Part shown: positions 1-64,000 of the stretch, piece after piece | Numbering within the stretch: position 1 is the stretch's first letter | How the letters are laid out: the number at the start of each line of letters is the position of its first letter | Virus record (IMG/VR): IMGVR_UViG_3300009009_000003 | Span: 26,377 to 90,376 of that record | Length of the DNA stretch: 64,000 nt | Source of the DNA: a virus | Direction: 5' to 3' (one strand) | Program-made: the position numbers and the translations under genes | The notes under the pieces: generated by a model | Told to the model about the DNA's origin: nothing | Database searches by the model: none | What the model saw: the letters and a program-made list of their open reading frames with translations, nothing else

Positions 1-1680
1 TTGGTGGACCATGTGCATAACGCTTATGCCGGTCATGCCTTATCAGGAGAAATACACTTTACCGAAGGTAGTATAGATCATGATAATATACAAAATGTGG
101 GAACACACAGCCATTCATCTATTGATTCCCATGTTGACGATTCTGCTATACACACAAATTCTGCTGATAAAAATAAGTGGAATGGACACATAGCTTCAGG
201 GGAAATACACTTTACAGAGGCATCCATAGATCACAGTAATATATTAAATCATGGGACTAACACCCATTCCACTATTGATAGTCACATATCTAATTCTGAT
301 ATCCATTTTGAATCGGATAAGTACGATGGGCATATTAATAGTGGAGAAATACATAGACAAATAAATGATTCTACGGTATCGGAAACATCACTTTGGTCAT
401 CAACAAAAATAAGCGGAGAAATAGCCAGTAAGGTAGGATCAGGAAGTCCAGGGGGCGGTGATGTTTCCACTGATTCTATATGGGAAGCTAAAGGTGATCT
501 AGTTGTCGGTACAGGTGACAATACCGCTGAAATTCTTAGTGCATCAACAAACGGATATGTTTTGACTTTAGATAATACCGAATCTAAGGGTGTAAAATGG
601 GCTGCTGCTGGAGCGGCCAGTATGGGATCTCTGGATGATTTAACAGATGTTGTTATTACCTCTGCTTTAGCAGGTCATTTTCTATATTGTAGTGGAGAAA
701 ATTGGGTAAACAAATCTTTCAATTATTTACCTTGTTCCATTGCTCCAGTAACTGATAATTTATATTATTTGGGAATTGATGCGACACCTAATAGAAGATG
801 GGCAAATATATATACAAAAAGTATTGATGTGAACTATCATTCTGCTTTTGGAAATTCTCATACTGGGGTAGAATCAACTAGTTGTGTACTAATAGATGAA
901 TCTCTTACTACAGGTGGGGATTTTACTTCTCTTTCTGTTTCAGCAAAATGGAATCCTTCTTCTCCTCTATCTTCCGGCGATACTATGATTGGAATTGGTG
1001 GATATACATGGTTAACTGGAAGTAAAACCACACAATTTGTAAAAGGAAGTGCTTTGATAGGTTTATCATTTGGACCTTTTTCTTTAACTAGTTCTGGGTC
1101 TGGGGAAAGTCTAATAGGAATTAAAACTTGGGGAGCTACTGGAGTTAATTGTACTATTGCTGCCTATGATGTTTACGGATTATTAGTTGCTCCTGCATCA
1201 AATCCTTTTGGATTTACTTTAAATTGTACTAATGCATATGGAGTAAAGATCGAAGATTTTTTTACTATTCCAGTTGAGAGTGCCCCAGCAGGAATAACAG
1301 CAGTTCATTACGGTCTTTATATATCGGCTTTGACTTGGGGTACAGCAAAACACCAAGTTCTTTTGGCTGGTACAGGAGCAGGAAACGGAATTAGATTTGA
1401 GGATGAGACCGGCCCTAGAATTTATGCCCATTCAGCAAATACTTTAAGAATAGATTCAGATACTATAGCAAGGATGACAATTAATGATACAGGCATTGGG
1501 TTTTTTACTGTTACCACACCTATTGCCCAAGTTGCACATATAGCAGATATGACAGTTTCTTTGGTTTCTACACAAGTGGATTCTGGTGCGGAAGTTGCTA
1601 CACAACTTAATGCTACGAACGGAAAAATAAACACCATTCTTGCCGTTCTTGAAAATTTTGGTTTTGTGGCCAAAAGTTAG
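1..1680 (+). CDS. Tail fibre / receptor-binding structural protein, 5' truncated
   Basis: The frame is open from the first base, so the N-terminus lies outside the window and the TTG at base 1 is probably not the true start. About 559 residues are visible. Residues 10 to 120 hold two full copies and one partial copy of a unit of about 50 residues marked by SGEIHFTE, SIDH, HSxIDSH and a closing SxIH; His-rich repeats like this are typical of trimeric fibre shafts. Next come segments common in phage tail proteins, KGDLVVGTGDNTAEIL (about 163) and LDDLTDV with SGENWVNK (about 215-240), then a Gly/Ser/Thr-rich beta-type body and the end INTILAVLENFGF. It heads a plus-strand run leading into lysis genes. 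A role in host binding is inferred; which tail part it is cannot be told. Confidence 0.75.
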   Translation: MVDHVHNAYAGHALSGEIHFTEGSIDHDNIQNVGTHSHSSIDSHVDDSAIHTNSADKNKWNGHIASGEIHFTEASIDHSNILNHGTNTHSTIDSHISNSDIHFESDKYDGHINSGEIHRQINDSTVSETSLWSSTKISGEIASKVGSGSPGGGDVSTDSIWEAKGDLVVGTGDNTAEILSASTNGYVLTLDNTESKGVKWAAAGAASMGSLDDLTDVVITSALAGHFLYCSGENWVNKSFNYLPCSIAPVTDNLYYLGIDATPNRRWANIYTKSIDVNYHSAFGNSHTGVESTSCVLIDESLTTGGDFTSLSVSAKWNPSSPLSSGDTMIGIGGYTWLTGSKTTQFVKGSALIGLSFGPFSLTSSGSGESLIGIKTWGATGVNCTIAAYDVYGLLVAPASNPFGFTLNCTNAYGVKIEDFFTIPVESAPAGITAVHYGLYISALTWGTAKHQVLLAGTGAGNGIRFEDETGPRIYAHSANTLRIDSDTIARMTINDTGIGFFTVTTPIAQVAHIADMTVSLVSTQVDSGAEVATQLNATNGKINTILAVLENFGFVAKS

Positions 1681-1688
1681 GAGGATTT

Positions 1689-1964
1689 ATGGCTTTAAAA
1701 AAAGAACACATGGAAATATTAAAGGAAATACTTTCATTTTTATTTTCCAATAATCCTATGAAACATATTGAAATTTTTAAAAACTATTCTGTAGATGTTA
1801 TTATAGATGGAACGGATGAAGAAAAGATGGTTTACATAAAAAAGTATCTTCAAGAAGTTAAAGTTCCTAAATTAGAATTAGAAGAGAATGGAAGAAGGTC
1901 TTCAATAACTGAAGCTGAGGAAGCTACACTTTCAGCTAAAAGTATTTTAGAGGCTATAAAATAG
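1689..1964 (+). CDS. Small helical protein of unknown function
   Basis: This 91-residue protein is not recognised. It starts with ATG 4 bases after a strong AGGAGG that overlaps the end of the fibre gene. It is charged and probably all helical: a hydrophobic helix (MEILKEILSFLF) is followed by a Lys/Glu-rich middle and a Ser/Ala-rich end. It has no Cys, no membrane span and no signal peptide. Lying between the fibre and the endolysin, it could be a fibre accessory or lysis regulator, but nothing in the sequence proves this. Confidence 0.7.
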   Translation: MALKKEHMEILKEILSFLFSNNPMKHIEIFKNYSVDVIIDGTDEEKMVYIKKYLQEVKVPKLELEENGRRSSITEAEEATLSAKSILEAIK

Positions 1965-1975
1965 GCGGTGCTTCT

Positions 1976-2362
1976 ATGAACTTAAGTAGAAAAAGTATAG
2001 AAAGATTAGGTACTTGTGACACAAGACTTCAAAATTTAGTTTATGAAATAGTAAAAACAAATGGTGTTTATGTTCTTTGTGGACATAGGGGGAAAGAAGA
2101 ACAAAATAAAGCTTATTATGATGGAAAATCTAAACTTCTATTTCCTAAAAGTAAACATAATAAATGTCCGTCTTTAGCAGTTGATCTTGCTCCTGCTCCA
2201 TTACCTGATTGGGAAGATACTATAGCATTTTTAGATTTTTCTTCAATTGTATTATCAACAGCAGACCATCTAAATTATGAAATAAGATGGGGTGGTGATT
2301 GGGATATGGACGGTGAAACAGAGCAAAATGAATGGGATTATGTTCATTATGAGATTGTTTAA
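1976..2362 (+). CDS. Endolysin: M15-family peptidoglycan peptidase
   Basis: A 128-residue single-domain enzyme expected to cut the peptide stem of peptidoglycan at lysis. The zinc-site pattern of the M15 (VanY/L-Ala-D-Glu peptidase) family is visible: SKHNKCPSLAVDLAP gives His61 and Asp70, and the closing WDYVHYEI gives His124 with a nearby Glu126. The GHRGKEEQNKAYYDGKS stretch before it matches the family's usual substrate-side helix. Length suits a catalytic domain alone, with no wall-binding domain and no signal peptide, so it would need a holin; a holin-like gene lies 1.6 kb downstream. Its TAA shares its last A with the next ATG. Confidence 0.85.
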   Translation: MNLSRKSIERLGTCDTRLQNLVYEIVKTNGVYVLCGHRGKEEQNKAYYDGKSKLLFPKSKHNKCPSLAVDLAPAPLPDWEDTIAFLDFSSIVLSTADHLNYEIRWGGDWDMDGETEQNEWDYVHYEIV

Positions 2363-2691
2363 TGGGTAATATTGATTATAAAAAAAGTCATAGAGAAAAG
2401 GGACTTTGCTTATTTTGTAGTAATAAAGCAGAACCATTTTCTGCTTATTGCAAAGAACACAGGGAAACCCACAGAATTTCTTCTCTTAAATACAAATGGG
2501 CAAATATATATGAGATTAGAAAAAAAGATAGAAAATTAAAAGAAAAAAGAATACTAGAAGGAAAATGTTCCCATTGTGGGAAACCTCTTGATAAGGGATG
2601 GACGAACAGAATTTGTGCAAATTGCTCCTCAAACACATTTTTCTTAGGAAGGTGGGTAAGAATTGAAACTATTAGAGAAAAAAATAAATAG
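2362..2691 (+). CDS. Small double zinc-finger protein
   Basis: A 109-residue basic protein with two Cys clusters: CLFCSNKA...YCKEH near residues 17-36 and CSHCGKPL...CANCS near residues 70-90, a pattern that should bind one or two zinc ions. The lysine/arginine-rich linker (KKDRKLKEKR) suggests nucleic-acid contact. It lacks the His-Asn-His residues of an HNH nuclease, although the Cys spacing resembles HNH-associated zinc sites. The start codon overlaps the endolysin stop and the 3' end overlaps the next gene by 29 bases. Function unknown. Confidence 0.65.
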   Translation: MGNIDYKKSHREKGLCLFCSNKAEPFSAYCKEHRETHRISSLKYKWANIYEIRKKDRKLKEKRILEGKCSHCGKPLDKGWTNRICANCSSNTFFLGRWVRIETIREKNK

Positions 2692-3586
2692 AGATTCCAA
2701 TATTTTTTTATTTGGGGACCAGCATATTGATAATCCCTTATACAATAAAAGATTATTTGAAATATTTATTAATTTAATATGTTCTGAGTATGAGGGTGTT
2801 TCAGAAAAATATAATTATGGAGTTGATCACGGTGATTTTATGGAAGCAATATTAATCACTGATAAAAGGATGAGCCGTTCTCTTGCTCTAACACCCAACT
2901 TTAAAAAACAAGATTTTATATTAGGACAATTAAACCAAGCTGTTGAGGACAGAAAACCAATTAAGAATAAATTGATTACTATATTACAAGGGAATCATCC
3001 TGATAAATTATGGCAATTTGGAAATCTAACAAATCAGCTTTGCCTTTCTTTGGGTGTTCCATATGGCACATGGTTAGCAAACATAAGATTTTTAGATAAA
3101 AAAGGTGAATTTCTATTTAGACATATTTGTGAACATGGAAGAAAATCAATAAATTCTTCAGCAGATAACACAGCTAGGCAAAGAACAAATATGGAACTAA
3201 TACTACAAAGACAATTACAAAAAAAATCAGGTACAGCTTTACTGATGAGTAAAGGGCATACTCACAGAATTTTAACCAAAACCCCTGAAAATTCTTCTTA
3301 TTTAGTAGATAAGAATGGGTGGTTTATTATGAAAAGAACTAATAGCAACACACCTTATGATGGATTCATTCCTCCTGATTTTAGATGGTATTGTTCTACA
3401 GGATGCTTTTTGGAACCTTATGTACATGATATGGAAGGGTATAATGAAATGTTGGATTATGATCCATTAGAACCAGGATTTGTGGTAGCAAAAATTAGAG
3501 ATGGTGCTATAGTGGGGCTTGATGAAGTAAGGTTGCTTACTCAATCTGAAGAAAAAATAGAAGTGTGCATTGACAAAAAAACATGA
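2663..3586 (+). CDS. Calcineurin-like metallophosphoesterase
   Basis: A 307-residue protein of the two-metal phosphoesterase superfamily. The ordered motifs are GDQHID (about 18-23, metal Asp and His), VDHGDFME (about 53-60), LQGNHPD (about 108-114) and GHTHR (about 195-199); together they supply the usual metal ligands and the Asn-His catalytic pair. The start is TTG, chosen because GGAAGG lies just upstream and MKLLEKKI reads directly into the first beta strand. Phage members act on DNA, RNA or small phosphoesters, and the substrate cannot be told here. It overlaps the zinc-finger gene before it. It is not the Mre11 of this phage, which is at 14406-15311. Confidence 0.8.
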   Translation: MKLLEKKINRDSNIFLFGDQHIDNPLYNKRLFEIFINLICSEYEGVSEKYNYGVDHGDFMEAILITDKRMSRSLALTPNFKKQDFILGQLNQAVEDRKPIKNKLITILQGNHPDKLWQFGNLTNQLCLSLGVPYGTWLANIRFLDKKGEFLFRHICEHGRKSINSSADNTARQRTNMELILQRQLQKKSGTALLMSKGHTHRILTKTPENSSYLVDKNGWFIMKRTNSNTPYDGFIPPDFRWYCSTGCFLEPYVHDMEGYNEMLDYDPLEPGFVVAKIRDGAIVGLDEVRLLTQSEEKIEVCIDKKT

Positions 3587-3599
3587 AAGGAGAATAGAG

Positions 3600-3950
3600 A
3601 TGCCGAATGGATTCTTGGAACCGGAAGATATAAAATTACATTGTAAAGATCATAGTGGGAATATGTCTTGTCTACTAAATCTAAAGAAAGATGTGGAGGA
3701 GTTAATGATGGAAACAAAAAAGAAAGTAAATTGGACTGTGTTTACATGGATAATTGGGGGAATATGTAGTATAGGTGTATTTGTTGTATCTATTCAAATG
3801 AATTTGGCTACAGGAACAAAAGATAATTTGGCTGAATTGAAAACAACACTGATAGAAGGAACTACTGAATTAAAATCAGAATTAAGACACCAAAGAGAAA
3901 ACATGGACTGTGTTAGACAACGACTTGACCTATTGGAGAGAAACAAGTGA
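3600..3950 (+). CDS. Membrane-anchored coiled-coil protein, lysis-region
   Basis: The ATG at 3600 is preferred because AAAGGAG sits 6-13 bases upstream; a TTG at 3570 in the same frame has no such site. The 116-residue product has an acidic N-terminus, one clear membrane span (TWIIGGICSIGVFVVSIQM, about 50-68) and a charged coiled-coil tail ending in DLLERNK. The layout resembles small phage proteins that attach to the membrane beside a holin, such as the XhlA type, but no family match is certain. It overlaps the following holin-like frame. Confidence 0.65.
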   Translation: MPNGFLEPEDIKLHCKDHSGNMSCLLNLKKDVEELMMETKKKVNWTVFTWIIGGICSIGVFVVSIQMNLATGTKDNLAELKTTLIEGTTELKSELRHQRENMDCVRQRLDLLERNK

Positions 3951-4006
3951 TCAGTGAAATTAAAATGTTCCTATTTTATAGGAAAGCAAGAGAGGAGGTG
4001 GTTCGA

Positions 4007-4246
4007 ATGAAGAATTGGTATGCATCAAGAACATTCTGGGCAGCAATTATAGGCATGATTGCTATGGCTCTTCCTTTACTTACAGGTGGGCATATCACCT
4101 TACCTGAAAATGAGCAAGCTCAACTGGTAGATAATATTATTAATCTCATTAATGCTATTATTCCCATTGTGTCTTTTTTGTTTATTATAATTAGAAAGAT
4201 ACTGGATTATAACAAAGAGAACAAGGAAGTTAAAAATGAAGGGTGA
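4007..4246 (+). CDS. Holin-like protein with two membrane spans
   Basis: A 79-residue protein starting at the ATG at 4007, which has a perfect AGGAGGTG seven bases upstream; an in-frame GTG at 3947 would add 20 residues without a good site. Two hydrophobic segments are visible: TFWAAIIGMIAMALPLL (about 8-24) and LINAIIPIVSFLFIIIRKI (about 46-64), with a polar turn between them and a Lys/Glu-rich tail. Size, two spans and charged C-terminus fit a class II holin that times release of the endolysin encoded upstream. No signal peptide. The holin role is inferred from topology and position. Confidence 0.65.
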   Translation: MKNWYASRTFWAAIIGMIAMALPLLTGGHITLPENEQAQLVDNIINLINAIIPIVSFLFIIIRKILDYNKENKEVKNEG

Positions 4247-4403
4247 ACTGAAGATTGAAAATCCTAATATAACAATTGAGTTCGATAGTGACATTAAGGA
4301 AACAAAGATAATTAGTGCTAATTGCATTGAACTTAAAATGTCAAGTAAACTCAGAATAAAAGGATTTGTAAAATGGTTAATAGACTTACTAAAATTGCAT
4401 TGA
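4236..4403 (+). CDS. Small protein, 55 residues, unknown
   Basis: A short frame starting inside the end of the holin-like gene, with AAGGAAG about 6 bases before the ATG. The product is a beta-rich, charged peptide (MKGELKIENPNITIEFDSD at the start) with an amphipathic C-terminus (KGFVKWLIDLLKLH) that might lie on a membrane. Its last 31 bases overlap the lipoprotein gene. The tight overlaps on both sides suggest translational coupling in the lysis operon. No family recognised. Confidence 0.5.
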   Translation: MKGELKIENPNITIEFDSDIKETKIISANCIELKMSSKLRIKGFVKWLIDLLKLH

Positions 4404-4657
4404 TCCTTGTTTTTATAGTGGCGTGTGGGATATCCTGTCAGGGTATCCCACAACGCACCTATGTTTACACAATAAAAAGGGATTGTTACGGAAAAGTTGA
4501 AAGAGTTACATCAAAAGGAAGTAAGATTGATATTGAGTTTGATAATGGATCTGAAGTAAAAAGAATAACCACATCATCTCATGATATTCAAATTGCTTCT
4601 ACGATTGTAAGTTTCTTTTCCAATTTAATTTCTAGTATTGTTGGTGTGTTCTCTTAA
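4373..4657 (+). CDS. Small lipoprotein, candidate outer spanin subunit
   Basis: A 94-residue protein with a lipoprotein-type signal: basic start (MVNRLTK), hydrophobic core (IALILVFIVACGI) and Cys residues that could be the lipidation site (SC followed by Gln at about residue 22). The mature part is short and ends with a hydrophobic stretch (STIVSFFSNLISSIVGVF). A small lipoprotein directly after holin and endolysin genes is the usual place of an outer-membrane spanin in phages of Gram-negative hosts, but it lacks the proline-rich body of lambda Rz1, so this is only a suggestion. It ends convergently with the minus-strand gene at 4654, overlapping by 4 bases. Confidence 0.5.
   Translation: MVNRLTKIALILVFIVACGISCQGIPQRTYVYTIKRDCYGKVERVTSKGSKIDIEFDNGSEVKRITTSSHDIQIASTIVSFFSNLISSIVGVFS
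4424..4452 (+). repeat. Hairpin inside the lipoprotein signal-peptide codons
   Basis: TGTGGGATATCC (4424-4435), a 5-base loop, and GGGTATCCCACA (4441-4452) form a 12-bp stem with one G-T pair. It lies in the codons for the signal/lipobox region. It is not followed by a T-run, so it does not look like a terminator. Confidence 0.6.
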
Positions 4658-4971
4658 CCAAATGCCCCTTCATTTTTGTTTCTATCTTTCAACTCAGCAC
4701 GTTTTCCTGGGTTCCAGTTCGAAACTTTTGTCATATATCCGGTAATTCTAGTAATACCCTCTACTTCTAGCCCTTTTTTTATTGCTATAATTAGATCATC
4801 ATTTGTCATTGATTCTAATTTTTCCATTGTAATACAAGTTGCATTGTCCACATTATTATAATACCAGGGAAGATTTGTGTCTCTAAAAAGAAAGCACCTT
4901 TCTTTTTCATTATAAGACCATTCTATGTTTCTGTTTTTTTCTAAAAACAAGTCTAGTTCATCAATGCTCAT
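4654..4971 (-). CDS. Stand-alone NrdD-type glycyl-radical-domain-like protein
   Basis: A 105-residue protein whose C-terminal third, ITRITGYMTKVSNWNPGKRA followed by ELKDR (about 74-98), closely resembles the end of class III (anaerobic) ribonucleotide reductase NrdD, where the Gly of the RxxGY motif carries the radical. The rest of NrdD (about 600-700 residues, with the catalytic Cys residues and the four-Cys zinc site) is absent here and elsewhere in the window. The N-terminus (SIDELDLFLEKNRNIEW) is unlike NrdD. Start ATG has GGAGAT upstream, within the preceding small gene. By analogy with GrcA/YfiD, which replaces the damaged glycyl-radical end of pyruvate formate-lyase, it might complement the host enzyme; that is inference. 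Confidence 0.6.
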   Translation of the reverse strand: MSIDELDLFLEKNRNIEWSYNEKERCFLFRDTNLPWYYNNVDNATCITMEKLESMTNDDLIIAIKKGLEVEGITRITGYMTKVSNWNPGKRAELKDRNKNEGAFG

Positions 4972-5122
4972 TTTTATCTCCTTTCATTTTCTCTTCTTTT
5001 TTTATATATTTTCTATAAGCTTTTCTTGTTTTAATTCCTAGCATGATCATTTCTAATTTTTGTGTTCTTTTTTTCGGATTAAAGGCTTCTTTTTTATTGT
5101 ATTTTGTTTCTATGTAGTCCAT
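4961..5122 (-). CDS. Small basic protein, 53 residues, unknown
   Basis: A short frame with AAAGGA about 7 bases before its ATG at 5122. The product is very rich in Lys and Arg (MDYIETKYNKKEAF at the start, KTRKAYRKYIKKEEK near the end), so it probably binds nucleic acid or an acidic partner. Its end overlaps the start of the glycyl-radical-like gene by 11 bases and holds that gene's ribosome binding site, which suggests coupled translation. It lies just downstream of a terminator hairpin. No family recognised. Confidence 0.55.
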   Translation of the reverse strand: MDYIETKYNKKEAFNPKKRTQKLEMIMLGIKTRKAYRKYIKKEEKMKGDKNEH

Positions 5123-5139
5123 TTTACAATCCTTTTAAA

Positions 5140-5175
5140 AGACACCCCCTCTTACACTAATAAGAGGGGGTTTTG
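5140..5175 (-). terminator. Rho-independent terminator after the FnIII-like gene
   Basis: An 11-bp perfect stem, ACCCCCTCTTA (5144-5154) with TAAGAGGGGGT (5161-5171), and a 6-base loop. Reading leftward it is followed by GTCTTTT, reading rightward by TTTT, so it could act in both directions. It closes the unit ending at 5179. Confidence 0.8.
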
Positions 5176-5178
5176 AAA

Positions 5179-5577
5179 TTAGGGGATAATAACAATCTTG
5201 AAGTTGAACGGGGAACTAAAAGCATTTGAGAAGTCAAAATCACCAGTGACTTCATTGCTATTACCTGATTCAAGATTATTTACTTTATTGAAAGCAGTGC
5301 AAACAAAGTAAAGAGTTTGTATAGTTCCTTCCCATTCTGGTTTATTAAGAGTTATTTCTTCTTCATAAGAAGATTGCTGAGATACAAAATTAATATCAGA
5401 AATCTTTGTGTAAGGTCCACCAGAAGTGGTTGAATAGTACAAACGCCAACCTCCAAAATCAGGCTTTGCTGTATCAACTGTATTTTGCTCCCATTGAAAT
5501 GTTTTGGTTACAGGAGCAGCATAAGCGAATGTAGCCAGAAAAATAAAAATAATACAGGCAAATAATACTTTTTTCAT
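5179..5577 (-). CDS. Secreted fibronectin-type-III-like protein
   Basis: A 132-residue protein with a clear Sec signal peptide: MKK, a hydrophobic core (VLFACIIFIFLATFAYA) and likely cleavage after AYA at about residue 20. The mature part looks like one FnIII-type beta sandwich (FGGWRLYYSTTSGGPYTKI, TLYFVCTAFN, ESGNSNEVTG), a pattern common in secreted proteins and tail modules. It is exported, with no anchor, so it probably acts in the periplasm or outside the host rather than in the virion. Its ATG overlaps the end of the upstream HTH gene by 4 bases. Role unknown; superinfection exclusion or surface masking are guesses. Confidence 0.65.
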   Translation of the reverse strand: MKKVLFACIIFIFLATFAYAAPVTKTFQWEQNTVDTAKPDFGGWRLYYSTTSGGPYTKISDINFVSQQSSYEEEITLNKPEWEGTIQTLYFVCTAFNKVNNLESGNSNEVTGDFDFSNAFSSPFNFKIVIIP

Positions 5578-5819
5578 ATAATCACCTCCTTTCTTTTGTT
5601 ATTTGGGCCACCTCTACCTCTTAATTGAATTCCCAATATCTTACAATAATTTACAACTGATGTAAAAGACATTCCCAAATTTTTAGCTATTTCTCTTGTT
5701 GACTCCTTTTTTATTGTATATAAATAGTCAATATATTCCGCAATTGTTTCAAATCCTTGTTCCTTAGCTATTTGTAAAACTTTTTTGTAGGTGTAAAAAT
5801 TACTTACTTTCTTTTTCAT
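5574..5819 (-). CDS. Small HTH DNA-binding protein
   Basis: An 81-residue basic protein. The stretch STREIAKNLGMSFTSVVNYC (about 40-59) is a good helix-turn-helix, of the kind found in sigma-like or transposase-like small phage proteins. The N-terminal half is helical and the last residues are basic (RGRGGPNNKRKE). It shares general layout, but not close sequence, with HTH genes at 7711 and 29662, so the phage has a set of such proteins. Probably a transcription regulator; target unknown. Confidence 0.65.
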   Translation of the reverse strand: MKKKVSNFYTYKKVLQIAKEQGFETIAEYIDYLYTIKKESTREIAKNLGMSFTSVVNYCKILGIQLRGRGGPNNKRKEVII

Positions 5820-5822
5820 GAT

Positions 5823-6263
5823 CTACTCCATTGGAACAATAAAAGAAATTCTGTTCCCAAACGATTTACATTCATTTACAGTTGGCATCCATATATCTAC
5901 ACATCTTCTGTTTTTGGGGTTCATCCTATCTTGAAATTCAAATTCGCCCAATCCAGCTATGTATATTCTGTCCCCAAACTTTAATTTTAAATCCATTTCT
6001 ATATCTTTAGACACTGCTACATATCCTAATTTTACTCTTTTATTTGAAGCAGTTATCCATGGTGTACTATCTGTATATTTTTCTAGTGGTGGATATGCTG
6101 TTAAATCAACTTTTATAGGAACATTTTCTAATACCTTTTGTAGGTAGAAAATATCTTTTTCTAATGAATCCAACTTTTTTATACACAGGGAGAAATCAGT
6201 ATTAATAGAATATAGCATAATACCCATTAATATTAAAGCAGAAATATAGAAAATATTTTTCAT
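5823..6263 (-). CDS. Membrane-anchored 3D-domain (RlpA/MltA-like) protein
   Basis: A 146-residue protein with an N-terminal membrane anchor or uncleaved signal (NIFYISALILMGIMLYSI) and a C-terminal 3D domain, the double-psi barrel named for three conserved Asp. The visible marks are WITASNKRVKLGYVAVSKDI (about 70-89), KFGDRIYIAGLGEFEFQDRM and RCVDIWMP, then a closing SFG, matching the family pattern of G-D, Q-D-x-M and x-D-x-W. Related domains cut or bind peptidoglycan glycan strands. With the endolysin at 1976 this gives the phage two possible wall-active proteins, this one facing outward from the membrane. Confidence 0.7.
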   Translation of the reverse strand: MKNIFYISALILMGIMLYSINTDFSLCIKKLDSLEKDIFYLQKVLENVPIKVDLTAYPPLEKYTDSTPWITASNKRVKLGYVAVSKDIEMDLKLKFGDRIYIAGLGEFEFQDRMNPKNRRCVDIWMPTVNECKSFGNRISFIVPME

Positions 6264-6285
6264 TTCTTTTCTCCTTTAGTTTAAA

Positions 6286-6313
6286 ATAAGGGGGGTTTCT
6301 AAGCCCCCCTTAA
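6286..6313 (-). terminator. Rho-independent terminator
   Basis: AAGGGGGG (6288-6295) pairs with CCCCCCTT (6304-6311) around an 8-base loop. Read leftward it follows the stop of the gene at 6319 and is trailed by ATTTTAAA. Confidence 0.7.
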
Positions 6314-6318
6314 ACGTG

Positions 6319-6567
6319 CTACTTGCTCTTCTTGCTAGTTTTCTTAGCCTTGATAGCAGGAGTTCCACGTTTAGTTGATTTGGTTGCTTCCTTCTTCATA
6401 TTGTCATCACCTCCTTTCTTTATAGAAATAACTGCTATTTTTGATAACTCTTTTATGAGATCATCAAAAGATTTTTTGGTCAACGTAATTGATCCATCAT
6501 CATTTTGGTTGTAAGGAATTCTGAGAACATTAGAATCGTACCATTCTTTTACTTTATAATTTTCCAT
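6319..6567 (-). CDS. Small protein with Lys-rich tail; possible nested short form
   Basis: An 82-residue protein whose first 50 residues are mixed helix/strand (SNVLRIPYNQNDDGSITLT, then a helix with KSFDDLIKEL). The last 26 residues are extremely basic (KKEATKSTKRGTPAIKAKKT). An in-frame ATG at codon 57 (6399) is preceded by GGAGGTGATGACAAT, a much better ribosome site than the one before the first ATG, so a 26-residue basic peptide may also be made alone. Such tails bind DNA or RNA nonspecifically. It overlaps the Rad50-like gene by 14 bases. No family recognised. Confidence 0.55.
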   Translation of the reverse strand: MENYKVKEWYDSNVLRIPYNQNDDGSITLTKKSFDDLIKELSKIAVISIKKGGDDNMKKEATKSTKRGTPAIKAKKTSKKSK

Positions 6568-7174
6568 TTTGGCTCTCCATTAGTTGTGAAATGTTTTTGT
6601 TTTTACTACAAATAAATGTTTTGTCTGCTGCTTGGTTTATATCCTGAGCATGGGAAACCATTAGTATTTGAATACCCAACTTCTCAGATATGGTTTTTAT
6701 CATTTCACTTACTCTAGTTTGAAGTTCCGGACTTACATTTCTAAAAGGTTCATCTAAGATTAAACAATTTCTATTTTTTCTTATTGACCAAAAAGCAATA
6801 CGAAGGGCAAACGAAACTATATCCAATACTCCACCACCAGAAGCATCAATGGGCTTATATTCTTGACCTTGTTCTTCAAACAATAAATCACATTCAGTTT
6901 TGTTTCTCCTAAGTTCAAATTTTACTTTAAAATTAGGAGGATTGTCAAACACTGAATGAAGTGCTAATGTTACAATATTAGAAATATGATATTCCAAACT
7001 AGATTGAGTTTGTCTGCCCACTGTTTGAAATATCGTTCTTACCATAGAATAATCAGATAAAAGCTTTAATGTGTCCTCCATTTTCTCTTTGTTTTTAATT
7101 AGATCATTCAGGCAAAGTTCTCTTTTTACCTTCTCCTTATCTAATATTTTTCTATATTCAGTTAAATCTCCCAT
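6554..7174 (-). CDS. C-terminal half of a Rad50/SbcC-type ATPase
   Basis: A 206-residue protein carrying only the second half of an ABC-type SMC/Rad50 ATPase: signature motif DASGGGVLD (about 110-118), Walker B CLILDEPF (about 137-144) followed by D-loop-like RNVSPE, and the H-loop MVSHAQD (about 170). A coiled-coil arm of about 60 residues precedes it. There is no Walker A; that half is encoded separately at 15313-16374, which ends at a zinc hook. The two proteins should assemble into one Mre11/Rad50-type machine with the nuclease at 14406. Here the gene overlaps a coiled-coil gene upstream by 13 bases. High confidence in the fold; assembly with the other half is inferred. Confidence 0.8.
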   Translation of the reverse strand: MGDLTEYRKILDKEKVKRELCLNDLIKNKEKMEDTLKLLSDYSMVRTIFQTVGRQTQSSLEYHISNIVTLALHSVFDNPPNFKVKFELRRNKTECDLLFEEQGQEYKPIDASGGGVLDIVSFALRIAFWSIRKNRNCLILDEPFRNVSPELQTRVSEMIKTISEKLGIQILMVSHAQDINQAADKTFICSKNKNISQLMESQNGKL

Positions 7175-7413
7175 TGGTATTCTTTCTTTAAGGCATTGAA
7201 TTTGTCTTCCAGTTCTTTTTCCAACTCAGTTAATTTTTCAGTTAGCTTGATTAAACCACCCTCAGCTTCTTCTATATTATTATAGTTAAACTGTTCTTTA
7301 AGTGTTTTCAAAAGCTCAGATAATCTCCCTTCTAGTCTTGCTTTATCCTCTTTTGCCTTATCAATCTCTTTTTCTAATTTGATTAATTCATTAATTATTT
7401 CTGTACTCTTCAT
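7162..7413 (-). CDS. Coiled-coil protein next to the Rad50 half
   Basis: An 83-residue protein that is almost entirely a charged heptad coiled coil (INELIKLEKEIDKAKEDKAR, then KLTEKLTELEKELEDKFNAL). It ends 13 bases inside the start of the Rad50 C-terminal half, so the two are likely translated together. It might extend the short coil arm of the split ATPase, or be an independent adaptor. No Cys hook and no enzymatic motif are present. Confidence 0.6.
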   Translation of the reverse strand: MKSTEIINELIKLEKEIDKAKEDKARLEGRLSELLKTLKEQFNYNNIEEAEGGLIKLTEKLTELEKELEDKFNALKKEYQWEI

Positions 7414-7714
7414 ATTTTTTCATAACTCCTGTCATTGTTTTGGGTTGTAAGTAACAAATTTTTATCTTTTTGTTTAAAGCAAAGCACATTCCAAAATCAA
7501 ATATAGTTCCAACACTTCTTTGATCCCAAAAAATATGAATTTCATCTGCCCATTCTATTAACTTTTTATTATGTAAGCAAACCTGTAACTCATCATAATT
7601 TGGGAAATCATCAAAAGCCGGTGTTTCAACAAAATTCCCCTGTGCAATCAACTCTTCTGCGTGTTCAACCATTGCTTTTTTATATGCGTGTGTTCCTATT
7701 ATGGTTATTTTCAT
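7391..7714 (-). CDS. Nucleoside 2-deoxyribosyltransferase-like protein
   Basis: A 107-residue Rossmann-type protein beginning MKITIIGTHAYKK. The ATG at 7714 is preferred over one 24 bases upstream because it forms an ATGA overlap with the stop of the preceding gene and has AGGAGA before it. The segment ADEIHIFWDQRSVGTIFDFG then MCFALNKKI matches the conserved core of the nucleoside 2-deoxyribosyltransferase/YtoQ-like group (D-x-F/W-D-x-x-S-x-G-T-x-x-E/D-x-G). The usual catalytic Glu position is Asp here, so activity is uncertain. It would fit nucleotide salvage or defence-related nucleotide chemistry. Confidence 0.65.
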   Translation of the reverse strand: MKITIIGTHAYKKAMVEHAEELIAQGNFVETPAFDDFPNYDELQVCLHNKKLIEWADEIHIFWDQRSVGTIFDFGMCFALNKKIKICYLQPKTMTGVMKKYEEYRNN

Positions 7715-8079
7715 ATTTTCTCTTCTCCTTTTCTCCATTTTCTAACACATCTATCAGATACACCCAGTTTTTGTGTTGCTTCTTGTATGCTTCCCAAAAA
7801 AACTTCATTCCTAAATACTCTATCCACATCCTCCTTTATACACTTAAATTTAAACATTAGTTTCCTTGTTTGTTTGGATGATCTGCCTCCTATCTTATTT
7901 ATTTTTGTGTTTTTAGGCATCCAGTTAATAACTGTATCAGGACTAACCCCCAATAATTTTCCTATTTCTCTGGAAGAGAAGGATAGATTGTGGTAAAAAA
8001 AACTTAAAAAAGAATCAATGTCTCCATCAAACCCCAATTCTTTTATTTTATTAATTGCTTCCCTTTTGTGTATTCTCAT
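7711..8079 (-). CDS. Protein with two helix-turn-helix motifs
   Basis: A 122-residue basic protein. Two HTH segments are visible: SSREIGKLLGVSPDTVINWM (about 35-54) and SIQEATQKLGVSDRCVRKWR (about 97-116), separated by a Lys-rich linker (SSKQTRKLMFKFKC). Two HTHs in one small protein suggests recognition of a bipartite site, as in some phage regulators or homing-type DNA-binding proteins. It is translationally coupled (ATGA) to the deoxyribosyltransferase-like gene. Target unknown. Confidence 0.65.
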   Translation of the reverse strand: MRIHKREAINKIKELGFDGDIDSFLSFFYHNLSFSSREIGKLLGVSPDTVINWMPKNTKINKIGGRSSKQTRKLMFKFKCIKEDVDRVFRNEVFLGSIQEATQKLGVSDRCVRKWRKGEEKI

Positions 8080-8090
8080 TTTCTTATTCC

Positions 8091-8852
8091 TTATACAAAT
8101 AATAAAGTTTGCGTACAGTGTAATCTTTCTTTTATTTTTTTATAGTAGTATTCATTTTTTTCTATTAGAATAAACCCTCGATTTAATTTTTTACAAGCTA
8201 CCCCTGTAGATCCAGAACCAGCACAGTTATCCAATACCAAATCCCCTTCGTTGGTATAGGTCTTAATTAAATACTCCATTAAAGATACTGGTTTTTGTGT
8301 TGGATGGTAACCTGTTTCCCTTTTTATTTTAATCACACTTTTTGGATAGCGAAGTCCATTATTTTGAGTTTGTTTTTTTACAATTTTCCCTGTAACTTCA
8401 CCGCTGTCACCCTTTCCACTTATGTAAGGTTTTCCGTAAGTAAACTGAGGATTGTATTTCCCCCCACCAAAAACAAGAATGTTTTCATGTGCTTTCATAG
8501 GTTGTTTCTTTGCACTTAAAAAATTTACACCTTGTTCCTTCTCCCAAATAATCTCATATTTAAACATATCAATATTACTCATCACTAAAGCACTTGTAAA
8601 AGGTTGAGAAGCGGTTAAAACTATTGCACCATTGTCTTTTATTATTCTCTTGTACTGCCTCCAAAGTGGTTCAAAAGGAATTACCGTATCCCATTTACAG
8701 GCAGTAGTTCCGTAGGGGGGGTCTGAAATTATTGCGTCTATTGATTTGTCGGGGATAAACTTCATAAGCTCAAGGCAGTCTCCCTGATGCACTTCATTTA
8801 TTTTTAGATGTCCGTTTTCTAAAATATGCATAGAATTTTTCTCAATCTTCAT
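8091..8852 (-). CDS. DNA methyltransferase, N6-adenine/N4-cytosine type
   Basis: A 253-residue methyltransferase of the beta (permuted) class. The catalytic motif IV is AIISDPPYGT (about 41-50), near the N-terminus, and the SAM-binding motif I is LVLDNCAGSGSTGVACKKL (about 205-223), near the C-terminus, preceded by the usual HPTQKP. DPPY predicts amino methylation of adenine or N4-cytosine. It has no linked endonuclease, so it is an orphan enzyme, most likely protecting phage DNA from host restriction or regulating it. The first ATG is used; an in-frame ATG 7 codons later is possible. Confidence 0.85.
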   Translation of the reverse strand: MKIEKNSMHILENGHLKINEVHQGDCLELMKFIPDKSIDAIISDPPYGTTACKWDTVIPFEPLWRQYKRIIKDNGAIVLTASQPFTSALVMSNIDMFKYEIIWEKEQGVNFLSAKKQPMKAHENILVFGGGKYNPQFTYGKPYISGKGDSGEVTGKIVKKQTQNNGLRYPKSVIKIKRETGYHPTQKPVSLMEYLIKTYTNEGDLVLDNCAGSGSTGVACKKLNRGFILIEKNEYYYKKIKERLHCTQTLLFV

Positions 8853-8881
8853 AGACTTCTTTGATTGTCATTGCTGTACCT

Positions 8882-9112
8882 CTAAATAATTGTGCAATAC
8901 TTACCAAGCAAATCCTTAAAGCAGTGCTGGCATAGTTCAATAGATACCTCAGTACCATCACCAAACACAGAATCATAGCCACAGTGGTTATGAAAAAAGA
9001 GAGCTTCCTGTTTTTCCACCTCATCACCTAGAATGTCTCGACCACAAACAGAACATGTTATCCCAACAAGATCTAGTTCTTCTTTGACTACCATTCCATA
9101 CTGTCTCATCAC
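8882..9112 (-). CDS. Small zinc-binding protein, paralogue A
   Basis: A 76-residue protein with CSVCGRDI (about 20), a HNHCGYDSVFGDGTEV block and LCQHCF (about 60), which should bind zinc. It is about 65 percent identical to the protein at 9893-10120, including the identical end LGKYCTII, so the two are recent duplicates. I recall proteins with the same GYGSVFGDG core in enterobacterial and other phages, of unknown function. It lies at the downstream edge of the patchwork array that runs to 14411. Confidence 0.75.
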   Translation of the reverse strand: MMRQYGMVVKEELDLVGITCSVCGRDILGDEVEKQEALFFHNHCGYDSVFGDGTEVSIELCQHCFKDLLGKYCTII

Positions 9113-9133
9113 TCATCCTCCACCGGACATACA

Positions 9134-9313
9134 TTAGTTATCCTTTCTAAATAACCACTTATCAAAGAACCAGAAGCAGCAGGCACCTATTGCCTGTGCC
9201 ACAAGCAGGTTGCCCCATAGTGGCAGTCCCTTATACTGCATATAGTCCATTGGCGGTATCATTACCAGACCAGATATTTGCCATCTCAGGTGATACAGGC
9301 CATAACGTCTCAT
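9134..9313 (-). CDS. Small membrane protein, 59 residues
   Basis: The start at 9313 is chosen because its ATG overlaps the previous stop (ATGA) and GAGGAGA lies 6 bases upstream; a longer in-frame version has no such signals. The product has two probable membrane spans, around LRWQISGLVMIPPM and NLLVAQAIGACCFWFF, and ends with a basic cytoplasmic-type tail (KWLFRKDN). GC content here is visibly higher than in flanking replication genes. Function unknown. Confidence 0.6.
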   Translation of the reverse strand: MRRYGLYHLRWQISGLVMIPPMDYMQYKGLPLWGNLLVAQAIGACCFWFFDKWLFRKDN

Positions 9314-9510
9314 TCTATCTCCTCTACAGTAACCCTGACCCTCTTTGGCGGCCACTTAGTCCAGCGTGATCTTGGTGTCTTGCTTGCATATACCCATGTA
9401 CCCCACTGCGGCCACGGCTTGCTGTCTATGGTGTCGCAGTATCGTCTCAATGGCACGGTCTCAGTCGGATCGATCCAACCCTCTACCTGCTGTATAACTT
9501 TGCGTTTCAT
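9310..9510 (-). CDS. Small Trp-rich protein, 66 residues
   Basis: A 66-residue protein (MKRKVIQQVEGWIDPTET at the start) rich in Trp, Pro and Arg; a short core SKPWPQWGTWVYASKT suggests a small beta fold. It begins at a GGTGAAGGAATG junction shared by seven array genes and ends in an ATGA overlap with the small membrane protein. I recall similar short proteins in enterobacterial phages but cannot give a function. Its GC-richer codons differ from the flanking replication genes. Confidence 0.6.
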   Translation of the reverse strand: MKRKVIQQVEGWIDPTETVPLRRYCDTIDSKPWPQWGTWVYASKTPRSRWTKWPPKRVRVTVEEIE

Positions 9511-9881
9511 TCCTTCACCACTGTTTCTTTGTGTTTAGAAATAGCTCTATTATACTCCTTCAGTAGACTTTCTACCCTAGAAGTAGTTGCAGTATTAAAT
9601 TCTTCTAAACAAGTTGCAAGATATTGACCCAGAATAACATCTGATTCATAAACTGCTTCCCTAAGTGCCTCTTTTCTTTTTTTCTCCCCTCTACTATTCC
9701 ACTTATCTACGGCAAGACTATTATCATACTCCTCGCATTCAACATATGGCCCACTTGCCATGCATTCTATACAAACTATCTGCGTTCCAACTAATCCATT
9801 TGGTAACATATCCTCAATACTATCCTCTAGTAATGTTGATCCACAAAACGGACAAGGCAAAGCTGGTTTCTTTGGTTTCAT
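9507..9881 (-). CDS. Lar-like zinc-ribbon protein (restriction alleviation family)
   Basis: A 124-residue protein with an N-terminal domain of the Lar type: LPCPFCGS (about 8-15), VCIECMASGP (about 36-45), then a helix and VDKWNSRG (about 59-66), which is the usual ending W-N-x-R. The founding member, Lar of Rac prophage, relieves type I restriction; many phage relatives have only the zinc ribbon and are untested. The C-terminal half here is an added helical segment ending in VVKE, whose codons carry the ribosome site for the next gene. The domain call is strong, the activity inferred. Confidence 0.7.
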   Translation of the reverse strand: MKPKKPALPCPFCGSTLLEDSIEDMLPNGLVGTQIVCIECMASGPYVECEEYDNSLAVDKWNSRGEKKRKEALREAVYESDVILGQYLATCLEEFNTATTSRVESLLKEYNRAISKHKETVVKE

Positions 9882-9892
9882 TCCTTAACCTC

Positions 9893-10120
9893 CTATATAA
9901 TAGTGCAATACTTGCCAAGAAGCTCCTTAAAGCAGTGCTGGCACAGATCAATATACACCTCTGTGCCATCACCAAACACAGAACCATATCCACAGTAATT
10001 ATGAAAATGCATTGCCTCCTGCCGTTCCATTTTATCATTCAAGAGATCACGCTTACAAACAGAGCATTTTATCTCAACAACATCTCTTTCCTCTCTAGTT
10101 ATGATTCCGTATCGTCTCAT
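9893..10120 (-). CDS. Small zinc-binding protein, paralogue B
   Basis: A 75-residue protein with CSVCKRDL, HNYCGYGSVFGDGTEVYIDL and CQHCF, the same layout as the protein at 8882-9112. Duplicates this close, in the same direction and separated by three unrelated genes, indicate tandem copying followed by insertion or shuffling. Start ATG lies in a GGTGAAGGAATG junction overlapping the previous stop. Function unknown. Confidence 0.75.
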   Translation of the reverse strand: MRRYGIITREERDVVEIKCSVCKRDLLNDKMERQEAMHFHNYCGYGSVFGDGTEVYIDLCQHCFKELLGKYCTII

Positions 10121-10380
10121 TCCTTCACCTTACTCATTAAAATTTTAATCTGTTCTTGTGTTAATATATTTTTAAGAACTCTAAGATTTGTCCATTTTCT
10201 GTTTTTATTTCCACTTCCCCAACATTCGTCACATACGTCACTAGTAATAACATTACCACCCACACCACCGTGCCAAGTGCATGTTTGTCCGTATGCTTTA
10301 ACACCCCATCCCGAACATTTTGTGCAAACATCCTCTTCATAATCTATGCCTCTATGAAGCATTATGTCTCGTAGGTTCAT
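10117..10380 (-). CDS. Cys-rich DnaJ-zinc-finger-like protein
   Basis: An 87-residue protein, starting at the ATG at 10380 (ATGA overlap, GGAGGTGAAGG upstream). Two CxxCxGxG-like repeats are visible, CTKCSGWGVKAYG and CDECWGSGN, with CTWHGGVGG between them, as in the zinc-binding region of DnaJ. A helical tail (LKNILTQEQIKILMSKVKE) closes it. The J domain is absent, so it is not a chaperone in the usual sense. The last four codons (VKE and stop) double as the ribosome site of the following gene. Confidence 0.65.
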   Translation of the reverse strand: MNLRDIMLHRGIDYEEDVCTKCSGWGVKAYGQTCTWHGGVGGNVITSDVCDECWGSGNKNRKWTNLRVLKNILTQEQIKILMSKVKE

Positions 10381-11033
10381 TCCTTCACCTCCACACACTC
10401 AGGACATATCCTGCCTGATAGATCATGTCGATCATAGTTTATCCCCCAACTCAATTTTGTATTTGGTTTTTCTAACACCCTATATCTAGTATCGTGTTCA
10501 CATTGCTTCCAAACACACCAAAAAGTATCCATCGTTGGTGATTTTCCCCTCTCTCCGTTACAAAAATCTGGCCTCCATGTTAATGCTAATATATATGCTG
10601 GTGGATACTTTCGAAACAGTTCTACTCTTCTCTTTGCGTGCCAATATTGTGATTTCAATAAATAACAGAACATTTTAGCCCCCAACTCCATCGCCTTTAG
10701 AATAAACCCCTCTGACACATTAAACGGAGGATTCGTAATAATACCGAATTCTACTTTAAATGGAATTTCATTTTTAGTTACTGTTAAAAAATCAACTTGT
10801 TTTTCACAGAATTCTGTAGATCGAATATCCGTTCCATAGGTGCAATATCCTCTTTTCTCTAAAACTTTTCTTATATGACCACTACCACAAGCACATTCCC
10901 AAATTGGTATCTCAGTGTCAATGTTCATAAAATCCAATAATGCTTCCGTAGCCTCTGTAGGAGTACAGTAATAATCTGCTGGATCGGAATACTCTGTATT
11001 TCTTTTGTTTGTTAATGACTGACCATTAAGCAT
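10377..11033 (-). CDS. DNA adenine methyltransferase-like protein
   Basis: A 218-residue protein. The ATG at 11033, with GGGGAAAGG nine bases upstream, is preferred over a TTG at 11069 that lies within a palindrome. The SAM-binding motif I appears as WECACGSGHI (about 46-55) and the catalytic motif as GIITNPPFNV (about 98-107), an NPPF typical of gamma/alpha-type N6-adenine methyltransferases. The order I then IV differs from the enzyme at 8091, so the two are unrelated in layout. It is shorter than usual and lacks a clear target-recognition domain. It ends ECVEVKE with an in-frame ribosome site. Confidence 0.75.
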   Translation of the reverse strand: MLNGQSLTNKRNTEYSDPADYYCTPTEATEALLDFMNIDTEIPIWECACGSGHIRKVLEKRGYCTYGTDIRSTEFCEKQVDFLTVTKNEIPFKVEFGIITNPPFNVSEGFILKAMELGAKMFCYLLKSQYWHAKRRVELFRKYPPAYILALTWRPDFCNGERGKSPTMDTFWCVWKQCEHDTRYRVLEKPNTKLSWGINYDRHDLSGRICPECVEVKE

Positions 11034-11053
11034 ATATTGTACCTTTCCCCATT

Positions 11054-11069
11054 TTGTTAACGTTAACAA
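11054..11069. promoter_or_regulatory. 16-bp perfect palindrome, possible operator
   Basis: TTGTTAACGTTAACAA is its own reverse complement. It lies in the 72-base gap between the RNA ligase gene and the methyltransferase gene, 21 bases before the latter's ATG. Position and symmetry suggest a site for a dimeric regulator; no promoter boxes are obvious. Confidence 0.5.
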
Positions 11070-11105
11070 TATGCCATTATTTTCCCTACGTCAGAAAAAT
11101 GATCA

Positions 11106-11702
11106 TCATACTTCCCACTTGCCTTTCTCGTCTTTCTCGAATGTCTTTTTCATCATAAAGTTTCCTGCCGTATGGTAAATGACTATGCCTTCAGGCTTCA
11201 TAAAACATGGGGCAGCGTAACTACCATGTTCTGCAAGCATGGCCATTACTTGAGACACATTCAAGTCATCCATGTTACACTCAAACAATATAGGCACCAG
11301 ACCAATACACTCCGGCAATACCTGCTGCATCTCTGAAATTCTCGGGTCACCTGTTAGTATCTCTTTTGGTTCGCTGCCATACAGGCACCACCTGGTCACA
11401 TTGAACAGGCTAAATCGCTTTTCGCCCTTTGACAGACCATAACCACGCTGGATTCCGCTGCCCCACCATTCTCCAAAGTGCCTGCCTAGACCTAGCTGCA
11501 TAAGCTCGTCCTTGTGGTCATGCGCCCACCTTGAGAAACCATGGTTATCCTTGTCTGGTGTTATCCATCGTGTCCTGCTGCCAGTAAGAAACTCACCATC
11601 ATCGCCAATGAATATCTGTGCGTTAGTACCGTCGATTTTCTCAGTGACGATAACTTTCCGTGAATAACGTGCTATCTTTTGTAATCCTACAAAATCACTC
11701 AT
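11106..11702 (-). CDS. RNA ligase (nucleotidyltransferase superfamily)
   Basis: A 198-residue protein with the ligase motif order: motif I VTEKIDGTNAQIFI with the AMP-accepting Lys (about residue 22), motif III FGEWWGSGIQRGY (about 76-88), motif IV PEGIVIYH (about 168-175) and motif V MMKKTFE (about 182-188). The KxDGTN core and small size fit the Rnl2-like RNA ligase group more than DNA ligases. It may repair RNA cut by host anticodon nucleases. Its ATG sits directly on the SD-encoding tail of the upstream DUF1566 gene (ATGA overlap). Codons are GC-richer than neighbours at 6-8 kb. Confidence 0.75.
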   Translation of the reverse strand: MSDFVGLQKIARYSRKVIVTEKIDGTNAQIFIGDDGEFLTGSRTRWITPDKDNHGFSRWAHDHKDELMQLGLGRHFGEWWGSGIQRGYGLSKGEKRFSLFNVTRWCLYGSEPKEILTGDPRISEMQQVLPECIGLVPILFECNMDDLNVSQVMAMLAEHGSYAAPCFMKPEGIVIYHTAGNFMMKKTFEKDEKGKWEV

Positions 11703-12118
11703 GTTGCCTCCTTATTAAGTTCTGCTATCAGCCTATTTGCTTCATCCCATGTGCAAGGACCTAAGGTTTTCTTACTCCACACAAGGTATGTCGCAGGATC
11801 AAACACAGCAGATCGATTTGTATAGAATGTTTTTCCATTAGGCATTAGTTTGATATTCATATCATCCGGTGGAGCAAACCCATTCCGCACCGCGCGAACG
11901 TAGTAGTGACCGTCCTTACTGTAGTTGAGGACGCTACCGTCGTCGAAATACACGATCCACGCGCCGTATGGACCGTAGGCAGTAGTATTAGAAGACCAAT
12001 AGGAGGACGACTGTGTGTCAGGAAATAGGTCAGTGTTAATAGCAGGATTGTCTCTACTATAATCCACTAAAGAAATAAGCTCTTGTATTTTTGGCAGTCT
12101 CCAGTCGGTGTACTTCAT
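11699..12118 (-). CDS. Permuted DUF1566 (C-type-lectin-fold) protein, copy 1
   Basis: A 139-residue protein of the DUF1566/Lcl-C-terminal group: MKYTDWRLPKIQEL, INTDLFPDTQ, YWSS, AWIVYF and YVRAVRNG occur in family order. In usual members the segment WxxxTxxxCTWxxA precedes the TDWRLP strand; here that part (YLVWSKKTLGPCTWDEANRL) comes last, so the gene looks circularly permuted. Compared with copy 2 (14008), the framework is nearly identical but the codons between DTQ and RAVR differ mainly at first and second positions, a diversifying pattern. The last residues LIAELNKEA are shared with two other genes and encode AAGGAGG for the next gene. Probably a binding protein; ligand unknown. Confidence 0.7.
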   Translation of the reverse strand: MKYTDWRLPKIQELISLVDYSRDNPAINTDLFPDTQSSSYWSSNTTAYGPYGAWIVYFDDGSVLNYSKDGHYYVRAVRNGFAPPDDMNIKLMPNGKTFYTNRSAVFDPATYLVWSKKTLGPCTWDEANRLIAELNKEAT

Positions 12119-12309
12119 TCTTTTATCTCCGCATCTCGGCAGCGTTTGAGTCGCTTGGGGTTCCAGTTTGTAGTTGGAAACTTATGGTTAAATAACCTAC
12201 AAAAATGACTGTCAAAGGTAAATCGTAACCAGTTACAACAAAGCCTTCCATTGCAGCACCTCGTCTTAGTGACATCCTTGCCTAAGTCAATCAATGGTCT
12301 TATCTTCAT
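12115..12309 (-). CDS. Small Cys-rich protein, paralogue 1
   Basis: A 64-residue protein starting MKIRPLIDLGKDVTKTRC, with Cys at about 18-19, 24-25, 37 and 57, probably a zinc site. It is homologous to the protein at 12619-12816 (shared MKIRxLIDLG start, PKRLK and CR near the end). Its start lies in a GGTGAAGGAATG junction and its end (EIKE) carries a weaker version of the same junction. Function unknown. Confidence 0.65.
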   Translation of the reverse strand: MKIRPLIDLGKDVTKTRCCNGRLCCNWLRFTFDSHFCRLFNHKFPTTNWNPKRLKRCRDAEIKE

Positions 12310-12322
12310 TCCTTCACCTCCT

Positions 12323-12622
12323 CTACCTATTTAACTCATCTCTTACAATAGACCTGACACGTTTAACGAGTGCATCAGTATCAATTCCAGCTCTCTTTAA
12401 ATCTTCTTCAAGAATCTTCAGTGGTATGTCCTGTATAAAATCATATTTGGCATCAAAAAAGGGGCTTTCGATTATGGTTACATTTTCTTTTACCACCAGT
12501 TCGCTTATTCTATACATACCTTTTGCCACTATCTCAACAGCCTTGTCATATTCTTTATTTCTTATTAATAGGGATAATGTAGCTAGCATATTATAGATTT
12601 GCTCATACTCTTGTATCGTCAT
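12323..12622 (-). CDS. Helical protein of unknown function
   Basis: A 99-residue protein, mostly helical (IQEYEQIYNMLATLSLLIRN, then KEYDKAVEIVAKGMYRISEL), ending in a basic helix (VKRVRSIVRDELNR). No Cys, no membrane span, no known motif. It is preceded by a GGAGGTGAAGGAATG junction overlapping the upstream stop. It separates the two copies of the Cys-rich paralogue, which suggests it inserted or travelled with them. Confidence 0.65.
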   Translation of the reverse strand: MTIQEYEQIYNMLATLSLLIRNKEYDKAVEIVAKGMYRISELVVKENVTIIESPFFDAKYDFIQDIPLKILEEDLKRAGIDTDALVKRVRSIVRDELNR

Positions 12623-12816
12623 TCCTTCACCTCCATCTCACGACAAATCTTAAGTCGCTTTGGTTCTTTGTTGCCAAATGGGAGAACTAGGTTAAAGGCC
12701 TCACAGTACACATGACCAGAAGACGTATCAAGGAACCGGCATTTTTTTAAACCATTTTTAGTAGCGCATTTTGTGGTAGTAACATCTCCCAAGTCAATCA
12801 ACATGCGTATCTTCAT
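12619..12816 (-). CDS. Small Cys-rich protein, paralogue 2
   Basis: A 65-residue protein starting MKIRMLIDLGDVTTTKC, with Cys at about 17, 26, 38 and 58, homologous to the protein at 12115-12309. Three of the Cys positions and the NKEPKRLKICRE segment align with the copy. The start sits in a GGTGAAGGAATG junction placed after, not over, the preceding stop. The EVKE end encodes GAGGTGAAGGA, the ribosome site of the downstream gene. Function unknown. Confidence 0.65.
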   Translation of the reverse strand: MKIRMLIDLGDVTTTKCATKNGLKKCRFLDTSSGHVYCEAFNLVLPFGNKEPKRLKICREMEVKE

Positions 12817-12828
12817 TCCTTCACCTCA

Positions 12829-13650
12829 TCATTCAGTTTTGGCATACACATATATAACGCCATTAACACATCCAAATAGTGCATAACCTTTTTGCCATAC
12901 TTGCCATGCTGCCTTAGAATATTTAATATGTTTCCTGTTTAGCTTTAAACCATGGCATATACAATTACATGCCACATAATTTGCAGCATCCCAGGCAGCA
13001 TACCTGGCATCATTCCAGGCAGCATCCCAGGCAGCATTCCAGGCATCATACCTGGCAGCATCACAGGCAGCATTACTGGCAGCATTACCGGCAGCATCAC
13101 AGGCAGCATTCCTGGCATCATACCTGGCAGCATTACTGGCAGCATCACAGGCAGCATTCCTGGCAGCATTACTGGCAGCATACCTGGCAGCATTACTGGC
13201 AGCATCACAGGCAGCATTCCTGGCATCATACCTGGCAGCATACCAAGTTTTTCCAGTAAACAGTTTCCATGACTTTAATGGTTTTCCGTCCGGTTTTAAA
13301 AATTGCACATGCTTGATACTATCAACAAAATCAATAGCATCTAACCACCATTTAGGATGTTGTACTGGCTTTAGCAACCGTGCCCCAACAAAAACCGATT
13401 TATCGTCCTGGTGTATAGCACCATCCAGTATTGGCTCCGCCTCATAGCAGATACAATTCCATTTGTACCATTGATAAGGTTTGGTGGTCAGATGGATTCC
13501 ACTACTACACATAACAATGTCATCATCAATCTTGTGCCATTTACCTGGTGTCCACTTTCCTTTTTTATCTTGCTTAGGCAGTGACCAGGTAAGATCACCG
13601 CCGTTGCATGACTTACCATCAACCAGTATTTTGTAATATTTGGTTTTCAT
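12829..13650 (-). CDS. DUF7666-type protein with 22 Ala-rich tetrapeptide repeats
   Basis: A 273-residue protein. The N-terminal domain (about 1-135) has the marks KILVDGKSCNGGDLTWSLP, KWTPGKWHK, CSSGIHLT and CYEAEP, which I recognise from a phage/bacterial family (DUF7666). It is followed by about 22 tandem four-residue repeats of the form [AD]A-x-[NDY] (AARY, DARN, AACD, AASN and so on, about residues 137-225) and a short C-terminal domain (SKAAWQVWQKGYALFGCVNG). Family members often carry such Ala-rich arrays, probably helical, of variable length. The array is a 12-bp minisatellite at DNA level. Function unknown; immunity roles proposed for relatives are unproven. Confidence 0.7.
   Translation of the reverse strand: MKTKYYKILVDGKSCNGGDLTWSLPKQDKKGKWTPGKWHKIDDDIVMCSSGIHLTTKPYQWYKWNCICYEAEPILDGAIHQDDKSVFVGARLLKPVQHPKWWLDAIDFVDSIKHVQFLKPDGKPLKSWKLFTGKTWYAARYDARNAACDAASNAARYAASNAARNAACDAASNAARYDARNAACDAAGNAASNAACDAARYDAWNAAWDAAWNDARYAAWDAANYVACNCICHGLKLNRKHIKYSKAAWQVWQKGYALFGCVNGVIYVYAKTE
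12975..13243 (-). repeat. 12-bp coding minisatellite (tetrapeptide array)
   Basis: About 22 units of 12 bp with the plus-strand core GGCAGCATtaCt/caCa/tcCt or GGCATCATACCT. It lies in the DUF7666-type gene and encodes [AD]A-x-[NDY]. Because the unit is a multiple of three without stops, long empty frames appear on both strands. Confidence 0.85.
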
Positions 13651-13659
13651 TCCTTCACC

Positions 13660-13743
13660 TCATTTCATTCCTTTAGTAACCATATATGCTATAACTAGGT
13701 TTATAATAATAGCAATAATTAACAGGTAAAGGTTATCATCCAT
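13660..13743 (-). CDS. 27-residue membrane micropeptide
   Basis: ATG at 13743 follows GAGGTGAAAGAATA, and the frame MDDNLYLLIIAIIINLVIAY MVTKGMK is one membrane span with an acidic start and basic end (positive-inside orientation). It fits the 84 bases between two coding genes exactly, ending 10 bases before the next start. Two other micropeptides of the same plan exist at 32466 and 38413. Expression is not proven. Confidence 0.5.
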   Translation of the reverse strand: MDDNLYLLIIAIIINLVIAYMVTKGMK

Positions 13744-13744
13744 A

Positions 13745-14011
13745 TTATTCTTTCACCTCACTCAACTTATGCCAAATTATGCAGGCGTAGTGTGCCAGCT
13801 TCAGCATGTCACGTTTCTGCTCCTCGGAACCCCTGGCATTGTTGCCAAACCTGGCACAATATTTTTTTATGTCGTTGATAATCTCAGCAGGCGATAGCTC
13901 GGTGCATCGGTCTTGGCCCTTCTCGCCGTATTGTTTTACGGTGTAATGCTCGATGTGATCATCAACGATGCTGCTAAACCAAGACCATTCGCCTCTGCGT
14001 GTTTCCATCAT
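13745..14011 (-). CDS. Conserved small phage protein, unknown
   Basis: An 88-residue protein with a recognisable core: VKQYGEKGQDR, IINDIKKYCARFGNNARGSE and HYACIIWHKL. I have seen the YGE...YxxRFGxNARGxxEQxxDxxKxAHYA pattern in other phage proteins but know no function. Mostly helical, no Cys cluster. The ATG at 14011 overlaps the upstream stop and uses the AAGGAGG encoded by the LIAELNKEAI tail of the DUF1566 copy 2 gene. Its own end is EVKE. Confidence 0.65.
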   Translation of the reverse strand: MMETRRGEWSWFSSIVDDHIEHYTVKQYGEKGQDRCTELSPAEIINDIKKYCARFGNNARGSEEQKRDMLKLAHYACIIWHKLSEVKE

Positions 14012-14409
14012 ATCGCCTCCTTATTAAGTTCTGCTATCAGTTCATTGGCTTCGTACCATGTGCAAATGCCTAGAGTTTTCTGCATCCATATAAGACCTGT
14101 ACTATTATCAGTGACTGTGCCATCTCCATTATCAGTGAACTTTGGATCAGCATTTAATGACCCACACTGTCCGGACCGCACCGCACGAAAGTAGTTGTAG
14201 TGGTCCTTAAAGTAGTAGTAGACGTTGCCGTAGCTGAAACTCACGACCCATGCGGAGTAGGGAGTGCCGACAAGGGTAGTAGACGACCAATAGCCGTACG
14301 CCTGCGTGTCAGGAAATAGGTCAGTGTTAATAGCAGGATCAAACTTGCTTCTATCTACTATAGAATTTAGTTCATCAACTGTAGGTAACCGCCAGTCGGT
14401 GTATTTCAT
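14008..14409 (-). CDS. Permuted DUF1566 (C-type-lectin-fold) protein, copy 2
   Basis: A 133-residue protein: MKYTDWRLPTVDELNSIV, AINTDLFPDTQ, YWSSTT, AWVVSF, FRAVRSG, then FTDNGDGTVTDNSTGLIWMQ and CTWYEANELIAEL. In ordinary DUF1566 proteins the NGDGTVTDNxTGLxW segment opens the domain and TDWRLP follows, so the order here is permuted by a stop/start placed before KYTDW. Between DTQ and RAVR the codons are mostly NNC/NNT with Tyr, Asn, Ser, Gly, Asp and His, the signature of a hypervariable lectin surface. Ends with LIAELNKEAI, the tail shared with the Mre11-like gene. A diversity-generating system is a possible source, but no reverse transcriptase is in the window. Confidence 0.7.
   Translation of the reverse strand: MKYTDWRLPTVDELNSIVDRSKFDPAINTDLFPDTQAYGYWSSTTLVGTPYSAWVVSFSYGNVYYYFKDHYNYFRAVRSGQCGSLNADPKFTDNGDGTVTDNSTGLIWMQKTLGICTWYEANELIAELNKEAI
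14016..14040 (-). repeat. SD-encoding junction repeat, copy at DUF1566 copy 2
   Basis: A 25-bp sequence that occurs identically at 14016-14040, 14414-14438 and 11707-11731. On the coding strand it encodes LIAELNKEA and contains AATAAGGAGG, the ribosome site of the downstream gene. Confidence 0.85.
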
Positions 14410-15311
14410 ATCGCCTCCTTATTAAGTTCTGCTATCAGCTTGTTTACTAATTCTTTCACACAATTTTCTATATTGTTTGCCACCATAAAATTTTCCAAGT
14501 TGTTTTCAAATTTTAAATTTTCCATTATCTTATCTTCACTAAGACCATTAACAAAGGCTTCCAATTTTCTATTAATCTCCTTTTCTTTTTCTAATAGTGA
14601 CAAATCAAAAACGTTATCTTTTACCGGTATTTCTACTCTTTTAGCATTTAATGTTTGTGTATCATAAACAAAAAAACAAGGTTTATGATCAACTTGTGTT
14701 ATGTCCATTCGCATTAATGACCCAGGATTTATTAACATTCTGCTTCCATTTTGTACTGTAAAAGTTTTGTGGTTATCCCCTGTAACAATAAGATCATAAA
14801 AACTGTTAGCATTTAAAAATTCTACAGCATCCATTGAATTAGGAACTTCTTCTCTAAAACAAATAAGACCATGGTAGATCAAAATATTGAATAAATTTGT
14901 ATCTTCAACTTTAGGTATTGTTTCTCCAAAATTACAAAAGTAAATCTTTTCTTTTGTTTTCTTTTCTTCTTGACAAAAATCGGTTCTACTGGAAATAAAT
15001 ACTTTTGCACTTTCTAAAACTGCTAGTGGTGTATTGTCCATCTTATCATTTGAATGGTATCGCATATCGTGTTGTCCGAAAACACCAATCATAGTGGTTT
15101 TAGAAAGAATTTGAATCATGGTTCTTAAAGTTTCGTATGAAATTTTCTTTGTATGGAAGATATCCCCACAATTAAGAATATCCATATTTTCACGACAAGA
15201 ATATGAAACGATGTAATTAATCTTTCTAATTTGTTCTTTAACATAATCATCAGTCCTTCTTTTTGGTGGTTGGTCTGTAATATGCCAATCACTAGTTATT
15301 ATATACTTCAT
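14406..15311 (-). CDS. Mre11/SbcD-type nuclease (T4 gp47-like)
   Basis: A 301-residue metallophosphoesterase of the Mre11 group. Motifs in order: ITSDWHITD (about 5-13), NCGDIFHTK (about 46-54), VFGQHDMRYH (about 76-85), ILIYHGL (about 142-148) and VTGDNHKTF (about 173-181), covering the two-metal site. The C-terminal helix should dock on the Rad50 coiled coil. It is followed immediately upstream by the Rad50 N-terminal half (1-base gap), and the C-terminal half is 7 kb away. The last 11 residues, KLIAELNKEAI, are identical to the end of the DUF1566 copy 2 protein and appear to have been added by recombination at the gene border. Confidence 0.85.
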   Translation of the reverse strand: MKYIITSDWHITDQPPKRRTDDYVKEQIRKINYIVSYSCRENMDILNCGDIFHTKKISYETLRTMIQILSKTTMIGVFGQHDMRYHSNDKMDNTPLAVLESAKVFISSRTDFCQEEKKTKEKIYFCNFGETIPKVEDTNLFNILIYHGLICFREEVPNSMDAVEFLNANSFYDLIVTGDNHKTFTVQNGSRMLINPGSLMRMDITQVDHKPCFFVYDTQTLNAKRVEIPVKDNVFDLSLLEKEKEINRKLEAFVNGLSEDKIMENLKFENNLENFMVANNIENCVKELVNKLIAELNKEAI

Positions 15312-15312
15312 A

Positions 15313-16374
15313 TTAAATCCTTATTTCTTGTTTACACAAAGGGCATATCTTTTGTTCAGACAAAAAGGTTTTGTGTTTATCCATTAAATCATCAGTTAAT
15401 TTTTCCCCCACTGCTAATAAAGAATAATTTTTTCTGATATCCTCCACTTTTCTGTTTAATTTATTATGTTCAGTGGATAAATTCACACACTCTTCTGCTA
15501 TATCTTTCAATTCAATTATTTTCCGTATTGGTTTTACTTTCTGCTCCAAATTTACAACATCTTTACTTATTTTGGTTATATCACAGCACAGTTTTTTTAG
15601 ATTTTTTTGATTATTTGAAGCATCAGTTAATTTATTCAAAACAATTTTGATTTCATTTACTAAGTATTCCCCTTCCAAATACTCAATAGTATTTTGTAAA
15701 GCGGTCTTAGTTATGCAAACCCTCTTTATAATTTCATTTAAAGAATATGATGTTCGTTTTTTATCAGAGATATCATTTACTACAGATTCGAGATGTCTTA
15801 ATTTACTGTCCTTTTCTTCTAAATCTACATAAGTATCCAATTCAATTGTACAGGATTCGATTTTTTCGTTTATGTCTTTTAGTTCTGAATTTATCGAATT
15901 TATTTTTTTGTTTGTGCGCTCCAAGCACAAATCTATTATATCAATACCAACCAGCTTATTTAATAGTTTTGCTACTGAACCGGATGAATCTTGTAAAAGA
16001 TAATACCCTTCATGTTGGGAAAGAAAGTTAATTTCATTCATATTAAGAATATTCAAGACCTCATCAGGAACATCTGTTCCCAATGCTGTTAATAAGCAAT
16101 CATTTATTTGATAGTAATGTGTCTTTCCACGAACATGGTGTACATAAGAATTATCGTTGAAGTAAATTTTTACGGACGTGTCTTCTTTATCAGAAGAAAA
16201 GAAGGATTTAAATGGGGTTCCTGATGGTCTATTAAAAAGAACCCATTTAATTGCTCTCATTACGGAACTTTTCCCAGAGTGGGAAGCCCCTTTAATAATA
16301 TTGACCCCATTGGAAAGTTCTAATGTAGTATTCTTATGACTTTGAAAATTTTCTATTTCTATTTTACTTATCAT
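15313..16374 (-). CDS. N-terminal half of Rad50/SbcC ATPase with zinc hook
   Basis: A 353-residue protein: KIEIENFQSHKNTTLEL opens the ATPase lobe, Walker A is KGASHSGKSSVMRAI (about 28-42), and the Q-loop region is NFLSQHEGYYLL (about 115-126). A long coiled coil (about 160-335) ends in the hook motif CPLCKQE at 345-351, just two residues before the stop. A full Rad50 would continue back down the coil to Walker B; here the chain ends at the hook, and the missing part is the separate gene at 6554. The split therefore lies at the natural hinge. Partner of the nuclease at 14406. Confidence 0.85.
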   Translation of the reverse strand: MISKIEIENFQSHKNTTLELSNGVNIIKGASHSGKSSVMRAIKWVLFNRPSGTPFKSFFSSDKEDTSVKIYFNDNSYVHHVRGKTHYYQINDCLLTALGTDVPDEVLNILNMNEINFLSQHEGYYLLQDSSGSVAKLLNKLVGIDIIDLCLERTNKKINSINSELKDINEKIESCTIELDTYVDLEEKDSKLRHLESVVNDISDKKRTSYSLNEIIKRVCITKTALQNTIEYLEGEYLVNEIKIVLNKLTDASNNQKNLKKLCCDITKISKDVVNLEQKVKPIRKIIELKDIAEECVNLSTEHNKLNRKVEDIRKNYSLLAVGEKLTDDLMDKHKTFLSEQKICPLCKQEIRI

Positions 16375-16918
16375 TTTGCATCTTTTCTTTATCTAAAACT
16401 TTGTATAGGAATGTATCCAAGGTTGTTATTGTAATATGATGTGGGCAAAGATTTAATAAAGTACAATCTAACGGCACTTTGGCAAAGGGCATGTTGTAGA
16501 GAACATTACTAAAAGCAGCACAAATCAAACCATTGTTTCTTTTGAATATGATTAATGGTACTTTCTTATTGTGAAAGTCGCACTCTTTTTGTGCTTTATT
16601 AAACCAATCAAGAAAAATGTTTTTTGTTTTTGGTTTATCTATAAAATTTAGAAAATCTATTTTTTCACCATATCCCCTTTTAACTTCCACAAGAAAGATG
16701 TCAGTGAAAATCTTCCCTTCCTCTTCTTCGTGTTTAATATCTCCTGCACCAAATGGTAGGGACTTACCTTTTTTACTTTTTGTTGTTGCTCTTGCTCCTG
16801 ATGCATCAGTTCTCCAAAATATATCTTCGTTTATTCCATCACTTATCCAAAGAGATAATATTCTCGAAATGTCTCTTTCAAATTGTCTCCCCTTTGCACC
16901 TCCACCACCTTTTCTCAT
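16364..16918 (-). CDS. PD-(D/E)XK nuclease, Holliday-junction-resolvase-like
   Basis: A 184-residue protein with the layout of small phage restriction-fold nucleases: GGGGAKGRQFERDISR (about 3-18) with the Glu of motif I, FWRTDASGAR, GAGDIKHE (about 56-63, metal Asp) and TDIFLVEVKRG (about 70-80, the E-x-K pair). A C-terminal half with FNKAQKE and LIIFKRNN completes the core. Phage enzymes of this shape resolve branched DNA or act as recombination endonucleases. The position between Rad50 and RecA-like genes fits. Overlaps the Rad50 half by 11 bases. Confidence 0.65.
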   Translation of the reverse strand: MRKGGGGAKGRQFERDISRILSLWISDGINEDIFWRTDASGARATTKSKKGKSLPFGAGDIKHEEEEGKIFTDIFLVEVKRGYGEKIDFLNFIDKPKTKNIFLDWFNKAQKECDFHNKKVPLIIFKRNNGLICAAFSNVLYNMPFAKVPLDCTLLNLCPHHITITTLDTFLYKVLDKEKMQNDK

Positions 16919-17127
16919 TATTTTCTACCGTATTTTATTGCTAATTTAGAATGACAATAACAATATAATTTCCCAGGACCATATCCATTTCTATTTTTAC
17001 ATTGCTTATTAGAAGAAAATAATTCATATGCACATCTAGTATGGTCGTAAGGAACACCCCCACCTTTACTGCTTTCATATATATGCTTTTTTGCTTTGAT
17101 CTTAGTAATAAAAGGATAGACAATCAC
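16918..17127 (-). CDS. Small basic Cys-containing protein
   Basis: A 69-residue protein starting at a GTG with GAGGA upstream. It has four Cys (CAYELFSSNKQC in the middle, then YCYC near the end) and many Lys/Tyr, so a zinc site is likely. The motif KNRNGYGPGKLYCYCHSKLA suggests a compact treble-clef-like fold. It shares its last base with the start of the nuclease gene. Function unknown, but co-expression with recombination genes is clear from the spacing. Confidence 0.55.
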   Translation of the reverse strand: MIVYPFITKIKAKKHIYESSKGGGVPYDHTRCAYELFSSNKQCKNRNGYGPGKLYCYCHSKLAIKYGRK

Positions 17128-17212
17128 AAGAATTCCTCAAAATATAGTTGGGAAGGGGAGCAGGATAAACTTTTAAACCCACTTCCCCTTTTACGATGGG
17201 GCAATCAACCAA

Positions 17213-18265
17213 CTATAGGTCTATATATTTTGGTTTTCTTTTTATACTTATTTCATCTTCGATTTGCTTCCATAAATTTGCTGTCAATTCTTTTAGTTTC
17301 GGTTCCAAACCCTTTTCTTCTATGAAAGAAATAAGATCATCTTCTCTCATTTGCTCTTCGCTAATCCCATCAGCTAGTATATACCCACCGCCCTTCTTCC
17401 CCCAAAACTTATTATCAACAAGAAAATTAATACAGGATTTAATATCATCCACCCCGTAATCATAATACACAGGAAAACTAATTTCTCTTAGCTTTCCTGT
17501 GTATTTGTTCTTTTTTACTTTAGCAATAATATTTTGTCCTAGAGTATGTGAATTTCTTGTTTTGGCTTTAATGCTACTTTCTTTGGATAACCATATCTCA
17601 TGGGAAGACCAAAACTCCAAAGCTCTTCCACCTGATTTGGTTTTCTTCGGTCCGTACATAACATTAAGGCTGTCTCTAGTTTGGGAGATTATTAGTGATA
17701 GAGAATTTGTTTTCTCTACCCCTTCAGCAAAGTTTCGAAATGCTTCTGATGCCCATTTTGCCTTTTCAGATTTGAAGCTGCCTTTTATATCTTCTGTTTC
17801 ATTACTAAGAACCTTCTTTACTATTTCATCACCCCTCTTTTTTTCTTCTTCTGAAGAAAGACCGTCAAAAGAGTCTGTGATGTAGACAAATGGTTTATTG
17901 TCAGCCATCATTCTAAGATGGTTTCCATACCATTGTTGTATGGTTCGAGAGTTAATGTCTCTTCTTATCCTCTCGCTTACTCTTTTTCCAAATAGTTTTG
18001 AAACATTAAATTCCAGGGCAACTTCAGTATCATCATAAATAAGCTCATAGTCATCAAATCTCTTATCCTGACAAAGCTCTGCCAGCATAGTTAAAGCAAG
18101 CATACTCTTTCCAGCAGAAGAATCACCTATCAAATTTATTATCTTTCCAAAAGGATACCCACCGAAAGCATTATCAGAAAGAGCAAGATTAAGAAGTGTG
18201 CTTCCTGTTTGTATAAAGCCATTTTCTAATTTTATTTCTTCTTGCTCTTTCCTTTTTGGACTCAT
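17213..18265 (-). CDS. RecA/UvsX-like recombinase
   Basis: A 350-residue RecA-fold ATPase. Walker A is IGDSSAGKSMLAL (about 45-57), the Walker B strand PFVYITDSFDGLS (about 124-136), and the L2-side strand LSLIISQTRDS (about 191-201) is followed by the GGRALEFW (about 214-221) and KTR segments seen in UvsX and RecA. The C-terminal part is a helical domain. It should form a filament on ssDNA for strand exchange with the SSB and UvsY-like proteins encoded directly upstream. The 85-base gap after it (17128-17212) holds no gene and only weak dyad symmetry. Confidence 0.8.
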   Translation of the reverse strand: MSPKRKEQEEIKLENGFIQTGSTLLNLALSDNAFGGYPFGKIINLIGDSSAGKSMLALTMLAELCQDKRFDDYELIYDDTEVALEFNVSKLFGKRVSERIRRDINSRTIQQWYGNHLRMMADNKPFVYITDSFDGLSSEEEKKRGDEIVKKVLSNETEDIKGSFKSEKAKWASEAFRNFAEGVEKTNSLSLIISQTRDSLNVMYGPKKTKSGGRALEFWSSHEIWLSKESSIKAKTRNSHTLGQNIIAKVKKNKYTGKLREISFPVYYDYGVDDIKSCINFLVDNKFWGKKGGGYILADGISEEQMREDDLISFIEEKGLEPKLKELTANLWKQIEDEISIKRKPKYIDL

Positions 18266-19248
18266 TCCATTCTCCTTCTCATTCTTTTAGGTGGATCGCT
18301 TGGTTCTGGAACATCCACATGCTCAGTAAATCTTCTTCTTCTGGGTTCTTCAACTGGTTTTTCCTGTACAGGTTCTGGTTTGGTAAGCAATTCGTATGCT
18401 TCAATACATTGGTCAACTTGCGAGCATGTGTCACACTCGGGATACTGCTCAGGTGCTACACCAAAATATTCACCTGCCGGACACCTTCTTGCATTTATCG
18501 GTTTTTCATCAACAGAATCTTTTTTACCCATAAGGGCATTTTTCATTGAATCATAGGATGGGTGCATATCAAGCAACTCATCCAAAGGAACAACCATATC
18601 TAAAATATCATCAGGTATGGGTTCCCGTCTATCAACAAAAGCGTGGCCAAGATATTCCATTGTTTCTTTAGACTTAGAAACTATTTTGAACCTGATGCTT
18701 CTCCCATTATCAGGATCAAGATAGTTTATGTACCCACCACCTCTGGGCAATCTTGCCAATTCACTGATTTTTTCTTCAAAGAAGAAGTAAGCCACTTCCC
18801 AGGGAATGGGTCCCAATTTTTCAATTATCCCTTTTTCATCATGTACCCATACATTATATATTTCTCTTCGGTATGTTCTCAGTGCAGTGTAATCATCACC
18901 GCTTGGACGTTCTTCTTTAATATATTCACATATAGGACAAGGCTCTTTGAAATTTTTTAGTGGGCAAACAAAATTATCATTGAGCATACCTATTCTTCTG
19001 TGGATAAACAGATCGCAATTGTAAGCAATTTCACCTTTCTTTAAATGGGGGTGGTTAGCACCAGCAAAGAATGGAATAATGTCTATAAGATGCACCTCAT
19101 TCTTTTCAGGCATCCATATTTTCATTCCTTCAGGAAACTTCTCTTTCAAAAATATGGAACGACCGGATATCTGTCGTTCTTCAGTTTCCTGTCTACGTTT
19201 CAACAAATCTTGCCTATGTTCTGACATTCTTTTTCTCATAGTGGACAT
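18262..19248 (-). CDS. gp32-like single-stranded DNA-binding protein
   Basis: A 328-residue protein resembling T4 gp32: a basic N-terminus (STMRKRMSEHRQDLLKRRQ) for cooperative binding, an OB-type core with a zinc site VCPLKNFKEPCPICEYI (about 93-109), and an extended C-terminal region. The gp32 Cys pattern C-x9-C-x2-C is kept. Unlike gp32, the C-terminus has a second Cys group (CPAGEYFGV, CDTCSQVDQC, about 257-285) and ends with a basic stretch (PPKRMRRRME) rather than an acidic tail. It is coupled to the recombinase by a 4-base overlap. Coats ssDNA in replication and recombination. Confidence 0.75.
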   Translation of the reverse strand: MSTMRKRMSEHRQDLLKRRQETEERQISGRSIFLKEKFPEGMKIWMPEKNEVHLIDIIPFFAGANHPHLKKGEIAYNCDLFIHRRIGMLNDNFVCPLKNFKEPCPICEYIKEERPSGDDYTALRTYRREIYNVWVHDEKGIIEKLGPIPWEVAYFFFEEKISELARLPRGGGYINYLDPDNGRSIRFKIVSKSKETMEYLGHAFVDRREPIPDDILDMVVPLDELLDMHPSYDSMKNALMGKKDSVDEKPINARRCPAGEYFGVAPEQYPECDTCSQVDQCIEAYELLTKPEPVQEKPVEEPRRRRFTEHVDVPEPSDPPKRMRRRME

Positions 19249-19250
19249 AA

Positions 19251-19709
19251 TTACTCTCCTTTTTTCATTCTTGATGAATTAATGTTTTCCGTTTTCATTT
19301 TCTGTATAGCTTCACCGACATCTTTATCTGTGCAATAATAATTGTGAACATATAACTGAACAAGAAGCTCCAACATTTTTTTCTTTTGGTCAAGTGCTTT
19401 CAACATATTTTCCAATGAATTCATTTCTTTCTGTTTTTCAATTACATCTTTTCTTAAATCTGAAACCTCTTTATTTGAAGTTATGGCAGAAGATATTGCT
19501 GCTTCAGTTGTTTTTATATCCGGTGAAATTCCGTTTGTTCTAAAATAAATATCCAAACCGGCTTCCGTTTCCTTTAGCTTAAATTTTATATCTCCCAATT
19601 CATTATCTAATTTAGCTAATTTCTCACTATAGAAAAAATAAAGGCTTGACTGATTTTCACAAAGAGAATCAAGGTTATACTTATCAATTGCTAAATCTTT
19701 ATCTAACAT
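19251..19709 (-). CDS. Coiled-coil protein, candidate UvsY-like recombination mediator
   Basis: A 152-residue helical protein. Segments LAKLDNELGDIKFKLKE, LDIYFRTNG, SAITSNKEVSDLRKDV and LELLVQLYVH echo the layout of T4 UvsY (a helix, L-D-x-Y, an SxxxSxxxV helix, then a last long helix), but identity is low. It lies directly upstream of the gp32-like and RecA-like genes, the natural neighbours of a mediator that loads the recombinase on SSB-coated DNA. It is the first gene behind a strong promoter at 19730-19757. The UvsY assignment is an inference from layout and context. Confidence 0.5.
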   Translation of the reverse strand: MLDKDLAIDKYNLDSLCENQSSLYFFYSEKLAKLDNELGDIKFKLKETEAGLDIYFRTNGISPDIKTTEAAISSAITSNKEVSDLRKDVIEKQKEMNSLENMLKALDQKKKMLELLVQLYVHNYYCTDKDVGEAIQKMKTENINSSRMKKGE

Positions 19710-19729
19710 ATTTCACCTCAGTACATATT

Positions 19730-19757
19730 ATTATAACATAGTTTAGAGTAAAGTCAA
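19730..19757 (-). promoter_or_regulatory. Sigma70-type promoter for the recombination genes
   Basis: On the minus strand TTGACT (19752-19757), a 16-base spacer ending TGT, and TATAAT (19730-19735). It lies in the 57-base gap after the clamp-loader gene and about 20 bases before the UvsY-like ATG. Confidence 0.75.
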
Positions 19758-19766
19758 TAGATTTTT

Positions 19767-20702
19767 TTACTTGATGCAAGATAAAAGACATGCTGCTGAT
19801 AGACCTGCTTTCCCTGAATAAATAAAACTATCGGTAAAGTTTAGAATTATGGATGTAATGAACTCCGCTTTCTTTTCATTACTAGATAGTAGTACTTTAT
19901 TCAAATAACCAAGAATGGCATATCTGGCTGCTTCTGCTTCTCCATTATATCCACTTAATATATTTCTTATTTTGTCCCATTTTTCTGATGGGTTTTCTGT
20001 GGATATGAGTGCTCGGCAAATATCAATGGATAGATTCTCTCTTGTTACTACATGGGAAATACATTTAATTGCTTCTTCTTCAGATTCAATATCAATTACT
20101 GAATCAAGTAATGACAACGCCCTTCCGAAAGAACCTTCACAAGAAGCGGAGATTTCCTTCAGAAGATTGTTTAGTGGGTCATTAATTCCCTCCTTCTTTA
20201 ATATTCTTTCTAATCCTTTTATTATTGTTTCTCTGTCTAACAACTCCAATTCCCCACAAAAGCACCTTCGTTTTATAGTGATCTTAATCTTTTCGGGTTC
20301 AGTGGTGGAGAGTACATACAGAACATGCTTAGGTGGCTCTTCTAGCATAAGCAGAAGGGACTCTTGTGCAGCTCCAGTAATCTGGTGACACTCATCAAGC
20401 AAGTATAGTTTGTACTTCCCCATAATAGGTTTATAAGCAGTGCTTTCCCCAATTTCTCTTATTGTGTCAATCCCCCTTGTATTGGCTGCATTGTAAATAA
20501 AAAAATCACAATCAGCTATCTTAAAAAAGTTTTTTAATATGTAGGCCATTGTTGTCTTGCCACATCCTGAAGGGCCACTAAAGAAATACGAGTGTGGAAC
20601 ATCCTCCTTTCTATTCAAAACGGAAGTAAGGCTTGCTTTTGTTTTTTCATTTCCAATTAATTCAGTGTATGTTTTTGTTCTGTACTTTGTTTGCAAAGGC
20701 AT
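19767..20702 (-). CDS. Clamp loader ATPase (DnaX/RFC small-subunit-like)
   Basis: A 311-residue AAA+ protein: opening YRTKTYTELIGNEKTKASL, Walker A SGPSGCGKTTMAY (about 42-54), Walker B LYLLDECHQIT (about 99-109), sensor 1 VLYVLSTTEPEKI (about 126-138) and the arginine-finger SRC-like KRRCFCGELEL. The remaining 150 residues form the lid and a helical collar. It loads the sliding clamp encoded at 23493. Only one loader gene is seen, so it may form a homo-oligomer or work with another subunit outside the window. Its start overlaps the small zinc protein gene by 46 bases. Confidence 0.85.
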   Translation of the reverse strand: MPLQTKYRTKTYTELIGNEKTKASLTSVLNRKEDVPHSYFFSGPSGCGKTTMAYILKNFFKIADCDFFIYNAANTRGIDTIREIGESTAYKPIMGKYKLYLLDECHQITGAAQESLLLMLEEPPKHVLYVLSTTEPEKIKITIKRRCFCGELELLDRETIIKGLERILKKEGINDPLNNLLKEISASCEGSFGRALSLLDSVIDIESEEEAIKCISHVVTRENLSIDICRALISTENPSEKWDKIRNILSGYNGEAEAARYAILGYLNKVLLSSNEKKAEFITSIILNFTDSFIYSGKAGLSAACLLSCIK

Positions 20703-20935
20703 GTGTTCTCCTCAGTTCCTTCATTTAAAACAGAAACAAACGCAGTATCACACTTTGGACACAATAAAGTGAATTCTGGGTCACTGTCAGTTAGTTTTTG
20801 GATTAAAATTAGATTGTCATCTTTACATTCATAACATATTCCTTTTGTTCTGCTTACTCGATACTCTCTGGATTGACAAAAATCAATTGTTTCGTCATCC
20901 ATTAAATCAAAAACCATTCCACTGAGACTATTCAT
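20657..20935 (-). CDS. Zinc-ribbon-like small protein
   Basis: A 92-residue protein with CYECKDD (about 34) and LLCPKCDTA (about 58), the two knuckles of a zinc ribbon, and a Cys-containing tail (TCLCKQ). ATG is preceded by AGGAGGTGATAAA. It is placed between the DNA polymerase and clamp loader genes and overlaps the latter. It could be a clamp-loader or transcription accessory; function unknown. Confidence 0.6.
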   Translation of the reverse strand: MNSLSGMVFDLMDDETIDFCQSREYRVSRTKGICYECKDDNLILIQKLTDSDPEFTLLCPKCDTAFVSVLNEGTEENTCLCKQSTEQKHTLN

Positions 20936-20950
20936 TTTATCACCTCCTTT

Positions 20951-23491
20951 CTATTTCTTTCCATACCATCCTTCGTTTATGTCTGTGATTTCAAATTCAA
21001 TTTCTAAAGGAACTATTATCCAAGGGTTTTTCTTTATCAATTGATCAGTTCCCATGTACTTTATTATTTCTATAATTTCATCTTTTTCGGGTGGGAATAA
21101 GTCAATTACAATGGAATCGTGTATTTGCCCCACTATCTTCGATTTATAATTTCTTTTGGTTATTTTCTTATTCACATGAATTAAAGTCCAAAGAAGACAG
21201 TGAAAAGCAGTTCCTTGTATAGGATAATTTGTTACATCATTATATTTCATGTAGCCTGTAAACTCAAACCCAAAGAATGTTTTTATCCTACCGGTTCTTC
21301 TATACAAAGAATTTATGTTTTCCTTCCACATATCATAAACACAAAAACGTTCCCCCCAAAATATTCTTTCACACTTCTTGCAGTGTTCTAAAAAAAGCTC
21401 TAAAGATGTTATACCTTTAGTTTTCAGATGATCTTTTACAGTAGAACCAGATTTAAACTTTAGATTTAAAACCGCCATCCATATGTTTGTCCCACACTCT
21501 TTCCAATAGCTGCCGTAGAATTGTGGGAAAGTCCAACCATTTTTGCCATAGAACCTTATTTCTTTTGTAATCTCCTCTGGTTTGATCATAAACAAATCAC
21601 AGCAAACGTCCCTATGCATATCAGTGGTTGGATCTTTTATATATTTAATCATATTTGGATCTTTGTGATAACAAACAGAAATACGAACTTCTATTCCAGA
21701 GTAATCTGCTTCCAGTATTTGGTTTCCTGGAGTTGGAATAATTCCGGATCTAACAATTTTCTTTGCTTCTTCTTCTCTAACAGGGATGTTTTGAAAATTT
21801 GGTTTTGAAGAACTTGACCTGTATGATTTTGGATTCACTAAGTCAAAACAAGGGTGTATTTTACCATTACACACTTCTCTTTTAAACTGTGCTAAATAGG
21901 TTCCCTTTGTTTTCTCCAACCTTCTTAATTCCAAAAGCTTGTTTCCTGTTGGAAACTTACTGGCTATCTTTTCTATAGAATTTTTATCTAATGATAAATT
22001 TCCTTTTTCAGTATATCTTTTGCCTGCTCCCACTATTTCATAAAACAGAAATCCCAAATCTTTAGATGCCCCCCAATCAATCTTCTTATGCTTTATTTCA
22101 AAAAATTTCTTTGCTTCCACAGAATCGTTTAGTTCGTTCTTTAAATTTTCTATTCTTATGGAAAGTTCAATATCAGCTTTATTAAAGTACTCTTCATCTA
22201 CACAAATTCCGTTATACTCACAATCAGCAAGTGCAATTTGACCTTCAATAAACAAATCGGTTGCCGATGCCCAATCAGCATCTTGATATTTACTGTGCAA
22301 TTTATAAAGTTCTCTACTGTAGAAAGTATCAAGTGCATTATATCTGAGCAGCTTATCCAATGGTATTTTATCAACTGAATTAAATTCTGCCCCTTCTAAA
22401 AAATCTTCTACTTCTTTATTGTATGGTCGAACACCAAAGTTTAAATAGGTTTGGAATTTCAGATCACAAAACTTTTGTCTGTTGTCAATGCATCTTGCCC
22501 CGATCATGGTGTCCCATTCCCAATCTAATTTCTCAACACCAAGAATACATCTTGCCCAATTATGTTCAAACTTTAGGTTGTGTGCAACCAACCTTTTGGA
22601 CTCCATTATATTCTTTAAATAGAGTTTTATTTCTTTTGTTTCAGCCTCAGAGAAATAGTTTCGATAATTAATTGGAAAAGAATACACATTGCCCTGTAGA
22701 TTTGCTAGGGAAACTGATGCTATGAAGTGTCCTGATCTATAAGGCCGTAGTCCTGAAGTTTCAAAATCAATAAATAAAGGGGAGTTTACATTAAGTATTT
22801 CTTTTAAAGCATTGATTATTTCATTAAATTGATATAATTCAAAAATAACATTATCTGTTTTTGGTTCAGGTTTTATTTTTTCTCTTAGATTTAAAGAAGC
22901 TTCTTTTAGATCATGGATAAAGCAAGATAAAAGATTTTCATCATTTTCGTTTCTCATTATAAATGATGGGTGAAATAATACATTAACAATGGAGTTAGTT
23001 TTCCTATCAGGTATAGTTAATCCTCTAAATCTGGATATGGAAGTATCCTTAAAATCTTCACCAAGAAATGATTCTAAGGAAACATTTCCCAGAAGCCATA
23101 TCTTTTCAGGTTGTAATTTTTCAATTATATTATTTACAAATGGTCGGCAATACTTTATGTGGTCATCCGTGGGGGTTTCACTTTTTCCTGGATAACAATT
23201 TACAGCATTAATTTTCCAAAAATCTCTATCTAAATCCAGTCCAATTGATTTAAGTTTACTTCTTAAAAACTCTCCAGCTCTTCCTATTAGCTGAGTTCCC
23301 AATCTATCTTCATTTTCTCCAGGTGCTTCAGCAATTATCAAACATTTTTTCTCCCCCCTTCCTGTATAGTTCATTTTGGGGGTGATACAGGTGTGGAGTA
23401 ATCCACACCTGTAGCAGTTAGAATTATTATCAGGATCAAAATTTTCCTTGGACCATTCTTCCATTTGTTTTTTGGTAAATAAAGAATTCAC
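20951..23491 (-). CDS. Family-4 uracil-DNA glycosylase fused to a family A DNA polymerase
   Basis: An 846-residue fusion. Residues 1-205 form a UDG of family 4: CYRCGLLHTC cluster Cys, IIAEAPGENEDRLGTQLIGR with the catalytic-pocket motif, INAVNCYPGKSETPT and LFHPSFIMR. Residues about 225-420 are a 3'-5' exonuclease (FIDFETSGLRPY, AHNLKFEHNW, YNALDTFYSRELY). The polymerase follows with motif A LEADYSGIEVRIS (about 600), a motif B region KNGWTFPQFYGSY (about 650) and motif C GQIHDSIVIDL (about 795). The glycosylase could remove uracil at the fork. Coupled by a 1-base gap to the sliding clamp. Confidence 0.85.
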   Translation of the reverse strand: MNSLFTKKQMEEWSKENFDPDNNSNCYRCGLLHTCITPKMNYTGRGEKKCLIIAEAPGENEDRLGTQLIGRAGEFLRSKLKSIGLDLDRDFWKINAVNCYPGKSETPTDDHIKYCRPFVNNIIEKLQPEKIWLLGNVSLESFLGEDFKDTSISRFRGLTIPDRKTNSIVNVLFHPSFIMRNENDENLLSCFIHDLKEASLNLREKIKPEPKTDNVIFELYQFNEIINALKEILNVNSPLFIDFETSGLRPYRSGHFIASVSLANLQGNVYSFPINYRNYFSEAETKEIKLYLKNIMESKRLVAHNLKFEHNWARCILGVEKLDWEWDTMIGARCIDNRQKFCDLKFQTYLNFGVRPYNKEVEDFLEGAEFNSVDKIPLDKLLRYNALDTFYSRELYKLHSKYQDADWASATDLFIEGQIALADCEYNGICVDEEYFNKADIELSIRIENLKNELNDSVEAKKFFEIKHKKIDWGASKDLGFLFYEIVGAGKRYTEKGNLSLDKNSIEKIASKFPTGNKLLELRRLEKTKGTYLAQFKREVCNGKIHPCFDLVNPKSYRSSSSKPNFQNIPVREEEAKKIVRSGIIPTPGNQILEADYSGIEVRISVCYHKDPNMIKYIKDPTTDMHRDVCCDLFMIKPEEITKEIRFYGKNGWTFPQFYGSYWKECGTNIWMAVLNLKFKSGSTVKDHLKTKGITSLELFLEHCKKCERIFWGERFCVYDMWKENINSLYRRTGRIKTFFGFEFTGYMKYNDVTNYPIQGTAFHCLLWTLIHVNKKITKRNYKSKIVGQIHDSIVIDLFPPEKDEIIEIIKYMGTDQLIKKNPWIIVPLEIEFEITDINEGWYGKK

Positions 23492-23492
23492 T

Positions 23493-24548
23493 TTACTCCT
23501 CCGTCATCAATGCAACAAGAACGGTGAGTTTTTTGTTATCATCACAGAAATAAGCCGTGTTATTTGATATTGACAATTTAAAGGAATGGGTGTTTTTAAT
23601 TACCTTTTGAAGATATGTTTTGTTTACTATTATATTAATATCATTATCAGGGTCACTTTCCATTTCCAAAACAGATTCAAGTGAACCTGCTTCACCAGAT
23701 GAAGCCAGCATTTTTATTTTGTTTTCTTCTTTGATTAATCTTATTCCGTGGTCTTTATCAAAGAAGGATAAGAATGGGTTGAGTGCTTTTGTGAATTCAT
23801 CTTTATTAAATTTATACACATGAGCGAAAAAATTATCCTCTTTTAGTAAAGAGGCGACATTTGGAAATTTTCCATTTACCAATCGAACAGCATAATACCC
23901 CAAATCACCGCATAAATAAAGAATTGATTTATCTTTAACAAAGTAAGAGGAAATGGATTTTCCTTTGTCCATACTATATAGGGAAAACAGAATTTCAGAA
24001 GGAACCAATAGTTCCTCTTCAAAAATAATATTGTCTATGTTGTATATACTAAACACTTTTTCATTTGTTGACTCAATTTTGTTTTCATAAATGTGGTAGT
24101 TGTTAAGTGTGCCCTTAATTGGATCGTTTGTGGTAGATGCACAGCACAGATACACACCATTCCAAAAATCTTCAGGTAAACTAATTCTACAACCTTCAGC
24201 AAATCCTTTTTGACATGTGGCAACTGCTTCATAAAATAAATCTGAGCATAGTAAGGTGGGGAGCTTTGCTTTGATAGAGGATGCTTTTATTATAAGTTCA
24301 TTTCCATTTAATGATATATCCATTTCACTATCGGCAATATTAGAGATTATGGAAAAAAACCTATCACAGTTAACAGCACAATCAAACCCTAAGTTTATTT
24401 TCTCTTCACCGTAAACAAGATAATTAAAATAATAAATCTTATCAGTACACAGATTAATACACTTGGTTTCCTCAGAAACACCAAAACCTTTAATGCCAGA
24501 ACGTAACTTTTTGACTATGTTTTTAACTTCTTCTGTTTTTACAATCAT
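23493..24548 (-). CDS. DNA polymerase sliding clamp, DnaN-like
   Basis: A 351-residue protein with the three-domain size of a bacterial beta clamp. Family-like segments are NELIIKASSIKAKLPTLL (about 83-100), YYAVRLVNGKFPNV (about 218-231, where DnaN has R-L-x-D-G-x-F-P) and the closing strand LTVLVALMTEE. The DNA-facing basic residues are less obvious than in cellular clamps, and identity overall is low. The position between polymerase and helicase and the presence of a clamp loader support the call. An alternative is a divergent PCNA-like clamp. Confidence 0.7.
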   Translation of the reverse strand: MIVKTEEVKNIVKKLRSGIKGFGVSEETKCINLCTDKIYYFNYLVYGEEKINLGFDCAVNCDRFFSIISNIADSEMDISLNGNELIIKASSIKAKLPTLLCSDLFYEAVATCQKGFAEGCRISLPEDFWNGVYLCCASTTNDPIKGTLNNYHIYENKIESTNEKVFSIYNIDNIIFEEELLVPSEILFSLYSMDKGKSISSYFVKDKSILYLCGDLGYYAVRLVNGKFPNVASLLKEDNFFAHVYKFNKDEFTKALNPFLSFFDKDHGIRLIKEENKIKMLASSGEAGSLESVLEMESDPDNDINIIVNKTYLQKVIKNTHSFKLSISNNTAYFCDDNKKLTVLVALMTEE

Positions 24549-24549
24549 G

Positions 24550-24798
24550 TTAATTACCTTTCTGTAAAACTTCTTTTTTGTTTCGTTCTATTATTGCCAT
24601 TGTGTATTCAAAATCCTTAATAAGGTTTCTAATTGGGGATATTGCTTCACGCCTTCTTATTTCAACCTCAACATCATCACAAGAAATCTTTACGGGACTG
24701 TTTAGATTGTTTTCTCTTATCAAAGCAAGCTGGTTTACAATTTTCTGATATTCTTTTAAATCAGCATCCATTTTATTTATTTTATCCATGAATCCCAT
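24550..24798 (-). CDS. Small helical protein in the replication operon
   Basis: An 82-residue charged helical protein (MDKINKMDADLKEYQKIVNQ at the start, a short strand region with KISCDDVEVEIRRRE, and a Lys-rich helix at the end). No motif recognised. It is one base upstream of the clamp gene and overlaps the next gene by 17 bases, so it is certainly co-translated with replication proteins. It may be a small adaptor of the replisome; this is only position-based. Confidence 0.6.
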   Translation of the reverse strand: MGFMDKINKMDADLKEYQKIVNQLALIRENNLNSPVKISCDDVEVEIRRREAISPIRNLIKDFEYTMAIIERNKKEVLQKGN

Positions 24799-25027
24799 TT
24801 TGTTCCTCCTTTATAGTTTCTGATAAAATTCTCAATCGTTTCGACCATCTGTCAACATCCATTTCCTCTATTTTTGTTTCTACTTCATCCAGAAAATCCT
24901 CAAATTGTTTTAAGAAAACCATTATATTATCTTTTCTTTTTACTAATGGTTTTCTATTTAAAAACTCAGTGATGGAATCACTTTTGCCGTATAAATCATA
25001 AGAAAAATTTGTTTTCTTTTTTATCAT
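24782..25027 (-). CDS. Small protein of unknown function
   Basis: An 81-residue protein with a basic N-terminus (MIKKKTNFSYDLYGKSDS) and an amphipathic helical C-terminal half (FLKQFEDFLDEVETKIEEMD, then WSKRLRILSETIKEEQ). No Cys and no membrane span. It overlaps the genes on both sides (17 and 32 bases). Function unknown; part of the replication operon. Confidence 0.6.
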   Translation of the reverse strand: MIKKKTNFSYDLYGKSDSITEFLNRKPLVKRKDNIMVFLKQFEDFLDEVETKIEEMDVDRWSKRLRILSETIKEEQNGIHG

Positions 25028-25427
25028 TTGTTTGTTCCTTTTTAGGGGTTAGTTTTAAAAATTCCAAAACTCTTTTGTCAAAGATACAGAACAGTTGACT
25101 GGAATAGAGAGGGCTTAAAATGGACATAAATTCAGGAATGTATGTTTCTTTCTTCCAGTCAACATTTACATTAACAAAATCAAAACCCCTTCGTTTAAAT
25201 ACTTTCATTGCTCTGGATAAAGCAATAAATTTGCCTATCCACCTGTTTTCATTATCTTTATTACTTTTTCTTGAATATCCAAAGCACAGCTCTTCAGTGG
25301 GTCTTTTTATGTAGATAACGGCTACAGTGGTGTTTCCAAAACGTCTTATTCGCAACTTACTTTCCGGACAAATTTTCTCCATATGCTCTTTCATCTTTTT
25401 ATACTTCAATTTGTAATTTTGCGTCAT
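24996..25427 (-). CDS. Protein of unknown function, replication operon
   Basis: A 143-residue alpha/beta protein: a basic coiled start (KLKYKKMKEHMEKICPESK), strands LRIRRFGNTTVAVIYI and a helix RWIGKFIALSRAMKVFKRRG, then a Lys-rich tail. It has no catalytic pattern I can name. Its last 32 bases overlap the following gene. Conserved position beside helicase and clamp suggests a DNA-related role, which is not shown by sequence. Confidence 0.6.
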   Translation of the reverse strand: MTQNYKLKYKKMKEHMEKICPESKLRIRRFGNTTVAVIYIKRPTEELCFGYSRKSNKDNENRWIGKFIALSRAMKVFKRRGFDFVNVNVDWKKETYIPEFMSILSPLYSSQLFCIFDKRVLEFLKLTPKKEQTNDKKENKFFL

Positions 25428-25437
25428 ATTAACCCCT

Positions 25438-26943
25438 TTAATTAAAATCAGAATCCAAATGCGCCTGACCTATGGTTAGTTGTTGTAAAACTGTTACCGA
25501 GTCCGTTTCCATAAAATCTTTGTGCCTATGTGCCATTACGGAAATCCTCATTATACCAAAATCTTTTTCTTCTCTTGTTTGGTTCAAAGCAAGCATACAG
25601 TCAATGTGTCCTAATTTTCCTTTCCATCTTGCTGTGTGTTTTTGGGTTACTACAATGGCTTCCAGTGAATCTCCTGTAGCTTGGGTTCCTGTTACTACCA
25701 AACAATTTCTTTGTGAAGCAAGTCTAGCCAAAGCCATCCATGTTTCATCCTCCTTTAATACTCCAGTAAGTTCATCTCTTTCGGGTTTAAGAATATCAGC
25801 ATGGTCAACAGCAATTAACTTGGGTACATATCCCTCAGTTTTTTCTAAGATATCCAAATCCCTTTCTAAATCAGAAATGTTTGCTGAAAATCGTGGGTAG
25901 GCTTTCATTCGATAGTACTTACTAAAAAACTGCTCTATTCCGGACATCTTGTTTATAATTGTGCTTTCATTGTATTCTGGGACATTAATTTCATCATACC
26001 ATATATCTGGCTCAAATTCTGAATGGTTAATAGTTCTGCAATAGTCGCATGTTTTGTATCGTATATCTCTGGAATATGTAGGTTTTGTTCCATCTGGATT
26101 AAGAAGAATTCTGTCATTGGTTCTTTCCGGAAGTTTACAAGAACCCGATTGGTTTTTGGCACAATCAAAAACAGGATACAAAACAGATTCCGAGTTCTCA
26201 GATGATGGTACCAACCTCTTATAAAATCTTTCCTTCATCTGCTCAATGGTCATTTCAAGAGAAAAGAATACTACAGGCAGTCTGGAAAACATCCCCATGA
26301 TACAAAACTCTTGAAGGTAAAATGTTTTTCCTCTTTTATAAGGTCCGGTAATACCAACAAGCCATCCTGCTTCAAATGGACCGACAAAGTTCCCCAACAT
26401 CCCAGGTAATTTTAAAAGGGGTTCTGTTTTATGGTCGAAGTGCTTCTGTATTTCTTTGCTTTCAAGCGGATTAATCCAATTTGAAGTGATCTTTGATATT
26501 TTTTTAAAAGCCAAAGCTTCATCTTCAGCCTTTTCCAATTGATCTTCTTCAAGAAGGATTTTTATGTTATTGGCTCTTATTTCTAAATCACGTTTTTTGA
26601 AATAGTTGATTGTTTGGTCTGTTAAATAATTAATATTTATTGATTTTTCTATGTAATTACTTTCATCGAGTTCAATTAGGATTTTTTTAATAGCTTCCTT
26701 TTGATCTTCAGATAAAAGGTGTTCTCTTTCATAGAATAAATCAAAAATATCATCTTTTATACAATCATCATATTCCAGAAAGTGGTCGTAGCACCAACAC
26801 ACCATCCTCTTGACATGGTCATCTCTGAAGTAGATTGGTTTCAATATTGACGTTACATTATTAGTAAACTCCTTTGATAGAATTAGGCCAAATAGTATCC
26901 TTTTCTCTAAGGATGTGTCTACCTTTACCCTTTTTATGCTCAT
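25438..26943 (-). CDS. Replicative DnaB-like helicase
   Basis: A 501-residue protein. The N-terminal helical domain (about 1-165) is followed by a RecA-type motor: Walker A ITGPYKRGKTFYL (about 197-209), FFSLEMTIEQM (about 226-236, as in DnaB), Walker B PKLIAVDHADIL (about 380-391) and GTQATGD, AHRHKDF near the end. An insertion of about 100 residues between the Walker motifs contains four Cys (CAKNQSGSC, CDYC), probably a zinc site, which is unusual for DnaB. It unwinds DNA ahead of the polymerase and should interact with the initiator and primase encoded next to it. Confidence 0.85.
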   Translation of the reverse strand: MSIKRVKVDTSLEKRILFGLILSKEFTNNVTSILKPIYFRDDHVKRMVCWCYDHFLEYDDCIKDDIFDLFYEREHLLSEDQKEAIKKILIELDESNYIEKSININYLTDQTINYFKKRDLEIRANNIKILLEEDQLEKAEDEALAFKKISKITSNWINPLESKEIQKHFDHKTEPLLKLPGMLGNFVGPFEAGWLVGITGPYKRGKTFYLQEFCIMGMFSRLPVVFFSLEMTIEQMKERFYKRLVPSSENSESVLYPVFDCAKNQSGSCKLPERTNDRILLNPDGTKPTYSRDIRYKTCDYCRTINHSEFEPDIWYDEINVPEYNESTIINKMSGIEQFFSKYYRMKAYPRFSANISDLERDLDILEKTEGYVPKLIAVDHADILKPERDELTGVLKEDETWMALARLASQRNCLVVTGTQATGDSLEAIVVTQKHTARWKGKLGHIDCMLALNQTREEKDFGIMRISVMAHRHKDFMETDSVTVLQQLTIGQAHLDSDFN

Positions 26944-26945
26944 AC

Positions 26946-28742
26946 TTACCTTTGTGCATAAATGGACATTCTAGGACTTGTTTTTTCACTACTCATTATC
27001 ATGTTTTTGTTCAGCCAACTAGGTATTCTTTGTGAGAATGTATATGGTGAACACAAAACACCTGTTGTTACTTGTTTAAGTTTCTCATCACTAATAACAG
27101 AGGAAAATAAGATAGTTGCAGCTTTTTTTGGAGTATCAATATACAAAGGTTTAATTAATGTTTTGTTTTTTTCAATAAATTCTGTAAGTAAGTTTCCTGT
27201 TTTAATAAAATTATTTTTATCTAGCTGAGAAAAATCTACGGAAGCTCCACCAAGTATTTTTTCCACAAATAGTTTTTTTATCTCATTCGTAATTTCAGGA
27301 TTCGTTTCTATTAGTTCCGGTTCCATTGGCTGCGGTTCGTTTTCAAAATAGTAAATAAACAGTGATTTTGTAGTTGTTCCGTTTGAATAGATGGATAGAA
27401 GAAATTTGTCTAAAGTTCTGTAAGAGTTTAGTTTTACTTTATTTTCTGGTTTATACTTATCTGATAAGGCTTTTTCAAAGTTTTCTGCTGAGATGATGAA
27501 GTCTTCTAAGGTAAATTTATTGTTATAGTATCGTTTAAATTCAGGTAAGCTGTTGAATAATGTTCCTTTTTGCAATCTTTTTAGGTATGTGAGAGTAGTT
27601 TGATAAGATTTGGTTTCCGTTCCTGGTAGTTTAAATCCTTTGCTGATCCATACGTTTATGAAATTTTTTAAAGAGTCAGAAATAGGCTTAGAATCAATTT
27701 TCTCATCGTTATTGGTGTCAAGTGTAGTGTCTGTGATAGTTTTTTGAAATTTGGCCGGTTTCCGTTCGTTTTTAAGGGGTTCAGGATTAATGTCAAGGTC
27801 ACTTTTTACGTTTTGGTTTAAATTATCGCCCACGGGCACGTTTAAAATAGTCTGTTTAGTTTCGTCAAGGTTTGGTTTAGGCAACGTTTTGTCTTTTTTT
27901 AAATTATCTTTTTCTAAGTCATAAATCGTTTCATCAAGGTTTGGTTTAGGCAACGTTTTATTGTTTTCTAAATTCTTGTCATTCTCCAATTTTTGTTCTG
28001 GCAATGTGTTATTTTCTTCTTTTTTGAGTTTTAAAAAATTTTTACAGTATTTACTTCGTAAATACATTTGGTGTAAAATACTAATATTATTATTAATACT
28101 TATAATTAAATATATATCTTTAGATATATATTTAGTAAACGATTTTTGTAAGTCGTTGATTTTGCTTAGTATTTCTTCAGACTCAATTTTTTCGTCACTA
28201 AAAATGTTGGTCATTTGGCCAACTTTTTGGAAAATCAAGTTAAAGTCGTCGTAAGTATCTGAATTCCCTTCCTCTGGAAAGTTTCCAAAAAGAGACTTTT
28301 TGCCTGACCGGTACGTTTTTGGACTAGTGGACACTTCTGTCAACCGGTACGTTTTTGTACCACCAACCGGTACGTTTTTGTACCACCAACCGGTACGTTT
28401 TTGGACTAGTTGACCGGTACGTTTTTGGACTAGTTGACCGGTACGTTTTTGGACCCCCTCTTGCTCTAACTTTTTGTTCAGTTCTTCTAAATTAACTCTA
28501 TAGGATGTTGTTTTACCGTTTTCCAAATGGCGTTCAATTATATTAGAATCAATTAGATTATTAATAAGATTAATAACTGAGCTTTTATTTTTAATAAAAC
28601 ATATTTCTTTTATTTGGTTTAAACTTAGGTGTAGGTAGTTTTCCCCACTAGGCAGGAGTGTTTGTATAAGGAGAGCTTCTCTCAATCCTACACCATTAGC
28701 TAGTTCTACATCGAAAGAAGTTATGAGGGGATTTTTTTTCAT
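26946..28742 (-). CDS. Replication initiator with internal iteron origin (lambda O-like plan)
   Basis: A 598-residue protein. The N-terminus is a winged helix (GLREALLIQTLL, LSLNQIKEICFIKNKSSVIN, IIERHLENGKTTSYRV, about 18-90). Residues about 97-147 are read from an array of 23/24-bp DNA repeats (KRTGQLVQKRTGQL, then other frames). A long charged linker with two KTLPKPNLDET repeats leads to a C-terminal helical domain (about 330-590) that may bind the helicase encoded 2 bases downstream. This arrangement (DNA-binding N-terminus, iterons in the gene, helicase-binding C-terminus, next to the helicase gene) is that of lambda O. The role is inferred from this plan; sequence similarity to O was not tested. 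Confidence 0.65.
   Translation of the reverse strand: MKKNPLITSFDVELANGVGLREALLIQTLLPSGENYLHLSLNQIKEICFIKNKSSVINLINNLIDSNIIERHLENGKTTSYRVNLEELNKKLEQEGVQKRTGQLVQKRTGQLVQKRTGWWYKNVPVGGTKTYRLTEVSTSPKTYRSGKKSLFGNFPEEGNSDTYDDFNLIFQKVGQMTNIFSDEKIESEEILSKINDLQKSFTKYISKDIYLIISINNNISILHQMYLRSKYCKNFLKLKKEENNTLPEQKLENDKNLENNKTLPKPNLDETIYDLEKDNLKKDKTLPKPNLDETKQTILNVPVGDNLNQNVKSDLDINPEPLKNERKPAKFQKTITDTTLDTNNDEKIDSKPISDSLKNFINVWISKGFKLPGTETKSYQTTLTYLKRLQKGTLFNSLPEFKRYYNNKFTLEDFIISAENFEKALSDKYKPENKVKLNSYRTLDKFLLSIYSNGTTTKSLFIYYFENEPQPMEPELIETNPEITNEIKKLFVEKILGGASVDFSQLDKNNFIKTGNLLTEFIEKNKTLIKPLYIDTPKKAATILFSSVISDEKLKQVTTGVLCSPYTFSQRIPSWLNKNMIMSSEKTSPRMSIYAQR
27865..27959 (-). repeat. Direct repeat of 26 bp in the initiator linker
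   Basis: TCAAGGTTTGGTTTAGGCAA and six following bases occur at 27865-27890 and 27934-27959 (69 bp apart), encoding KTLPKPNLDE twice. A third, degenerate copy (encoding LPEQKLEND) follows near 27990. Confidence 0.8.
28081..28140. other. AT-rich segment beside the iterons, candidate unwinding element
   Basis: Only 6 of these 60 bases are G or C, with runs such as TATATATCTTTAGATATATA. It lies about 170 bp from the iteron array on the helicase side, as the AT-rich part of the lambda origin does. Confidence 0.5.
28307..28451 (-). repeat. Six iterons (CAAAAACGTACCGGT), candidate replication origin
   Basis: Six perfect copies of ACCGGTACGTTTTTG (plus strand) start at 28307, 28343, 28366, 28389, 28413 and 28437. 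Spacing is 36, 23, 23, 24 and 24 bp, so copies fall in different reading frames and encode KRTGQ, KNVPV or KTYR. Conservation of DNA but not of peptide points to a protein-binding role. Confidence 0.85.
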
Positions 28743-28768
28743 AGGGTACTTTTTTTTGATTAAGTAAT

Positions 28769-28796
28769 ACTATAACACGCCTATAAAATTTTTCAA
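28769..28796 (-). promoter_or_regulatory. Promoter for the initiator gene
   Basis: Minus strand TTGAAA (28791-28796), 16-base spacer ending TGT, TATAGT (28769-28774). It is in the 54-base gap between primase and initiator genes and shares spacer length and TGT with the promoters at 19730 and 32365. Confidence 0.65.
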
Positions 28797-29708
28797 CTAA
28801 TAAATTTTAGAAAAAACGTCTTTTCTGATGTTTTTTACGTCTTCATCGGATAATTCGGCAGGGTCTTTTTTGTCTATTGTATAAATGTAAACATCTTTAA
28901 CAAAAGAACAAAGGGAATTTGCTAGTTTATTGGATGCTTCTTCAGCATCAGAATCAAGTAATATAAATATCCTATTGATATTACTTAATTTTAAGATTTG
29001 TTCGGATGTGAACTTTTTTCCTAGTATAGCAACGCACCCTTTACCTATTCTCCATACGTCGGTTGTTCCCTCTACAACAATAGCTGTGTTTGTTATAGTG
29101 TCTATATTGTATAGACAGTCTTTTATGTTTAGAACAGATTTTTCATTTGGACAGTTTTTATATTTTGTTACCCCAATAAAATTTCCAGGTGTTCTACCAA
29201 TGTAAGATACTAGATTGTGATGATAATAAATGGGAATATAAATTCTGTTTTTGAATCCCATTGATGATGGAGGAAAGGATGCAATTTTATAATCCATTTT
29301 TAATTTATTAACGTCAAATCCACGTGATTCCAGATAATCTGAATGGATATTTGTAAGGGGGATTGTTTTTGGAATTTCAAATTCTTGTCTATTTTCCAAT
29401 TCTTCTTTAAAGGATTGAAGTTCCCCAGAGGAATAGGATGAGATAATTTTCTTGGCTTTTTCATATGAGCATCGTTCAATATTTTTTATGTACTTAAGGA
29501 AGCTGCCCCTTGTGTTGCATCTCCAGCATGAGATGTTTCCGCTATAAAGATTAATTCCCAAGTGACTTGATGGGTCTCCATCAGGACAAAAAGGACAGTT
29601 AACGCCGATCCAATTATTGGATGATATGTTTTTTCCTTCGGTAAGAAAGAGAATTCTTTTGTCATTTAAGTATTTTTTTACGTCTATTTTTTCTATCAGC
29701 ACATTCAA
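28797..29708 (-). CDS. DnaG-like primase
   Basis: A 303-residue primase. The zinc-binding domain has CPFCPDGDPSSHLGIN (from about 38) and SCWRCNTRGSF (about 61-71); a linker with EIPKTIPL and YLESRGFD follows; the TOPRIM core shows NRIYIPIYY, AIVVEGTTDVWR (about 206-217, metal Glu) and IFILLDSDAEEA (about 250-261, metal Asp pair). No helicase domain is fused; the helicase is separate at 25438. At about 300 residues it lacks the long C-terminal helicase-binding domain of bacterial DnaG. It overlaps the upstream HTH gene by 47 bases. Confidence 0.85.
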   Translation of the reverse strand: MNVLIEKIDVKKYLNDKRILFLTEGKNISSNNWIGVNCPFCPDGDPSSHLGINLYSGNISCWRCNTRGSFLKYIKNIERCSYEKAKKIISSYSSGELQSFKEELENRQEFEIPKTIPLTNIHSDYLESRGFDVNKLKMDYKIASFPPSSMGFKNRIYIPIYYHHNLVSYIGRTPGNFIGVTKYKNCPNEKSVLNIKDCLYNIDTITNTAIVVEGTTDVWRIGKGCVAILGKKFTSEQILKLSNINRIFILLDSDAEEASNKLANSLCSFVKDVYIYTIDKKDPAELSDEDVKNIRKDVFSKIY

Positions 29709-30150
29709 ATTCCTTTTGTCTAAGTACTTCTCTTATGTTTCCCAAAGTTACTTTTTTGTTTGTCTCTTTTTGAATAGACCAGTTTTTAACCTTGCTTTCT
29801 CTTATATCTGCTGCTCTGGCCATTTGTGGCAGTGACCACCCACAAATTTTTAAACCTTCTATGCATTTTGTTACTGATACTTTGGGGTTATTGGTAAACG
29901 CTTTCAAAAATTTTCTCTTGTCCGGAGTAAGTTTAGGGTACTTTTTATATTTGCCCAAAGGTCTTACTTTGATTTTTACATCTTTCAACCATCCTGTTAA
30001 AAGATATGTAGAAACACCCAACAACTCTGCTATTTCCGGAATACTCATTTCTTTGTATAGTTTTTTTAAGCAGGAAGCCAGTGATCTATATCCTAATTCA
30101 TCGGCTTTGCGTGTGGCTCGTAGGAAGTTGCTGCTGTTAATTAATTTCAT
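29662..30150 (-). CDS. HTH DNA-binding protein, two HTH motifs
   Basis: A 162-residue basic protein with MSIPEIAELLGVSTYLLTGW (about 35-54) and SLPQMARAADIRESKVKNWS (about 106-125), both helix-turn-helix in form, and a strongly basic end (CADRKNRRKKILK). Its plan matches the two-HTH protein at 7711. It is coupled to the zinc protein upstream by a 4-base overlap. Probably a regulator or nucleoid-type protein; target unknown. Confidence 0.65.
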   Translation of the reverse strand: MKLINSSNFLRATRKADELGYRSLASCLKKLYKEMSIPEIAELLGVSTYLLTGWLKDVKIKVRPLGKYKKYPKLTPDKRKFLKAFTNNPKVSVTKCIEGLKICGWSLPQMARAADIRESKVKNWSIQKETNKKVTLGNIREVLRQKEFECADRKNRRKKILK

Positions 30151-30362
30151 GATCTAAATCTTGTCTTTTTTTGAACATCTTTTCCGTCTACAACACACAA
30201 ATATATCTGCTCATTGCATTTATAAAAACCTGTGTTTTTTTGGGGATAAAAAACTCGATGCTTTTTTTTACAGACTACACAATCAATATATTTCTTTGGT
30301 TTTTCTATTTCTTTAGATTTTTCAAGTTCCTCTTTTGTGAGAAAGAAATAATTTGGTTTCAT
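30147..30362 (-). CDS. Small zinc-binding protein
   Basis: A 71-residue protein. The start at 30362 is chosen because its ATG overlaps the helicase stop (ATGA); an upstream in-frame ATG would extend it into the helicase gene. CVVCKKKHRV (about 28) and YKCNEQIYLC (about 48) form a likely zinc ribbon, with basic ends. Function unknown. Confidence 0.6.
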   Translation of the reverse strand: MKPNYFFLTKEELEKSKEIEKPKKYIDCVVCKKKHRVFYPQKNTGFYKCNEQIYLCVVDGKDVQKKTRFRS

Positions 30363-31702
30363 ATCCAATTGTTTTCCATATAAATACAAAGTCTGCTTCC
30401 AAAGTGGTCTATCAAATAGGTGTGTGATGGATCAAAGAAATCGTATATTATGACCTCTTCTTTATCAGAAGTTCTTCGCAAACCTCTTCCTATTGCCTGA
30501 ATTGTGGGTATTTCCCCTTTCCCACCTCCTGCGTTTATTATTATGTTCAATGAAGGTATGTTTATTCCTTCTCTCCATACAGAAGTGACAATAACCACAT
30601 CCAGTGTTTTGTTGTTTAAAAGCCTTTTTGTGTGTTCTCTTGATTCGCTTTCAGTAGCACCATTTACAAAACTACTTAGCAATTGGTTTTGTAAACACAT
30701 TTGGTGCAATCGTTCTCCATGCTCAATTTTATTAACCAGAATAAGAACTGTTTTTTTCTCATTTCTTGCTTTCTTAACTACTTCAAGAATAGAGTCATTT
30801 CTTTTGTTATTAAGCAGTATTCCATATTCTATAACATCATTATAATTTCTGAGCTTCTTTACTTTTTCATTTATGGGAAGCTTTACTATCTTTATTTTGG
30901 GCTTTGCTAAAATTTCTAGCTTAGAGGCTTCATTTATTGTTTGCTGTGCAATTACAGGACCTAATAAACCCTCAATTGCTAGAATTTTTTCAGGATCAGT
31001 CGGTGGAGTTGCCGTAAACCCTAATCTAATCGGGGCGTGTATTTTATTTAATACATATTCATATGACGGTGATGAGGCATGATGAGCTTCATCCACAATA
31101 ATTGCATTATAGTTATTGTGTTCAACAACCATGTTTTTATATGTTTGTATTGTGGAGACAACTATGCCTTGTGTAGGTGTATTCTTTGTTGTGCCATCAA
31201 TATACATCACGTTTTTAAATTCTTTTGAGAACTCATCATAAAGCTGTTTTACTAGACTTATGGTGTGGGCAAGTATTAAAACGTTTGTTTCTTTCGGCAA
31301 GCAAGACAAAATTGCCATTTGGAGAACTGTTTTTCCTGATCCTGTCGGGGCAAGTATTAAACCCCTCTTCATGTTTGATTTTATAAAAGATTCTACTAAC
31401 AAACTCTGGTCTTCTCTAATCGTAAGATTTTTTAGATGAGGGCTTGAAAGAGTTATGTCCAAATCATATAAAATTTCTAGGTCTGTGCCAGGAAATTTAT
31501 TTACTATCCGAGACACCAATCCTGTGTAGAAGTAAAGTTTATTGCCATCCCTTTTATATACAGGCTTTCTCCACATCCTTCTTTCTTTTGTAAATCTTGT
31601 CTTTTGATAGAAGATTGCGTCGTGGGATAAAATGGGATGTATGTATCTCATTTCAGAGACATTAACAGAACTTCTAACTGGATTGTGAATGGTTATTTTC
31701 AT
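30359..31702 (-). CDS. SF2 DNA helicase, UvsW/DEAH type
   Basis: A 447-residue helicase with the motif series: Q-like REDQSLLVESFI, motif I LAPTGSGKTVLQ (about 114-125), Ia LAHTISLV, II IIVDEAHHAS (about 200-209), III GFTATPPT (about 227-234), IV LILVNKIEHGE, V TSVWREGINIPSL (about 381-393) and VI QAIGRGLRRTS (about 412-422). The N-terminal 95 residues are an accessory domain. This is the layout of T4 UvsW and related phage helicases that process forks and branched recombination intermediates. Confidence 0.85.
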   Translation of the reverse strand: MKITIHNPVRSSVNVSEMRYIHPILSHDAIFYQKTRFTKERRMWRKPVYKRDGNKLYFYTGLVSRIVNKFPGTDLEILYDLDITLSSPHLKNLTIREDQSLLVESFIKSNMKRGLILAPTGSGKTVLQMAILSCLPKETNVLILAHTISLVKQLYDEFSKEFKNVMYIDGTTKNTPTQGIVVSTIQTYKNMVVEHNNYNAIIVDEAHHASSPSYEYVLNKIHAPIRLGFTATPPTDPEKILAIEGLLGPVIAQQTINEASKLEILAKPKIKIVKLPINEKVKKLRNYNDVIEYGILLNNKRNDSILEVVKKARNEKKTVLILVNKIEHGERLHQMCLQNQLLSSFVNGATESESREHTKRLLNNKTLDVVIVTSVWREGINIPSLNIIINAGGGKGEIPTIQAIGRGLRRTSDKEEVIIYDFFDPSHTYLIDHFGSRLCIYMENNWI

Positions 31703-31723
31703 AAAAATTTCTAGGTCAAAAGG

Positions 31724-32089
31724 TTAAATTTTATTTATATCTACATTTGGTATTCTGTATGATTTTAAAACTTCCTTTAATTTGTCTTTTTCAAATTTAT
31801 TAAGAAATTTTTTAAAATATTTTACAACATATTTCTTTTTGTGACATTTACATTGATTGGAGAAGGCGCAGGCTCCCAACAATTTGGTAGAGTTCCACTT
31901 ATCACACCATGTAAATAGGGACGGATTGAAATCTGAGCATTTTTCCGTTTTAATTTCTTTAAAATCTTTTGCATTTATACGACAAGCAATGGTGATGTGC
32001 ACTTTGTTCTTTTTATGCTCGTCTGTAATTGTGCTTTTTAAACCATTTACACAATACGAACAGATTATCTCATCATGTTTTTTGTTCAT
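31724..32089 (-). CDS. Cys-rich protein of unknown function
   Basis: A 121-residue protein with eight Cys: CSYC (about 10), C36, C51, C62, C73 and CKCH near 79, likely one or two zinc sites, followed by a Lys-rich tail (KKKYVVKYFKKFLNKFEKDK). It starts with its ATG on the stop codon of the ribbon-helix-helix gene. The family is not recognised. Basic character suggests nucleic-acid binding. Confidence 0.6.
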   Translation of the reverse strand: MNKKHDEIICSYCVNGLKSTITDEHKKNKVHITIACRINAKDFKEIKTEKCSDFNPSLFTWCDKWNSTKLLGACAFSNQCKCHKKKYVVKYFKKFLNKFEKDKLKEVLKSYRIPNVDINKI

Positions 32090-32283
32090 TATTTTATCTC
32101 TCCGAGATTTTTTGGATTTGGTGGTATAATATCGTTCTTAATCCAATTTGTTATTATAAAAGAAACTAGATTACTGATGCTTCTTTTTTGTGAAGTTGCC
32201 ACATCTTTTATCTTTTTGTAGTCCTTCATTTCTATTGTTACTCCTATTTGGATGGTGTTTTTTTCTTCGTTCTTATTTTTCAT
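32089..32283 (-). CDS. Ribbon-helix-helix regulator (Arc/CopG type)
   Basis: A 64-residue protein using the ATG at 32283, which has AAGGGA upstream; a GTG at 32343 in frame has no ribosome site. NTIQIGVTIEMKDYKKIKDV then SQKRSISNLVSFIITNWI give the beta strand and two helices of an RHH dimer. It is the first gene behind a strong promoter that carries an inverted repeat over its -10 box, so it probably represses itself and the downstream replication operon. Confidence 0.7.
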   Translation of the reverse strand: MKNKNEEKNTIQIGVTIEMKDYKKIKDVATSQKRSISNLVSFIITNWIKNDIIPPNPKNLGEIK

Positions 32284-32348
32284 TTCGAAATCCCTTCTCC
32301 ATTTGTTCTCCGAGATACTTCTTTTAGAAAAAGAGAAGTTCACCGAGA

Positions 32349-32392
32349 TATGTTATAGTGTAGTATTATAACATAAAAAATATTAAAATCAA
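32349..32392 (-). promoter_or_regulatory. Promoter with overlapping operator, head of the replication operon
   Basis: Minus strand TTGATT (32387-32392), 16-base spacer, TATAAT (32365-32370) in the extended form TGTTATAAT. A 9-bp inverted repeat, TATGTTATA and TATAACATA (32349-32357 and 32367-32375) with a 9-base centre, covers the -10 box, a likely site for the RHH protein encoded just downstream. Confidence 0.75.
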
Positions 32393-32415
32393 GTGAAAAG
32401 TGAAAATGGCACAAA

Positions 32416-32445
32416 AAAAGGGATGTGGTTTCCCACATCCCTTTT
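32416..32445 (-). terminator. Strong rho-independent terminator
   Basis: AAAAGGGATGTGG (32416-32428) and CCACATCCCTTTT (32433-32445) form a perfect 13-bp stem with a 4-base loop, followed leftward by further T residues (TTTTTTT in total). It ends the leftward unit from 39109 just before the 32392 promoter. Confidence 0.9.
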
Positions 32446-32465
32446 CTTTAACCATCCATCCTTTT

Positions 32466-32546
32466 CTAAACAACAATGGAGATTGTTACCAATATTAAAA
32501 ACACAAAGACCAATATAAATATTTTTTCTTGGATGGAATCATTCAT
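32466..32546 (-). CDS. 26-residue membrane micropeptide
   Basis: MNDSIQEKIFILVFVFLILV is the first part of a peptide that is nearly all one membrane span after a short polar start. ATG at 32546 overlaps the end of the preceding gene (ATGAATGA). The ribosome site is weak, so expression would depend on coupling. Same plan as the peptides at 13660 and 38413. Confidence 0.4.
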   Translation of the reverse strand: MNDSIQEKIFILVFVFLILVTISIVV

Positions 32547-32913
32547 AAATCTTATCCAGTTCACTTGAGATGAGTTCATGAAGATAATCTTTTGTGGATT
32601 CATACTTTCGTGGAAACTTCCCCAGGATGGAAAGCTTGAACCCAAACATTAGATCAGATGTTACCTTTATGGTAAAATCAGAATAACCATCCCAAAATCC
32701 ATTTTCATTCATGTGATGATAGGATGAGTGGATAACTAATTTTTGCCCGTTCGATTCATAAAAATCGAAGATTGGATCGTCAATTGGAAATCTCTTTACC
32801 ATTTCCTCTATTTTTTCTGTATGTTTTTCCTCCCATTCTTTGTTGTCCATCTGAATACATCTTAAACGAGCATCAGTTAAAGTGGCCAGTTCTTGATAAA
32901 TCTTTTTTGGCAT
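32539..32913 (-). CDS. Protein of unknown function, early region
   Basis: A 124-residue protein starting at the ATG at 32913 (GAGG five bases upstream). The N-terminus is helical (KKIYQELATLTDARLRCIQM), the C-terminal half contains strands (KLVIHSSYHHM, DFTIKVTSDLMFGFKLSIL) and a last helix. No known motif. It is the last sizeable gene before the terminator at 32416. Confidence 0.65.
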   Translation of the reverse strand: MPKKIYQELATLTDARLRCIQMDNKEWEEKHTEKIEEMVKRFPIDDPIFDFYESNGQKLVIHSSYHHMNENGFWDGYSDFTIKVTSDLMFGFKLSILGKFPRKYESTKDYLHELISSELDKIYE

Positions 32914-32922
32914 AAGCACCTC

Positions 32923-33102
32923 TTATATTTGGGTTGTGGATATTTCTACAGGTTTTCCATCCTTTTCACACAAAACTACGGCTATTTCCCATGTTCGTTT
33001 TTTCACATTTGCCATTTTTGCTATCTTTTGCTGTGCTTCATAAGACGTATTTGCTTCCACCTCATATTTTTTTCTTTTGTAAAAGCCAATGTATCCGTTC
33101 AT
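32923..33102 (-). CDS. Small conserved-type phage protein, 59 residues
   Basis: A 59-residue frame with GGAGGGATAAC just before its ATG at 33102. MNGYIGFYKRKKYEVEANTS then YEAQQKIAKMANVKKR and IAVVLCEKDGKPVEISTTQI gives a compact strand-helix-strand protein. I recall very similar short proteins (GF/YKGKxYEVxAxTSYEAQxKI...) in other phages, of unknown function. It fills the gap between neighbours exactly. Confidence 0.7.
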   Translation of the reverse strand: MNGYIGFYKRKKYEVEANTSYEAQQKIAKMANVKKRTWEIAVVLCEKDGKPVEISTTQI

Positions 33103-33103
33103 G

Positions 33104-33295
33104 TTATCCCTCCATTCCTTGTTCTCGTTTTTTAAATGGTGTATAGCTCTTCTTTTTTTGTACTGGATTATTTAAAATATCGATTATTTCAAATCTACAT
33201 CTGTTGGCTTCTTTGTTTTCATTATGAAAGAAGCAAACATCGTCTGGATTGTAATCTGATAGTTTCTTCCCACACTTTCTGCAATATCTGTCCAT
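33104..33295 (-). CDS. Small zinc-ribbon protein
   Basis: A 63-residue protein with YCRKCGKKL (about 4-12), CFFHN (about 21) and a further Cys in NRCRFE, a rubredoxin-like or zinc-ribbon knuckle arrangement. The C-terminus is basic (KKKSYTPFKKREQ) and its GAGGG codons supply the ribosome site for the next gene. Function unknown. Confidence 0.6.
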   Translation of the reverse strand: MDRYCRKCGKKLSDYNPDDVCFFHNENKEANRCRFEIIDILNNPVQKKKSYTPFKKREQGMEG

Positions 33296-33298
33296 TTT

Positions 33299-33520
33299 CT
33301 ACTCCTCACACATTTCGTCCATTATTCCTTTTTCACTTCCAGAGAGTTTTTTATAATTCTCATCCAAACGGAAAGAGAGTTTGGTTAATACATCTATTAA
33401 TTCGTAAGAGCATGTCTTAAATGGAATTTTTTCTTTTTGACAATCTTGAGTGAATTTTTTGGCAAGTTCCACTAAATTTAATGCTAATTCTTTTCTCATT
33501 TCTTTTAATTTTTCATCCAT
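33299..33520 (-). CDS. Small helical protein
   Basis: A 73-residue, all-helical charged protein (MDEKLKEMRKELALNLVELA, KLSFRLDENYKKLSG) with two isolated Cys. The ATG at 33520 follows GGAG. No family recognised; member of the leftward early group of small genes. Confidence 0.6.
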   Translation of the reverse strand: MDEKLKEMRKELALNLVELAKKFTQDCQKEKIPFKTCSYELIDVLTKLSFRLDENYKKLSGSEKGIMDEMCEE

Positions 33521-33532
33521 TGTTTTTCTCCA

Positions 33533-34063
33533 TTATATTTGGTATAATTGTTTAAATCTTTCCACCATTCCTTCATCAGATACAAATTGTATTATTTCCG
33601 ACCATTCTGCTAACCATAATTTATTGCATAACGAACATTTTATTATTGGTTCAATTTTGCCACAAAAGTGTTTTATCATACTGATTTGGTAATAGTCTGT
33701 TTTTCCTATAGTGGGAAAAGAGAATTTCACTTCATCAGTAGATGCTGGTAACTTCTCTCCATGATAACATTTCATGGTTATCATTATTCCATTATCTTTT
33801 GAAACAATGCTTGTCTGTCCTGGATTATTAGCCAATTCCTTACTGTGATAACCATTTAATGGTAATCCTCTATCATGTTGCAGATAATTACCTGGAAGAA
33901 TGGGGTCTTCATCAGTAAAAGGAATTCTCCAATTTGTGCCGAAATAATTTCCGGATATTAATTTAACGTCGTTTTTGTCTTGGTATCTTAAATAATACAT
34001 ATTTTCCAGTGTTCCGATTTTGATGGTTGCACCATCTGATTTTCTAATTGCATATTCACCCAT
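33533..34063 (-). CDS. Conserved phage protein with a Cys knuckle
   Basis: A 176-residue protein starting MGEYAIRKSDGATIKIGTLE, a start I have seen in proteins of other phages and bacteria (unknown function). Beta-rich first half (MYYLRYQDKNDVKL), then a His/Cys region (MKCYHGEKLP, HFCGKIEPIIKCSLCNKLWL) that may bind zinc. ATG follows GAAAGGAAA. It is among the larger early genes, so a host-takeover role is possible but unproven. Confidence 0.6.
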   Translation of the reverse strand: MGEYAIRKSDGATIKIGTLENMYYLRYQDKNDVKLISGNYFGTNWRIPFTDEDPILPGNYLQHDRGLPLNGYHSKELANNPGQTSIVSKDNGIMITMKCYHGEKLPASTDEVKFSFPTIGKTDYYQISMIKHFCGKIEPIIKCSLCNKLWLAEWSEIIQFVSDEGMVERFKQLYQI

Positions 34064-34089
34064 TGTTTTTTCCTTTCTGTTGTGGTTGT

Positions 34090-34296
34090 TTAGTATCCCA
34101 TACGATCCAGTTTCTCGTTTAACCTTTGTATAGCATTGGCTCTGTTTTTCTCACACATTTTTATAAATGGATTTGTTTTCTTCAGCCTCCGTATTGCTCT
34201 CGAATGTAATTCACCATTTTTATCAAAAACGTGTTTTCTATGGTACCTAAGTAATTTACTAATCTTTTCCGTGTTGTCCATGCATTTTGGATTCAT
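34090..34296 (-). CDS. Small basic protein
   Basis: A 68-residue strongly basic protein (KISKLLRYHRKHVFDKNGEL, SRAIRRLKKTNPF, RLNEKLDRMGY), mainly helical. It probably binds nucleic acid. The ATG at 34296 is preceded by GGAGAAATAAC. The gap upstream to 34440 holds no gene, only a hairpin. Confidence 0.6.
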   Translation of the reverse strand: MNPKCMDNTEKISKLLRYHRKHVFDKNGELHSRAIRRLKKTNPFIKMCEKNRANAIQRLNEKLDRMGY

Positions 34297-34393
34297 GTTA
34301 TTTCTCCATTGTTTTTTGTCGGGGATACTACTAAGAAAAGGGTATGTTTTTTATTACACCTCCATTCTGTTTAGTTTGTTTAACTACCTAATA

Positions 34394-34421
34394 CCATCCA
34401 CACTATAAATAGTGTGGATGG
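34394..34421 (-). repeat. Intercistronic hairpin
   Basis: CCATCCACACTAT (34394-34406) and ATAGTGTGGATGG (34409-34421), 13-bp perfect arms that extend imperfectly outward. It follows the stop of the DUF932 gene and has no T-run on the leftward side, so it is not a classic terminator. Confidence 0.75.
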
Positions 34422-34440
34422 GTTAGATAGTTAGAAATGG

Positions 34441-35331
34441 TTATGCTGCTTTTCGAAATACCCTTTCAACCACAACCATCTTTTCATTTTGAACATCTGG
34501 AGATGATATGTTGTGGGTAACAAATTGGGTAACAGCATTATGCATTTCGTAAAATGGAATTTTTCCGGTTTGAATATACTCATTTAATGTCATACCGCTT
34601 CCCACAATGGGAAGTGCCAAAAGCTTTGTTCGATGGTTTTCTCTTTTTACTTCCTCGTCTTCTTTTACCGATCCGAACGGAAGGTTTGTCCATATCTCCG
34701 TGAATTCCGGAATATCCAAAACCCTGGATTTGTTTTCTTTCCAAAAATCACAGAAGTCATGGACGTTTAGCAAATCGTCTTTGATGGACTCAATAATTTC
34801 CATCTCGTCCATTGCCATGCGGTGCCTTTGGGAAGTCTTTCTTCCTTTCCTGCCCACTACAACCGCACCATTCGAACATATTTGTCTTACTATATCCCAT
34901 GATATTGAAAAAACCAATTCTGTATCATAGGAATTTTTTAAGATTAATCTTGGATAATAGTTGTCCCCATTTATGTTAAAATCGGTTGTTTCTGGGAAAT
35001 CAAAAGAAGCAAATAATCTTGCTCCCTCCCCCGCAAATTTTATTTTGGTTTTTGATTCTCCCATATCAAGTGAAGGAAGGATTATATCCATCACCGCATC
35101 AATACATTCTTCATGGGTAAGAAGCTTGTATTGGTTTGAAACCATTGCATATGGGAGCTCCATCCCTTTGTACCTGCCCACAACCACATTTTTATCATCC
35201 CACAATTTGGTGTCTTTTGTGCCATAAAAAACACCTTCTTGCCAAACATCAGGAAATTCTGTTTCTGGGAAAGTGTTTCTTACTTTGTTGATGGCTTCAA
35301 TTTGTTTTTCGTATGTGGTGTTGTTAAACAT
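34441..35331 (-). CDS. DUF932-family phage/plasmid protein
   Basis: A 296-residue protein of the DUF932 (phage/plasmid-like) family: YAMVSNQYKLLTHEECIDAV (about 62-81), ILPSLDMG, FAGEGARLFASFDFPE, YPRLILKNSYDTELVFSIS (about 125-143) and RQICSNGAVV (about 149-158). The family is common on conjugative plasmids and phages and has been discussed as anti-restriction or DNA-repair related; no activity is established. ATG follows GGAGAAATAAA. It is one of the largest early genes and is flanked by a hairpin at its 3' end. Confidence 0.8.
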   Translation of the reverse strand: MFNNTTYEKQIEAINKVRNTFPETEFPDVWQEGVFYGTKDTKLWDDKNVVVGRYKGMELPYAMVSNQYKLLTHEECIDAVMDIILPSLDMGESKTKIKFAGEGARLFASFDFPETTDFNINGDNYYPRLILKNSYDTELVFSISWDIVRQICSNGAVVVGRKGRKTSQRHRMAMDEMEIIESIKDDLLNVHDFCDFWKENKSRVLDIPEFTEIWTNLPFGSVKEDEEVKRENHRTKLLALPIVGSGMTLNEYIQTGKIPFYEMHNAVTQFVTHNISSPDVQNEKMVVVERVFRKAA

Positions 35332-35385
35332 TTTATTTCTCCATTCTTAAATTTAATATTTAGTAAACCATAAAACACACCCATT

Positions 35386-35571
35386 TCAGTTTTCCTCCAT
35401 AGGCAATCCTCCATCATTAAAGTTTTTCCCACTGTACTCCACAAACACAAATCGTGGTTTTTTTTCTTTTGCCGAGATATACCGATAAACACCATTTCTA
35501 ACGTTTTCCATTGCAGTACGATTTGAAACTTTCAGGACGCACCCTGTTTTGTTGTGGATAATTTTTTTCAT
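35386..35571 (-). CDS. Small protein of unknown function
   Basis: A 61-residue protein; the ATG at 35571 is preferred because GGAGGAAAAG precedes it, four codons after an upstream in-frame ATG. MKKIIHNKTGCVLKVSNRTA followed by NGVYRYISAKEKKPRFVFVE looks like a small beta fold. No known motif. Confidence 0.6.
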   Translation of the reverse strand: MKKIIHNKTGCVLKVSNRTAMENVRNGVYRYISAKEKKPRFVFVEYSGKNFNDGGLPMEEN

Positions 35572-35596
35572 CTTTTCCTCCATTATGGGTTAACAG

Positions 35597-35638
35597 TTAA
35601 CGAAGCCCCATCCATTTTATGGATGAGGCTCTCGTTAA
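35597..35638 (-). repeat. Intercistronic hairpin (imperfect)
   Basis: Outer arms TTAACG (35597-35602) and CGTTAA (35633-35638), inner arms CATCCAT (35609-35615) and ATGGATG (35619-35625), with a bulged GC-rich middle. Placed just after the stop at 35642, no T-run. Confidence 0.6.
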
Positions 35639-35641
35639 ATG

Positions 35642-36049
35642 TTACACAAGGCCCATCTTTTTTGCTTCAACATAAAGATGGGGTTTGTTTTTAAACCTTC
35701 TTGGTATATGTTTGTCAATTTCTTTGGAATACACATAATGTTGTATTCCCATTGACATTAGCTTTTTGATGCAATCATCAAACCCCAGGTTTACCAGTTT
35801 TTTTGCAATTGAAAGGGATTCTCCAGAGTGATAACAATCATTATAGTATTCCACTCTTACTGCATATGGAATTCTTTCCGGCTGGAGTCTTGACACATCC
35901 AGATTCCTTTGTGAGTGAATGGTCAATACAGGATTATGTATACTATAATGTTTGTGTAGTACTTCTACATGTGGATGGTCAACTTTGTTATATGAAAAGT
36001 TTTTTTCTGCCCAATATACAAAATAATACTTTGGATGTTCTTTTTTCAT
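35642..36049 (-). CDS. Protein of unknown function, early region
   Basis: A 135-residue protein starting at the ATG at 36049 behind GGAGGTAAAA; longer in-frame starts have no good site. His/Tyr-rich first half (KYYFVYWAEKNFSYNK, HPHVEVLHKHYSIHNP), then YAVRVEYYNDCYHSGESLSI and a helical C-terminus (AKKLVNLGFDDCIKKL). Alpha/beta protein without a recognised motif. Confidence 0.6.
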   Translation of the reverse strand: MKKEHPKYYFVYWAEKNFSYNKVDHPHVEVLHKHYSIHNPVLTIHSQRNLDVSRLQPERIPYAVRVEYYNDCYHSGESLSIAKKLVNLGFDDCIKKLMSMGIQHYVYSKEIDKHIPRRFKNKPHLYVEAKKMGLV

Positions 36050-36060
36050 TTTTACCTCCA

Positions 36061-36252
36061 TTACCATTTTGGCCATGCGTTTACTTCACTTGCATTAGTA
36101 GCCATTGTTCTTGTCATTTTTACATGGGATGTGTTTTCAATATCCCATCTGTTGATTATGGCCCAGATGTAGCCATTCGTCACAGTATATCCTATATGAA
36201 TGGCTTTTTTTTGATCAATCAGTTTTTTTGCCCTTTCTTTACTTATTACCAT
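36061..36252 (-). CDS. Small basic protein
   Basis: A 63-residue protein (MVISKERAKKLIDQKKAIHI, GYTVTNGYIWAIINRW), with GGGAGGCAAAAA before its ATG. A short helix is followed by a beta segment. The start overlaps the end of the 31-residue frame at 36239. No family recognised. Confidence 0.6.
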   Translation of the reverse strand: MVISKERAKKLIDQKKAIHIGYTVTNGYIWAIINRWDIENTSHVKMTRTMATNASEVNAWPKW

Positions 36253-36334
36253 TTTTTGCCTCCCTTTTAATAGGTGGATTGTTTAATGACGTTTCCATTA
36301 TTTTTTTCATTACTTCTTTTTCCAGTGAATTCAT
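36239..36334 (-). CDS. 31-residue peptide, possible gene
   Basis: MNSLEKEVMKKIMETSLNNP starts a short charged helical peptide with a perfect GGAGG nine bases before its ATG at 36334. It fills the gap between two genes and its last codons carry the ribosome site of the next one. It may be a real micro-gene or mainly a translated leader that couples its neighbours. Confidence 0.45.
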   Translation of the reverse strand: MNSLEKEVMKKIMETSLNNPPIKREAKNGNK

Positions 36335-36335
36335 T

Positions 36336-36572
36336 TTAAAATCCTCCAATTGGCGTTATCTGTTCAGAGTAGGCCCAGTGGCCATTTTTTAGTGTAAACA
36401 ATACCCTGTTTTTTTCGACCTCAGAATATGGTACAATGTTTTGTCTGCGACCATATTTTTGTCTGGGGTATAGAGTTACTTCCATTTCTTCAATAATAGC
36501 TTCCTTAGGTGGATCTTCGCCAAATCCACCTCTCCACATTACTTTGTCTCCCACTTTTAGATACTTTTCCAT
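36336..36572 (-). CDS. Small phage protein (WRGGFG type)
   Basis: A 78-residue protein: YLKVGDKVMWRGGFGEDPPK, a beta-rich middle and FTLKNGHWAYSEQITPIGGF. The pattern V-G-D-K-V-x-W-R-G-G-F-G...NGHWAY...QI resembles small SH3/KOW-like barrels that I have seen in phage genomes, function unknown. The ATG follows GGAGGAAAAGCT. Confidence 0.65.
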   Translation of the reverse strand: MEKYLKVGDKVMWRGGFGEDPPKEAIIEEMEVTLYPRQKYGRRQNIVPYSEVEKNRVLFTLKNGHWAYSEQITPIGGF

Positions 36573-36620
36573 AGCTTTTCCTCCATTAAATTGTTTTTCT
36601 CAGACAATAAACCCACAAGT

Positions 36621-36646
36621 GTAACCACTTAATAATAAGTGGTTAC
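36621..36646 (-). repeat. Intercistronic hairpin
   Basis: GTAACCACTTA (36621-36631) and TAAGTGGTTAC (36636-36646) with a 4-base loop; flanking AACCCACAA and TTGTTGGTT extend the stem with one mismatch. It follows the stop of the gene at 36658. Confidence 0.75.
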
Positions 36647-36657
36647 CGTTTGTTGGT

Positions 36658-36939
36658 TTATTTGTTGAAAAATTCCAAAACCTCTTCTATTTTTACCATT
36701 TCTTCATCGAATGTCTCTTTGTAGACACTCCGTACTTTCTTGGAAACAAAAACCATTCCAAGAAGTATTCCAATCATTGCTTCTTTTGCGGTAATGTTTT
36801 TTTCTTTTGCTTGATCCCTTAATTCAGAAATTATAAATTCATCCAGTTTATTTTTGAAGTTTTCCGAAAAGTTAATAAATATCTCTTCACGGCTCTCTTC
36901 TCCATTAGTAAATGTAAACTGCCCACCATATACTGCCAT
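36658..36939 (-). CDS. Small acidic protein of unknown function
   Basis: A 93-residue protein starting at the ATG at 36939 (GGAGGAAAGAAAA upstream). MAVYGGQFTFTNGEESREE is a short strand region; the rest is helical (FKNKLDEFIISELRDQAKEK, AKEAMIGILLGMVFVSKKV) with a moderately hydrophobic helix that may pack in a bundle. No motif recognised. Confidence 0.6.
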   Translation of the reverse strand: MAVYGGQFTFTNGEESREEIFINFSENFKNKLDEFIISELRDQAKEKNITAKEAMIGILLGMVFVSKKVRSVYKETFDEEMVKIEEVLEFFNK

Positions 36940-36953
36940 TTTTCTTTCCTCCA

Positions 36954-37133
36954 TTAATTGTTTTCTAGTATTTTAAACATGATCTCCATTACCACTTTTG
37001 ATGCTCTATTTACGGAAAAGTAATCGTCCCAGAGATATTCCTGATTCTCTTTTCCAGCCTTGATTTCGTTTTGAAGCAAGTCCATCACACTGTTGAGTGT
37101 GTGGATGGTCTGCTTCATTCCATCCATCGTCAT
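36954..37133 (-). CDS. Small helical protein, 59 residues
   Basis: The ATG at 37133 has GGAGGTGTAGC directly upstream and is preferred to one at 37172 that is buried in a hairpin stem. MTMDGMKQTIHTLNSVMDLL and a second helix (SVNRASKVVMEIMFKILENN) make a short helical hairpin protein. Function unknown. Confidence 0.6.
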   Translation of the reverse strand: MTMDGMKQTIHTLNSVMDLLQNEIKAGKENQEYLWDDYFSVNRASKVVMEIMFKILENN

Positions 37134-37161
37134 GCTACACCTCCATCCAAAAAAGGTTTTT

Positions 37162-37201
37162 GGTCTGTCCATCCTTATTGAATTAAAAGGATGGACAGAC
37201 C
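37162..37201 (-). repeat. Intercistronic hairpin, 15-bp perfect stem
   Basis: GGTCTGTCCATCCTT (37162-37176) and AAGGATGGACAGACC (37187-37201) with a 10-base loop, between the stop at 37208 and the start at 37133. It is not followed by a T-run in the direction of transcription. Confidence 0.8.
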
Positions 37202-37207
37202 GATTAT

Positions 37208-37606
37208 TTACCAGTATAAATCTTGATAAGTTACATATTTACGGAATTGGACAAACCTGAACGTGGACATTTTCTCTCCGGTTTGTACATTTTCCACTAC
37301 TATTCTTTCGGTAGTGGAATAAATGCAATATAACGGATCCGCTTTTGGAGCACTAATTCTGGCAATGGACACAAAAGCTGCCACAAATCCACTTTCGCCC
37401 ATAACGTGAACCACCTCCCCTATTTCCCTTGCCTTGTCCACATATTCCTGGGCAAGCAAGTAAACCTCTTGGTCTGTTAATTTCGGATCTATCATGGGGA
37501 AAGGTAAATCTTGAACCCCATCCGGACACAACTCCTTTGCAGCGTCCATCTGCGCTTTACCCCATTTGCTACTTGGATGATTTGATAGATTCACCATCTT
37601 GTCCAT
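37208..37606 (-). CDS. Rossmann-like small protein, NLSNHPSSKW family
   Basis: A 132-residue protein with ATG at 37606 behind GGAGGTTTT. Conserved-looking blocks are MVNLSNHPSSKWGKAQMDAA (about 4-23), DLPFPMIDPKLTDQEV, VVHVMGESGFVAAFVSIARI (about 66-85) and CIYSTTERIVVENV then STFRFVQFRKY at the end. I have seen this block order in bacterial proteins of unknown function; it suggests a small alpha/beta sensor or hydrolase fold. Function not known. Confidence 0.6.
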   Translation of the reverse strand: MDKMVNLSNHPSSKWGKAQMDAAKELCPDGVQDLPFPMIDPKLTDQEVYLLAQEYVDKAREIGEVVHVMGESGFVAAFVSIARISAPKADPLYCIYSTTERIVVENVQTGEKMSTFRFVQFRKYVTYQDLYW

Positions 37607-37672
37607 AAAACCTCCTTTGGCCATTTGGCCGGTTACGCTCTACCGTTTTGGTATGAGCAAATAGAACTAATG

Positions 37673-37696
37673 ATGGAGACCGTGGCCGGTCTCCAT
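37673..37696 (-). repeat. Intercistronic hairpin
   Basis: ATGGAGACCG (37673-37682) and CGGTCTCCAT (37687-37696), loop TGGC. It follows the stop of the DUF2786 gene. Leftward it has no T-run. Confidence 0.75.
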
Positions 37697-37703
37697 TTTA
37701 GTG

Positions 37704-38402
37704 CTACTTTAGTGCTCGCTGCCCATTCCCTCCGGACGACCCCGAAATGGGTCGACCGAGTGAAACGGATTTGCCATCTTCAAACCCTCTTTGCCATGCG
37801 TTATTGTCAATACGCATGGATGAAGCCCGCCCATGCGTTGTGTTTGGAAACAGGTTCTTATAGAACCTGTCCACCTGCAAGTTTCTGGCGAGAACCAAGT
37901 CCATCGATCCGCTTTCACGGATCACTTGGTCCTTATATCTTTTCATCTCATTCAGTCTTTTGTCTATAGTCTGGATGAAGCCACAAGCATAGCTCCATCC
38001 AGTATTCTTTTTCATACCCCATGCCTCCACTCCGATTTGCCTACGCAAATACCGAAAATAATATTCGGTAATTTGAACATCTTGATGGAATCCGCAAAAT
38101 GTAATGTGAACTCCATCAGCCCTGTTAATTGATTTGCATCCAAAATGTCTTGCAATCATGTGGGAAAGGGTCTTTTCCCACTTTTGATCCTGTCCGGAAA
38201 AGATGCATTTTATGGATAAGTCTTCTACCTCATCAATGGTTGTATCCTTTTGTCGGATATCAACCATCTCAATTTCGTATTTAGCCATTATCTCGCCTGC
38301 TCTTTGCATGGCTAGATTGGCTTCATACTCGTTTTGTGAAGACCCCAACTCAAGAAGTGCCTTCACCTTTTCCATTATTCTTTCCTTTTTCTGTGCATCC
38401 AT
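37704..38402 (-). CDS. DUF2786-family protein
   Basis: A 232-residue protein. Residues about 8-45, IMEKVKALLELGSSQNEYEA then NLAMQRAGEIMAKYEIEM, are the DUF2786 N-terminal domain (K-x-x-A-L-L-x-K-A-x-S-x-N-x-x-E-A-x-x-A). The C-terminal region has ARHFGCKSIN, ITFCGFHQDVQITEYYFRYL and SYACGFIQTI, as in many phage and bacterial members. Function unknown; the family is frequent in phage early regions. The ATG at 38402 has AGGAGAGCAAA upstream. Confidence 0.75.
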   Translation of the reverse strand: MDAQKKERIMEKVKALLELGSSQNEYEANLAMQRAGEIMAKYEIEMVDIRQKDTTIDEVEDLSIKCIFSGQDQKWEKTLSHMIARHFGCKSINRADGVHITFCGFHQDVQITEYYFRYLRRQIGVEAWGMKKNTGWSYACGFIQTIDKRLNEMKRYKDQVIRESGSMDLVLARNLQVDRFYKNLFPNTTHGRASSMRIDNNAWQRGFEDGKSVSLGRPISGSSGGNGQRALK

Positions 38403-38412
38403 TTTGCTCTCC

Positions 38413-38490
38413 TTACATTAAGATTATGGCAATCATTGTGATTACCATGTAAAGCATAACTGTTATAATGGTCAATTCGTTTTTTGTCAT
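38413..38490 (-). CDS. 25-residue membrane micropeptide
   Basis: MTKNELTIITVMLYMVITMI is the start of a peptide that is one hydrophobic span after a polar head. The ATG at 38490 has GGAGGCCTGA upstream, a convincing site. It ends 11 bases before the DUF2786 start and carries part of that gene's leader. Same plan as 13660 and 32466. Confidence 0.55.
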   Translation of the reverse strand: MTKNELTIITVMLYMVITMIAIILM

Positions 38491-38723
38491 TCAGGCCTCC
38501 ATTTTACGGGTTTTTTGTTTTGTCTGGGATAATCTATAGAATCCCATATATAAGCTAGATCAGAATTTTTTTACCATTTTCAAGCGAGACCGTACAAAAT
38601 CGTCCATTTTCGTTTTTATCCACAATGGAGCGAAATGTTTGCTTGTTCTACCCTAAGTAATCTGTTGAAAAAAAATGGGCATACGGTTTTATGCGATTTG
38701 CCCAAGTCATAAAACCAAAAAAA
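38491..38723. other. 233-base non-coding segment
   Basis: No gene with a ribosome site is seen. It contains one perfect DnaA-box sequence, TTATCCACA, at 38616-38624 and a weak dyad around ATGGGCATA near 38672. It separates the first early gene, which has its own terminator, from the rest of the early group, so a promoter for that group should lie here, but no clear -35/-10 pair stands out. Confidence 0.4.
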
Positions 38724-38754
38724 AATGGCCATGAGAAAAAATCTCATGGCCATT
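38724..38754 (-). terminator. Rho-independent terminator of the first early gene
   Basis: AATGGCCATGAGA (38724-38736) and TCTCATGGCCATT (38742-38754), perfect 13-bp stem, 5-base loop, followed leftward by a run of eight or more T. It starts 4 bases after the stop at 38759. Confidence 0.9.
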
Positions 38755-38758
38755 AAAT

Positions 38759-39109
38759 TTACTTCATCATCATTTTTAAAAGAGTCAATTGCATCCGGAT
38801 CGTCTGATTTACTGTCGCCCACTTCAGCTTTTCATTGCTATGAAGAATTTTTTTCACATGGGACTCAATTTCTTTTCCGGCCGGAATGCAATTAAGGTCA
38901 AGCAAATATCGAGCGATTACTTCACTCGACGTTGCTTGCTTGTCGCCAGCAGGTTCTGTAGCGAACCGGTTTTCGGTATATGTCCGACATTCGTTATGCA
39001 TTGTCGGGCGTTCGTCTACACAAGCAATGCATGCCGGATTCAACAAATTACAATTCCCGATTCTCTTGCACTCGATGCCGTACTTTTCCTTTAACTCTTC
39101 TTTCTTCAT
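38759..39109 (-). CDS. First leftward early protein, Cys-containing
   Basis: A 116-residue protein starting at the ATG at 39109 (AAAGGTACAAC upstream). MKKEELKEKYGIECKRIGNC and NPACIACVDERPT then HNEC give four to six Cys in a short span, a possible zinc or Fe-S site; the rest is helical (SSEVIARYLLDL, ATVNQTIRMQLTLLKMMMK). It is alone between a 39-bp palindrome upstream and a strong terminator downstream, so it is a separately controlled gene. Such first early genes often act on the host; none recognised. Confidence 0.65.
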   Translation of the reverse strand: MKKEELKEKYGIECKRIGNCNLLNPACIACVDERPTMHNECRTYTENRFATEPAGDKQATSSEVIARYLLDLNCIPAGKEIESHVKKILHSNEKLKWATVNQTIRMQLTLLKMMMK

Positions 39110-39155
39110 GTTGTACCTTTCTGTTATCAGATTAGAGCGGTCGTTATGACTCGCC

Positions 39156-39194
39156 CTTCTATATATAGGCAATCGGATTGCCTATATATAGAAG
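39156..39194. promoter_or_regulatory. 39-bp perfect palindrome, candidate operator
   Basis: Arms of 19 bp (39156-39174 and 39176-39194, CTTCTATATATAGGCAATC and its complement) around a single central G. It lies 47 bases upstream of the first leftward early gene, and the arms contain TATATA boxes. Confidence 0.75.
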
Positions 39195-39196
39195 AG

Positions 39197-39231
39197 CACG
39201 ACCGGCTAGCTTAGTAGGCTAGCCGGTCGTG
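39197..39231. promoter_or_regulatory. GC-rich 14-bp inverted repeat
   Basis: CACGACCGGCTAGC (39197-39210), loop TTAGTAG, GCTAGCCGGTCGTG (39218-39231). It directly adjoins the 39-bp palindrome. A very stable hairpin in either strand; read leftward it precedes the palindrome. Confidence 0.75.
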
Positions 39232-40135
39232 AAGGTCGATGCATACTATATCTATATAGTCGCAGTTGATCGATGTCCGCATTACCTGGCTATCAGATTG
39301 CTATGGGTAGATTATCGGTTTTTTTCGATATCCCGATATCAGAATTTCGATATTACCCGATAATCGCAAGCTTTCCAATATGCTGGTGTCCATACTGCCC
39401 TTCGTCCGACAGTTTTTTACCGATTTTCTGCGACTATATTCTATTTTCAAAGAGCAATACACTACATGCCAGGAAAACGTCCATTATCGTATGTCTGCCG
39501 GTCTAACTCCCCGAATTCCCTGTTAATTTTTACGGATATCCGCAAAATCAACAAAAAATCAGACATTCTGTCTTGTTAGGACAGCTACAGGATCAACCTT
39601 GTTTTCCCGACAAGGGTTAAAAAAAACCTTCAAAGAGCAAAAAAAACATAAATACGAAGTATTTATCGGATACTTACTTCCAAAACTTTAGCTTTTTTTT
39701 TCAATTATTTTTCGAAGTAATTTCAAGGCCTTGTAAGACTTAATTCCTAATTATACTTTTATCTCACATTGGGATTATCCAAACTTTTGCTTTACGCATA
39801 CTTTGTATATCTTCAACTATTAGTAATACCCTTTTCACATAAGTACTTAATATATCAAGAGTTTTTCTTGATATTGCAATTGTCGTACCTTGTACAATAC
39901 TAATATAGCGATAAGCATTAATAACCCTATATACATTAAGTAATTCGGATAAGTAAGGATTATCAATGATTTACATTTCAGGAAACATGGGAATTGAGAA
40001 AAGACAGAAAAAACAGCTACTTACGATCAAGCAAACATAACACTAGTAATATGCTTTATCTATACATATAGGTGTACTATACATTGCCTTCTAATCTGTT
40101 GCCTGCTGATATAGTATAGGTTAGTTATGTATTGC
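39232..40135. other. Long non-coding control region
   Basis: About 0.9 kb without a convincing gene. Small dyads occur: ACTATAT-CT-ATATAGT near 39245-39262, repeated GATATC/CGATAT and ATTATCGG/CCGATAAT blocks at 39310-39365, and a 9-bp hairpin ATATCAAGA/TCTTGATAT at 39852-39874. The motif CTGCGACTATAT occurs in opposite orientations near 39255 and 39428. A frame of 77 codons here lacks a ribosome site. Confidence 0.55.
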
Positions 40136-40203
40136 TTTTGATTAACCCCGTATTTTGCTTAACCCTGTCTTTTGCTTAACCCCTTATTTTGATTAACCTA
40201 TGC
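40136..40203 (+). repeat. Four tandem 17-bp repeats (iteron-like)
   Basis: TTTTGATTAACCCCGTA, TTTTGCTTAACCCTGTC, TTTTGCTTAACCCCTTA and TTTTGATTAACCTATGC follow each other without gaps at 40136, 40153, 40170 and 40187. A partial unit TTTTGCTTG follows near 40209. Regular spacing in non-coding DNA suggests protein binding. Confidence 0.8.
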
Positions 40204-40254
40204 ATTGCTTTTGCTTGTCGCCAGATAATGGATGGATTGTCGGAGTTAAGAACA

Positions 40255-40285
40255 TGTGGATAACCTGTGAAAAACCTGTGGATAA
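40255..40285 (+). promoter_or_regulatory. Two perfect DnaA boxes
   Basis: TGTGGATAA, the complement of the DnaA consensus TTATCCACA, occurs at 40255-40263 and 40277-40285, in the same direction and 22 bp apart (about two helix turns), with TGTGAAAAA between them. They follow the 17-bp repeats by about 50 bp. Confidence 0.65.
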
Positions 40286-40578
40286 ATGGAACGAGATACC
40301 AATGGTTCATATAAAAACGAAAGTTTCCAAATGGGCCGTAAGTGCCTGAAATACCTATTTTTTTTACTTTTAGGTTACATAATAACTATTATCAGACGTT
40401 TCTATACGGTATGGGGGGAATGTGAAGGAAAATCAGGTACTTACCCCCCTCGAAAAATCTCCATCCATCAACTTTACCGGTGGACCACGGGACCCGAACG
40501 CAATTTTTTCTTTGAAAATGGTAATAGGCAATCAACTGGTGATTTACGTTCCTTTCCATTTTAGGAAGAGTAAATGTC

Positions 40579-40608
40579 TTGACAGGGATTATGTGGGTAT
40601 ACTATAGA
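40579..40608 (+). promoter_or_regulatory. Rightward late promoter before the packaging genes
   Basis: TTGACA at 40579-40584 (perfect -35) and TATAGA at 40603-40608 with an 18-base spacer, 20 bases before the ATG at 40629, which has AGGAAGGAG upstream. Confidence 0.6.
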
Positions 40609-40628
40609 ATATACAGGAAGGAGTTTTT

Positions 40629-41264
40629 ATGGAAAACGAATTTGACCACGGAGATGGTGATAATTTTTTTTGTGGGGATTCTTCGGAGGATGGGTTTAGT
40701 GATACAGGGGAAGAGGGGGAGGGTAAATTAAGTGGGTATAGTAATCCTTTGGGGATGCCTTTGGGGTACAAGAAGAGGTTAGGGGACATAAGGGTATGGA
40801 AGGCAGACATAGGGGATGTAAAGGTAATAAGTTGGGATGCAATACCGCCTTGTAGGGGGGAGGTATGCAGTATATGGGGGATATGCAGTAAGAGGGGGAA
40901 GGAGGTAAGCAAGAGGCATTGTGGGGTAGTGCATGAATATTTAGGTAATGTAAACGAGATGATATTCAGGAATTATTACAATCAATTAACGGAGCCTATG
41001 TTATTCAAGATTGGGATGCATTTAATACCTTTATACAAGCAATTATGCAGGTTAAAGATAGAGGAGTTGGCGGTAGAGAATTTAGTTCACATAGTAAGTG
41101 GGAGGTATTTAATACATCCTATAATGAAGGAGATAAGGGAGACGGTAAAGGATATTGAGAAGGTGTGGAGCAGTTTAGGGTTAGAGGTGAGGGAGGGGGA
41201 CAGCAGGAGTGTAGAGGAGTACGAGAATGAAGTAGGGAGGATAGTGCGTGAGGCAGTTAGGTAG
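40629..41264 (+). CDS. Candidate terminase small subunit / packaging accessory protein
   Basis: A 211-residue protein with a very acidic N-terminus (ENEFDHGDGDNFFCGDSSED), a Cys cluster CRGEVCSIWGICSKRG with a further C after 11 residues (about 75-98, possible zinc or Fe-S site), and a helical remainder (LTEPMLFKIGMHLIPLYKQL). First gene after the late promoter and directly upstream of terL (17-base overlap), so a small-terminase role is likely from position; no HTH is obvious. Codon use is peculiar: third positions are nearly always A or G (GGG, AGG, GTA, ATA, TTA). Confidence 0.5.
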   Translation: MENEFDHGDGDNFFCGDSSEDGFSDTGEEGEGKLSGYSNPLGMPLGYKKRLGDIRVWKADIGDVKVISWDAIPPCRGEVCSIWGICSKRGKEVSKRHCGVVHEYLGNVNEMIFRNYYNQLTEPMLFKIGMHLIPLYKQLCRLKIEELAVENLVHIVSGRYLIHPIMKEIRETVKDIEKVWSSLGLEVREGDSRSVEEYENEVGRIVREAVR

Positions 41265-44163
41265 TAATAGTAAGAGGAGTTCGATTGGTTTTTTAGGTAA
41301 GGGTGAGTACACAGGTGGGGCAGAGGGGATGATTCGGTGGTGTAACGAGAATGTATACATACCGATATACCGGCAAGGGGATGTAATACCGACTTGGTGC
41401 AAGATGGGGAATTTACCGAGTGGGGTAGTTACGAAGACGGGGAAGAGTTACGATAGTATTTGGGTAGAGCAGCAGAAGGTATTGAGGGAGGCATTGGTAT
41501 TAGATGAGAGTGGATTTTTCAAGAACAAGCTACTTGTATTTTGTTGGATGAGGGGTGAAGGCAAGTGTCAAGAAAAGGGAAGTAAGGTTTTGATGTTTGA
41601 TGGTAGTATAAAGAAGGTTGAAGACATAGTAATTGGGGATTTACTAATGGGGGATGATAATACTTCTAGGGAGGTATTGTCGTTAGTTAGTGGCAGAGAG
41701 GAGATGTTTGAAGTAGTTCCTTACAGAGGGGAATCTATGGTTGTTACAGCAGACCACAAGCTTTCCTTAAAGAGAAGAAGGCGAGGTTTGCACAAGAGAG
41801 GCAAACCGATTAATGATACTGAAGCTGGAAAAATTACTGATATAACGGTTAGGGATTTTCAGAAACAGAATAAATCTTTTAAGAATTTTAATTTATTGTA
41901 TAGAGTTCCGGTTAATTGGCCTGAACAGAAAGTGCCAATTGACCCCTACTTTTTGGGTTTGTGGTTAGGAGACGGTCACTCTCATGTTCCTTCAATAACT
42001 ACGATGGATAAGGAGATAGTTGATTATTTGTATTCTTTTGCAAGTAAAATGAATATGCAAATTACTGTTAAATGGAAAGGTAAAGGTAATAAAGCCAAAG
42101 AATATGCTCTTGTTACTGATAAAGGTAAAGGAAATCCGCTACTTAGCCTTTTAAGAGAAAACAATTTACTTCATAACAAACACATTCCAAAAGAATATAA
42201 AGCAAATTCAAGAGAAGTGAGATTGCAGGTTTTAGCAGGACTTGTAGATACTGACGGTTATAGAAACAGAAATTCCATTCAATTTACACTTAAAGACAAA
42301 CTGTTGTGTGATGATATTTTATTTTTGGCTAGGTCTTTAGGATTTCATGCAAATATTAAGAAATGTACAAAAGGGATAAAGAGTACAGGGTTTTCAGGGG
42401 AATATTATAGAATTGGTATTTCAGGGGATTGTTCCATTATCCCTTCTCTTATTCCGAGAAAGAAATGCCTTCCAAGAAGTAAGTGGAAGGATGTTCTTGT
42501 TACTACCATTAAAGAGATAAAGTCTGTAGGAGAACGGGAATACTTCGGCTTTATGTTAGATGGAAATGGCCGTTATGTTACAGGAGACTTTACAGTTACT
42601 CATAATTCTCTTCTAGCAGTACTTGTTCAGTTATGGAAGTTTTTTTGTTTTCCTCGTCAGCAGATAATGTTGGGGGCAAATTCGAAGGAGCAGACGAAGT
42701 TTGTACATTATGATATTATGAGGGATATTATATTAAACAGTCCTGAATTGCTATCGGCTTTAGGTGGGAAGAAGAACGTACAGGAGAAGGAGATCAGATT
42801 ACGGGATGACAGGGGGCGGATCACGTCAGTAATAAGGGCAATATCCTCTTTTTCCGGAATAAGGTCGAATATTACAGGGTACACATTCTCAGAAATCTTT
42901 GATATGAAAAATCCAAGGTTTTTCGTACAGTTAGATGGTTCATTGCGTAATATTCCTAATGCTTTGGGGGTAATTGATTCTACTGTATCGGACAAGCAGC
43001 ATGTATTGTACTCGTTATTTGTTGATAGTATCATAGAGAAGAAGACGAAGACGGTTTTTTTCAGTTATCGGTGTAGTAAGAACGCAGATCCTGGGGATTA
43101 TTGGAATCCTCACATGGATGGTGATCAGTTATCCGACTACAAGATCAAATTTCCGATGGGGGAATTTGAGAAGTATTTTCAAAACCTTTGGAGTGCAGGG
43201 ATTACGAGGGTATTTTCTGAGGAAGTGATTAGGGAGAAGGGGATAATGGGAATAAAGGGGGAAATATTGAACCATGAAAAGATTGCTGATGCTATAAGGT
43301 ATGAATCAAGATTAACAGACATAATATCTGGGATGGAAGAGAAAGAGCATGAATATGGTCTAAACCAAGCTAGGCCGAAGCTTGTAAATTTGAGGGATAG
43401 TTTAGTTCCGGTAAGCAATTTCTATAAGTTACAGAAATGGACACAGCATGATGGCACTAGGATGTGTTCTATGGCGGAGCTGAATATGTTGGGTGATTTG
43501 CTGGATACAGACTTTTGTATTTTAGCAGGAACGGACTTTGGTGATCCTGTTGCTGTTCGAACCTATGCACGAAGCATGGGGGTGGTTGTGGCTAAATGCT
43601 TACCAAGGTCTAGGAAAAACTTCTTTGTTTCCGATACCGCTCCTAACTATTTGTATTTACTTCTTTGTGTTGTTCATGCTGAGAAGAATAATTTGGGGGC
43701 GATTAAGGAAGCATTAGAGGAATGTAACAAGGAGTATGATGGGATTGATACCTTATGTTCGGAGAGGTTTGGTTCTTGGGATCTTTCCGAATGGTGTGAA
43801 GAGAGGGCAATAGAGTTTGATCCGATATTCCCTACTTATGATCGTCAGAGGGAAGGATTTAATAATTTATACAATATTTTTAAGTTTGGTTTGTTTAAAT
43901 CCCCTCCTACAGATTTACCTGGTAACAAGCGTTCAGATATATTAGATGAGGAATTAGAGGTGTTTGACCACGATTCCTCTAAGAGATGGTTTGGTTCCCC
44001 AGAGAAGTATGAGAAAAATGGGGCGCAGGATGATACAGTGTATGCTTTGAACTGGTGTATTTTTGGTGGAAGGAAGAAAAGCGTGAATGATTTTCGTATT
44101 AGAAGAAGTTCCGTTAGTTTTGGGGAAATTGTGGGGAATTCTAGCTTATTGGGGAGATATTAG
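41248..44163 (+). CDS. terL: Terminase large subunit interrupted by an intein
   Basis: A 971-residue precursor; removal of a 347-residue intein would leave about 624 residues. GTG start, with GGGAGG seven bases upstream. The ATPase Walker A, WMRGEGK then SLLAVLVQ, is split by the intein between Lys and Ser. The remaining extein shows MLGANSKEQTKF, SFSGIRSNITGYTFSEIFD (Walker B region, about 555) and the RNase H-like nuclease with CILAGTDFGDPVAV (about 755, first metal Asp) and CSERFGSWDLSEW (about 832). It packages DNA into proheads. Extein codons are G-rich, as in the gene before; the intein's are not. Confidence 0.85.
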   Translation: MRQLGSNSKRSSIGFLGKGEYTGGAEGMIRWCNENVYIPIYRQGDVIPTWCKMGNLPSGVVTKTGKSYDSIWVEQQKVLREALVLDESGFFKNKLLVFCWMRGEGKCQEKGSKVLMFDGSIKKVEDIVIGDLLMGDDNTSREVLSLVSGREEMFEVVPYRGESMVVTADHKLSLKRRRRGLHKRGKPINDTEAGKITDITVRDFQKQNKSFKNFNLLYRVPVNWPEQKVPIDPYFLGLWLGDGHSHVPSITTMDKEIVDYLYSFASKMNMQITVKWKGKGNKAKEYALVTDKGKGNPLLSLLRENNLLHNKHIPKEYKANSREVRLQVLAGLVDTDGYRNRNSIQFTLKDKLLCDDILFLARSLGFHANIKKCTKGIKSTGFSGEYYRIGISGDCSIIPSLIPRKKCLPRSKWKDVLVTTIKEIKSVGEREYFGFMLDGNGRYVTGDFTVTHNSLLAVLVQLWKFFCFPRQQIMLGANSKEQTKFVHYDIMRDIILNSPELLSALGGKKNVQEKEIRLRDDRGRITSVIRAISSFSGIRSNITGYTFSEIFDMKNPRFFVQLDGSLRNIPNALGVIDSTVSDKQHVLYSLFVDSIIEKKTKTVFFSYRCSKNADPGDYWNPHMDGDQLSDYKIKFPMGEFEKYFQNLWSAGITRVFSEEVIREKGIMGIKGEILNHEKIADAIRYESRLTDIISGMEEKEHEYGLNQARPKLVNLRDSLVPVSNFYKLQKWTQHDGTRMCSMAELNMLGDLLDTDFCILAGTDFGDPVAVRTYARSMGVVVAKCLPRSRKNFFVSDTAPNYLYLLLCVVHAEKNNLGAIKEALEECNKEYDGIDTLCSERFGSWDLSEWCEERAIEFDPIFPTYDRQREGFNNLYNIFKFGLFKSPPTDLPGNKRSDILDEELEVFDHDSSKRWFGSPEKYEKNGAQDDTVYALNWCIFGGRKKSVNDFRIRRSSVSFGEIVGNSSLLGRY
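41566..42606 (+). mobile_element. Intein with LAGLIDADG homing endonuclease in terL
   Basis: Residues 107-453 of the TerL precursor. It begins with Cys1 (CQEKGSKVLMFDGSIKKVED, block A), has block B MVVTADHKLSL, two LAGLIDADG helices FLGLWLGDGHS and LAGLVDTDGYR, and ends with block F/G YFGFMLDG and FTVTHN followed by Ser+1. All residues needed for splicing (Cys1, TxxH, His-Asn, Ser+1) are present, so it is probably active. Insertion is inside the P-loop GxGK-S. Confidence 0.9.
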
Positions 44164-44173
44164 AATAAATTGC

Positions 44174-44202
44174 TTGACACAAGTGTTTAAAAATACTATG
44201 GA
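44174..44202 (+). promoter_or_regulatory. Possible internal promoter before the portal gene
   Basis: TTGACA (44174-44179) and TATGGA (44197-44202), 17-base spacer, in the short gap after terL. The -35 is perfect, the -10 weak. Confidence 0.35.
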
Positions 44203-45829
44203 TATAGGTATGGAAAAAGATATAGGAATGGATGATCTTTTAGAGTACTTATCTACAGGGAAGGGGGCCACAAATTTTGTATCTCCTTGGCAACATAATG
44301 TAGATATAAGTACAATTACTAGAGATGAGGATGGATTTGATTTAATTTCTAGTAAAAGCACCAATATGACGAGAAAGGAATTGCAGGATGAATGTTGGAG
44401 AAGGTTTCATCTATCACCACAATTCAACACTGCTGTTCGAGGTGTACAAGGAAGGCTTACCGGTTATGGATTTGAAGTTACTTCCCCCATATTTAAAATA
44501 CAAAGGGTAATTGATGAGATAGAGCAAGATCCTAGAAACAGACTTTATTCCAATTATTCAAAGTTTGCTTTGCGTTCTATTATAGAGGGGGAGCTATTCT
44601 TAATAGTTTCTTTGCATGTTGATGGTTTTATTGAAATTGATTTTCTTGATCCTTCTTGTGTATCCGGTTTAGGGGGGGAGGAAGATTGCGGAATAGTGTT
44701 TCATCCGGAAAAAACGAACATGCCTCTTGTTTATAACATACAGGAAAATGGAAAGACTACTTGCCAAATACCTTCAATTTATATTGCTAGATATCCTGAA
44801 CTTCTAAATGTAGCGAAATCAAAGGAACCGCTTATTAAAGACGAATTACTAAAAGACAGCAAAAACGTAAAGGCTAAATATAATAAATTCGGTGGATTTT
44901 TTAGATTTGTAATTTCTTGGGATAAGGGGGCTTTAACGAAACGAAATATATCATATCTTAGAACGACACTAGAATGGATAAATTATTACGAAACTTTAAA
45001 GAAATATGAAATAGACCACAAGAAATCATCTGGATCTTACTTATGGCACTTTTCTTTTGAAGACGCACGAATGTTTAAACTATGGTTATCATTATCTGAT
45101 GAAGAGAAGAAGAAAACAGCTATATTGGCAAAGAAAGTTCCTGGTGGGACTATTATTACTCCTCCTGGAATGAAGATGGAAGTTAAGAATCCTGTTTTGT
45201 CCGCTATTAAAGATCAGGATACTGATATATTGCACATGGTTACATCTGGATTGAATGAACCGGAAGATGTGTCAACGGGGCAATCAAAAGGGACGTTTGC
45301 TTCAGTAAAAGCTACTCGTGGGCCAATGAGTGATAGAATTAGTGATGAAATTGCTGAATTTGAAAGATTTTTACGATATGACTTATGGGGGAATTTGTTT
45401 TATTTAAAAGCCACAATATCTAATTTTGCATCCACATTTGTTGTTAGAGAAGCAGTTGATTTTAAAAAAGGTGAACCTGTATTTGAGAATGTTAAACGTA
45501 AACCCGAAGAATTACTTGAAATTTCTTTTCCTACTTCTGAGATGATTGATTTTGAAAGCAGAGCAAGAGCTTTTCTTGGTGTTAAACATGGACCTATAGC
45601 AGAAACTTTGGGTATTAGTAATAAAGAAATAGCTAGAAGAATGGGATTAGGAAACTACGGAAAGATGAGATTGAGGAAAGCAACGGAAGATGAGATGTAT
45701 CCTGAATTGTCTTATAATGTAGATGCTGAATCCTTGCAGGAAGCTACTCAGGGCGGTGTGGAACCAGTTACTCAAAAGACCGTGGTTAAACGACCGGTTA
45801 CAAGAAAAGAAAAATTGGCTAAAGGGTAA
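44198..45829 (+). CDS. Portal protein
   Basis: A protein of about 543 residues placed between terminase and prohead protease, the usual portal position. RRFHLSPQFNTAVRGVQGRL near the N-terminus, a central domain with long helices (KRNISYLRTTLEWINYYETL) and GQSKGTFASVKATRGPMSDR (about 400) fit phage portal proteins. The start is uncertain: ATGs at 44198, 44210 and 44228 are in frame and none has a strong ribosome site; the frame also extends upstream inside terL. The C-terminus is basic (KRPVTRKEKLAKG). Confidence 0.75.
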   Translation: MDIGMEKDIGMDDLLEYLSTGKGATNFVSPWQHNVDISTITRDEDGFDLISSKSTNMTRKELQDECWRRFHLSPQFNTAVRGVQGRLTGYGFEVTSPIFKIQRVIDEIEQDPRNRLYSNYSKFALRSIIEGELFLIVSLHVDGFIEIDFLDPSCVSGLGGEEDCGIVFHPEKTNMPLVYNIQENGKTTCQIPSIYIARYPELLNVAKSKEPLIKDELLKDSKNVKAKYNKFGGFFRFVISWDKGALTKRNISYLRTTLEWINYYETLKKYEIDHKKSSGSYLWHFSFEDARMFKLWLSLSDEEKKKTAILAKKVPGGTIITPPGMKMEVKNPVLSAIKDQDTDILHMVTSGLNEPEDVSTGQSKGTFASVKATRGPMSDRISDEIAEFERFLRYDLWGNLFYLKATISNFASTFVVREAVDFKKGEPVFENVKRKPEELLEISFPTSEMIDFESRARAFLGVKHGPIAETLGISNKEIARRMGLGNYGKMRLRKATEDEMYPELSYNVDAESLQEATQGGVEPVTQKTVVKRPVTRKEKLAKG

Positions 45830-45832
45830 TGT

Positions 45833-46045
45833 ATGGCTGAAGCAATTCGATGCAATTGCTGTAAAAAGATATTAAATCCCTTGCTTTTTTTATCTGTGCG
45901 TGATAAATTAGCAATAATTACTTTGTTTGAGGAAGCTTCTGATATTGAAGAAGGTGATATTTACATGACTTGTATTGAATGTAGTAGAAGAAGGGAGGTG
46001 TTGTTAAATGCCATGGAAATCTTCGGATGTGAAAAGTCACACTAA
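45833..46045 (+). CDS. Small zinc-ribbon protein
   Basis: A 70-residue protein with CNCCKKIL (about 8-15) and TCIECSRRR (about 46-54), a zinc ribbon. It is 3 bases after the portal gene and overlaps the protease gene by 38 bases; its codons near the end carry the GGGAGGTG ribosome site of the protease. Proteins of this kind between portal and protease are frequent but have no assigned role. Confidence 0.6.
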   Translation: MAEAIRCNCCKKILNPLLFLSVRDKLAIITLFEEASDIEEGDIYMTCIECSRRREVLLNAMEIFGCEKSH

Positions 46046-47267
46046 AAATGAATCTGAGGAAACAAGTGTATCTCTAAAGGTTCCTAAAGAGGCTTTTAAT
46101 TTTACTGATTTGGATACAGTTGTTGAATTAAAGGAATCAGAAGGAAAAGCACGACTAGAGATGGTTGTATATTCGGGGAAGGTTATTGACCACGCTTGGT
46201 GGGGGAAGTTAGCTATTGATGGAAATGGTGGATCTTTCAAGAAAAGAAAGTATCCTGTGTTATTTGAACATGATACTTCTAAACAGATCGGATTTACACA
46301 TAAACCTAAAGTAGAAGAAGGGGGGAAAGTAATTCTTGACTCTGATAAAACTTTTATTTTGGAAACTGAAGAGGCTAAGAATTTTGTTTTGGCTGCTAAA
46401 GATGGGTTTCCCTTTGAAGCTTCTATTTCGATTAAGCCTACGAGAATCGAAAATTTGGAGAAAGACCAATCTGGAAGTGTAAATGGTTATAAAGTAAGTG
46501 GTCCTTTTTCTATAATTCGAGAATGGGAATTCAGGGAAGCTTCGGTCTGTACTTTCGGTGCTGATAGGAATACTTCTAGTAGTGTATTTTCTGAAGCACA
46601 AATGGAAGAAATTACTTGCAATTTTACAAATAGAATATATACTAATGTTGGTGGAACGTCAGCTATTCCAGATTTTCCACCGTCAATTAATTATTACAAA
46701 TATATAATACCGAAGGAGGTGAAGAAAGATATGAAGACTTTGGCTGAATTGAAAGAGGAGTACAAGGAGCTTTGTGAGGATTTGAAGCTTGAAGTAAAGA
46801 CGGAGTGCATGTTGGAGAATGAGAAGGAAGTAAATGAACTGAAAGCTAAACTTGAGGATTCTGAGAAGATTAATGCTTCTTTGAAAGCTGAGAAGGAAGC
46901 TATTAGTGAACGTCTCATTATTCTGGAGAAGAAGGATTCCATTAGAACCGAAAAGGAACTGAAGGATCAGGTGGACGATGTTTTTACCAAGCATCTTTCT
47001 GAAAGTTCAATACCTAATCGTTATTGGGATAAGGTGAAAGCATGTGTAAATTCAAATACTTACATTAAAGACTTGTGTCTTGATGTTAAGTCTTTTACAG
47101 ATGCGATTGTCTCTGAAATTAAGGATTGGGAAGATAAGGGTGTTACTACTGAAATACTTGGTTCTGGGAAGACAAAGAGAGATTTGAGTGATCAAGGAGG
47201 GAAGGATTTTGATGCTAGTTCTATAGCAGATAATCTTCTTAAACTTGCTGGTCAGAAAATAAACTAA
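46008..47267 (+). CDS. Prohead protease fused to scaffold domain
   Basis: A 419-residue protein, ATG at 46008 behind GGGAGGTG. The N-terminal 215 residues form a herpesvirus-assemblin-like prohead protease (fold marks ARLEMVVYSGKVIDHAWWGK, PVLFEHDTSK with the catalytic His at about 87, FPFEASISIKPTRIEN with the catalytic Ser at about 143). The C-terminal part, from about residue 242, is a charged coiled coil (LKEEYKELCEDLKLEVKTEC, then ELKAKLEDSEKINASLKAEK) with a Gly/Asp-rich end, the plan of a capsid scaffold. The protease should process scaffold during capsid maturation. Confidence 0.8.
   Translation: MPWKSSDVKSHTKNESEETSVSLKVPKEAFNFTDLDTVVELKESEGKARLEMVVYSGKVIDHAWWGKLAIDGNGGSFKKRKYPVLFEHDTSKQIGFTHKPKVEEGGKVILDSDKTFILETEEAKNFVLAAKDGFPFEASISIKPTRIENLEKDQSGSVNGYKVSGPFSIIREWEFREASVCTFGADRNTSSSVFSEAQMEEITCNFTNRIYTNVGGTSAIPDFPPSINYYKYIIPKEVKKDMKTLAELKEEYKELCEDLKLEVKTECMLENEKEVNELKAKLEDSEKINASLKAEKEAISERLIILEKKDSIRTEKELKDQVDDVFTKHLSESSIPNRYWDKVKACVNSNTYIKDLCLDVKSFTDAIVSEIKDWEDKGVTTEILGSGKTKRDLSDQGGKDFDASSIADNLLKLAGQKIN
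46731..47267 (+). CDS. Nested scaffold protein (internal start in the protease gene)
   Basis: An in-frame ATG at 46731 is preceded by AAGGAGGTGA (46713-46722), a near-perfect ribosome site. Translation from here gives a 178-residue coiled-coil scaffold (MKTLAELKEEYKELCED at the start) without the protease. This mirrors lambda C/Nu3. The alternative is that the site is fortuitous within Glu/Val codons. Confidence 0.6.
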   Translation: MKTLAELKEEYKELCEDLKLEVKTECMLENEKEVNELKAKLEDSEKINASLKAEKEAISERLIILEKKDSIRTEKELKDQVDDVFTKHLSESSIPNRYWDKVKACVNSNTYIKDLCLDVKSFTDAIVSEIKDWEDKGVTTEILGSGKTKRDLSDQGGKDFDASSIADNLLKLAGQKIN

Positions 47268-47282
47268 AGGAGGTGATTTAGA

Positions 47283-47957
47283 ATGGCTAATTTGGTTCGA
47301 GATATTCCTAGTGTACTTTATGGAACACAAGATGATTACAAACGTCTATTTTATAGTCCTGTTGGTATTGCTTTGACTTTGCCCATTACTATTGGACCTG
47401 GTTATGGTGTGCTGAAAGCAGGTACTTTGATGTCCAAAAATGATTCTGCTGCTGGTAATTACGGTAAGTATGTTCCTTATGATACGCACGGAACTATTAC
47501 TGGTGCAGAAAATTGTCCTTCTAGGGCGTACATCGTTACTGATGGTGCTGCTGATAATTATGCCTATGTAACGATGGATGATTCCTACAAATTCATTGTT
47601 GGTGATGATCTGATTGCATATGATGGGAATACTTCATCCCCTGTTGCGGTCGGAGCTATTACTGCCATTGATCGTACAACTTATGCTCACATGGCAAAAA
47701 TTACTGGTTCTGCAAATCTTACTTCTGGCATTACCACTGCTCAGTTTGGATATGTGGAATGTGAAGGAGCTGACACGGCTGATGGTGTTCTTATGAATAC
47801 TGTTGATACCGGAAAAGGTTCAACGGCACAGGGAGCTGTTGCAAATTTGATTATTGGAAATGCGATTCTCTATCGTGCTGCTATTGTAAACTATGATTCT
47901 AATGCTGCATCGGACCTTACACTTACTGTTAGTGGTCCGTATCTAATTTTTAAGTAA
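47283..47957 (+). CDS. Head decoration protein candidate
   Basis: A 224-residue protein between scaffold and major capsid genes, where lambda-like phages encode the capsid-stabilising gpD-type protein. PGYGVLKAGTLMSKNDSAAG then YGKYVPYDTHG (about 40-70) resembles the core of that family, and the C-terminal YRAAIVNYDSNAASDLTLTV is also typical. It is about twice the size of lambda gpD because of an inserted beta segment (about 90-160). ATG follows AAAGGAGGTGATTTAGA. Confidence 0.65.
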   Translation: MANLVRDIPSVLYGTQDDYKRLFYSPVGIALTLPITIGPGYGVLKAGTLMSKNDSAAGNYGKYVPYDTHGTITGAENCPSRAYIVTDGAADNYAYVTMDDSYKFIVGDDLIAYDGNTSSPVAVGAITAIDRTTYAHMAKITGSANLTSGITTAQFGYVECEGADTADGVLMNTVDTGKGSTAQGAVANLIIGNAILYRAAIVNYDSNAASDLTLTVSGPYLIFK

Positions 47958-47974
47958 GAAGGAGGTGAGTTACT

Positions 47975-49222
47975 ATGCCTATTGGACGAAGTGATATTCC
48001 TGAATTGAGACTTGAAACTCTTCGGGCTTTTGTAACGAAGTTTATGAGTCCACCGAATTTGCTTTTTGTGAATATGTTTGGCACCAGCCAGGCTTCCGGT
48101 TCTACAATTAAATGGGAAAGCCAGGAAGGGACTCGTGGTATGGTTCCTTTTAAATCTCCTGGGGCACCCACTAAAGTAACGGCTCCCATTGGTATTGCAC
48201 AGCACTCTGCTGAAGCAGCGTTTTGGGGTGAGAAAATGTACTTTGATGAGGTGTTTTTGAACAATCTTCGGAAAGAAGGTACGGAAAATCAGTATCTTAC
48301 GGCGCAAGCTCGTCTTGCTCGTGAAATGGCTGGTTTGACTACTCGATGTATGCGAAGGAAAGAATGGATGTTTTCAAAGATGATTACTGCCGGATCTTTT
48401 ACTTACTCAGAAGCTTCCGGTACAAAATTGTCTGTTGATTATTCAATTCCTTCGGATCACATTGTTACTCTTGCTGCTGCAAGTAAGTGGAATAGTGGTA
48501 ATAACAAAGATATAATTGGTGATATAATTGATGGAAAGAAAAAGATTTCCGATGATTGTGGTGCCAATGTCAACTATGCTTTCTGCAATTCTACCACTTT
48601 GAAGTATCTTGCAAGGGATACGACTATTCAGACTTTACTTAGCAAATCTGCTTTTGGTGAGGGTGACCTTTTCAAAGGTAGTGTAAACAATATAGTCGGT
48701 GTGAACCCGAAGGTAGTGGGAGCTTTGTTGGATATTCCCAATCTTATAGTTTATGATGAAATCTATGAGGTGAAGGCTTATCTACTTGCTGCTGTTGCCG
48801 CAAGTTCCACGACCAGTGTTACTGTTGAAAATCCTGCTGATTTTGTTGCCGGTGGTACTCTTCGTTTTGTTGATGTTTCTGCTGGTACTTGGGAAGAGGA
48901 AACTATTTCTTCAGTTACACCTGAGTCAAACTATGTTGTTGTTTCAACTGCTCCTTCAACTTCTTATAAGGCGTTTGAAGACTATGTTCTTATGAGAAAG
49001 AAGTTTATCCCTGATGATAAGTTCATTATGATGGCTTCTGATGTTGACGGTCAGAAAATTGCAGAATATTTTGAGGCTCCTTTTGGATTGAATCATCAAT
49101 ATGGAATTCAGCCTGATACTCATGAGGAATGGGATCCTGATGGAATTTGGATCAGAGTTCAAGATAAAGGGTTGCCTGTACTTTACCAGAGGGATGCTCT
49201 TTACATTCTTGATGTAGAGTAG
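47975..49222 (+). CDS. Major capsid protein (lambda gpE family)
   Basis: A 415-residue protein. The N-terminal arm and long helix (IPELRLETLRAFVTKFMSPP, LLFVNMFG) and the C-terminal domain (KFIPDDKFIMMASDVDGQKI, YGIQPDTHEEWDPDGIWIRV, PVLYQRDALYILDVE) match the HK97-fold gpE group. Between about residues 268 and 338 there is an extra beta-rich segment (AASSTTSVTVENPADFVAGG...) not present in lambda gpE, probably a surface domain. Strong AAGGAGGTGA precedes the ATG. It builds the capsid shell. Confidence 0.85.
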   Translation: MPIGRSDIPELRLETLRAFVTKFMSPPNLLFVNMFGTSQASGSTIKWESQEGTRGMVPFKSPGAPTKVTAPIGIAQHSAEAAFWGEKMYFDEVFLNNLRKEGTENQYLTAQARLAREMAGLTTRCMRRKEWMFSKMITAGSFTYSEASGTKLSVDYSIPSDHIVTLAAASKWNSGNNKDIIGDIIDGKKKISDDCGANVNYAFCNSTTLKYLARDTTIQTLLSKSAFGEGDLFKGSVNNIVGVNPKVVGALLDIPNLIVYDEIYEVKAYLLAAVAASSTTSVTVENPADFVAGGTLRFVDVSAGTWEEETISSVTPESNYVVVSTAPSTSYKAFEDYVLMRKKFIPDDKFIMMASDVDGQKIAEYFEAPFGLNHQYGIQPDTHEEWDPDGIWIRVQDKGLPVLYQRDALYILDVE

Positions 49223-49238
49223 AAAGGAGGGGGAACAT

Positions 49239-49733
49239 ATGACTACATATTTAGGACCTCTTCCGGCAGTTGGTTTTAACCGATTTTCTGGGAAGTCAGG
49301 ATATGATTCCATTACGCTTTGTGTATCCGGAGAGATTACAGTAACTAAGAGAGGACTTCCGGTTGGTATTGCTAGAAAATCTGGCATGATTACTAATGTT
49401 GGTCTTTCATTACTTACTTGTGGTTCGGATGGCACCGACGCTCTTAATATGTCGGCTAATGTTAAGATTAATGGAACCACCTGTCTTACTACTCAGCCAA
49501 ATATTGTAGCCGGTGGTGCCGGTGGGACTAATACCGGTACTGCTGAAAACCGTACTACTTTGGACCCGAATGATTCTGGTATTACGGCTGCTGTAATTGA
49601 TACTACAGCAAATTCTGTTTATGTTGGGGATGTTATCACTTGTGACCTTACACTTGTGCGTACTACTCCTGAAACAGAGATGGCAGATGCAATTGTAGTG
49701 GTTGATTTTGAACCAAATAGTTATTTGCCTTAA
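49239..49733 (+). CDS. Structural protein, probable head-associated
   Basis: A 164-residue beta-rich protein (YLGPLPAVGFNRFSGKSGYD, SGEITVTKRGLPVGIARKSG, TLVRTTPETEMADAIVVVDF) without Cys-based sites. It follows the capsid gene by 16 bases with a strong AAAGGAGGGGG site, so it is likely made in quantity, as expected of a virion protein such as a second decoration or head fibre. The family is not recognised. Confidence 0.6.
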   Translation: MTTYLGPLPAVGFNRFSGKSGYDSITLCVSGEITVTKRGLPVGIARKSGMITNVGLSLLTCGSDGTDALNMSANVKINGTTCLTTQPNIVAGGAGGTNTGTAENRTTLDPNDSGITAAVIDTTANSVYVGDVITCDLTLVRTTPETEMADAIVVVDFEPNSYLP

Positions 49734-49755
49734 TTTAAAGTAAAGGAGCAATTCG

Positions 49756-50082
49756 ATGGATGCTAATAAAATCGAAAGAGTAAAAGTAAATACAACCTTG
49801 AAGTGTGGGAACAATGTTTATCTTAAAGGTAAGATATATGATCCCCCCATTCCTAAGGATCTTATAGCTGAAGTTAAGGCTAATACAGGAACTGTTGAGG
49901 TTTTGGGGGTAGTCTTTAAGGAGACTGCCCCCGAACCATCCACAAATAATGTGGAACTGGAACAGGAAGAGTTGTTAAAAATGATTGATGATGACCCTTG
50001 TGTTGTTATTGATGGTGGTGAAGTTATTGTTGAGGATACTTCAGACACCAAGAAAAGAGGAAGGAAAAGACTGATTGACTAA
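49756..50082 (+). CDS. Small head-region protein
   Basis: A 108-residue protein: ERVKVNTTLKCGNNVYLKGK, YDPPIPKDLIAEVKANTGTV, then an acidic linker and a basic end (DTKKRGRKRLID). The first 60 residues look like the small barrel domain (K-x-L...G...Y-x-x-G-x-I...P) found in many short phage head proteins next to the capsid gene. It overlaps the next gene by 8 bases. Function unknown. Confidence 0.6.
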   Translation: MDANKIERVKVNTTLKCGNNVYLKGKIYDPPIPKDLIAEVKANTGTVEVLGVVFKETAPEPSTNNVELEQEELLKMIDDDPCVVIDGGEVIVEDTSDTKKRGRKRLID

Positions 50083-50524
50083 AGATGAGCTTGTGGCTCT
50101 TCTTCCTTCTAGGATGAAAGGGCTAATATCTTATCTTGATCCCGAAGACTATTCCAGTGCTGCTGATGATGCCTCACTAGAATTAGGTTGGGATTTTCCT
50201 GTTTCAGATGCCCAGAAGTTTTGGACAATAGAAAGAGCAAAAAGGTGGTTGTTTTTCTACTTACTTACTCAACAGGCGCATAAGTTCCAATTTGAAAAAA
50301 TAAATCTCCAGCACAGATTCGATCACTACTCAAAAATAGTGGGTCTTATGGATAGGAGATTTGAAGTTGCAATAGAGGAAAATCCTGCTTTGTTTGCTGG
50401 TGTTGATACCAGAGGACTTTTTGGAACTTATGTTTATTCCGGTTATTCTACTGATGAATTAGGATATGAAACCACATATTCTGATGACAATGTTGTAGAA
50501 TTCTTTCCAAATGAAGAAAGCTAA
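50075..50524 (+). CDS. Head-tail connector protein candidate
   Basis: A 149-residue protein starting with TTG at 50075, supported by the GGAAAGGA just upstream and the overlap with the previous gene. Mostly helical: SAADDASLELGWDFP, FWTIERAKRWLFFYLLTQQA and HRFDHYSKIVGLMDRRFEV. Size, helical content and position directly after head genes suggest an adaptor that docks below the portal. Shares one base with the next gene. Confidence 0.55.
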   Translation: MTKDELVALLPSRMKGLISYLDPEDYSSAADDASLELGWDFPVSDAQKFWTIERAKRWLFFYLLTQQAHKFQFEKINLQHRFDHYSKIVGLMDRRFEVAIEENPALFAGVDTRGLFGTYVYSGYSTDELGYETTYSDDNVVEFFPNEES

Positions 50525-51132
50525 TGAGTGATGTAGGAATTGACATAAAAGAAGCCTTAGAGGAAATTGGTGTTTCTATAGATTATAGAGACATTTCAGG
50601 GGAATATATAAAAGTATCCCCAAATTCCCAAATCACAAAACCGTTTATAAGTGAGTTTTTTGTTGAAGGGATGTGTCCTTATGATACATCCTTAGTTGTT
50701 GGTGATATTATTATTTATAATGCCACTAATGAACGATTTCTAACCATGTCCAAAACTCCTAATGTTTTTGAAAATGAAGTGTATAGCTACAGAACCATTT
50801 TTTATAAATGCAACATTACTTCTGGAAAGTTGATTCGTCCTTCTGGTGAAGTGATAGATGGGCAGTATCACACTGAGCAGAATTGGGTTGAGGTTGCTAG
50901 TAATGTTGTTGCCCTTCAAACTGATGCCTTATTCGGAACCACTTTAGATGAAGGTGAAGAATTGGGATTAATCGGTTTGAAAAGGAATGAGTTGTACATT
51001 GCTCATTCCTATGGAATATCAGTTCACGACCGATGGGAACCTGTCAGTGGTGAATATTATAGAGTAGAAACAATTAATTCAAGAACCTTTACCGGCATAG
51101 ATATTGCAAAAATAAGTGAAGATACACGATAA
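50524..51132 (+). CDS. Head completion / connector protein candidate
   Basis: A 202-residue beta-rich protein. VSPNSQITKPFISEFFVEGM, SLVVGDIIIYNATNERFLTM and IGLKRNELYIAHSYGISVHD then WEPVSGEYYRVETIN resemble stopper/completion proteins that close the connector, where a loop blocks the channel. Evidence is mainly position and fold type. It is the last head-type gene before the sugar cassette. Confidence 0.5.
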   Translation: MSDVGIDIKEALEEIGVSIDYRDISGEYIKVSPNSQITKPFISEFFVEGMCPYDTSLVVGDIIIYNATNERFLTMSKTPNVFENEVYSYRTIFYKCNITSGKLIRPSGEVIDGQYHTEQNWVEVASNVVALQTDALFGTTLDEGEELGLIGLKRNELYIAHSYGISVHDRWEPVSGEYYRVETINSRTFTGIDIAKISEDTR

Positions 51133-51155
51133 CCAACCAAATAAAGGATTAAGTT

Positions 51156-53222
51156 ATGAAACAAACAATTCTTTTGGTGGGGGAACACCCACTAGCTTCA
51201 ACTGGAAATTCCGGAATGTTGGCTTCTTTACTAAGGGAGCTGGATCTTAATTCTTATTCACCCACATTGTTTTGTTCTTTGCCTCATTTGCTTGATTTGG
51301 GGTATTTGTCGAAGAATGTTTTCCCTTTTCCAATAATAGATGCTACTGATGGGAAAGATCATTGGGGATCAAATAAACTCATATGGTTGTTGGATAACAA
51401 TAAATTTGATAAAGTGGTTTTTGTAGGGATTGATATTTGGAGATACGCTTCTGTTCTTACAGAGTTAAAAAATATTACTGATTCAACGAAACTTGTTAGT
51501 ATTTGCATTGCTCCTTATGATATTAGTTATTTGAGAAAAGATTGGATTAAATGGTTTAATTGTTTTACTCACCCATGTGTTTATTCCAAATTTGCATATA
51601 ATCTATTAATAAGAGAGATACCTAAAATAGGTTATTTCCGACCTAATCTTTATCTTAGTGAAGTCTTTGCTCCCTTCCCTGATAAGAATAAGGTAAAAGC
51701 AGAAATTTTCCCAGATATGGATATTTCTACTACTGTATTTGGTTTTGTCGGGCACAACCAATTTAGAAAAGATCCACAAAAATTAATTAAAGCTTTCAGC
51801 ATTGCTAAGAAATACTCGAAAAATGACATTACTTTATTTATGCACACTGATTTTGAAAGCGGTGTTTTTAATTTGAAGCAGTATGTTATGGATTGTGGTT
51901 TGAAAAGAGGTGATATAAGGGCAACAAGAAGCGGACAGATTTTTAATAGAGAAAGTCTTGTCAAGGTATATAACAGTTTGGACATTCTTTTGAATTGTTC
52001 CTTCCAAGAAGGATTGTCGTGGACTCCAATTGAAGCAGGTCTGTGTGGTGTACCGGCAATAGTTTCTTCGACAACTGCCCACATTGAACTTGATTGTGAG
52101 TACAATGTTCCTTGTGAACAAGAAGTCTATCAGCCTTTGATAGGGGAATTAGGTGACACTTGGATGGATTCTAATTCTTGCAAAGCAGAAGATATTGCTG
52201 AGAAGATGGTTTTGTTTATGGAGGCGAGTAAAGAGGAGAGAAAGGAATTATCTGACCATGCTCTTTTGAGAAGTAAAAAGTGGATTTCAGAAGTAAATAA
52301 TATTAATTCATTGCTTTTGTCAGCAGAAAAGAAAAAGAGTTTGTGTTTAGTAAACAAAGAAAAAAACGACATACTTTTTGTACAGCATAGTTCTGCTGGT
52401 GATATTTTAATGTCAACACAGTGCTTTAAAGGATTACGAGAGAGACACAAGGAAAAGGGTCTTGTGTACATGACGCAGGAAAAATACAAAGGAATTTTAA
52501 AAGAAAATCCGTATGTTAGCAGGGTTGTTGATTGGAACCCTGGTCTTATTAATATATTTGAGGTTGTTTATAATCCTCATGGTGAAAAAATACTGCCAGG
52601 AGGATGGAATAATTTGAATGTAAAGTTGTATTCTATGTATCCTTACTTTTGTTCAGTTACCCCTGATAAAATGTTTATTGCTTGTGATGTTCCTTCTGAT
52701 GAGAAATTAATGGAGGAAATAAAAGACAAAAAATATTTGGTAGTAAATACAGGGGGGGCATCGGAATTCAGAAGATATAAACACATGGAAATGGTTTTTA
52801 AAGGAATAGATTATCCTCTGGTGCAAATAGGATCAAGTGAAGATCCCTATTGCAAAGGGGCAATTGATATGAGGGAAAAATTGACATGGACTGAAAGCGC
52901 ATGGGTAATGAAAAATGCTACTGCTGCTGTTGTAATTGATAGTTTCTGTTCTCATTTGGCAGGTGCTTTGGGTACTCCTGCTGTAGTTCTTTACGGCCCT
53001 GCTCCGGCAAGGGTTGTTGGTCCTTGGTATGAAGACAGAACTAAAGTTATAGAGATGGAACCGGATATGCTGAAGGTTTGTAACATAATGTCTTATTGCT
53101 GGAGTAATCCTAAAGTTAATGCACAAACAGGGAGAAGATTGTGTATTTCCCCTTGTATAAATTCACACAATCCAATAAACATTAGCAATAATCTTAAAAA
53201 ACTGATGGGAGGATTATCATGA
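51156..53222 (+). CDS. Two-domain glycosyltransferase: GT4-like plus GT9 (heptosyltransferase)
   Basis: A 688-residue fusion. The N-terminal GT-B domain (1-390) begins ILLVGEHPLASTGNSGMLAS and contains TTVFGFVGHNQFRKDPQKLI (about 190-209) and the donor-site motif LLNCSFQEGLSWTPIEAGLC (about 277-296), E-x7-E-like as in GT4. The C-terminal domain (about 400-688) is GT9: NDILFVQHSSAGDILMSTQC, LVVNTGGASEFRRYKHM, and AAVVIDSFCSHLAGALGTPA followed by VVLYGPA (about 589-615). GT9 enzymes usually add heptose to lipopolysaccharide. It may modify host surface or virion proteins. Confidence 0.8.
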   Translation: MKQTILLVGEHPLASTGNSGMLASLLRELDLNSYSPTLFCSLPHLLDLGYLSKNVFPFPIIDATDGKDHWGSNKLIWLLDNNKFDKVVFVGIDIWRYASVLTELKNITDSTKLVSICIAPYDISYLRKDWIKWFNCFTHPCVYSKFAYNLLIREIPKIGYFRPNLYLSEVFAPFPDKNKVKAEIFPDMDISTTVFGFVGHNQFRKDPQKLIKAFSIAKKYSKNDITLFMHTDFESGVFNLKQYVMDCGLKRGDIRATRSGQIFNRESLVKVYNSLDILLNCSFQEGLSWTPIEAGLCGVPAIVSSTTAHIELDCEYNVPCEQEVYQPLIGELGDTWMDSNSCKAEDIAEKMVLFMEASKEERKELSDHALLRSKKWISEVNNINSLLLSAEKKKSLCLVNKEKNDILFVQHSSAGDILMSTQCFKGLRERHKEKGLVYMTQEKYKGILKENPYVSRVVDWNPGLINIFEVVYNPHGEKILPGGWNNLNVKLYSMYPYFCSVTPDKMFIACDVPSDEKLMEEIKDKKYLVVNTGGASEFRRYKHMEMVFKGIDYPLVQIGSSEDPYCKGAIDMREKLTWTESAWVMKNATAAVVIDSFCSHLAGALGTPAVVLYGPAPARVVGPWYEDRTKVIEMEPDMLKVCNIMSYCWSNPKVNAQTGRRLCISPCINSHNPINISNNLKKLMGGLS

Positions 53223-54091
53223 AAATAAGTCTGGTAATTAATGCTGATACCAGAACAAAATGCACACTTCCTATGACTACTACTCTTGATTCTAACGGTG
53301 GTTGTTCCTGTGTAGATTTTATGACTGATGGGGTTTTAAATAAGATAAAATTCTTTCGTGGAATAAAAGCGGAATTAGAAATCATTTTGTTTGTAGATAC
53401 ATCTTCTGGGAAAATTCCTGATGAAATAGAACAGAAAGTATCAGATATTTGCTATGAGTATAACATAAATCTTATTTTATATACGATGGATAGGGGCAAT
53501 CCTTTATATCCTAAGAAATATGATATGGTGTACATTGAGGCATTGTGTTCAGCTACTGGAGATTATGTAGCTCATTTTGATGGTGATATGGGGGCTTTTA
53601 GGTCGGATGATTCCAATATTTTGGAGAGATATTTATATTGGTTAAATTCAAATTCCTATGAGTTTGTTTCTCTTCCTATGATTGGTTCTCCTAATGCTGG
53701 ATTTGAAAGTAGGGATTATTGGTGGGCATCAACTAGATTTTTTATTGGGAAAAGAGACTATTTTAATAGGGATGAAATGATAAGGTGTTTTAATAATAAT
53801 TATGTGTTGAATAAATATGGTGTAGCCGTATGGCCTAATTGTGTTGAGCATGTATTAGGGGCAAGAGCAGGAAAAGGAAGAGTGTTATATCCTGTTGTAG
53901 AATTTGATAATTCTATGCAAAATCCAATACTTAGAGAAAGTGGATACATGATTTTTAGTTGGGCTACTTATTATAAGGGAACAATGGAAAAACTTAATTC
54001 AATGACTTACTCCCAAGTTTATAACTATATTATTAATGAATGTGGGGGAATTCATGGAGCTAATGATGTTATTGGAAAGGAACTAAAATGA
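53219..54091 (+). CDS. GT-A type glycosyltransferase
   Basis: A 290-residue protein with a nucleotide-sugar strand start (KISLVINADTRTKC), AELEIILFVDTSSGKIPDEI, and the DXD motif in GDYVAHFDGDMGAFRSDDS (about 115-133, FDGDM). The acceptor half (about 140-280) has SLPMIGSPNAGFESRDYWWA and ARAGKGRVLYPVVEF. Metal-dependent inverting type is likely. Coupled to both neighbours by 4-base ATGA overlaps. Confidence 0.65.
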   Translation: MKISLVINADTRTKCTLPMTTTLDSNGGCSCVDFMTDGVLNKIKFFRGIKAELEIILFVDTSSGKIPDEIEQKVSDICYEYNINLILYTMDRGNPLYPKKYDMVYIEALCSATGDYVAHFDGDMGAFRSDDSNILERYLYWLNSNSYEFVSLPMIGSPNAGFESRDYWWASTRFFIGKRDYFNRDEMIRCFNNNYVLNKYGVAVWPNCVEHVLGARAGKGRVLYPVVEFDNSMQNPILRESGYMIFSWATYYKGTMEKLNSMTYSQVYNYIINECGGIHGANDVIGKELK

Positions 54092-54813
54092 TTTTTATAA
54101 TGCAATCAGTAAATGAAGAGACATATGTGAAAAGGTTGATCTCGAAGGTAGTGGAGTATCCTTTTGTTGATAGAGTTATTGTTATTGATGGGGGATCTAC
54201 TGATTATACAGTTCAGGAGCTAAATAAGTTTGATAAAGTTGAGGTGTATGAGCATCCGTGGATTGATTGGTATCATGATATGAATATAATGCAGAGGAAC
54301 ATAGCACTTTCTTATGTTCCTGAAGGACAGCTATGTTTTATGTTGGACTTTGATGAATGTCTATCAATGGAGTTGGAGCAGTATCTAAATTTTGTTAATA
54401 CACAGGGGGTTTCTTCAGAAATGACATTGATTTCAAGGAAGACATTTGAATTGATGCGGTATCCTGATAGTCCTTGGTGTATATATGGAGAAGATGGGTT
54501 TCCTCTTCTTAGTCATCAGATAGGGCAGTTTCCTGATTGGCAGCCTCGTTTGATTAGAAGAAGTTTTCGTCAACATTGGGTAAATAGTCCACATCATCTT
54601 CTTTTTGGAGTAGACGGTGAAACAACTGCACCGGAAAATGCTCATATTATTCATTTTGAGAAGGATGATTCCAGGAATAGAGAAAGAATAGAAAAGAAGT
54701 GGCTAAGGGAGCAAGCTAGGAGGAAAATGCTAGGCCTTGTTCCAGATGTTTTCGAATGTAAACCGAAAACCGAAATATTTGAATATTCTAATCCTGAATC
54801 TTGGAAATGGTAG
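54088..54813 (+). CDS. GT2-family glycosyltransferase
   Basis: A 241-residue protein: IFIMQSVNEETYVKRLISKV, FVDRVIVIDGGSTDYTVQEL (about 26-45, the classic D-G-S-x-D nucleotide site) and LCFMLDFDECLSMELEQ (about 82-98, DXD-like FDE). The C-terminus with PDWQPRLIRRSFRQHWVNSP and IIHFEKDDSRNRERIEKKWL is typical of small GT2 enzymes. Adds a sugar to an unknown acceptor. Confidence 0.8.
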   Translation: MIFIMQSVNEETYVKRLISKVVEYPFVDRVIVIDGGSTDYTVQELNKFDKVEVYEHPWIDWYHDMNIMQRNIALSYVPEGQLCFMLDFDECLSMELEQYLNFVNTQGVSSEMTLISRKTFELMRYPDSPWCIYGEDGFPLLSHQIGQFPDWQPRLIRRSFRQHWVNSPHHLLFGVDGETTAPENAHIIHFEKDDSRNRERIEKKWLREQARRKMLGLVPDVFECKPKTEIFEYSNPESWKW

Positions 54814-54818
54814 AATTG

Positions 54819-55748
54819 ATGAAGATATATTATGGTCAGCTTGCAAAAGAGGATTCTGTAGCTTATGTTAGAACTATTGCTGAAAGAATGGAAAAATATA
54901 ATTCTAATATTAGAGTTGTACAGAATATTGCTGATTGTGATGTTATTTTTTTAGGGGGACCAGTAGTATACTATTTTGATTTTGATATACAGAGAGCAGA
55001 ACACATAAAAAAATCTGGGAAACCCATTATTACGTTTCAAATTGCTGAAGGATATCCAAATAGATTTGAGAACAGTTTCCCTTTTTATGTAAGTTTTCTT
55101 GAGGAAACACAAGATAGAATAAAGGTTCATTTTTGGAGAGATTTATTTAGGGAAGATAAAGATAATTGGGATAAAATTTATCCCTTAGAAACAATTGAAA
55201 TGGTTCAAGAGACATCCAAGTTTTTTGGGGAACCTTCGTCAAAAATACAATTTTTTAATAGACCTTATAATATATTTATGGCAACCAATTGTTTTAATGA
55301 TTCTCGTATAGGATTTTTTAGAGCATATTATGGTGAACCGGATAGTTTTGTTGAGAATATACTTCCTGAATTAAGACTTCCTTTTGAGGATATACTTAAA
55401 TATCATGGGGCTTCAAAAATAAGTTTAAGTCTTGAAGGGTCTGGATTTAAATGTGGAAGACATCATGAGGCTTCTTTGAATAGTGTTATGGCTACTCCTG
55501 GTGTTGATGTTGTTTGGTCATTTCCATGGATAGATGGATTAAATTGTATTGGTTTACCATATACAGCTCGTGAGGGAAAATTTACAGCCGATGTTGTTTT
55601 GGGTGTTTTGAAAATGAACTACTATCTTAAAGATAACCCAGACCTTCTTTATAATATTTATAGGACAGGATTTGAGAATGCTAAAAATTATTATTTTCCA
55701 TATTATTATGGAACTTACTTACCCAATAAAGTAAAGGAGTATCTATGA
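54819..55748 (+). CDS. Unassigned protein of the sugar cassette, possible GT-B enzyme
   Basis: About 309 residues. In-frame starts at 54801 (TTG), 54807 and 54819 (ATG) are possible; MKIYYGQLAKEDSVAYVRTI from 54819 reads like a natural Rossmann start. CDVIFLGGPVVYYFDFDIQR then KSGKPIITFQIAEGYPNRFE, LEGSGFKCGRHHEASLNSVM (about 211-230) and PGVDVVWSFPWIDGLNCIGL suggest a GT-B-like enzyme with a conserved Gly-rich C-terminal site. No family is certain. It sits between glycosyltransferase and methyltransferase genes. Confidence 0.5.
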   Translation: MKIYYGQLAKEDSVAYVRTIAERMEKYNSNIRVVQNIADCDVIFLGGPVVYYFDFDIQRAEHIKKSGKPIITFQIAEGYPNRFENSFPFYVSFLEETQDRIKVHFWRDLFREDKDNWDKIYPLETIEMVQETSKFFGEPSSKIQFFNRPYNIFMATNCFNDSRIGFFRAYYGEPDSFVENILPELRLPFEDILKYHGASKISLSLEGSGFKCGRHHEASLNSVMATPGVDVVWSFPWIDGLNCIGLPYTAREGKFTADVVLGVLKMNYYLKDNPDLLYNIYRTGFENAKNYYFPYYYGTYLPNKVKEYL

Positions 55749-56815
55749 CAGATATTATTAATCGGTTGTTAGAAAAATTTGGATATAATGAAATTGTTTT
55801 TAATTCTTGTTTAAATCCTGCTTTAGATGTACATGGGGATAATGCAGATATTCTATTTAAGTTCATTAACAGAAAACCCACTAAGGTTGTTTTGGAAATA
55901 GGAACTTATCACGGATTATCAGCAGCTTACATTGCCACCTTTATTGAAAAGGTTTATACAATTGATCTTATGGATTATGAAGAGAAATACAAGTTTTGGG
56001 ATTTTTTAGGAGTAACTGATCGAATAAAATTTATTAAAGTTAAAGATGATAACGAAAAAAGAGAAGTGATAGAAAGTATTCATTTTGATTTGGCTTTTGT
56101 TGATGGGGAACATTTTAAACCCTATCCTGAAGTTGATTTTGAAATGGTAAAACATTGTGGAAGAGTTATTTTACATGATTATTGCAAAGAATTTCCTGAT
56201 GTGATTGAGTTTTGCGATAAGCTAAACAGTAAAGAAAGAAATGGGTTATTTGTATATTGGGAAGATTCATTGAGTCCACAAGTATTAATGCCAGAATTTC
56301 ACCATAATCTACATTATGTAAACCAATATTTGGTGGGTGCAGGGTTTGATATGGGATGTGGAAGCAATCCTTTACAAAAACCAAATTGTTATCATGTAGA
56401 GGTGGCTTCAAAGGAAATGTCAGAAAGGCAGTTAGGAAGACCTATTGATAATTATATTCATGAGGATGCTTCTTCTATTCACGGGGGGTTGTTTTATGAG
56501 AAAGTAGATTATGTGTTCAGCTCTCATATGATTGAGGATTTAGGAAGTGAAGAGGAAATAGTGAAGTGTCTTAAAAATTGGTCTACTTTGTTAAAAGATG
56601 GTGGGCACATAATTCTTCTTCTTCCTGATATGCAGGGTGGGCGATATCCTACTGTAGAAGAAGGGGGGAACCCATCACACAGGGTGAATGTTGGGGCACC
56701 TTTTATAAAAGGAATTCTTTCTTTATTGCCATCATTAAACTTGGTTCAGATGGATACTATTCCTCATAATGAAGGGTGTACAATTGATGTTGTTTTTAGA
56801 AAGGATCAGAAATGA
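55745..56815 (+). CDS. Fused two-domain SAM methyltransferase
   Basis: A 356-residue protein with two class I methyltransferase domains. The first (1-175) has KVVLEIGTYHGLSAAYIATF (about 48-67, motif I), VYTIDLMDYE and HFDLAFVDGEHFKPYPEVDF, like Methyltransf_24. The second (about 190-356) has LVGAGFDMGCGSNPLQKPNC (about 197-216), VDYVFSSHMIEDLGSEEEIV and GGHIILLLPDMQGG, like Methyltransf_11. Probably methylates sugars or their carriers, given the neighbours. Overlaps both flanking genes by 4 bases. Confidence 0.75.
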   Translation: MTDIINRLLEKFGYNEIVFNSCLNPALDVHGDNADILFKFINRKPTKVVLEIGTYHGLSAAYIATFIEKVYTIDLMDYEEKYKFWDFLGVTDRIKFIKVKDDNEKREVIESIHFDLAFVDGEHFKPYPEVDFEMVKHCGRVILHDYCKEFPDVIEFCDKLNSKERNGLFVYWEDSLSPQVLMPEFHHNLHYVNQYLVGAGFDMGCGSNPLQKPNCYHVEVASKEMSERQLGRPIDNYIHEDASSIHGGLFYEKVDYVFSSHMIEDLGSEEEIVKCLKNWSTLLKDGGHIILLLPDMQGGRYPTVEEGGNPSHRVNVGAPFIKGILSLLPSLNLVQMDTIPHNEGCTIDVVFRKDQK

Positions 56816-57354
56816 AAAAATGGAATGAAATAGAGGGAAGTTTTGATTTTGGTGAAGCTACTATTATAAGAGAAATATCAACTGGAAAAATATATTTAGA
56901 AGTGGGTGTGTTAAACGGAAGGTCTTCGGCAAATGCTAGTGATGTAGCAATGCATGTACATGCAGTTGATACTTATATGTCACATCCTAATGGAATTTAC
57001 CAATTTGAAAAGTACACTAATTTACAAATAGTTCAAGATAATTTGAGAGGAAGGACAAACATAACATTTTGGCCTGGGAAATCTGATTTTATAGCCACTC
57101 ATTTTGAAGATGAATCTATTGATGTTATTTTTATTGATGGTTCCCACACCTATGAAGGAGTATCCTTGGATATAAGGTCTTGGTGGAGTAAGTTAAAATA
57201 TGGCGGGAAAATGGCATTTCATGATTATGGACAAGGTTTTCCTGGGGTTACTTTAGCATTTAATGAATTTTTTGGTATTCCTGAGATTAGAAAAGATTCA
57301 ACAGCGATAGTAACAAAGAAAGAGCAAATTATAAATATGGAGACAAATAAATGA
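56812..57354 (+). CDS. SAM methyltransferase (Methyltransf_24-like)
   Basis: A 180-residue single-domain methyltransferase: KIYLEVGVLNGRSSANASDV (motif I, about 26-45), VHAVDTYMSHPNG, FEDESIDVIFIDGSHTYEGV (about 98-117) and KYGGKMAFHDYGQGFPGV. It is related in design to the first domain of the preceding fusion, suggesting duplication within the cassette. Substrate probably a glycan; unproven. Confidence 0.75.
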   Translation: MKKWNEIEGSFDFGEATIIREISTGKIYLEVGVLNGRSSANASDVAMHVHAVDTYMSHPNGIYQFEKYTNLQIVQDNLRGRTNITFWPGKSDFIATHFEDESIDVIFIDGSHTYEGVSLDIRSWWSKLKYGGKMAFHDYGQGFPGVTLAFNEFFGIPEIRKDSTAIVTKKEQIINMETNK

Positions 57355-57782
57355 AAGATTTGACCGTTTTTATATTGCCTTCTAATGGGAACTACCCAAA
57401 TAGTTTGTTTATCGGAAAAATCAGTAAAATGATGTTCAATTGTGGGTTTGCCTTTTTTTTCAATACTGATTGTGAGAATTCGGACCAAGTGAGCAAACTT
57501 GTGAAAATGACAACTTGGTATATGATTGTTTATGATAATGAGATTATAACGCCTCCTTTAATTAGAGGAATGAAAAATTTATTGCAAAGTCTAAATTATG
57601 ATGTATATTCAATATTGAAGAGAGAGATTAATACAGAAAAGATATATGAAGCTCCAAGGATTTATAGATCTTGGATAAAACTTCAGGAAGGCAGTCTTCT
57701 TCCTGTACATAGTGATTTTATTCGATATGAAAGGGTTTTAGATGGGTTCATAATTGATGATAGTACCAAAAATAGTTTTTAA
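57351..57782 (+). CDS. Unassigned protein closing the sugar cassette
   Basis: A 143-residue alpha/beta protein (LTVFILPSNGNYPNSLFIGK, MTTWYMIVYDNEIITPPLIR, YDVYSILKREINTEKIYEAP). The strand/helix order and an aspartate-rich turn (YDNEIITPP) recall small GT-A folds, but no motif is convincing. Coupled by a 4-base overlap to the methyltransferase and overlaps the tail gene that follows. Confidence 0.45.
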   Translation: MKDLTVFILPSNGNYPNSLFIGKISKMMFNCGFAFFFNTDCENSDQVSKLVKMTTWYMIVYDNEIITPPLIRGMKNLLQSLNYDVYSILKREINTEKIYEAPRIYRSWIKLQEGSLLPVHSDFIRYERVLDGFIIDDSTKNSF

Positions 57783-58320
57783 TAAAAATCAAATAGAGAA
57801 TATTCTACAAGCTAGTAGAAAACTAAAAACCTTTGTGGAAAAGGAAAGATACGAATTACCCCGTCAGTTTGCCGGTCATTATTACAAAGTACTGATTACC
57901 AATTTAAATTCTGGAAAACACATGGGGTCTTTTCAATATGGAAGAACACCAGGTTCAAGAAGATACTTAAAATGGAAGGCTGATTATGGTTCTGCTGACA
58001 AGGGTCCGTGGAGATTGGCTGATGATTTAATAAAATCCATTAAAGTTACATCATACAATAATGGATATTTAACTGGAATTAGGTCAGAATTGAAGGATAG
58101 GGGTGGGAAGTCATGGTTTGGAACGAAGGATAAACCAAAAGGCAAAAAGAAACCAATTGCTATGTATGCTAGAGTTCTTGAATTTGGAATGGAAGATAAT
58201 CCAGATCAATATCATCCACCCAGACCAATGTTTGGTCCTGCACTGGAAGATTTTATAAGTTCTGATTTGGAATGGAGAATAAAACGTACTATGCATAGAA
58301 TGGGGTTAACATGGAAATAA
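57757..58320 (+). CDS. HK97-gp10-like tail/connector protein
   Basis: A 187-residue protein; ATG at 57757 follows a TTG at 57754. The RYELPRQFAGHYYKVLITNL, KWKADYGSADKGPWRLADDL and MYARVLEFGMEDNPDQYHPP then RPMFGPALEDFI segments match the gp10-like minor tail protein group (ending R-P-x-x-x-P-A-L). It normally joins head completion and tail terminator. This shows that the sugar cassette is inserted between connector genes. Confidence 0.7.
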   Translation: MIVPKIVFNKNQIENILQASRKLKTFVEKERYELPRQFAGHYYKVLITNLNSGKHMGSFQYGRTPGSRRYLKWKADYGSADKGPWRLADDLIKSIKVTSYNNGYLTGIRSELKDRGGKSWFGTKDKPKGKKKPIAMYARVLEFGMEDNPDQYHPPRPMFGPALEDFISSDLEWRIKRTMHRMGLTWK

Positions 58321-58523
58321 AGTCAGTAAAAGCAAGGGATGTTTTGGTGACTATTGAATTTGATGCTTCGGAAATAGATATGATATTGGATGTACTTGAT
58401 CATTCAACTGTAGATACGAATGATGATAAAATAATGAAGGCTTTTAAATATGTTAGAGCTGTCTTTTGTAAAGAAATGGAACAGCTTTTATCTTCCGTAA
58501 AGGAGAAGACTGATGTCACTTGA
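58311..58523 (+). CDS. Small protein of unknown function
   Basis: A 70-residue protein: VLVTIEFDASEIDMILDVLD, then a helix with KIMKAFKYVRAVFCKEMEQL. I recall similar short early-type phage proteins with this strand-helix order, but here it lies among tail genes. It overlaps both neighbours by about 10 bases. Function unknown. Confidence 0.6.
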   Translation: MEIKSVKARDVLVTIEFDASEIDMILDVLDHSTVDTNDDKIMKAFKYVRAVFCKEMEQLLSSVKEKTDVT

Positions 58524-58983
58524 TCCTACAGCTAGAGAAGCAAATGTGCGAGATTCCTTGAAAAAATACTTTAAGGATAATTTTCAAACCATAGAGGGGA
58601 TTAGAGTTTCTTTTGAAAAGACTGCTTCCCCCCCTACGGTACAAGGGGTTGAGGTGGACAGATGGATTTCAGTGAATATGGGGGATATGATTAGGGAAGC
58701 AGGGGCAAATATAGGGGTTGAGTTGTATTGTTGCACACGAAAGGATTCAGAGGGGTTTAAGCTTGCTCAGTTGGTGGATACTGTTTTGGGGTATTTACGG
58801 GATTCTTCTATGACAGATGGGATGGCCAGAGTTAAATTGTACCGATCTCATAGAGATTCAGCTTGGGAAGAGATTGGTGGAATGGTTGTTTATGATGTGG
58901 TTGAATCCCCAGAACTAGAAGCTTCTGATTTAACTAAGTATAAAATTCTTAATTGTAGGTTTGGTTGGGGAGCAAAAATATAA
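58513..58983 (+). CDS. Tail terminator-like protein
   Basis: A 156-residue protein of the size and position of phage tail terminators (after a gp10-like gene and before the tube gene). FQTIEGIRVSFEKTASPPTV, DRWISVNMGDMIREAGANIG and VELYCCTRKDSEGFKLAQLV alternate strands and helices as in lambda gpU-like proteins. It would cap the tail tube and join the head. Similarity is by layout only. Confidence 0.6.
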   Translation: MSLDPTAREANVRDSLKKYFKDNFQTIEGIRVSFEKTASPPTVQGVEVDRWISVNMGDMIREAGANIGVELYCCTRKDSEGFKLAQLVDTVLGYLRDSSMTDGMARVKLYRSHRDSAWEEIGGMVVYDVVESPELEASDLTKYKILNCRFGWGAKI

Positions 58984-58991
58984 AATATTTA

Positions 58992-59020
58992 TAGACAAAT
59001 GGTTTATTTTTTTCTATAAT
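58992..59020 (+). promoter_or_regulatory. Promoter before the Com-like gene
   Basis: TAGACA (58992-58997), 17-base spacer rich in T, and a perfect TATAAT (59015-59020), 29 bases before the ATG at 59050. Confidence 0.65.
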
Positions 59021-59049
59021 ATAATTGAGTGATCTTTTAGGAGTGACAA

Positions 59050-59301
59050 ATGGAAGAGCGAGAAGCACAGAAAAGAGTTTTTCTACATTGTAATAAATGT
59101 GGCAAACGTCTTTTAGAGAGACTTAGTAATGGATTGTTTAAATTCATGTTTGGTAAAAATAAAGATTCAGATCTTCCTCCTCCAGTAGAAATTTATATTC
59201 ACGGGAGTGTTAAAATAAAATGTTGGGCTTGTTCCTACTTTAATATATTTGATTATTTCCCGAAGAGTTTTGATATACCAAACAATCAACTAGATAAATA
59301 G
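59050..59301 (+). CDS. Com-like zinc-finger protein
   Basis: An 83-residue protein with HCNKCGKRLLERLSNG (about 13-28) and a second Cys pair in SVKIKCWACSYFNIF (about 56-70), separated by a variable loop with PPPVEIYIHG. The C-x2-C...I-K-C-x2-C-x-x-x-N order is that of the Mu Com family, whose founder is an RNA-binding activator of mom translation. Here the loop is longer. No mom-like gene is in the window. It has its own promoter inside the tail operon. RNA-binding control of a tail or modification gene is inferred. Confidence 0.55.
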   Translation: MEEREAQKRVFLHCNKCGKRLLERLSNGLFKFMFGKNKDSDLPPPVEIYIHGSVKIKCWACSYFNIFDYFPKSFDIPNNQLDK

Positions 59302-59339
59302 TTGAATTCTCTGGTTTTTATTGAAAGGAGGTGATGTGA

Positions 59340-59924
59340 ATGGCTCGTACAGGTCCAGTTACTAAGGATACGTCTACTGTTGCATTAGGATTGGCACAAG
59401 TTAGAGTTGGTGCTGCTGCTGCTAATATAGGTACTCCTTATGGTGCACTTTCTTCTTCTGATTCTATTGGTGTTTTGGCCAATACGAAATTTACAGGTAA
59501 CAGCGATTGGTTGAAGCTAGAATCAGGTTATCCACTATTAGAAGATTATGTTGTTCCCATTCGTGAGTCTGCTGCTTTGGAATGTGCCTTTATGGAAATT
59601 ACCCCGTATAATATGGCAATGTCTCTAGGTATTGACCCTACTTCAGGGTATGCTTCTGTACATTCTGGAGAAGTTGCGTTGGGTGGAAGAACGTCTCCTG
59701 CTTATGTTAGAATGGAGGCTGTTTATACTTATCCAAATGGTACTAATACAATGACCATTATTTTCCCCAGAGCACAGGTAAGTGCTGCTATTGAGATGGA
59801 TCTTCAGATGGAAGATTGGTCAAATGTTCCTATTACGTTTGAAGCTAAACGTGCGGATAGTGAAGTAACAGGCGGAAATGCAATTTGGAACAGTAAACCG
59901 CTTGGTGCTATTAAGTGGGTTTAA
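59340..59924 (+). CDS. Major tail (tube) protein candidate
   Basis: A 194-residue protein with a very strong AAAGGAGGTGATG before its ATG, fitting a highly expressed tube subunit. VALGLAQVRVGAAAANIGTP, KLESGYPLLEDYVVPIRESA (about 60-79), FMEITPYNMAMSLGIDP and MEDWSNVPITFEAKRADSEV match the beta-sandwich pattern of major tail proteins, including an alpha/beta hinge. Placed directly before the tail chaperone genes, as in most long-tailed phages. Confidence 0.75.
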   Translation: MARTGPVTKDTSTVALGLAQVRVGAAAANIGTPYGALSSSDSIGVLANTKFTGNSDWLKLESGYPLLEDYVVPIRESAALECAFMEITPYNMAMSLGIDPTSGYASVHSGEVALGGRTSPAYVRMEAVYTYPNGTNTMTIIFPRAQVSAAIEMDLQMEDWSNVPITFEAKRADSEVTGGNAIWNSKPLGAIKWV

Positions 59925-59952
59925 CAAATAATCAAAATTGAAAGGTAGTATT

Positions 59953-60438
59953 ATGCCAGAGAATACTAATGATACAAGACTTAATCCTGGGGTTGTGGAT
60001 GTCGATATTGGCATCCACAATCTCAGAACAATCAAAATATATCCACTTTCTGTGGCGGATCAGATGCAGCTTGCAGATATTATTACTAAAGCTCTTCAGA
60101 AATTTTTTCTTCATGGCGGTGGGCAGACTTTAAAGGATATAAAGGACGAAGAGTTTGTTAGGTTTGCCTTATCTCTAATTGTAGAGAACTTAGAGAAAAT
60201 ATTGTTATTGGTTACTAATATCTCAAGGCCAAAATCCGTTTTTAATTTTCTTAATAAGAAAAAGAATTTTCTTTATGACATAACTAACTCTCAAATGGTT
60301 GAAATTGCTGATATTATTTTTAGAGTTAATTATGCAGATCCATTAAAAAACGGAGTAAGCCTCTCCAAGAAGATCAAAGAAATGTTGAATTTGGAGAGGC
60401 AGTCTGTTGCGTCTGCTCCAATTACGGATACAGATTAG
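59953..60438 (+). CDS. Tail assembly chaperone (upstream, short form)
   Basis: A 161-residue protein; ATG at 59953 with AAAGGTAG upstream. IHNLRTIKIYPLSVADQMQL, DEEFVRFALSLIVENLEKIL and MVEIADIIFRVNYADPLKNG make a helical protein of the type lambda gpG, which coats the tape measure. Near its end, at 60345-60351, the codons TTA AAA AAC contain a perfect A-AAA-AAC slippery site. The remaining 28 codons after it encode the unshifted end. Confidence 0.75.
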   Translation: MPENTNDTRLNPGVVDVDIGIHNLRTIKIYPLSVADQMQLADIITKALQKFFLHGGGQTLKDIKDEEFVRFALSLIVENLEKILLLVTNISRPKSVFNFLNKKKNFLYDITNSQMVEIADIIFRVNYADPLKNGVSLSKKIKEMLNLERQSVASAPITDTD

Positions 60439-60752
60439 AAGATATTTATAAGAAATCCTTCAGGGAAGGTGGTCTTACAATAAACCAAATTGCTGCTTTG
60501 TTTGAATATTACAATAAAGCAGAAATGGATAAACTTAAGGTGTTAGGATCTTTCTTTGGGGTTGAATTTAAGGAGGACAAAAAGAAGAAAGGGTTTATAC
60601 CATTTAAAGGACCGGATCAATACAACAAACTTTCTCCTGAAGAGAAAGAGAGACTCACTAAGGAAATGATGGGTTCACATAAAGATTTTGTCGAAGGAAG
60701 ACAAATTAAGAGTACTCTCTTGGGCAAAAAGCCTTCAGGAGGTTTGTTTTAA
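59953..60752 (+). CDS. Tail assembly chaperone fusion by -1 frameshift (GT-like)
   Basis: After a -1 slip at A-AAA-AAC (60345-60351) the frame continues from 60349 as AAA CGG AGT and on through an open stretch to the TAA at 60750-60752. The added part reads KRSKPLQEDQRNVEFGEAV, YGYRLEDIYKKSFREGGLTI, NQIAALFEYYNKAEMDKL and ends KKPSGGLF, about 134 residues. The -1 frame is closed by stops before 60330, so the shift must occur after that. This is the G/GT arrangement of lambda and most long-tailed phages, directly before the tape measure gene. An independent TTG start at 60498 would be the alternative, but it has no ribosome site. Confidence 0.75.
60345..60351 (+). promoter_or_regulatory. Programmed -1 ribosomal frameshift site
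   Basis: A-AAA-AAC in frame with codons TTA AAA AAC of the tail chaperone gene. This heptamer is one of the best known -1 slippery sequences. The -1 frame is open from 60330 to 60749. Confidence 0.75.
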
Positions 60753-63700
60753 TGGAGCAAGATAGACAGCTAAGTTTAGGTGTGTTGTTTACAGGCAAAA
60801 TGGATAGTAGTTTTCGGACTGCTATTTCCAGTTTGCAAAATGCTTTAAGCGGATTGAATAATATTATAACACGATCCGAAGGCATTACCAGAAATGCTGC
60901 TAAAGTAAATAGAGATTTCTCCTCATCTACTGATAAAGCAAAAAAATCAACTGAAAATTTGAGTAGAACTTTGACCAGAGGCCAAACAGCCACCACTCAG
61001 TTTGCTGGTGCTATTCAAAGGCTCGGTACAGCCATGAAGATTATAGCTTCATTTTCGATGGCAGGGTCCATTCTTTTTACACTTATTGATTCTTTTAAAT
61101 CAGGTGTTAAAAACATAATTGACTATGATCAAGCCTTACAAAATATTAGGGCGATCACAGGGGCCACAACTGCTGAAATGTCAGGATTAAGCAAGACAAT
61201 TCAAGAGGTTGCTTCAAACACAAGATTTTCAACAAGAGAAGTTTCAGAAGGTGCTGTTATTTTTGGACAGGCCGGTTTTACTGCTTCTGAAACAACTATG
61301 GCTTTGAAAGCTGCTGCTGATCTTGCTCAAGGTACTATGGAAAGTATGGAGCAAACTGTTGATCTATTGTCATCAACCGTTCGAGCTTTTAATTTGGACG
61401 CATCAGAATCTGGAAGGGTTGCTGATGTTATGGCCAATGCTATAAATAAATCAAAACTAACAGTTGAGAAATTGCGTGTAGCTTTTAACTATGTTGGGGC
61501 TATAGCTTCTCAAACCAATGTTTCTTTAGAAGAAACCGGAGCATCATTAATGGTTCTTTCAGATAATGGTTTGCGAGCATCTACTATGGCTACCGGTTTG
61601 AGACGTATTCTTTCAACTCTTATCGCTCCTACAGATAAAGTTAAAGAAAGAATGTCCAATATGGGAATTGCTATTACGGATATAGATCCTGCTGTTAAGG
61701 GTTTTCAAGTTGCTCTTAGAAATCTTGTTTCGATTTTGAAAGACCAAAAGACAAACACAATAGATTCATCAAGAGCTTTTGAACTTTTTGGTATTTGGGG
61801 GGCGCAAGCTGCAACTGTTTTAATTGATTCATTTAATACCAATGAGTTTAATACAGCTCTTTTAAAAATAAAAGAGACTGGAACGGCTGCGGATATGTCT
61901 TCAATTCAAGCAGAAGGTTTAGGGGTTATTTTTTCTAGGATTGCTACTCAAGCAGGAATAATGGCTATTAGAATTGGTGATGCTGGATTAGGCGGATCTT
62001 TACGAATCTTAGGGACGATAATGAGAAAATCATTGGAAACTTTCAATGATTTTCTAAAAGATGGGTTAGGGAAAATGATAGTTTCTACAGGACTCGTCTC
62101 TGCTGTTTTCTATGGTACTATTCCCGTAACTTTGCTTCTTATAGGGAAGATTAGAGATTTAAAAAATGCCTTTTTTGCTGCTATTTTAGGGGTGCAAGCT
62201 TTAAACACGGCAATGAAGGGGGCCATTGTTACTGTAGGAACTTTCAGAGCATCTCTTATTTTATTAAAACAAGCTCTTATTTCAAATTGGTTTGGACTGT
62301 TGATTTTGGGGTTATCAGGATTAATAACATGGATATATAAAGTTACCCATGCAACAGATGATTTAATACAAAAAAACCATGATTATCAGGGGACTTTAGA
62401 TGAACAAAAAGGATCTTTGCTTAGATATCGAGGAGCGTTGGTACAACTGCATGAAAGTAATGTAGCTGCTGGTGAAGTAACTGAGGAGTATAATAGAACA
62501 ATTTCCAGATTGATTAAGGACCATGAGGAATTAACTGGTGTAGTGGATGTAACTACAGCTAGTTATGAACAATTGGTAGAGGGGATTGATAAATTAATAA
62601 ACAACATCTCTTTATTAAAATTGAGTGTAATGAAAGATGATATAGATAATTTAGCAATGTCATTGGAAGAATCTAGGGATAAATCTGAATTATTTTCCAT
62701 GTTTATTAAAAGGACAGCTATGGGATTGGCCGGATTGGATATAACTACGGCTAAATATAATCAAACACTTGATAAATATGCTGAATCTACTGATAAAGGA
62801 AGGGCAGCATTACTGAAGTTGAGAAATGCAGAAGAGAGTTTACGGCAGAATACCATTACTCTTGCTTTAGCGAATAAATGGGGGAAGGATCAAGCTGTTA
62901 AATATTATACTGAGCTGGTTAAACAGAGTAAGTTTCTCTCTAAAGAATCGGACAAGCACGTTAAAACCTTTTCCAAATCCTGGGATATTATAGTTACAAA
63001 ACAAGAAGAAGGATTAAAATCATATGTAAATTATGCTGAACAGATACATAAAAGCAAAATGCTTCTGAAAGATTTGGCTTTACAGGCAGCTAAGTTAAAA
63101 GAAGACAAGACCGTTGACCCAAAAGGTGAGAAGCAAATAGCTGTAGCTAGAGCTGTACATGCGGAAAATGTGAAACTTGCTGAGAGTGAATATAAGAAAA
63201 AAGAGTTAATGGAATCCGAAGATTATAATAAGAAGATTTTGCAAAGAGAAAGAGACGAAACAATTAGAGATAGCCAAATTGAAATGGAATTGGATATTCT
63301 AAGAATCCAAAATGAGCAAGATAGGGTGCAATCCAATATTAGAGATAAGAGATTGGAATATCAGAAACAACTGGAAGATCAAATTATAGCAGAGAAAAGT
63401 GCTTCGTTAGCAATTGAAGCAAGAACACAAGCCTACGCAATGCTTTTGGATAGGGAGCAAAGATACCAGGAATCTTTAGCAAAGGTTGATGATAAAACAA
63501 CTATAGGACTTGATGAGAAAATCAGGCTTCAGAAAGATCTTACTACTACAAAAGAAGCTGAGTTACAACTACAAAAGAAGATTATGGATGCAACTATTGA
63601 TAATGATGCTAAGGTTAGAGAACTGCAAGAAAGTTTAAATAACCAGCAATTATCTTATGCTAAACAGCAACTGGAAACAAACAAAATTATGAGTGAAACG

Positions 63701-64000
63701 GAAAGAGATGCTATTTTAGATCAAATAAATTTGACAAAGAATCAACTTGTTGCAGCTAAAGCTGCTGTGATAGAAAAAATTAAAGAGCAGAGATATTTTA
63801 CTTTAGAAAATGGAAAGCAGGTACAATACCTTTCGGAATCAATGTATCATTTAGATCAATTATTTATTAATTTAGGGAATAGTGCTGAGAAGGCTGGAAA
63901 TAAGATGAAGGAGTCTTTTACACCTCTCTCCGAAAGACTAACCACTTCTTATTTTGAAACTATATCTGATACTCTTGGGAATATAGTTAGTGCATCTGAA
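60752..64000 (+). CDS. Tail tape measure protein, 3' truncated by the window
   Basis: ATG at 60752 overlaps the chaperone stop (TAATG) and has AGGAGG ten bases upstream. At least 1083 residues are visible and the frame is open to the last base. Residues about 125-340 form the TP901-type tape measure core (DYDQALQNIRAITGATTAEM, TRFSTREVSEGAVIFGQAGF, ASLMVLSDNGLRASTMATGL, RAFELFGIWGAQAATVLIDS). Hydrophobic segments follow (FYGTIPVTLLLIGKI near 455, and LLILGLSGLITWIYK near 520), then long coiled coils rich in Lys/Glu (about 760-1050). It sets tail length and probably enters the host membrane on injection. Confidence 0.9.
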   Translation, partial: MEQDRQLSLGVLFTGKMDSSFRTAISSLQNALSGLNNIITRSEGITRNAAKVNRDFSSSTDKAKKSTENLSRTLTRGQTATTQFAGAIQRLGTAMKIIASFSMAGSILFTLIDSFKSGVKNIIDYDQALQNIRAITGATTAEMSGLSKTIQEVASNTRFSTREVSEGAVIFGQAGFTASETTMALKAAADLAQGTMESMEQTVDLLSSTVRAFNLDASESGRVADVMANAINKSKLTVEKLRVAFNYVGAIASQTNVSLEETGASLMVLSDNGLRASTMATGLRRILSTLIAPTDKVKERMSNMGIAITDIDPAVKGFQVALRNLVSILKDQKTNTIDSSRAFELFGIWGAQAATVLIDSFNTNEFNTALLKIKETGTAADMSSIQAEGLGVIFSRIATQAGIMAIRIGDAGLGGSLRILGTIMRKSLETFNDFLKDGLGKMIVSTGLVSAVFYGTIPVTLLLIGKIRDLKNAFFAAILGVQALNTAMKGAIVTVGTFRASLILLKQALISNWFGLLILGLSGLITWIYKVTHATDDLIQKNHDYQGTLDEQKGSLLRYRGALVQLHESNVAAGEVTEEYNRTISRLIKDHEELTGVVDVTTASYEQLVEGIDKLINNISLLKLSVMKDDIDNLAMSLEESRDKSELFSMFIKRTAMGLAGLDITTAKYNQTLDKYAESTDKGRAALLKLRNAEESLRQNTITLALANKWGKDQAVKYYTELVKQSKFLSKESDKHVKTFSKSWDIIVTKQEEGLKSYVNYAEQIHKSKMLLKDLALQAAKLKEDKTVDPKGEKQIAVARAVHAENVKLAESEYKKKELMESEDYNKKILQRERDETIRDSQIEMELDILRIQNEQDRVQSNIRDKRLEYQKQLEDQIIAEKSASLAIEARTQAYAMLLDREQRYQESLAKVDDKTTIGLDEKIRLQKDLTTTKEAELQLQKKIMDATIDNDAKVRELQESLNNQQLSYAKQQLETNKIMSETERDAILDQINLTKNQLVAAKAAVIEKIKEQRYFTLENGKQVQYLSESMYHLDQLFINLGNSAEKAGNKMKESFTPLSERLTTSYFETISDTLGNIVSASE

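What the first reader, a model, noticed from the sequence alone, without database searches (positions are those of the whole stretch)
4654..4971. Stand-alone class III ribonucleotide reductase glycyl-radical segment
The 105-residue protein ends with ITRITGYMTKVSNWNPGKRA followed by ELKDR, matching the C-terminal radical loop of NrdD, yet the catalytic barrel and its Cys are missing from the gene and from the window. GrcA/YfiD is known to replace an oxygen-damaged glycyl-radical end of pyruvate formate-lyase; an analogous spare part for host NrdD would keep dNTP supply running in an anaerobic host during infection. The homology call rests on my recollection of NrdD C-termini.
Basis: partly seen in the sequence, partly recalled or inferred. 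Interest (0 to 1): 0.75.

Follow-up and report, generated by a model that had tools for sequence, protein, structure and literature searches.

The report
Phage-borne spare radical part for NrdD
A small gene in this phage encodes only the radical-carrying tail of the oxygen-sensitive enzyme that makes DNA building blocks without air (NrdD); the same kind of detached tail is common in uncultured viruses and also sits in bacterial oxygen-stress gene clusters of cells with intact NrdD, so it is probably a replacement part that keeps the host's enzyme working.

Summary
Residues 69-98 of the 105-aa protein match the very end of class III RNR (Pfam NRDD positions 532-560 of 562, E=8e-8, above the gathering cut-off), with radical Gly78. 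The contig is the phage's whole genome (123-bp identical ends); it holds no other NRDD match and no NrdG-like activase.

This is one member of a large, unnamed class. Of 121 viral matches to the loop pattern, 87 lie in short closed ORFs and 24 in long NrdD frames; in cellular genomes 96 of 120 are long. 54 of 57 viral records with a detached loop lack the NrdD barrel. No match has another residue at the glycine. Ten cellular genomes encode barrel and loop as neighbouring genes, so a detached loop evidently works in trans.

The window's subtype has its own N-terminal domain. It occurs in about 16 viral contigs, 19 Margulisbacteria and 6 genomes of the phylum of a Desulfobacterales MAG, nearly all with intact NrdD. 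In Margulisbacteria it sits with Rrf2, desulfoferrodoxin and rubrerythrin genes; dN/dS is 0.07-0.16.

Best explanation: a GrcA-like spare part for NrdD, borrowed by phages. Only PFL spare parts are validated so far. Biochemistry is untested.

The parts
4654..4971 (-). stand-alone NrdD glycyl-radical protein, 105 aa
   Evidence: 57% identical relative in viral contig L003 over its whole length
4678..4767 (-). NrdD C-terminal radical segment (residues 69-98), loop ITRITGYMTKVSNWNPGKRAELKDR
   Evidence: Pfam NRDD 532-560/562; TIGR02487 550-580/581
4738..4740 (-). codon of Gly78, the predicted glycyl-radical residue
   Evidence: invariant in 25 of 25 family members; no viral match to the loop pattern with any other codon at this place
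4774..4971 (-). family-specific N-terminal domain (residues 1-66) in place of the zinc ribbon of NrdD; predicted alpha-beta-beta-alpha-beta-alpha
   Evidence: conserved across phages, genomes of the phylum of a Desulfobacterales MAG, and Margulisbacteria; AlphaFold2 pLDDT about 80 for this part; no Foldseek match in the PDB
4977..4985 (-). ribosome-binding site (GAAAGGAGA) of the gene
   Evidence: sequence
4961..5122 (-). upstream 53-aa ORF whose end overlaps the start of the gene by 11 bases (likely same transcript)

Best explanation
The gene makes a trans-acting glycyl-radical subunit for the host's class III ribonucleotide reductase. The C-terminal 35 residues copy the NrdD radical loop; the N-terminal domain probably docks the protein on the NrdD barrel in place of NrdD's zinc ribbon. 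When oxygen cleaves NrdD at its glycyl radical, the small protein binds the damaged enzyme, receives a radical on Gly78 from host NrdG, and restores dNTP synthesis without making a new 80-kDa enzyme, as GrcA/YfiD and T4 Y06I do for pyruvate formate-lyase. Cells (Margulisbacteria and some Desulfobacterota) use it as a stress protein; phages carry it to secure dNTPs during infection. Shown: homology, invariant glycine, absence of barrel and NrdG in the phage, cellular orthologues near oxidative-stress genes and in genomes with intact NrdD, natural split NrdDs. Inferred: docking, radical transfer, rescue after oxygen, host group.
For: NRDD match and loop. Complete phage genome without other NRDD match or NrdG-like protein. 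54 of 57 viral records with a detached loop have no barrel; the 3 with a barrel all have an NrdG-like protein, against 3 of the other 54; 10 more records of the window's subtype also lack the barrel. Ten cellular genomes split NrdD into adjacent barrel (profile 1 to ~530) and loop (~530 to 562) genes, often followed by a NrdG-like gene, so the loop can act as a separate chain. The window's subtype is in 19 of 74 Margulisbacteria, 17 of which also have full-length NrdD of the same loop type (Fisher p=1.7e-8, phylogeny not corrected), and in 6 of 297 genomes of the phylum of a Desulfobacterales MAG, all 6 with their own NrdD loop match. In Margulisbacteria an Rrf2 regulator lies nearby in 16 of 19 loci, next door in 11, with desulfoferrodoxin, rubrerythrin or thioredoxin-reductase-like genes at many. 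dN/dS 0.07-0.16. P0001 and L003 group with a chromosomal copy from the Desulfobacterales MAG's phylum.
Against: No biochemistry. The protein lacks the four-Cys zinc site of the NrdD radical domain (two Cys here, none in L003). The chromosomal copies in the Desulfobacterales MAG's phylum are not in an obvious oxidative-stress cluster. The radical loop itself is modelled poorly (pLDDT mostly below 60), and complexes could not be predicted. Two of 19 Margulisbacteria with the gene show no NrdD (incomplete genomes cannot be excluded). The phage's host is unknown.
Confidence: 0.72

Rival explanations
1. General in-trans radical subunit: the phage protein serves as an alternative radical tail for host NrdD all the time, or replaces the loop subunit of hosts whose NrdD is naturally split, rather than being a repair part used only after oxygen damage.
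For: Natural split NrdDs with separate loop genes exist, and many viral stand-alone loops (CEVYSRVVGY type) resemble those loop subunits.
Against: For the window's subtype the accompanying cellular NrdDs are full length with their own loop, which leaves no obvious place for a second loop unless the first is damaged; the Margulisbacterial gene sits near oxidative-stress genes.
Confidence: 0.15
2. Regulator or decoy: the loop binds host NrdG or the NrdD dimer and blocks or tunes it, for instance to shut host DNA synthesis or sense oxygen.
For: A loop mimic could compete for NrdG; the gene is in the phage's leftward replication-gene block; Rrf2 neighbours are regulators.
Against: A blocker does not need the radical glycine, which is never replaced; cells keep the gene under purifying selection near detoxification genes; most phages gain from more, not fewer, dNTPs.
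Confidence: 0.07
3. Relic: the decayed 3' end of an nrdD gene lost from the phage.
For: Only the last 30 residues match NrdD; phage nrdD genes are often broken by introns and inteins (PMC3653736, PMC12363816).
Against: A conserved, distinct N-terminal domain is shared by phages and two bacterial phyla; dN/dS 0.07-0.16 among cellular pairs; good ribosome-binding site.
Confidence: 0.02
4. Radical subunit of an unknown glycyl-radical enzyme other than NrdD.
For: The N-terminal domain has no known homologue and could dock elsewhere.
Against: Loop sequence is NrdD type, and the gene co-occurs with NrdDs carrying the same loop type.
Confidence: 0.04

Closest known systems
GrcA family: YfiD of E. coli and Y06I of phage T4 (spare parts for pyruvate formate-lyase; PMC8683613)
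   Same: Small stand-alone glycyl-radical protein, carried by both a cell and phages, with an N-terminal part ahead of a copy of the target enzyme's radical loop; the target enzyme is encoded elsewhere
   Different: The loop is of NrdD, not PFL, type; no match to the Gly_radical Pfam family; folded N-terminal domain predicted instead of the disordered one of YfiD; the paper states that only these two PFL spare parts are validated and that parts for other enzymes are hypothetical
C-terminal radical domain of class III RNR NrdD (PF13597, TIGR02487)
   Same: R-[IV]-T-G-Y ... WN.GK..EL.DR loop with radical glycine, matching the last 30 profile positions
   Different: No catalytic barrel, no thiyl cysteine, no four-Cys zinc site; a new N-terminal domain
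Natural two-gene (split) NrdD found here in Spirochaetes, candidate phyla and archaea
   Same: Radical loop encoded as a separate small ORF
   Different: There the barrel lacks its own loop and lies next door, often with a NrdG-like gene; here neither is present in the phage and cellular relatives have full-length NrdD
ANMV-1 virus 'anaerobic ribonucleoside triphosphate reductase' (KP703175, 144 aa)
   Same: Also only a radical loop, with a zinc-ribbon-like N-terminus, in a virus of anaerobes
   Different: Different N-terminal part; its paper (PMC4372165) counts it as an oxygen-sensitive ribonucleotide reductase

Membership tests
NrdD (class III ribonucleotide reductase) | C-terminal glycyl-radical loop | tested here: met
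   PF13597 E=8e-8 over cut-off, positions 532-560/562
NrdD (class III ribonucleotide reductase) | ten-stranded catalytic barrel with thiyl-radical cysteine | tested here: not met
   absent from the gene and from the complete phage genome
NrdD (class III ribonucleotide reductase) | four-Cys zinc site before the loop | tested here: not met
   two Cys in P0001, none in P0002
GrcA / autonomous glycyl radical cofactor | PFL-type Gly_radical domain | tested here: not met
   no Gly_radical match listed up to E=10
GrcA-like spare part (by function) | stand-alone radical loop with invariant glycine | tested here: met
GrcA-like spare part (by function) | full-length target enzyme with the same loop type in the same cell | tested here: met
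   17 of 19 Margulisbacteria; all 6 carriers in the phylum of a Desulfobacterales MAG have their own NrdD loop match; not testable for the phage itself, host unknown
GrcA-like spare part (by function) | restores activity of oxygen-cleaved enzyme after radical installation by the activase | not testable with these tools
   needs biochemistry
Split NrdD loop subunit | loop-less barrel gene next door | tested here: not met
   no barrel in the phage genome; cellular relatives have full-length NrdD

The most novel reading that the evidence does not exclude
Class III ribonucleotide reductase has its own family of spare radical parts, in a different sequence family from GrcA. Anaerobic bacteria deploy them in oxygen-stress regulons, and many viruses of anaerobes carry only this part, so much of what is annotated as viral nrdD is not a reductase but a tail that commandeers the host's enzyme.
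Probability: 0.65. Interest if true: 0.87.

Novelty: new variant of a known kind. Interest (0 to 1): 0.78.

Why it matters
Andorfer et al. (PMC8683613) state that only PFL spare parts are validated and that parts for other glycyl-radical enzymes may exist. This names a concrete, widespread candidate family for the essential enzyme NrdD, with cellular examples near stress genes and many viral ones. It makes an open question testable with a 105-aa protein. It also warns that viral nrdD calls based on the NRDD family can be tail-only: ANMV-1, published as encoding an oxygen-sensitive RNR, carries just the tail.

Tried and rejected
Plus-strand reading of the coordinates: broken by stops. Weak relaxase and methyltransferase matches: chance. 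Split nrdD by intron or intein in this phage: no barrel anywhere in the complete genome. Single-protein and first alignment scans found only one relative; a degenerate DNA pattern for the loop and a later alignment of phage and cellular copies opened the class. A six-row loop alignment was too diverse for the locus search. AlphaFold2 with 2 and with 6 rows: N-terminal domain fairly confident, loop not; Foldseek against the PDB gave nothing significant. No dedicated NCBIfam or PHROG family for the short proteins. Among 50,697 deposited phage records, the searches turned up only one detached loop, in ANMV-1; the other relatives read out were full NrdD, which may explain why the class was overlooked.

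Full report
What is there. The ORF at 4654-4971 lies on the minus strand and encodes 105 residues with an ATG start and a GAAAGGAGA ribosome-binding site. Residues 69-98 match the last 30 positions of NrdD: Pfam NRDD 532-560 of 562, 31.8 bits against a gathering score of 26.2, E=8e-8, and TIGR02487 550-580 of 581, E=4e-8. Gly78 is the predicted radical glycine. There is no match to the PFL-type Gly_radical family. The four cysteines of the NrdD zinc site are missing; residues 1-66 form a separate domain (AlphaFold2, pLDDT about 80) without a recognisable fold match.

The phage. The record is 90,376 bp with identical 123-bp ends, so about 90.25 kb circular or terminally redundant and very probably complete. 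The gene is at the downstream end of the long leftward block that holds DNA replication genes. An NRDD search of the whole record finds only this gene, and no NrdG-like Fer4_12 protein is present.

A class, not an oddity. Viral: 121 matches, 87 in short closed ORFs (mostly 40-140 aa), 10 short but cut by the locus edge, 24 long. Cellular: 120 matches, 96 long, 18 short and closed, 6 cut. These counts are not dereplicated. Replacing the glycine codon by any other codon in the same pattern gave zero viral matches. Of 57 viral records (19-146 kb) with a detached loop, 54 have no NrdD barrel; the 3 that do all have an NrdG-like protein, as do only 3 of the other 54. Records can be fragments, so absence is weaker there than in the window's phage. 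The N-termini vary: none, zinc ribbons, coiled segments, or the domain seen here.

A loop can act in trans. In ten cellular genomes (Margulisbacteria, candidate phyla, archaea and others) the NrdD gene covers NRDD positions 1 to about 530 and the loop (about 530 to 562) is a separate small ORF next to it; several are followed by what reads as a NrdG-type activase (my reading of the sequence, not a profile test). In Spirochaetes the loop ORF carries a thioredoxin-like extension (same basis). In one of the ten (G026) the table prints one frame length for both pieces, but the ORFs read as two; in G027 the barrel pieces are spread over two short contigs. I found no paper describing this split, in a limited search.

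The window's own subfamily. Proteins alike over the whole length were found in about 16 viral contigs, in 19 of 74 genomes of the Margulisbacteria phylum and, as 7 copies in 6 genomes, in 297 genomes of the phylum of a Desulfobacterales MAG. P0001 is 57% identical to the phage relative L003, 56% and 54% to chromosomal copies of that phylum, and 31-53% to the others compared. The tree puts P0001 and L003 with the chromosomal copy L305 (92/62 support), which suggests, but does not show, a Desulfobacterota host. One genome, G278, has both a chromosomal copy and one in a phage-like region. Close cellular pairs give dN/dS 0.07, 0.12, 0.16 and 0.11. Ten further viral records of this subtype have no barrel, while three phages that carry full NrdD with the same loop type show no detached loop.

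Context in cells. In Margulisbacteria MAG G021 the gene lies between an Rrf2 regulator and a Fur-family (PerR-like) regulator, in a cluster with a TlpA-like and a CcdA-like protein, several rubrerythrins, a pyridine-nucleotide-disulphide oxidoreductase and desulfoferrodoxin; Pfam confirms these assignments for the proteins tested. The same genome has two tandem full-length nrdD genes with loops of the same type (EGITRITGYFSRISGWNKGKIAELRDR). Over 19 loci an Rrf2 gene is present in 16 and immediately adjacent in 11; oxygen-detoxification genes are near in about half, and many contigs are short. Carriers nearly always have full-length NrdD of this loop type (17 of 19 against 9 of 55 non-carriers, Fisher p=1.7e-8; relatedness not corrected). 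These features are what a GrcA-type spare part for NrdD predicts.

Mechanism, shown and inferred. Shown: homology, invariant glycine, missing barrel and activase in the phage, co-occurrence with intact NrdD in cells, stress context, purifying selection, and natural separate-chain loops. From established knowledge: glycyl-radical enzymes are cleaved by oxygen at the radical glycine, and YfiD and T4 Y06I replace the lost end of PFL (PMC8683613). Inferred: P0001 docks on cleaved host NrdD through its N-terminal domain, receives the radical from host NrdG, and restores dNTP supply during infection.

Novelty. PMC8683613 says that only the two PFL spare parts are validated and that parts for other enzymes are possible. 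No paper describing NrdD spare parts was found (only open PMC papers searched). NCBIfam has no dedicated family, and hits are to the end of full-length NrdD models; in PHROGs most of the short proteins tested match nothing. The ANMV-1 paper lists its 144-aa tail-only gene as an oxygen-sensitive ribonucleotide reductase. I rate it a new variant of a known kind: the spare-part principle is known, while the target enzyme, the protein family and its breadth in viruses appear new.

Noticed in passing
window 20951-23491 (-): DNA polymerase I-type protein with an N-terminal uracil-DNA-glycosylase-superfamily domain fused to exonuclease and polymerase.
   Followed up: partly
window 41248-44163 (+): The likely terminase large subunit carries an intein with a LAGLIDADG homing endonuclease (Hom_end_hint, Hom_end).
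   Followed up: partly
window 11699-12118, 14008-14409 and 14406-15311 (-): Two Lcl_C-like proteins and an unrelated phosphoesterase end in nearly the same peptide (LIAELNKEA[IT]); a shared C-terminal tag of unknown meaning.
   Followed up: no
window 12829-13650 (-): Protein with a long A/N/C/D/R-rich repeat tract (NAACDAASNAARYD...).
   Followed up: no
L163, L171, L191, L211, L233: Spirochaete NrdD is split into a barrel gene and a separate radical-loop gene extended by what reads as a thioredoxin-like domain.
   Followed up: partly
L166 (Moranbacteria MAG): A full-length nrdD with an extra zinc-ribbon radical-loop ORF directly after it.
   Followed up: partly
L009:2668-3102 (ANMV-1, KP703175): Gene annotated as anaerobic RNR is only a radical tail; the published inference that the virus encodes its own reductase should be revisited.
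   Followed up: yes
L036 (G014) and L039/L068 (G015): Two copies of the detached loop in one viral record.
   Followed up: no

What the first reader, a model, noticed from the sequence alone, without database searches (positions are those of the whole stretch)
6554..16374. Split Rad50/SbcC: halves encoded 8 kb apart, cut at the zinc hook
15313-16374 carries Walker A and a coil ending at CPLC two residues before the stop; 6554-7174 carries a coil, the signature motif, Walker B and H-loop but no Walker A. Together they make one complete Rad50 minus part of the return coil. A small coiled-coil protein is coupled to the second half. Rad50 is normally one chain; a split at the hook would let halves be exchanged independently and may change hook dimerisation.
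Basis: partly seen in the sequence, partly recalled or inferred. Interest (0 to 1): 0.7.

Follow-up and report, generated by a model that had tools for sequence, protein, structure and literature searches.

The report
Phage Rad50 split at its zinc hook
Many phages, including this one, build the DNA-break-handling ATPase Rad50 from two separately encoded halves cut at the zinc hook, accompanied by a small coiled-coil protein and an Mre11 nuclease, while some bacterial megaplasmids carry the two halves re-joined in reverse order, an arrangement I found no published description of.

Summary
15313-16374(-) is a Rad50 N-half (Walker A, Q-loop, arm) that stops 6 residues after CPLC. 6554-7174(-) is a Rad50 C-half (signature-like GGG, Walker B, H-loop; no Walker A). 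The 90-kb record has no other SbcC. Profiles of both halves have Rad50 as their best solved-structure match.

The split is not peculiar to this genome. In viral contigs the order N-half, Mre11, small coiled-coil protein (cc), C-half recurs (75 of 114 distinct C-half loci; most others are cut-off stretches). 91 of 97 distinct N-type chains end within 20 residues of CxxC (control ORFs 2.5%). In complete phage genomes the halves can lie about 105 kb apart, yet both are present.

Two fusion types tie the parts together: Mre11 fused to the N-half (two Firmicutes plasmids), and proteobacterial megaplasmid proteins in which the C-lobe precedes the N-lobe and the chain ends at CxxC, a natural circular permutation of Rad50.

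Best reading: the ATPase head assembles in trans and works with Mre11 as an SbcCD-type end nuclease. How the hook-ended arm and cc work is unknown. New variant of a known kind; a 2011 paper noticed a 'missing segment' without explaining it.

The parts
15313..16374 (-). Rad50/SbcC N-half (353 aa): N-lobe, coiled-coil arm, terminal CPLC hook
16267..16290 (-). Walker A (residues 29-36)
   Evidence: sequence; G29, G34, K35 invariant in 68 sequences
15334..15345 (-). CPLC half zinc hook (residues 344-347), 6 residues before the stop
   Evidence: sequence; C344 68/68 and C347 67/68
14406..15311 (-). Mre11/SbcD-like nuclease (301 aa)
   Evidence: Pfam Metallophos_2 1.2e-09; family profile best hits are Mre11, 1.1e-16; metal-site residues kept with N-to-Q and H-to-D changes
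7162..7413 (-). small coiled-coil protein cc (83 aa), two predicted helices 3-42 and 47-78
6554..7174 (-). Rad50/SbcC C-half (206 aa): short coil plus C-lobe; start overlaps the cc stop
6830..6838 (-). signature-like GGG (residues 113-115)
   Evidence: sequence and alignment to P. furiosus Rad50 SGGE
6749..6763 (-). Walker B LILDE (residues 138-142)
   Evidence: D141, E142 invariant
6650..6652 (-). H-loop His175
   Evidence: His in 86/99 C-halves

Best explanation
The N-half and C-half are two chains of one Rad50/SbcC-type ATPase. They assemble in trans into a normal two-lobed head: Walker A and Q-loop from N; signature-like motif, Walker B and H-loop from C. Two such heads should sandwich ATP and act with the co-encoded Mre11-like nuclease on phage DNA ends during recombination or replication. 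The head-proximal coil is probably N helix 145-181 paired with the roughly 40-50-residue helix at the C-half start. Beyond that point the arm belongs to the N-chain alone (built from a 47-residue repeat) and ends in a free CxxC that can still form half of a zinc hook with a second N-chain. The small cc protein is a fourth conserved component that probably packs on the arm. Shown by sequence: complementary motifs, Rad50 homology, conserved association, C-N and Mre11-N fusions, hook-terminal N-chain. Inferred: trans assembly, ATP-driven nuclease action, zinc-mediated pairing, cc binding site.
For: Profile of 71 N-halves: best solved structures are Rad50 (3aux 9.1e-20, 5f3w 4.3e-19), SMC weaker at 1e-10. 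Profile of 104 C-halves: best are Rad50 C-lobe chains 3qkr_B 2.3e-16 and 1ii8_B 1.1e-15. The partner N-lobe chains 3qkr_A and 1ii8_A are top Foldseek hits of the N-half model, so this Rad50 head was solved as two separate chains. No C-half has Walker A and no ORF hits both profiles in the viral set. Order N-Mre11-cc-C in 75 of 114 distinct loci, another 24 compatible but truncated. N-half found in 26 of 33 whole records examined, mostly ones where the short stretch lacked it; several of the rest are small fragments. Complete genome Tunturi_5 has N and Mre11 about 105 kb from C. Fusions: C-lobe then N-lobe in 10 of 10 megaplasmid replicons read, Walker B before Walker A; Mre11-N in two Firmicutes plasmids. 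Mre11 profile best hits are Mre11. RecA/UvsX-like and PDDEXK genes adjoin.
Against: No complex was modelled or assayed; only single chains could be predicted. The signature lacks the usual Glu/Gln (GGG, not SGGE) and the preceding Ser is in only 43/99. By structure alone the N-lobe is tied between Rad50, SMC, RecF and RecN. Magritte phage has N, Mre11 and C but no hook Cys. A few records carry a C-half with no detectable N-half (G043 of 83 kb, G024 of 67 kb; linear, may be incomplete).
Confidence: 0.9

Rival explanations
1. The cc protein is the missing hook-proximal piece of the return coil: a three-piece Rad50 in which N-arm, cc and C-half coil rebuild the normal antiparallel coiled coil.
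For: cc lies directly upstream of the C-half in most loci, half of them within 20 nt, which is where the return coil would be encoded; N-cc-C order is collinear with intact Rad50 in L147, L171 and L172. The cc profile aligns weakly with both the N-arm base and the C-half coil.
Against: The N-arm comes in classes of about 155, 200, 248 and 300 residues while cc stays near 80 and the C coil near 57; no correlation (rho 0.10 and -0.09). cc is predicted as two helices with a turn, not one return helix. Profile matches are at 52% probability and coiled coils match easily.
Confidence: 0.3
2. N-half and C-half are parts of two different ATPases, each homodimeric, that merely sit in one phage.
For: The halves are separate genes, 8 kb apart here and about 105 kb apart in Tunturi_5.
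Against: Each half lacks motifs the other supplies; they co-occur with Mre11 and cc; they are fused as C-N in megaplasmids.
Confidence: 0.02
3. The split is an artefact or is repaired after transcription (frameshift, intron, intein or trans-splicing), so the working protein is a normal single-chain Rad50.
For: Adjacent genes often overlap by a few bases.
Against: Seen in about 100 distinct loci, complete isolate genomes and plasmids. Mre11 lies between the halves in most loci; the stop falls just after CxxC with a varied tail; in megaplasmids the join is made at the opposite end. Intein-type domains were not seen in the halves.
Confidence: 0.02
4. The complex is a defence or counter-defence SMC-like machine rather than a DNA-end nuclease for phage recombination.
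For: PADLOC weak matches: N-half to LmuB 8.7e-14, C-half to mad3 9.6e-12.
Against: Those scores fit general SMC/Rad50 kinship; the constant partner is an Mre11-like nuclease, not Lamassu or MADS partners; neighbours are recombination genes.
Confidence: 0.06

Closest known systems
Rad50/SbcC with Mre11/SbcD (archaeal MR, E. coli SbcCD, T4 gp46/gp47)
   Same: Lobe sequences, ATPase motifs, coiled-coil arm, CxxC hook, Mre11-like partner.
   Different: Two chains cut at the hook, no full return coil, extra cc subunit, GGG instead of SGGE; Mre11 metal-site changes N-to-Q and H-to-D in most members.
Two-chain P. furiosus Rad50 ATPase crystal constructs (1f2t, 1ii8, 3qkr)
   Same: N-lobe and C-lobe as separate polypeptides forming one head.
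   Different: Laboratory constructs with the arm removed; here the split is natural and keeps the arm and hook.
Mre11/Rad50 fusion proteins (Yoshida et al. 2011, PMC3175470)
   Same: Mre11-Rad50 fusions on viruses and plasmids; the authors note that Bacillus phage 0305phi8-36 and Anaerostipes lack one P-loop NTPase segment, possibly an Mre11-N fusion of the kind found here.
   Different: They did not look for the missing C-half and describe no split, hook truncation, cc or permutation.
PHROG families 16465 (exonuclease) and 15167 (ATPase)
   Same: All N-halves and all C-halves in the alignments match these.
   Different: Annotated as unrelated families, not as two parts of one protein.
Intact phage Mre11-Rad50 fusions (RHph_Y65, vB_AbaM_3098)
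   Same: Homologous lobes.
   Different: One chain of about 940-960 aa with SGGQ signature and full return coil.

Membership tests
Rad50/SbcC | N-lobe with Walker A and Q-loop | tested here: met
   G29, G34, K35, Q120 invariant; best profile hits Rad50
Rad50/SbcC | C-lobe with Walker B Asp-Glu and H-loop | tested here: met
   D141, E142 invariant, H175 in 86/99; best hits Rad50 C-lobe
Rad50/SbcC | ABC signature SGG[EQ] | tested here: inconclusive
   GGG occupies the site; Glu/Gln absent, Ser in 43/99. The search pattern itself required GGG, but BLAST-found members also lack Glu/Gln
Rad50/SbcC | CxxC zinc hook on the coiled-coil arm | tested here: met
   91 of 97 within 20 residues of the chain end; Magritte lacks it
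Rad50/SbcC | single chain N-coil-hook-coil-C with full-length return coil | tested here: not met
   two ORFs; C-half coil about 57 residues against N-arm of 150-300
Rad50/SbcC | genetic partnership with Mre11/SbcD | tested here: met
   fusion
Rad50/SbcC | ATP-dependent head dimerisation and control of Mre11 nuclease | not testable with these tools
   needs biochemistry or complex modelling
Mre11/SbcD | metallophosphoesterase motifs | tested here: met
   D8, H10, D50, H81, H147, H181 conserved; N80 is Q in 49/72 and the first H of GHxH is D in 59/72
Mre11/SbcD | C-terminal helix-loop-helix that binds the Rad50 coil base | not tested
   a conserved C-terminal region exists but was not modelled
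SMC (Smc, MukB, RecN, RecF) | hinge domain or kleisin partner rather than CxxC hook and Mre11 | tested here: not met
   arm ends in CxxC, partner is Mre11-like; SMC scores lower by sequence; structure alone is tied
Lamassu (LmuB) | LmuA/LmuC partners | tested here: not met
   constant neighbours are Mre11-like and cc; the other window parts gave no Lamassu match

The most novel reading that the evidence does not exclude
These are 'open-hook' Rad50 complexes: a distinct, old architecture of mobile elements in which the chain ends lie at the hook, the distal arm is a single-chain, modular 47-residue-repeat rod with no return strand (pairing with a second N-arm, itself or cc), and a dedicated cc subunit takes over part of the hook or arm function. 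Split and circularly permuted forms are two states of the same design.
Probability: 0.4. Interest if true: 0.85.

Novelty: new variant of a known kind. Interest (0 to 1): 0.75.

Why it matters
Rad50's hook loop is usually treated as the fixed link between the two arm strands. Here nature has cut it there and elsewhere re-joined the chain at the other end, so an intact hook loop is not needed to keep the system. This gives natural separation-of-function material for long-standing questions: what the hook and return coil do, whether arms must be paired, and how arm length matters (it changes in steps of about 47 residues). It also explains many phage genes annotated separately as 'exonuclease' and 'ATPase', and shows that absence of a full SbcC in phage annotation does not mean absence of the complex.

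Tried and rejected
Reading genome search' long 'open frames' (1307, 1402 aa) as N-C fusions was checked by translation and rejected: many stops lie between the halves. Homopolymer-like explanations of CxxC at the end were rejected by control ORFs. Foldseek of cc found nothing useful, E at best 8. The Variovorax C-N fusion had no relative in viral contigs or phages by these searches, only plasmids. Autocorrelation of permuted arms shows no 47-residue peak, so the repeat claim is limited to the phage/Firmicutes type. A tree of both lobes with three intact phage proteins as outgroup puts the permuted forms in one clade (support 1.0) but does not resolve whether they derive from split forms (supports 0.10-0.24). 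Bacillus phage 0305phi8-36 could not be fetched under the two accession numbers tried, so the idea that its 'missing segment' is a separate C-half is untested. Paper searches for a published split or permuted Rad50 found none; only open-licence papers are held.
Full report
What is there. The window is bases 26377-90376 of a 90,376-base virus record. On the minus strand lie, in transcription order: a PDDEXK-like ORF 16364-16918, the N-half 15313-16374, an Mre11-like ORF 14406-15311, then about 7 kb of other genes, then cc 7162-7413 and the C-half 6554-7174. N-half: AAA_23 at 7e-15, PHROG exonuclease family 16465 at 1.5e-39 and SbcC family 77 over profile positions 298-637. C-half: PHROG ATPase family 15167 at 3e-29 and SbcC family 77 over 828-956. 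Searched with SbcC family 77, the whole record shows only these two complementary pieces.

The halves are Rad50 by sequence. With deep alignments, the best solved structures for the N-half are Rad50 of Methanocaldococcus and Pyrococcus (9.1e-20 downwards; SMC about 1e-10), and for the C-half the Pyrococcus Rad50 C-lobe (2.3e-16). The crystal chains 1ii8_A/B and 3qkr_A/B are N- and C-lobes as separate polypeptides; the A chains are top Foldseek hits of the N-half model and the B chains the top profile hits of the C-half. So a Rad50 head in two chains is known to fold. By structure alone the N-lobe is tied between Rad50, SMC, RecF and RecN.

The split is widespread. The split was first seen in Bacillus phage vB_BboS-125 and Microcystis phage Mvi-JY20. 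Among 114 distinct C-halves the order is N-Mre11-cc-C in 75, Mre11-cc-C in 15, cc-C in 9, C alone in 11 and other in 4; stretches that lack parts are mostly cut off. Where whole records were searched for the N-half, 26 of 33 had it, several of the rest being small fragments. Complete isolate genomes show dispersal: Tunturi_5 has C at 19 kb and N and Mre11 at 124-128 kb of 308 kb, Magritte has C at 0.3, N at 93.8 and Mre11 at 119.7 kb of 133 kb. Cellular-genome scans gave the same cluster in prophage-like contigs, e.g. Mre11-N-cc-C in a Tissierellia MAG.

The cut is at the hook. Of 97 distinct N-type chains (split, Mre11-fused and permuted together) 91 end within 20 residues of a CxxC, median 8 residues; three more end in variants such as CPVTGEYC, one carries a 58-residue extension and one has a CxxC 37 residues from the end; only Magritte plainly lacks it. 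Control ORFs of at least 150 aa from the same loci: 30 of 1210. No C-half carries Walker A, and no ORF in the viral set hits both halves.

Fusions that tie the parts together. Plasmid searches led to Aneurinibacillus and Jeotgalibacillus plasmids with an Mre11-N fusion followed by cc (Aneurinibacillus also shows a separate C-half), to Alkaliphilus pB6464 (Mre11-N-cc-C) and Bacillus velezensis p3 (N-cc-C-x-Mre11), and to a megaplasmid family in which one ORF holds the C-lobe first and the N-lobe second. All ten replicons read (Variovorax, Alteromonas, Bosea, Acidiphilium, Pseudomonas x2, Vibrio, Aeromonas, Rhizobium, Methylorubrum) have Walker B before Walker A and a CxxC near the end, usually with a cc-like ORF upstream and an Mre11-like ORF downstream. 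The order cc-(C-N)-Mre11 is a rotation of N-Mre11-cc-C. They form one clade (support 1.0), but the direction of change is unresolved.

The arm. The predicted N-half has helix 145-181, a break, and one helix 185-341 up to the CPLC (mean pLDDT 89). Arm lengths fall in classes: 151-159 (8), 190-205 (46), 244-252 (11), with few between, and about 300 in the Bacillus-type forms. Self-comparison shows a 47-residue repeat (lag 47 score -0.18; block-shuffled maximum -0.58). C-half coil (median 57 residues) and cc (about 80) do not scale with it. So the distal arm has no return strand of matching length; it may pair with a second N-arm, fold on itself, or be covered by cc. A straight helix in a single-chain prediction does not decide this. 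cc is predicted as two helices, 3-42 and 47-78, with a near-invariant Gly29.

The Mre11-like partner. Its profile finds Mre11 first (1.1e-16). Metal-site residues are kept except Asn to Gln in GNHD (49/72) and the first His of GHxH to Asp (59/72). Whether this changes metal use is unknown.

Mechanism, with status. Shown: two complementary Rad50 lobes on separate genes, hook-terminal N-chain, constant Mre11 and cc company, fusions. Inferred: head assembly in trans, ATP-dependent sandwiching of two heads, nuclease control, zinc pairing of terminal CxxC, use in phage recombination or replication (RecA/UvsX-like, RNA ligase and helicase genes nearby).

Novelty. PHROGs hold the halves as two unrelated families. 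The vB_BboS-125 genome paper does not discuss them. A jumbo-phage survey treats SbcC/SbcD as ordinary. Yoshida et al. 2011 (PMC3175470) describe Mre11/Rad50 fusions and remark that two lack one NTPase segment. I found no description of the split, the permutation or cc in the papers available. The laboratory two-chain Rad50 constructs show the head can work as two chains, which lowers the surprise about assembly but not about the hook-ended arm and the permuted forms. Hence 'new variant of a known kind'.

Noticed in passing
window 14406-14448, 14008-14050, 11699-11741: A 43-nt repeat (86-88% identical) joins the 3' end of the Mre11-like gene to the 3' ends of two Lcl_C-domain genes; it carries an AAGGAGG ribosome-binding-like stretch inside the LNKEA tail codons. 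Cassette insertion behind Mre11 may be what moved cc and the C-half 7 kb away.
   Followed up: partly
window 12916-13277: About 20 tandem 12-nt units inside ORF 12829-13650, giving an Asn/Asp-Ala-Ala repeat protein with no Pfam match.
   Followed up: no
window 41248-44163: A 971-aa terminase-like ORF interrupted by a Hint plus LAGLIDADG homing-endonuclease segment, i.e. a likely intein.
   Followed up: no
window 2663-3586: A second, unrelated phosphoesterase-like ORF with a weak match to a PHROG DNA repair exonuclease family (4e-05).
   Followed up: no
A10 alignment; window 14406-15311: Most Mre11-like partners carry GQHD instead of GNHD and GDNH instead of GHxH at the metal site.
   Followed up: partly
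N-half arms (A7); plasmid loci L171, L175, L183: N-arm length is quantised and has a 47-residue internal repeat; permuted megaplasmid arms instead carry proline-rich breaks such as VPTLPELPVL and show no 47-residue peak.
   Followed up: partly
L169 1339-2391 (Microbacterium phage Magritte): An N-half without any hook cysteines in a phage that has the other parts: a natural hook-less case.
   Followed up: no
L006 6152-6724: In phage vB_BboS-125 an AP2-domain gene sits between N-half and cc.
   Followed up: no
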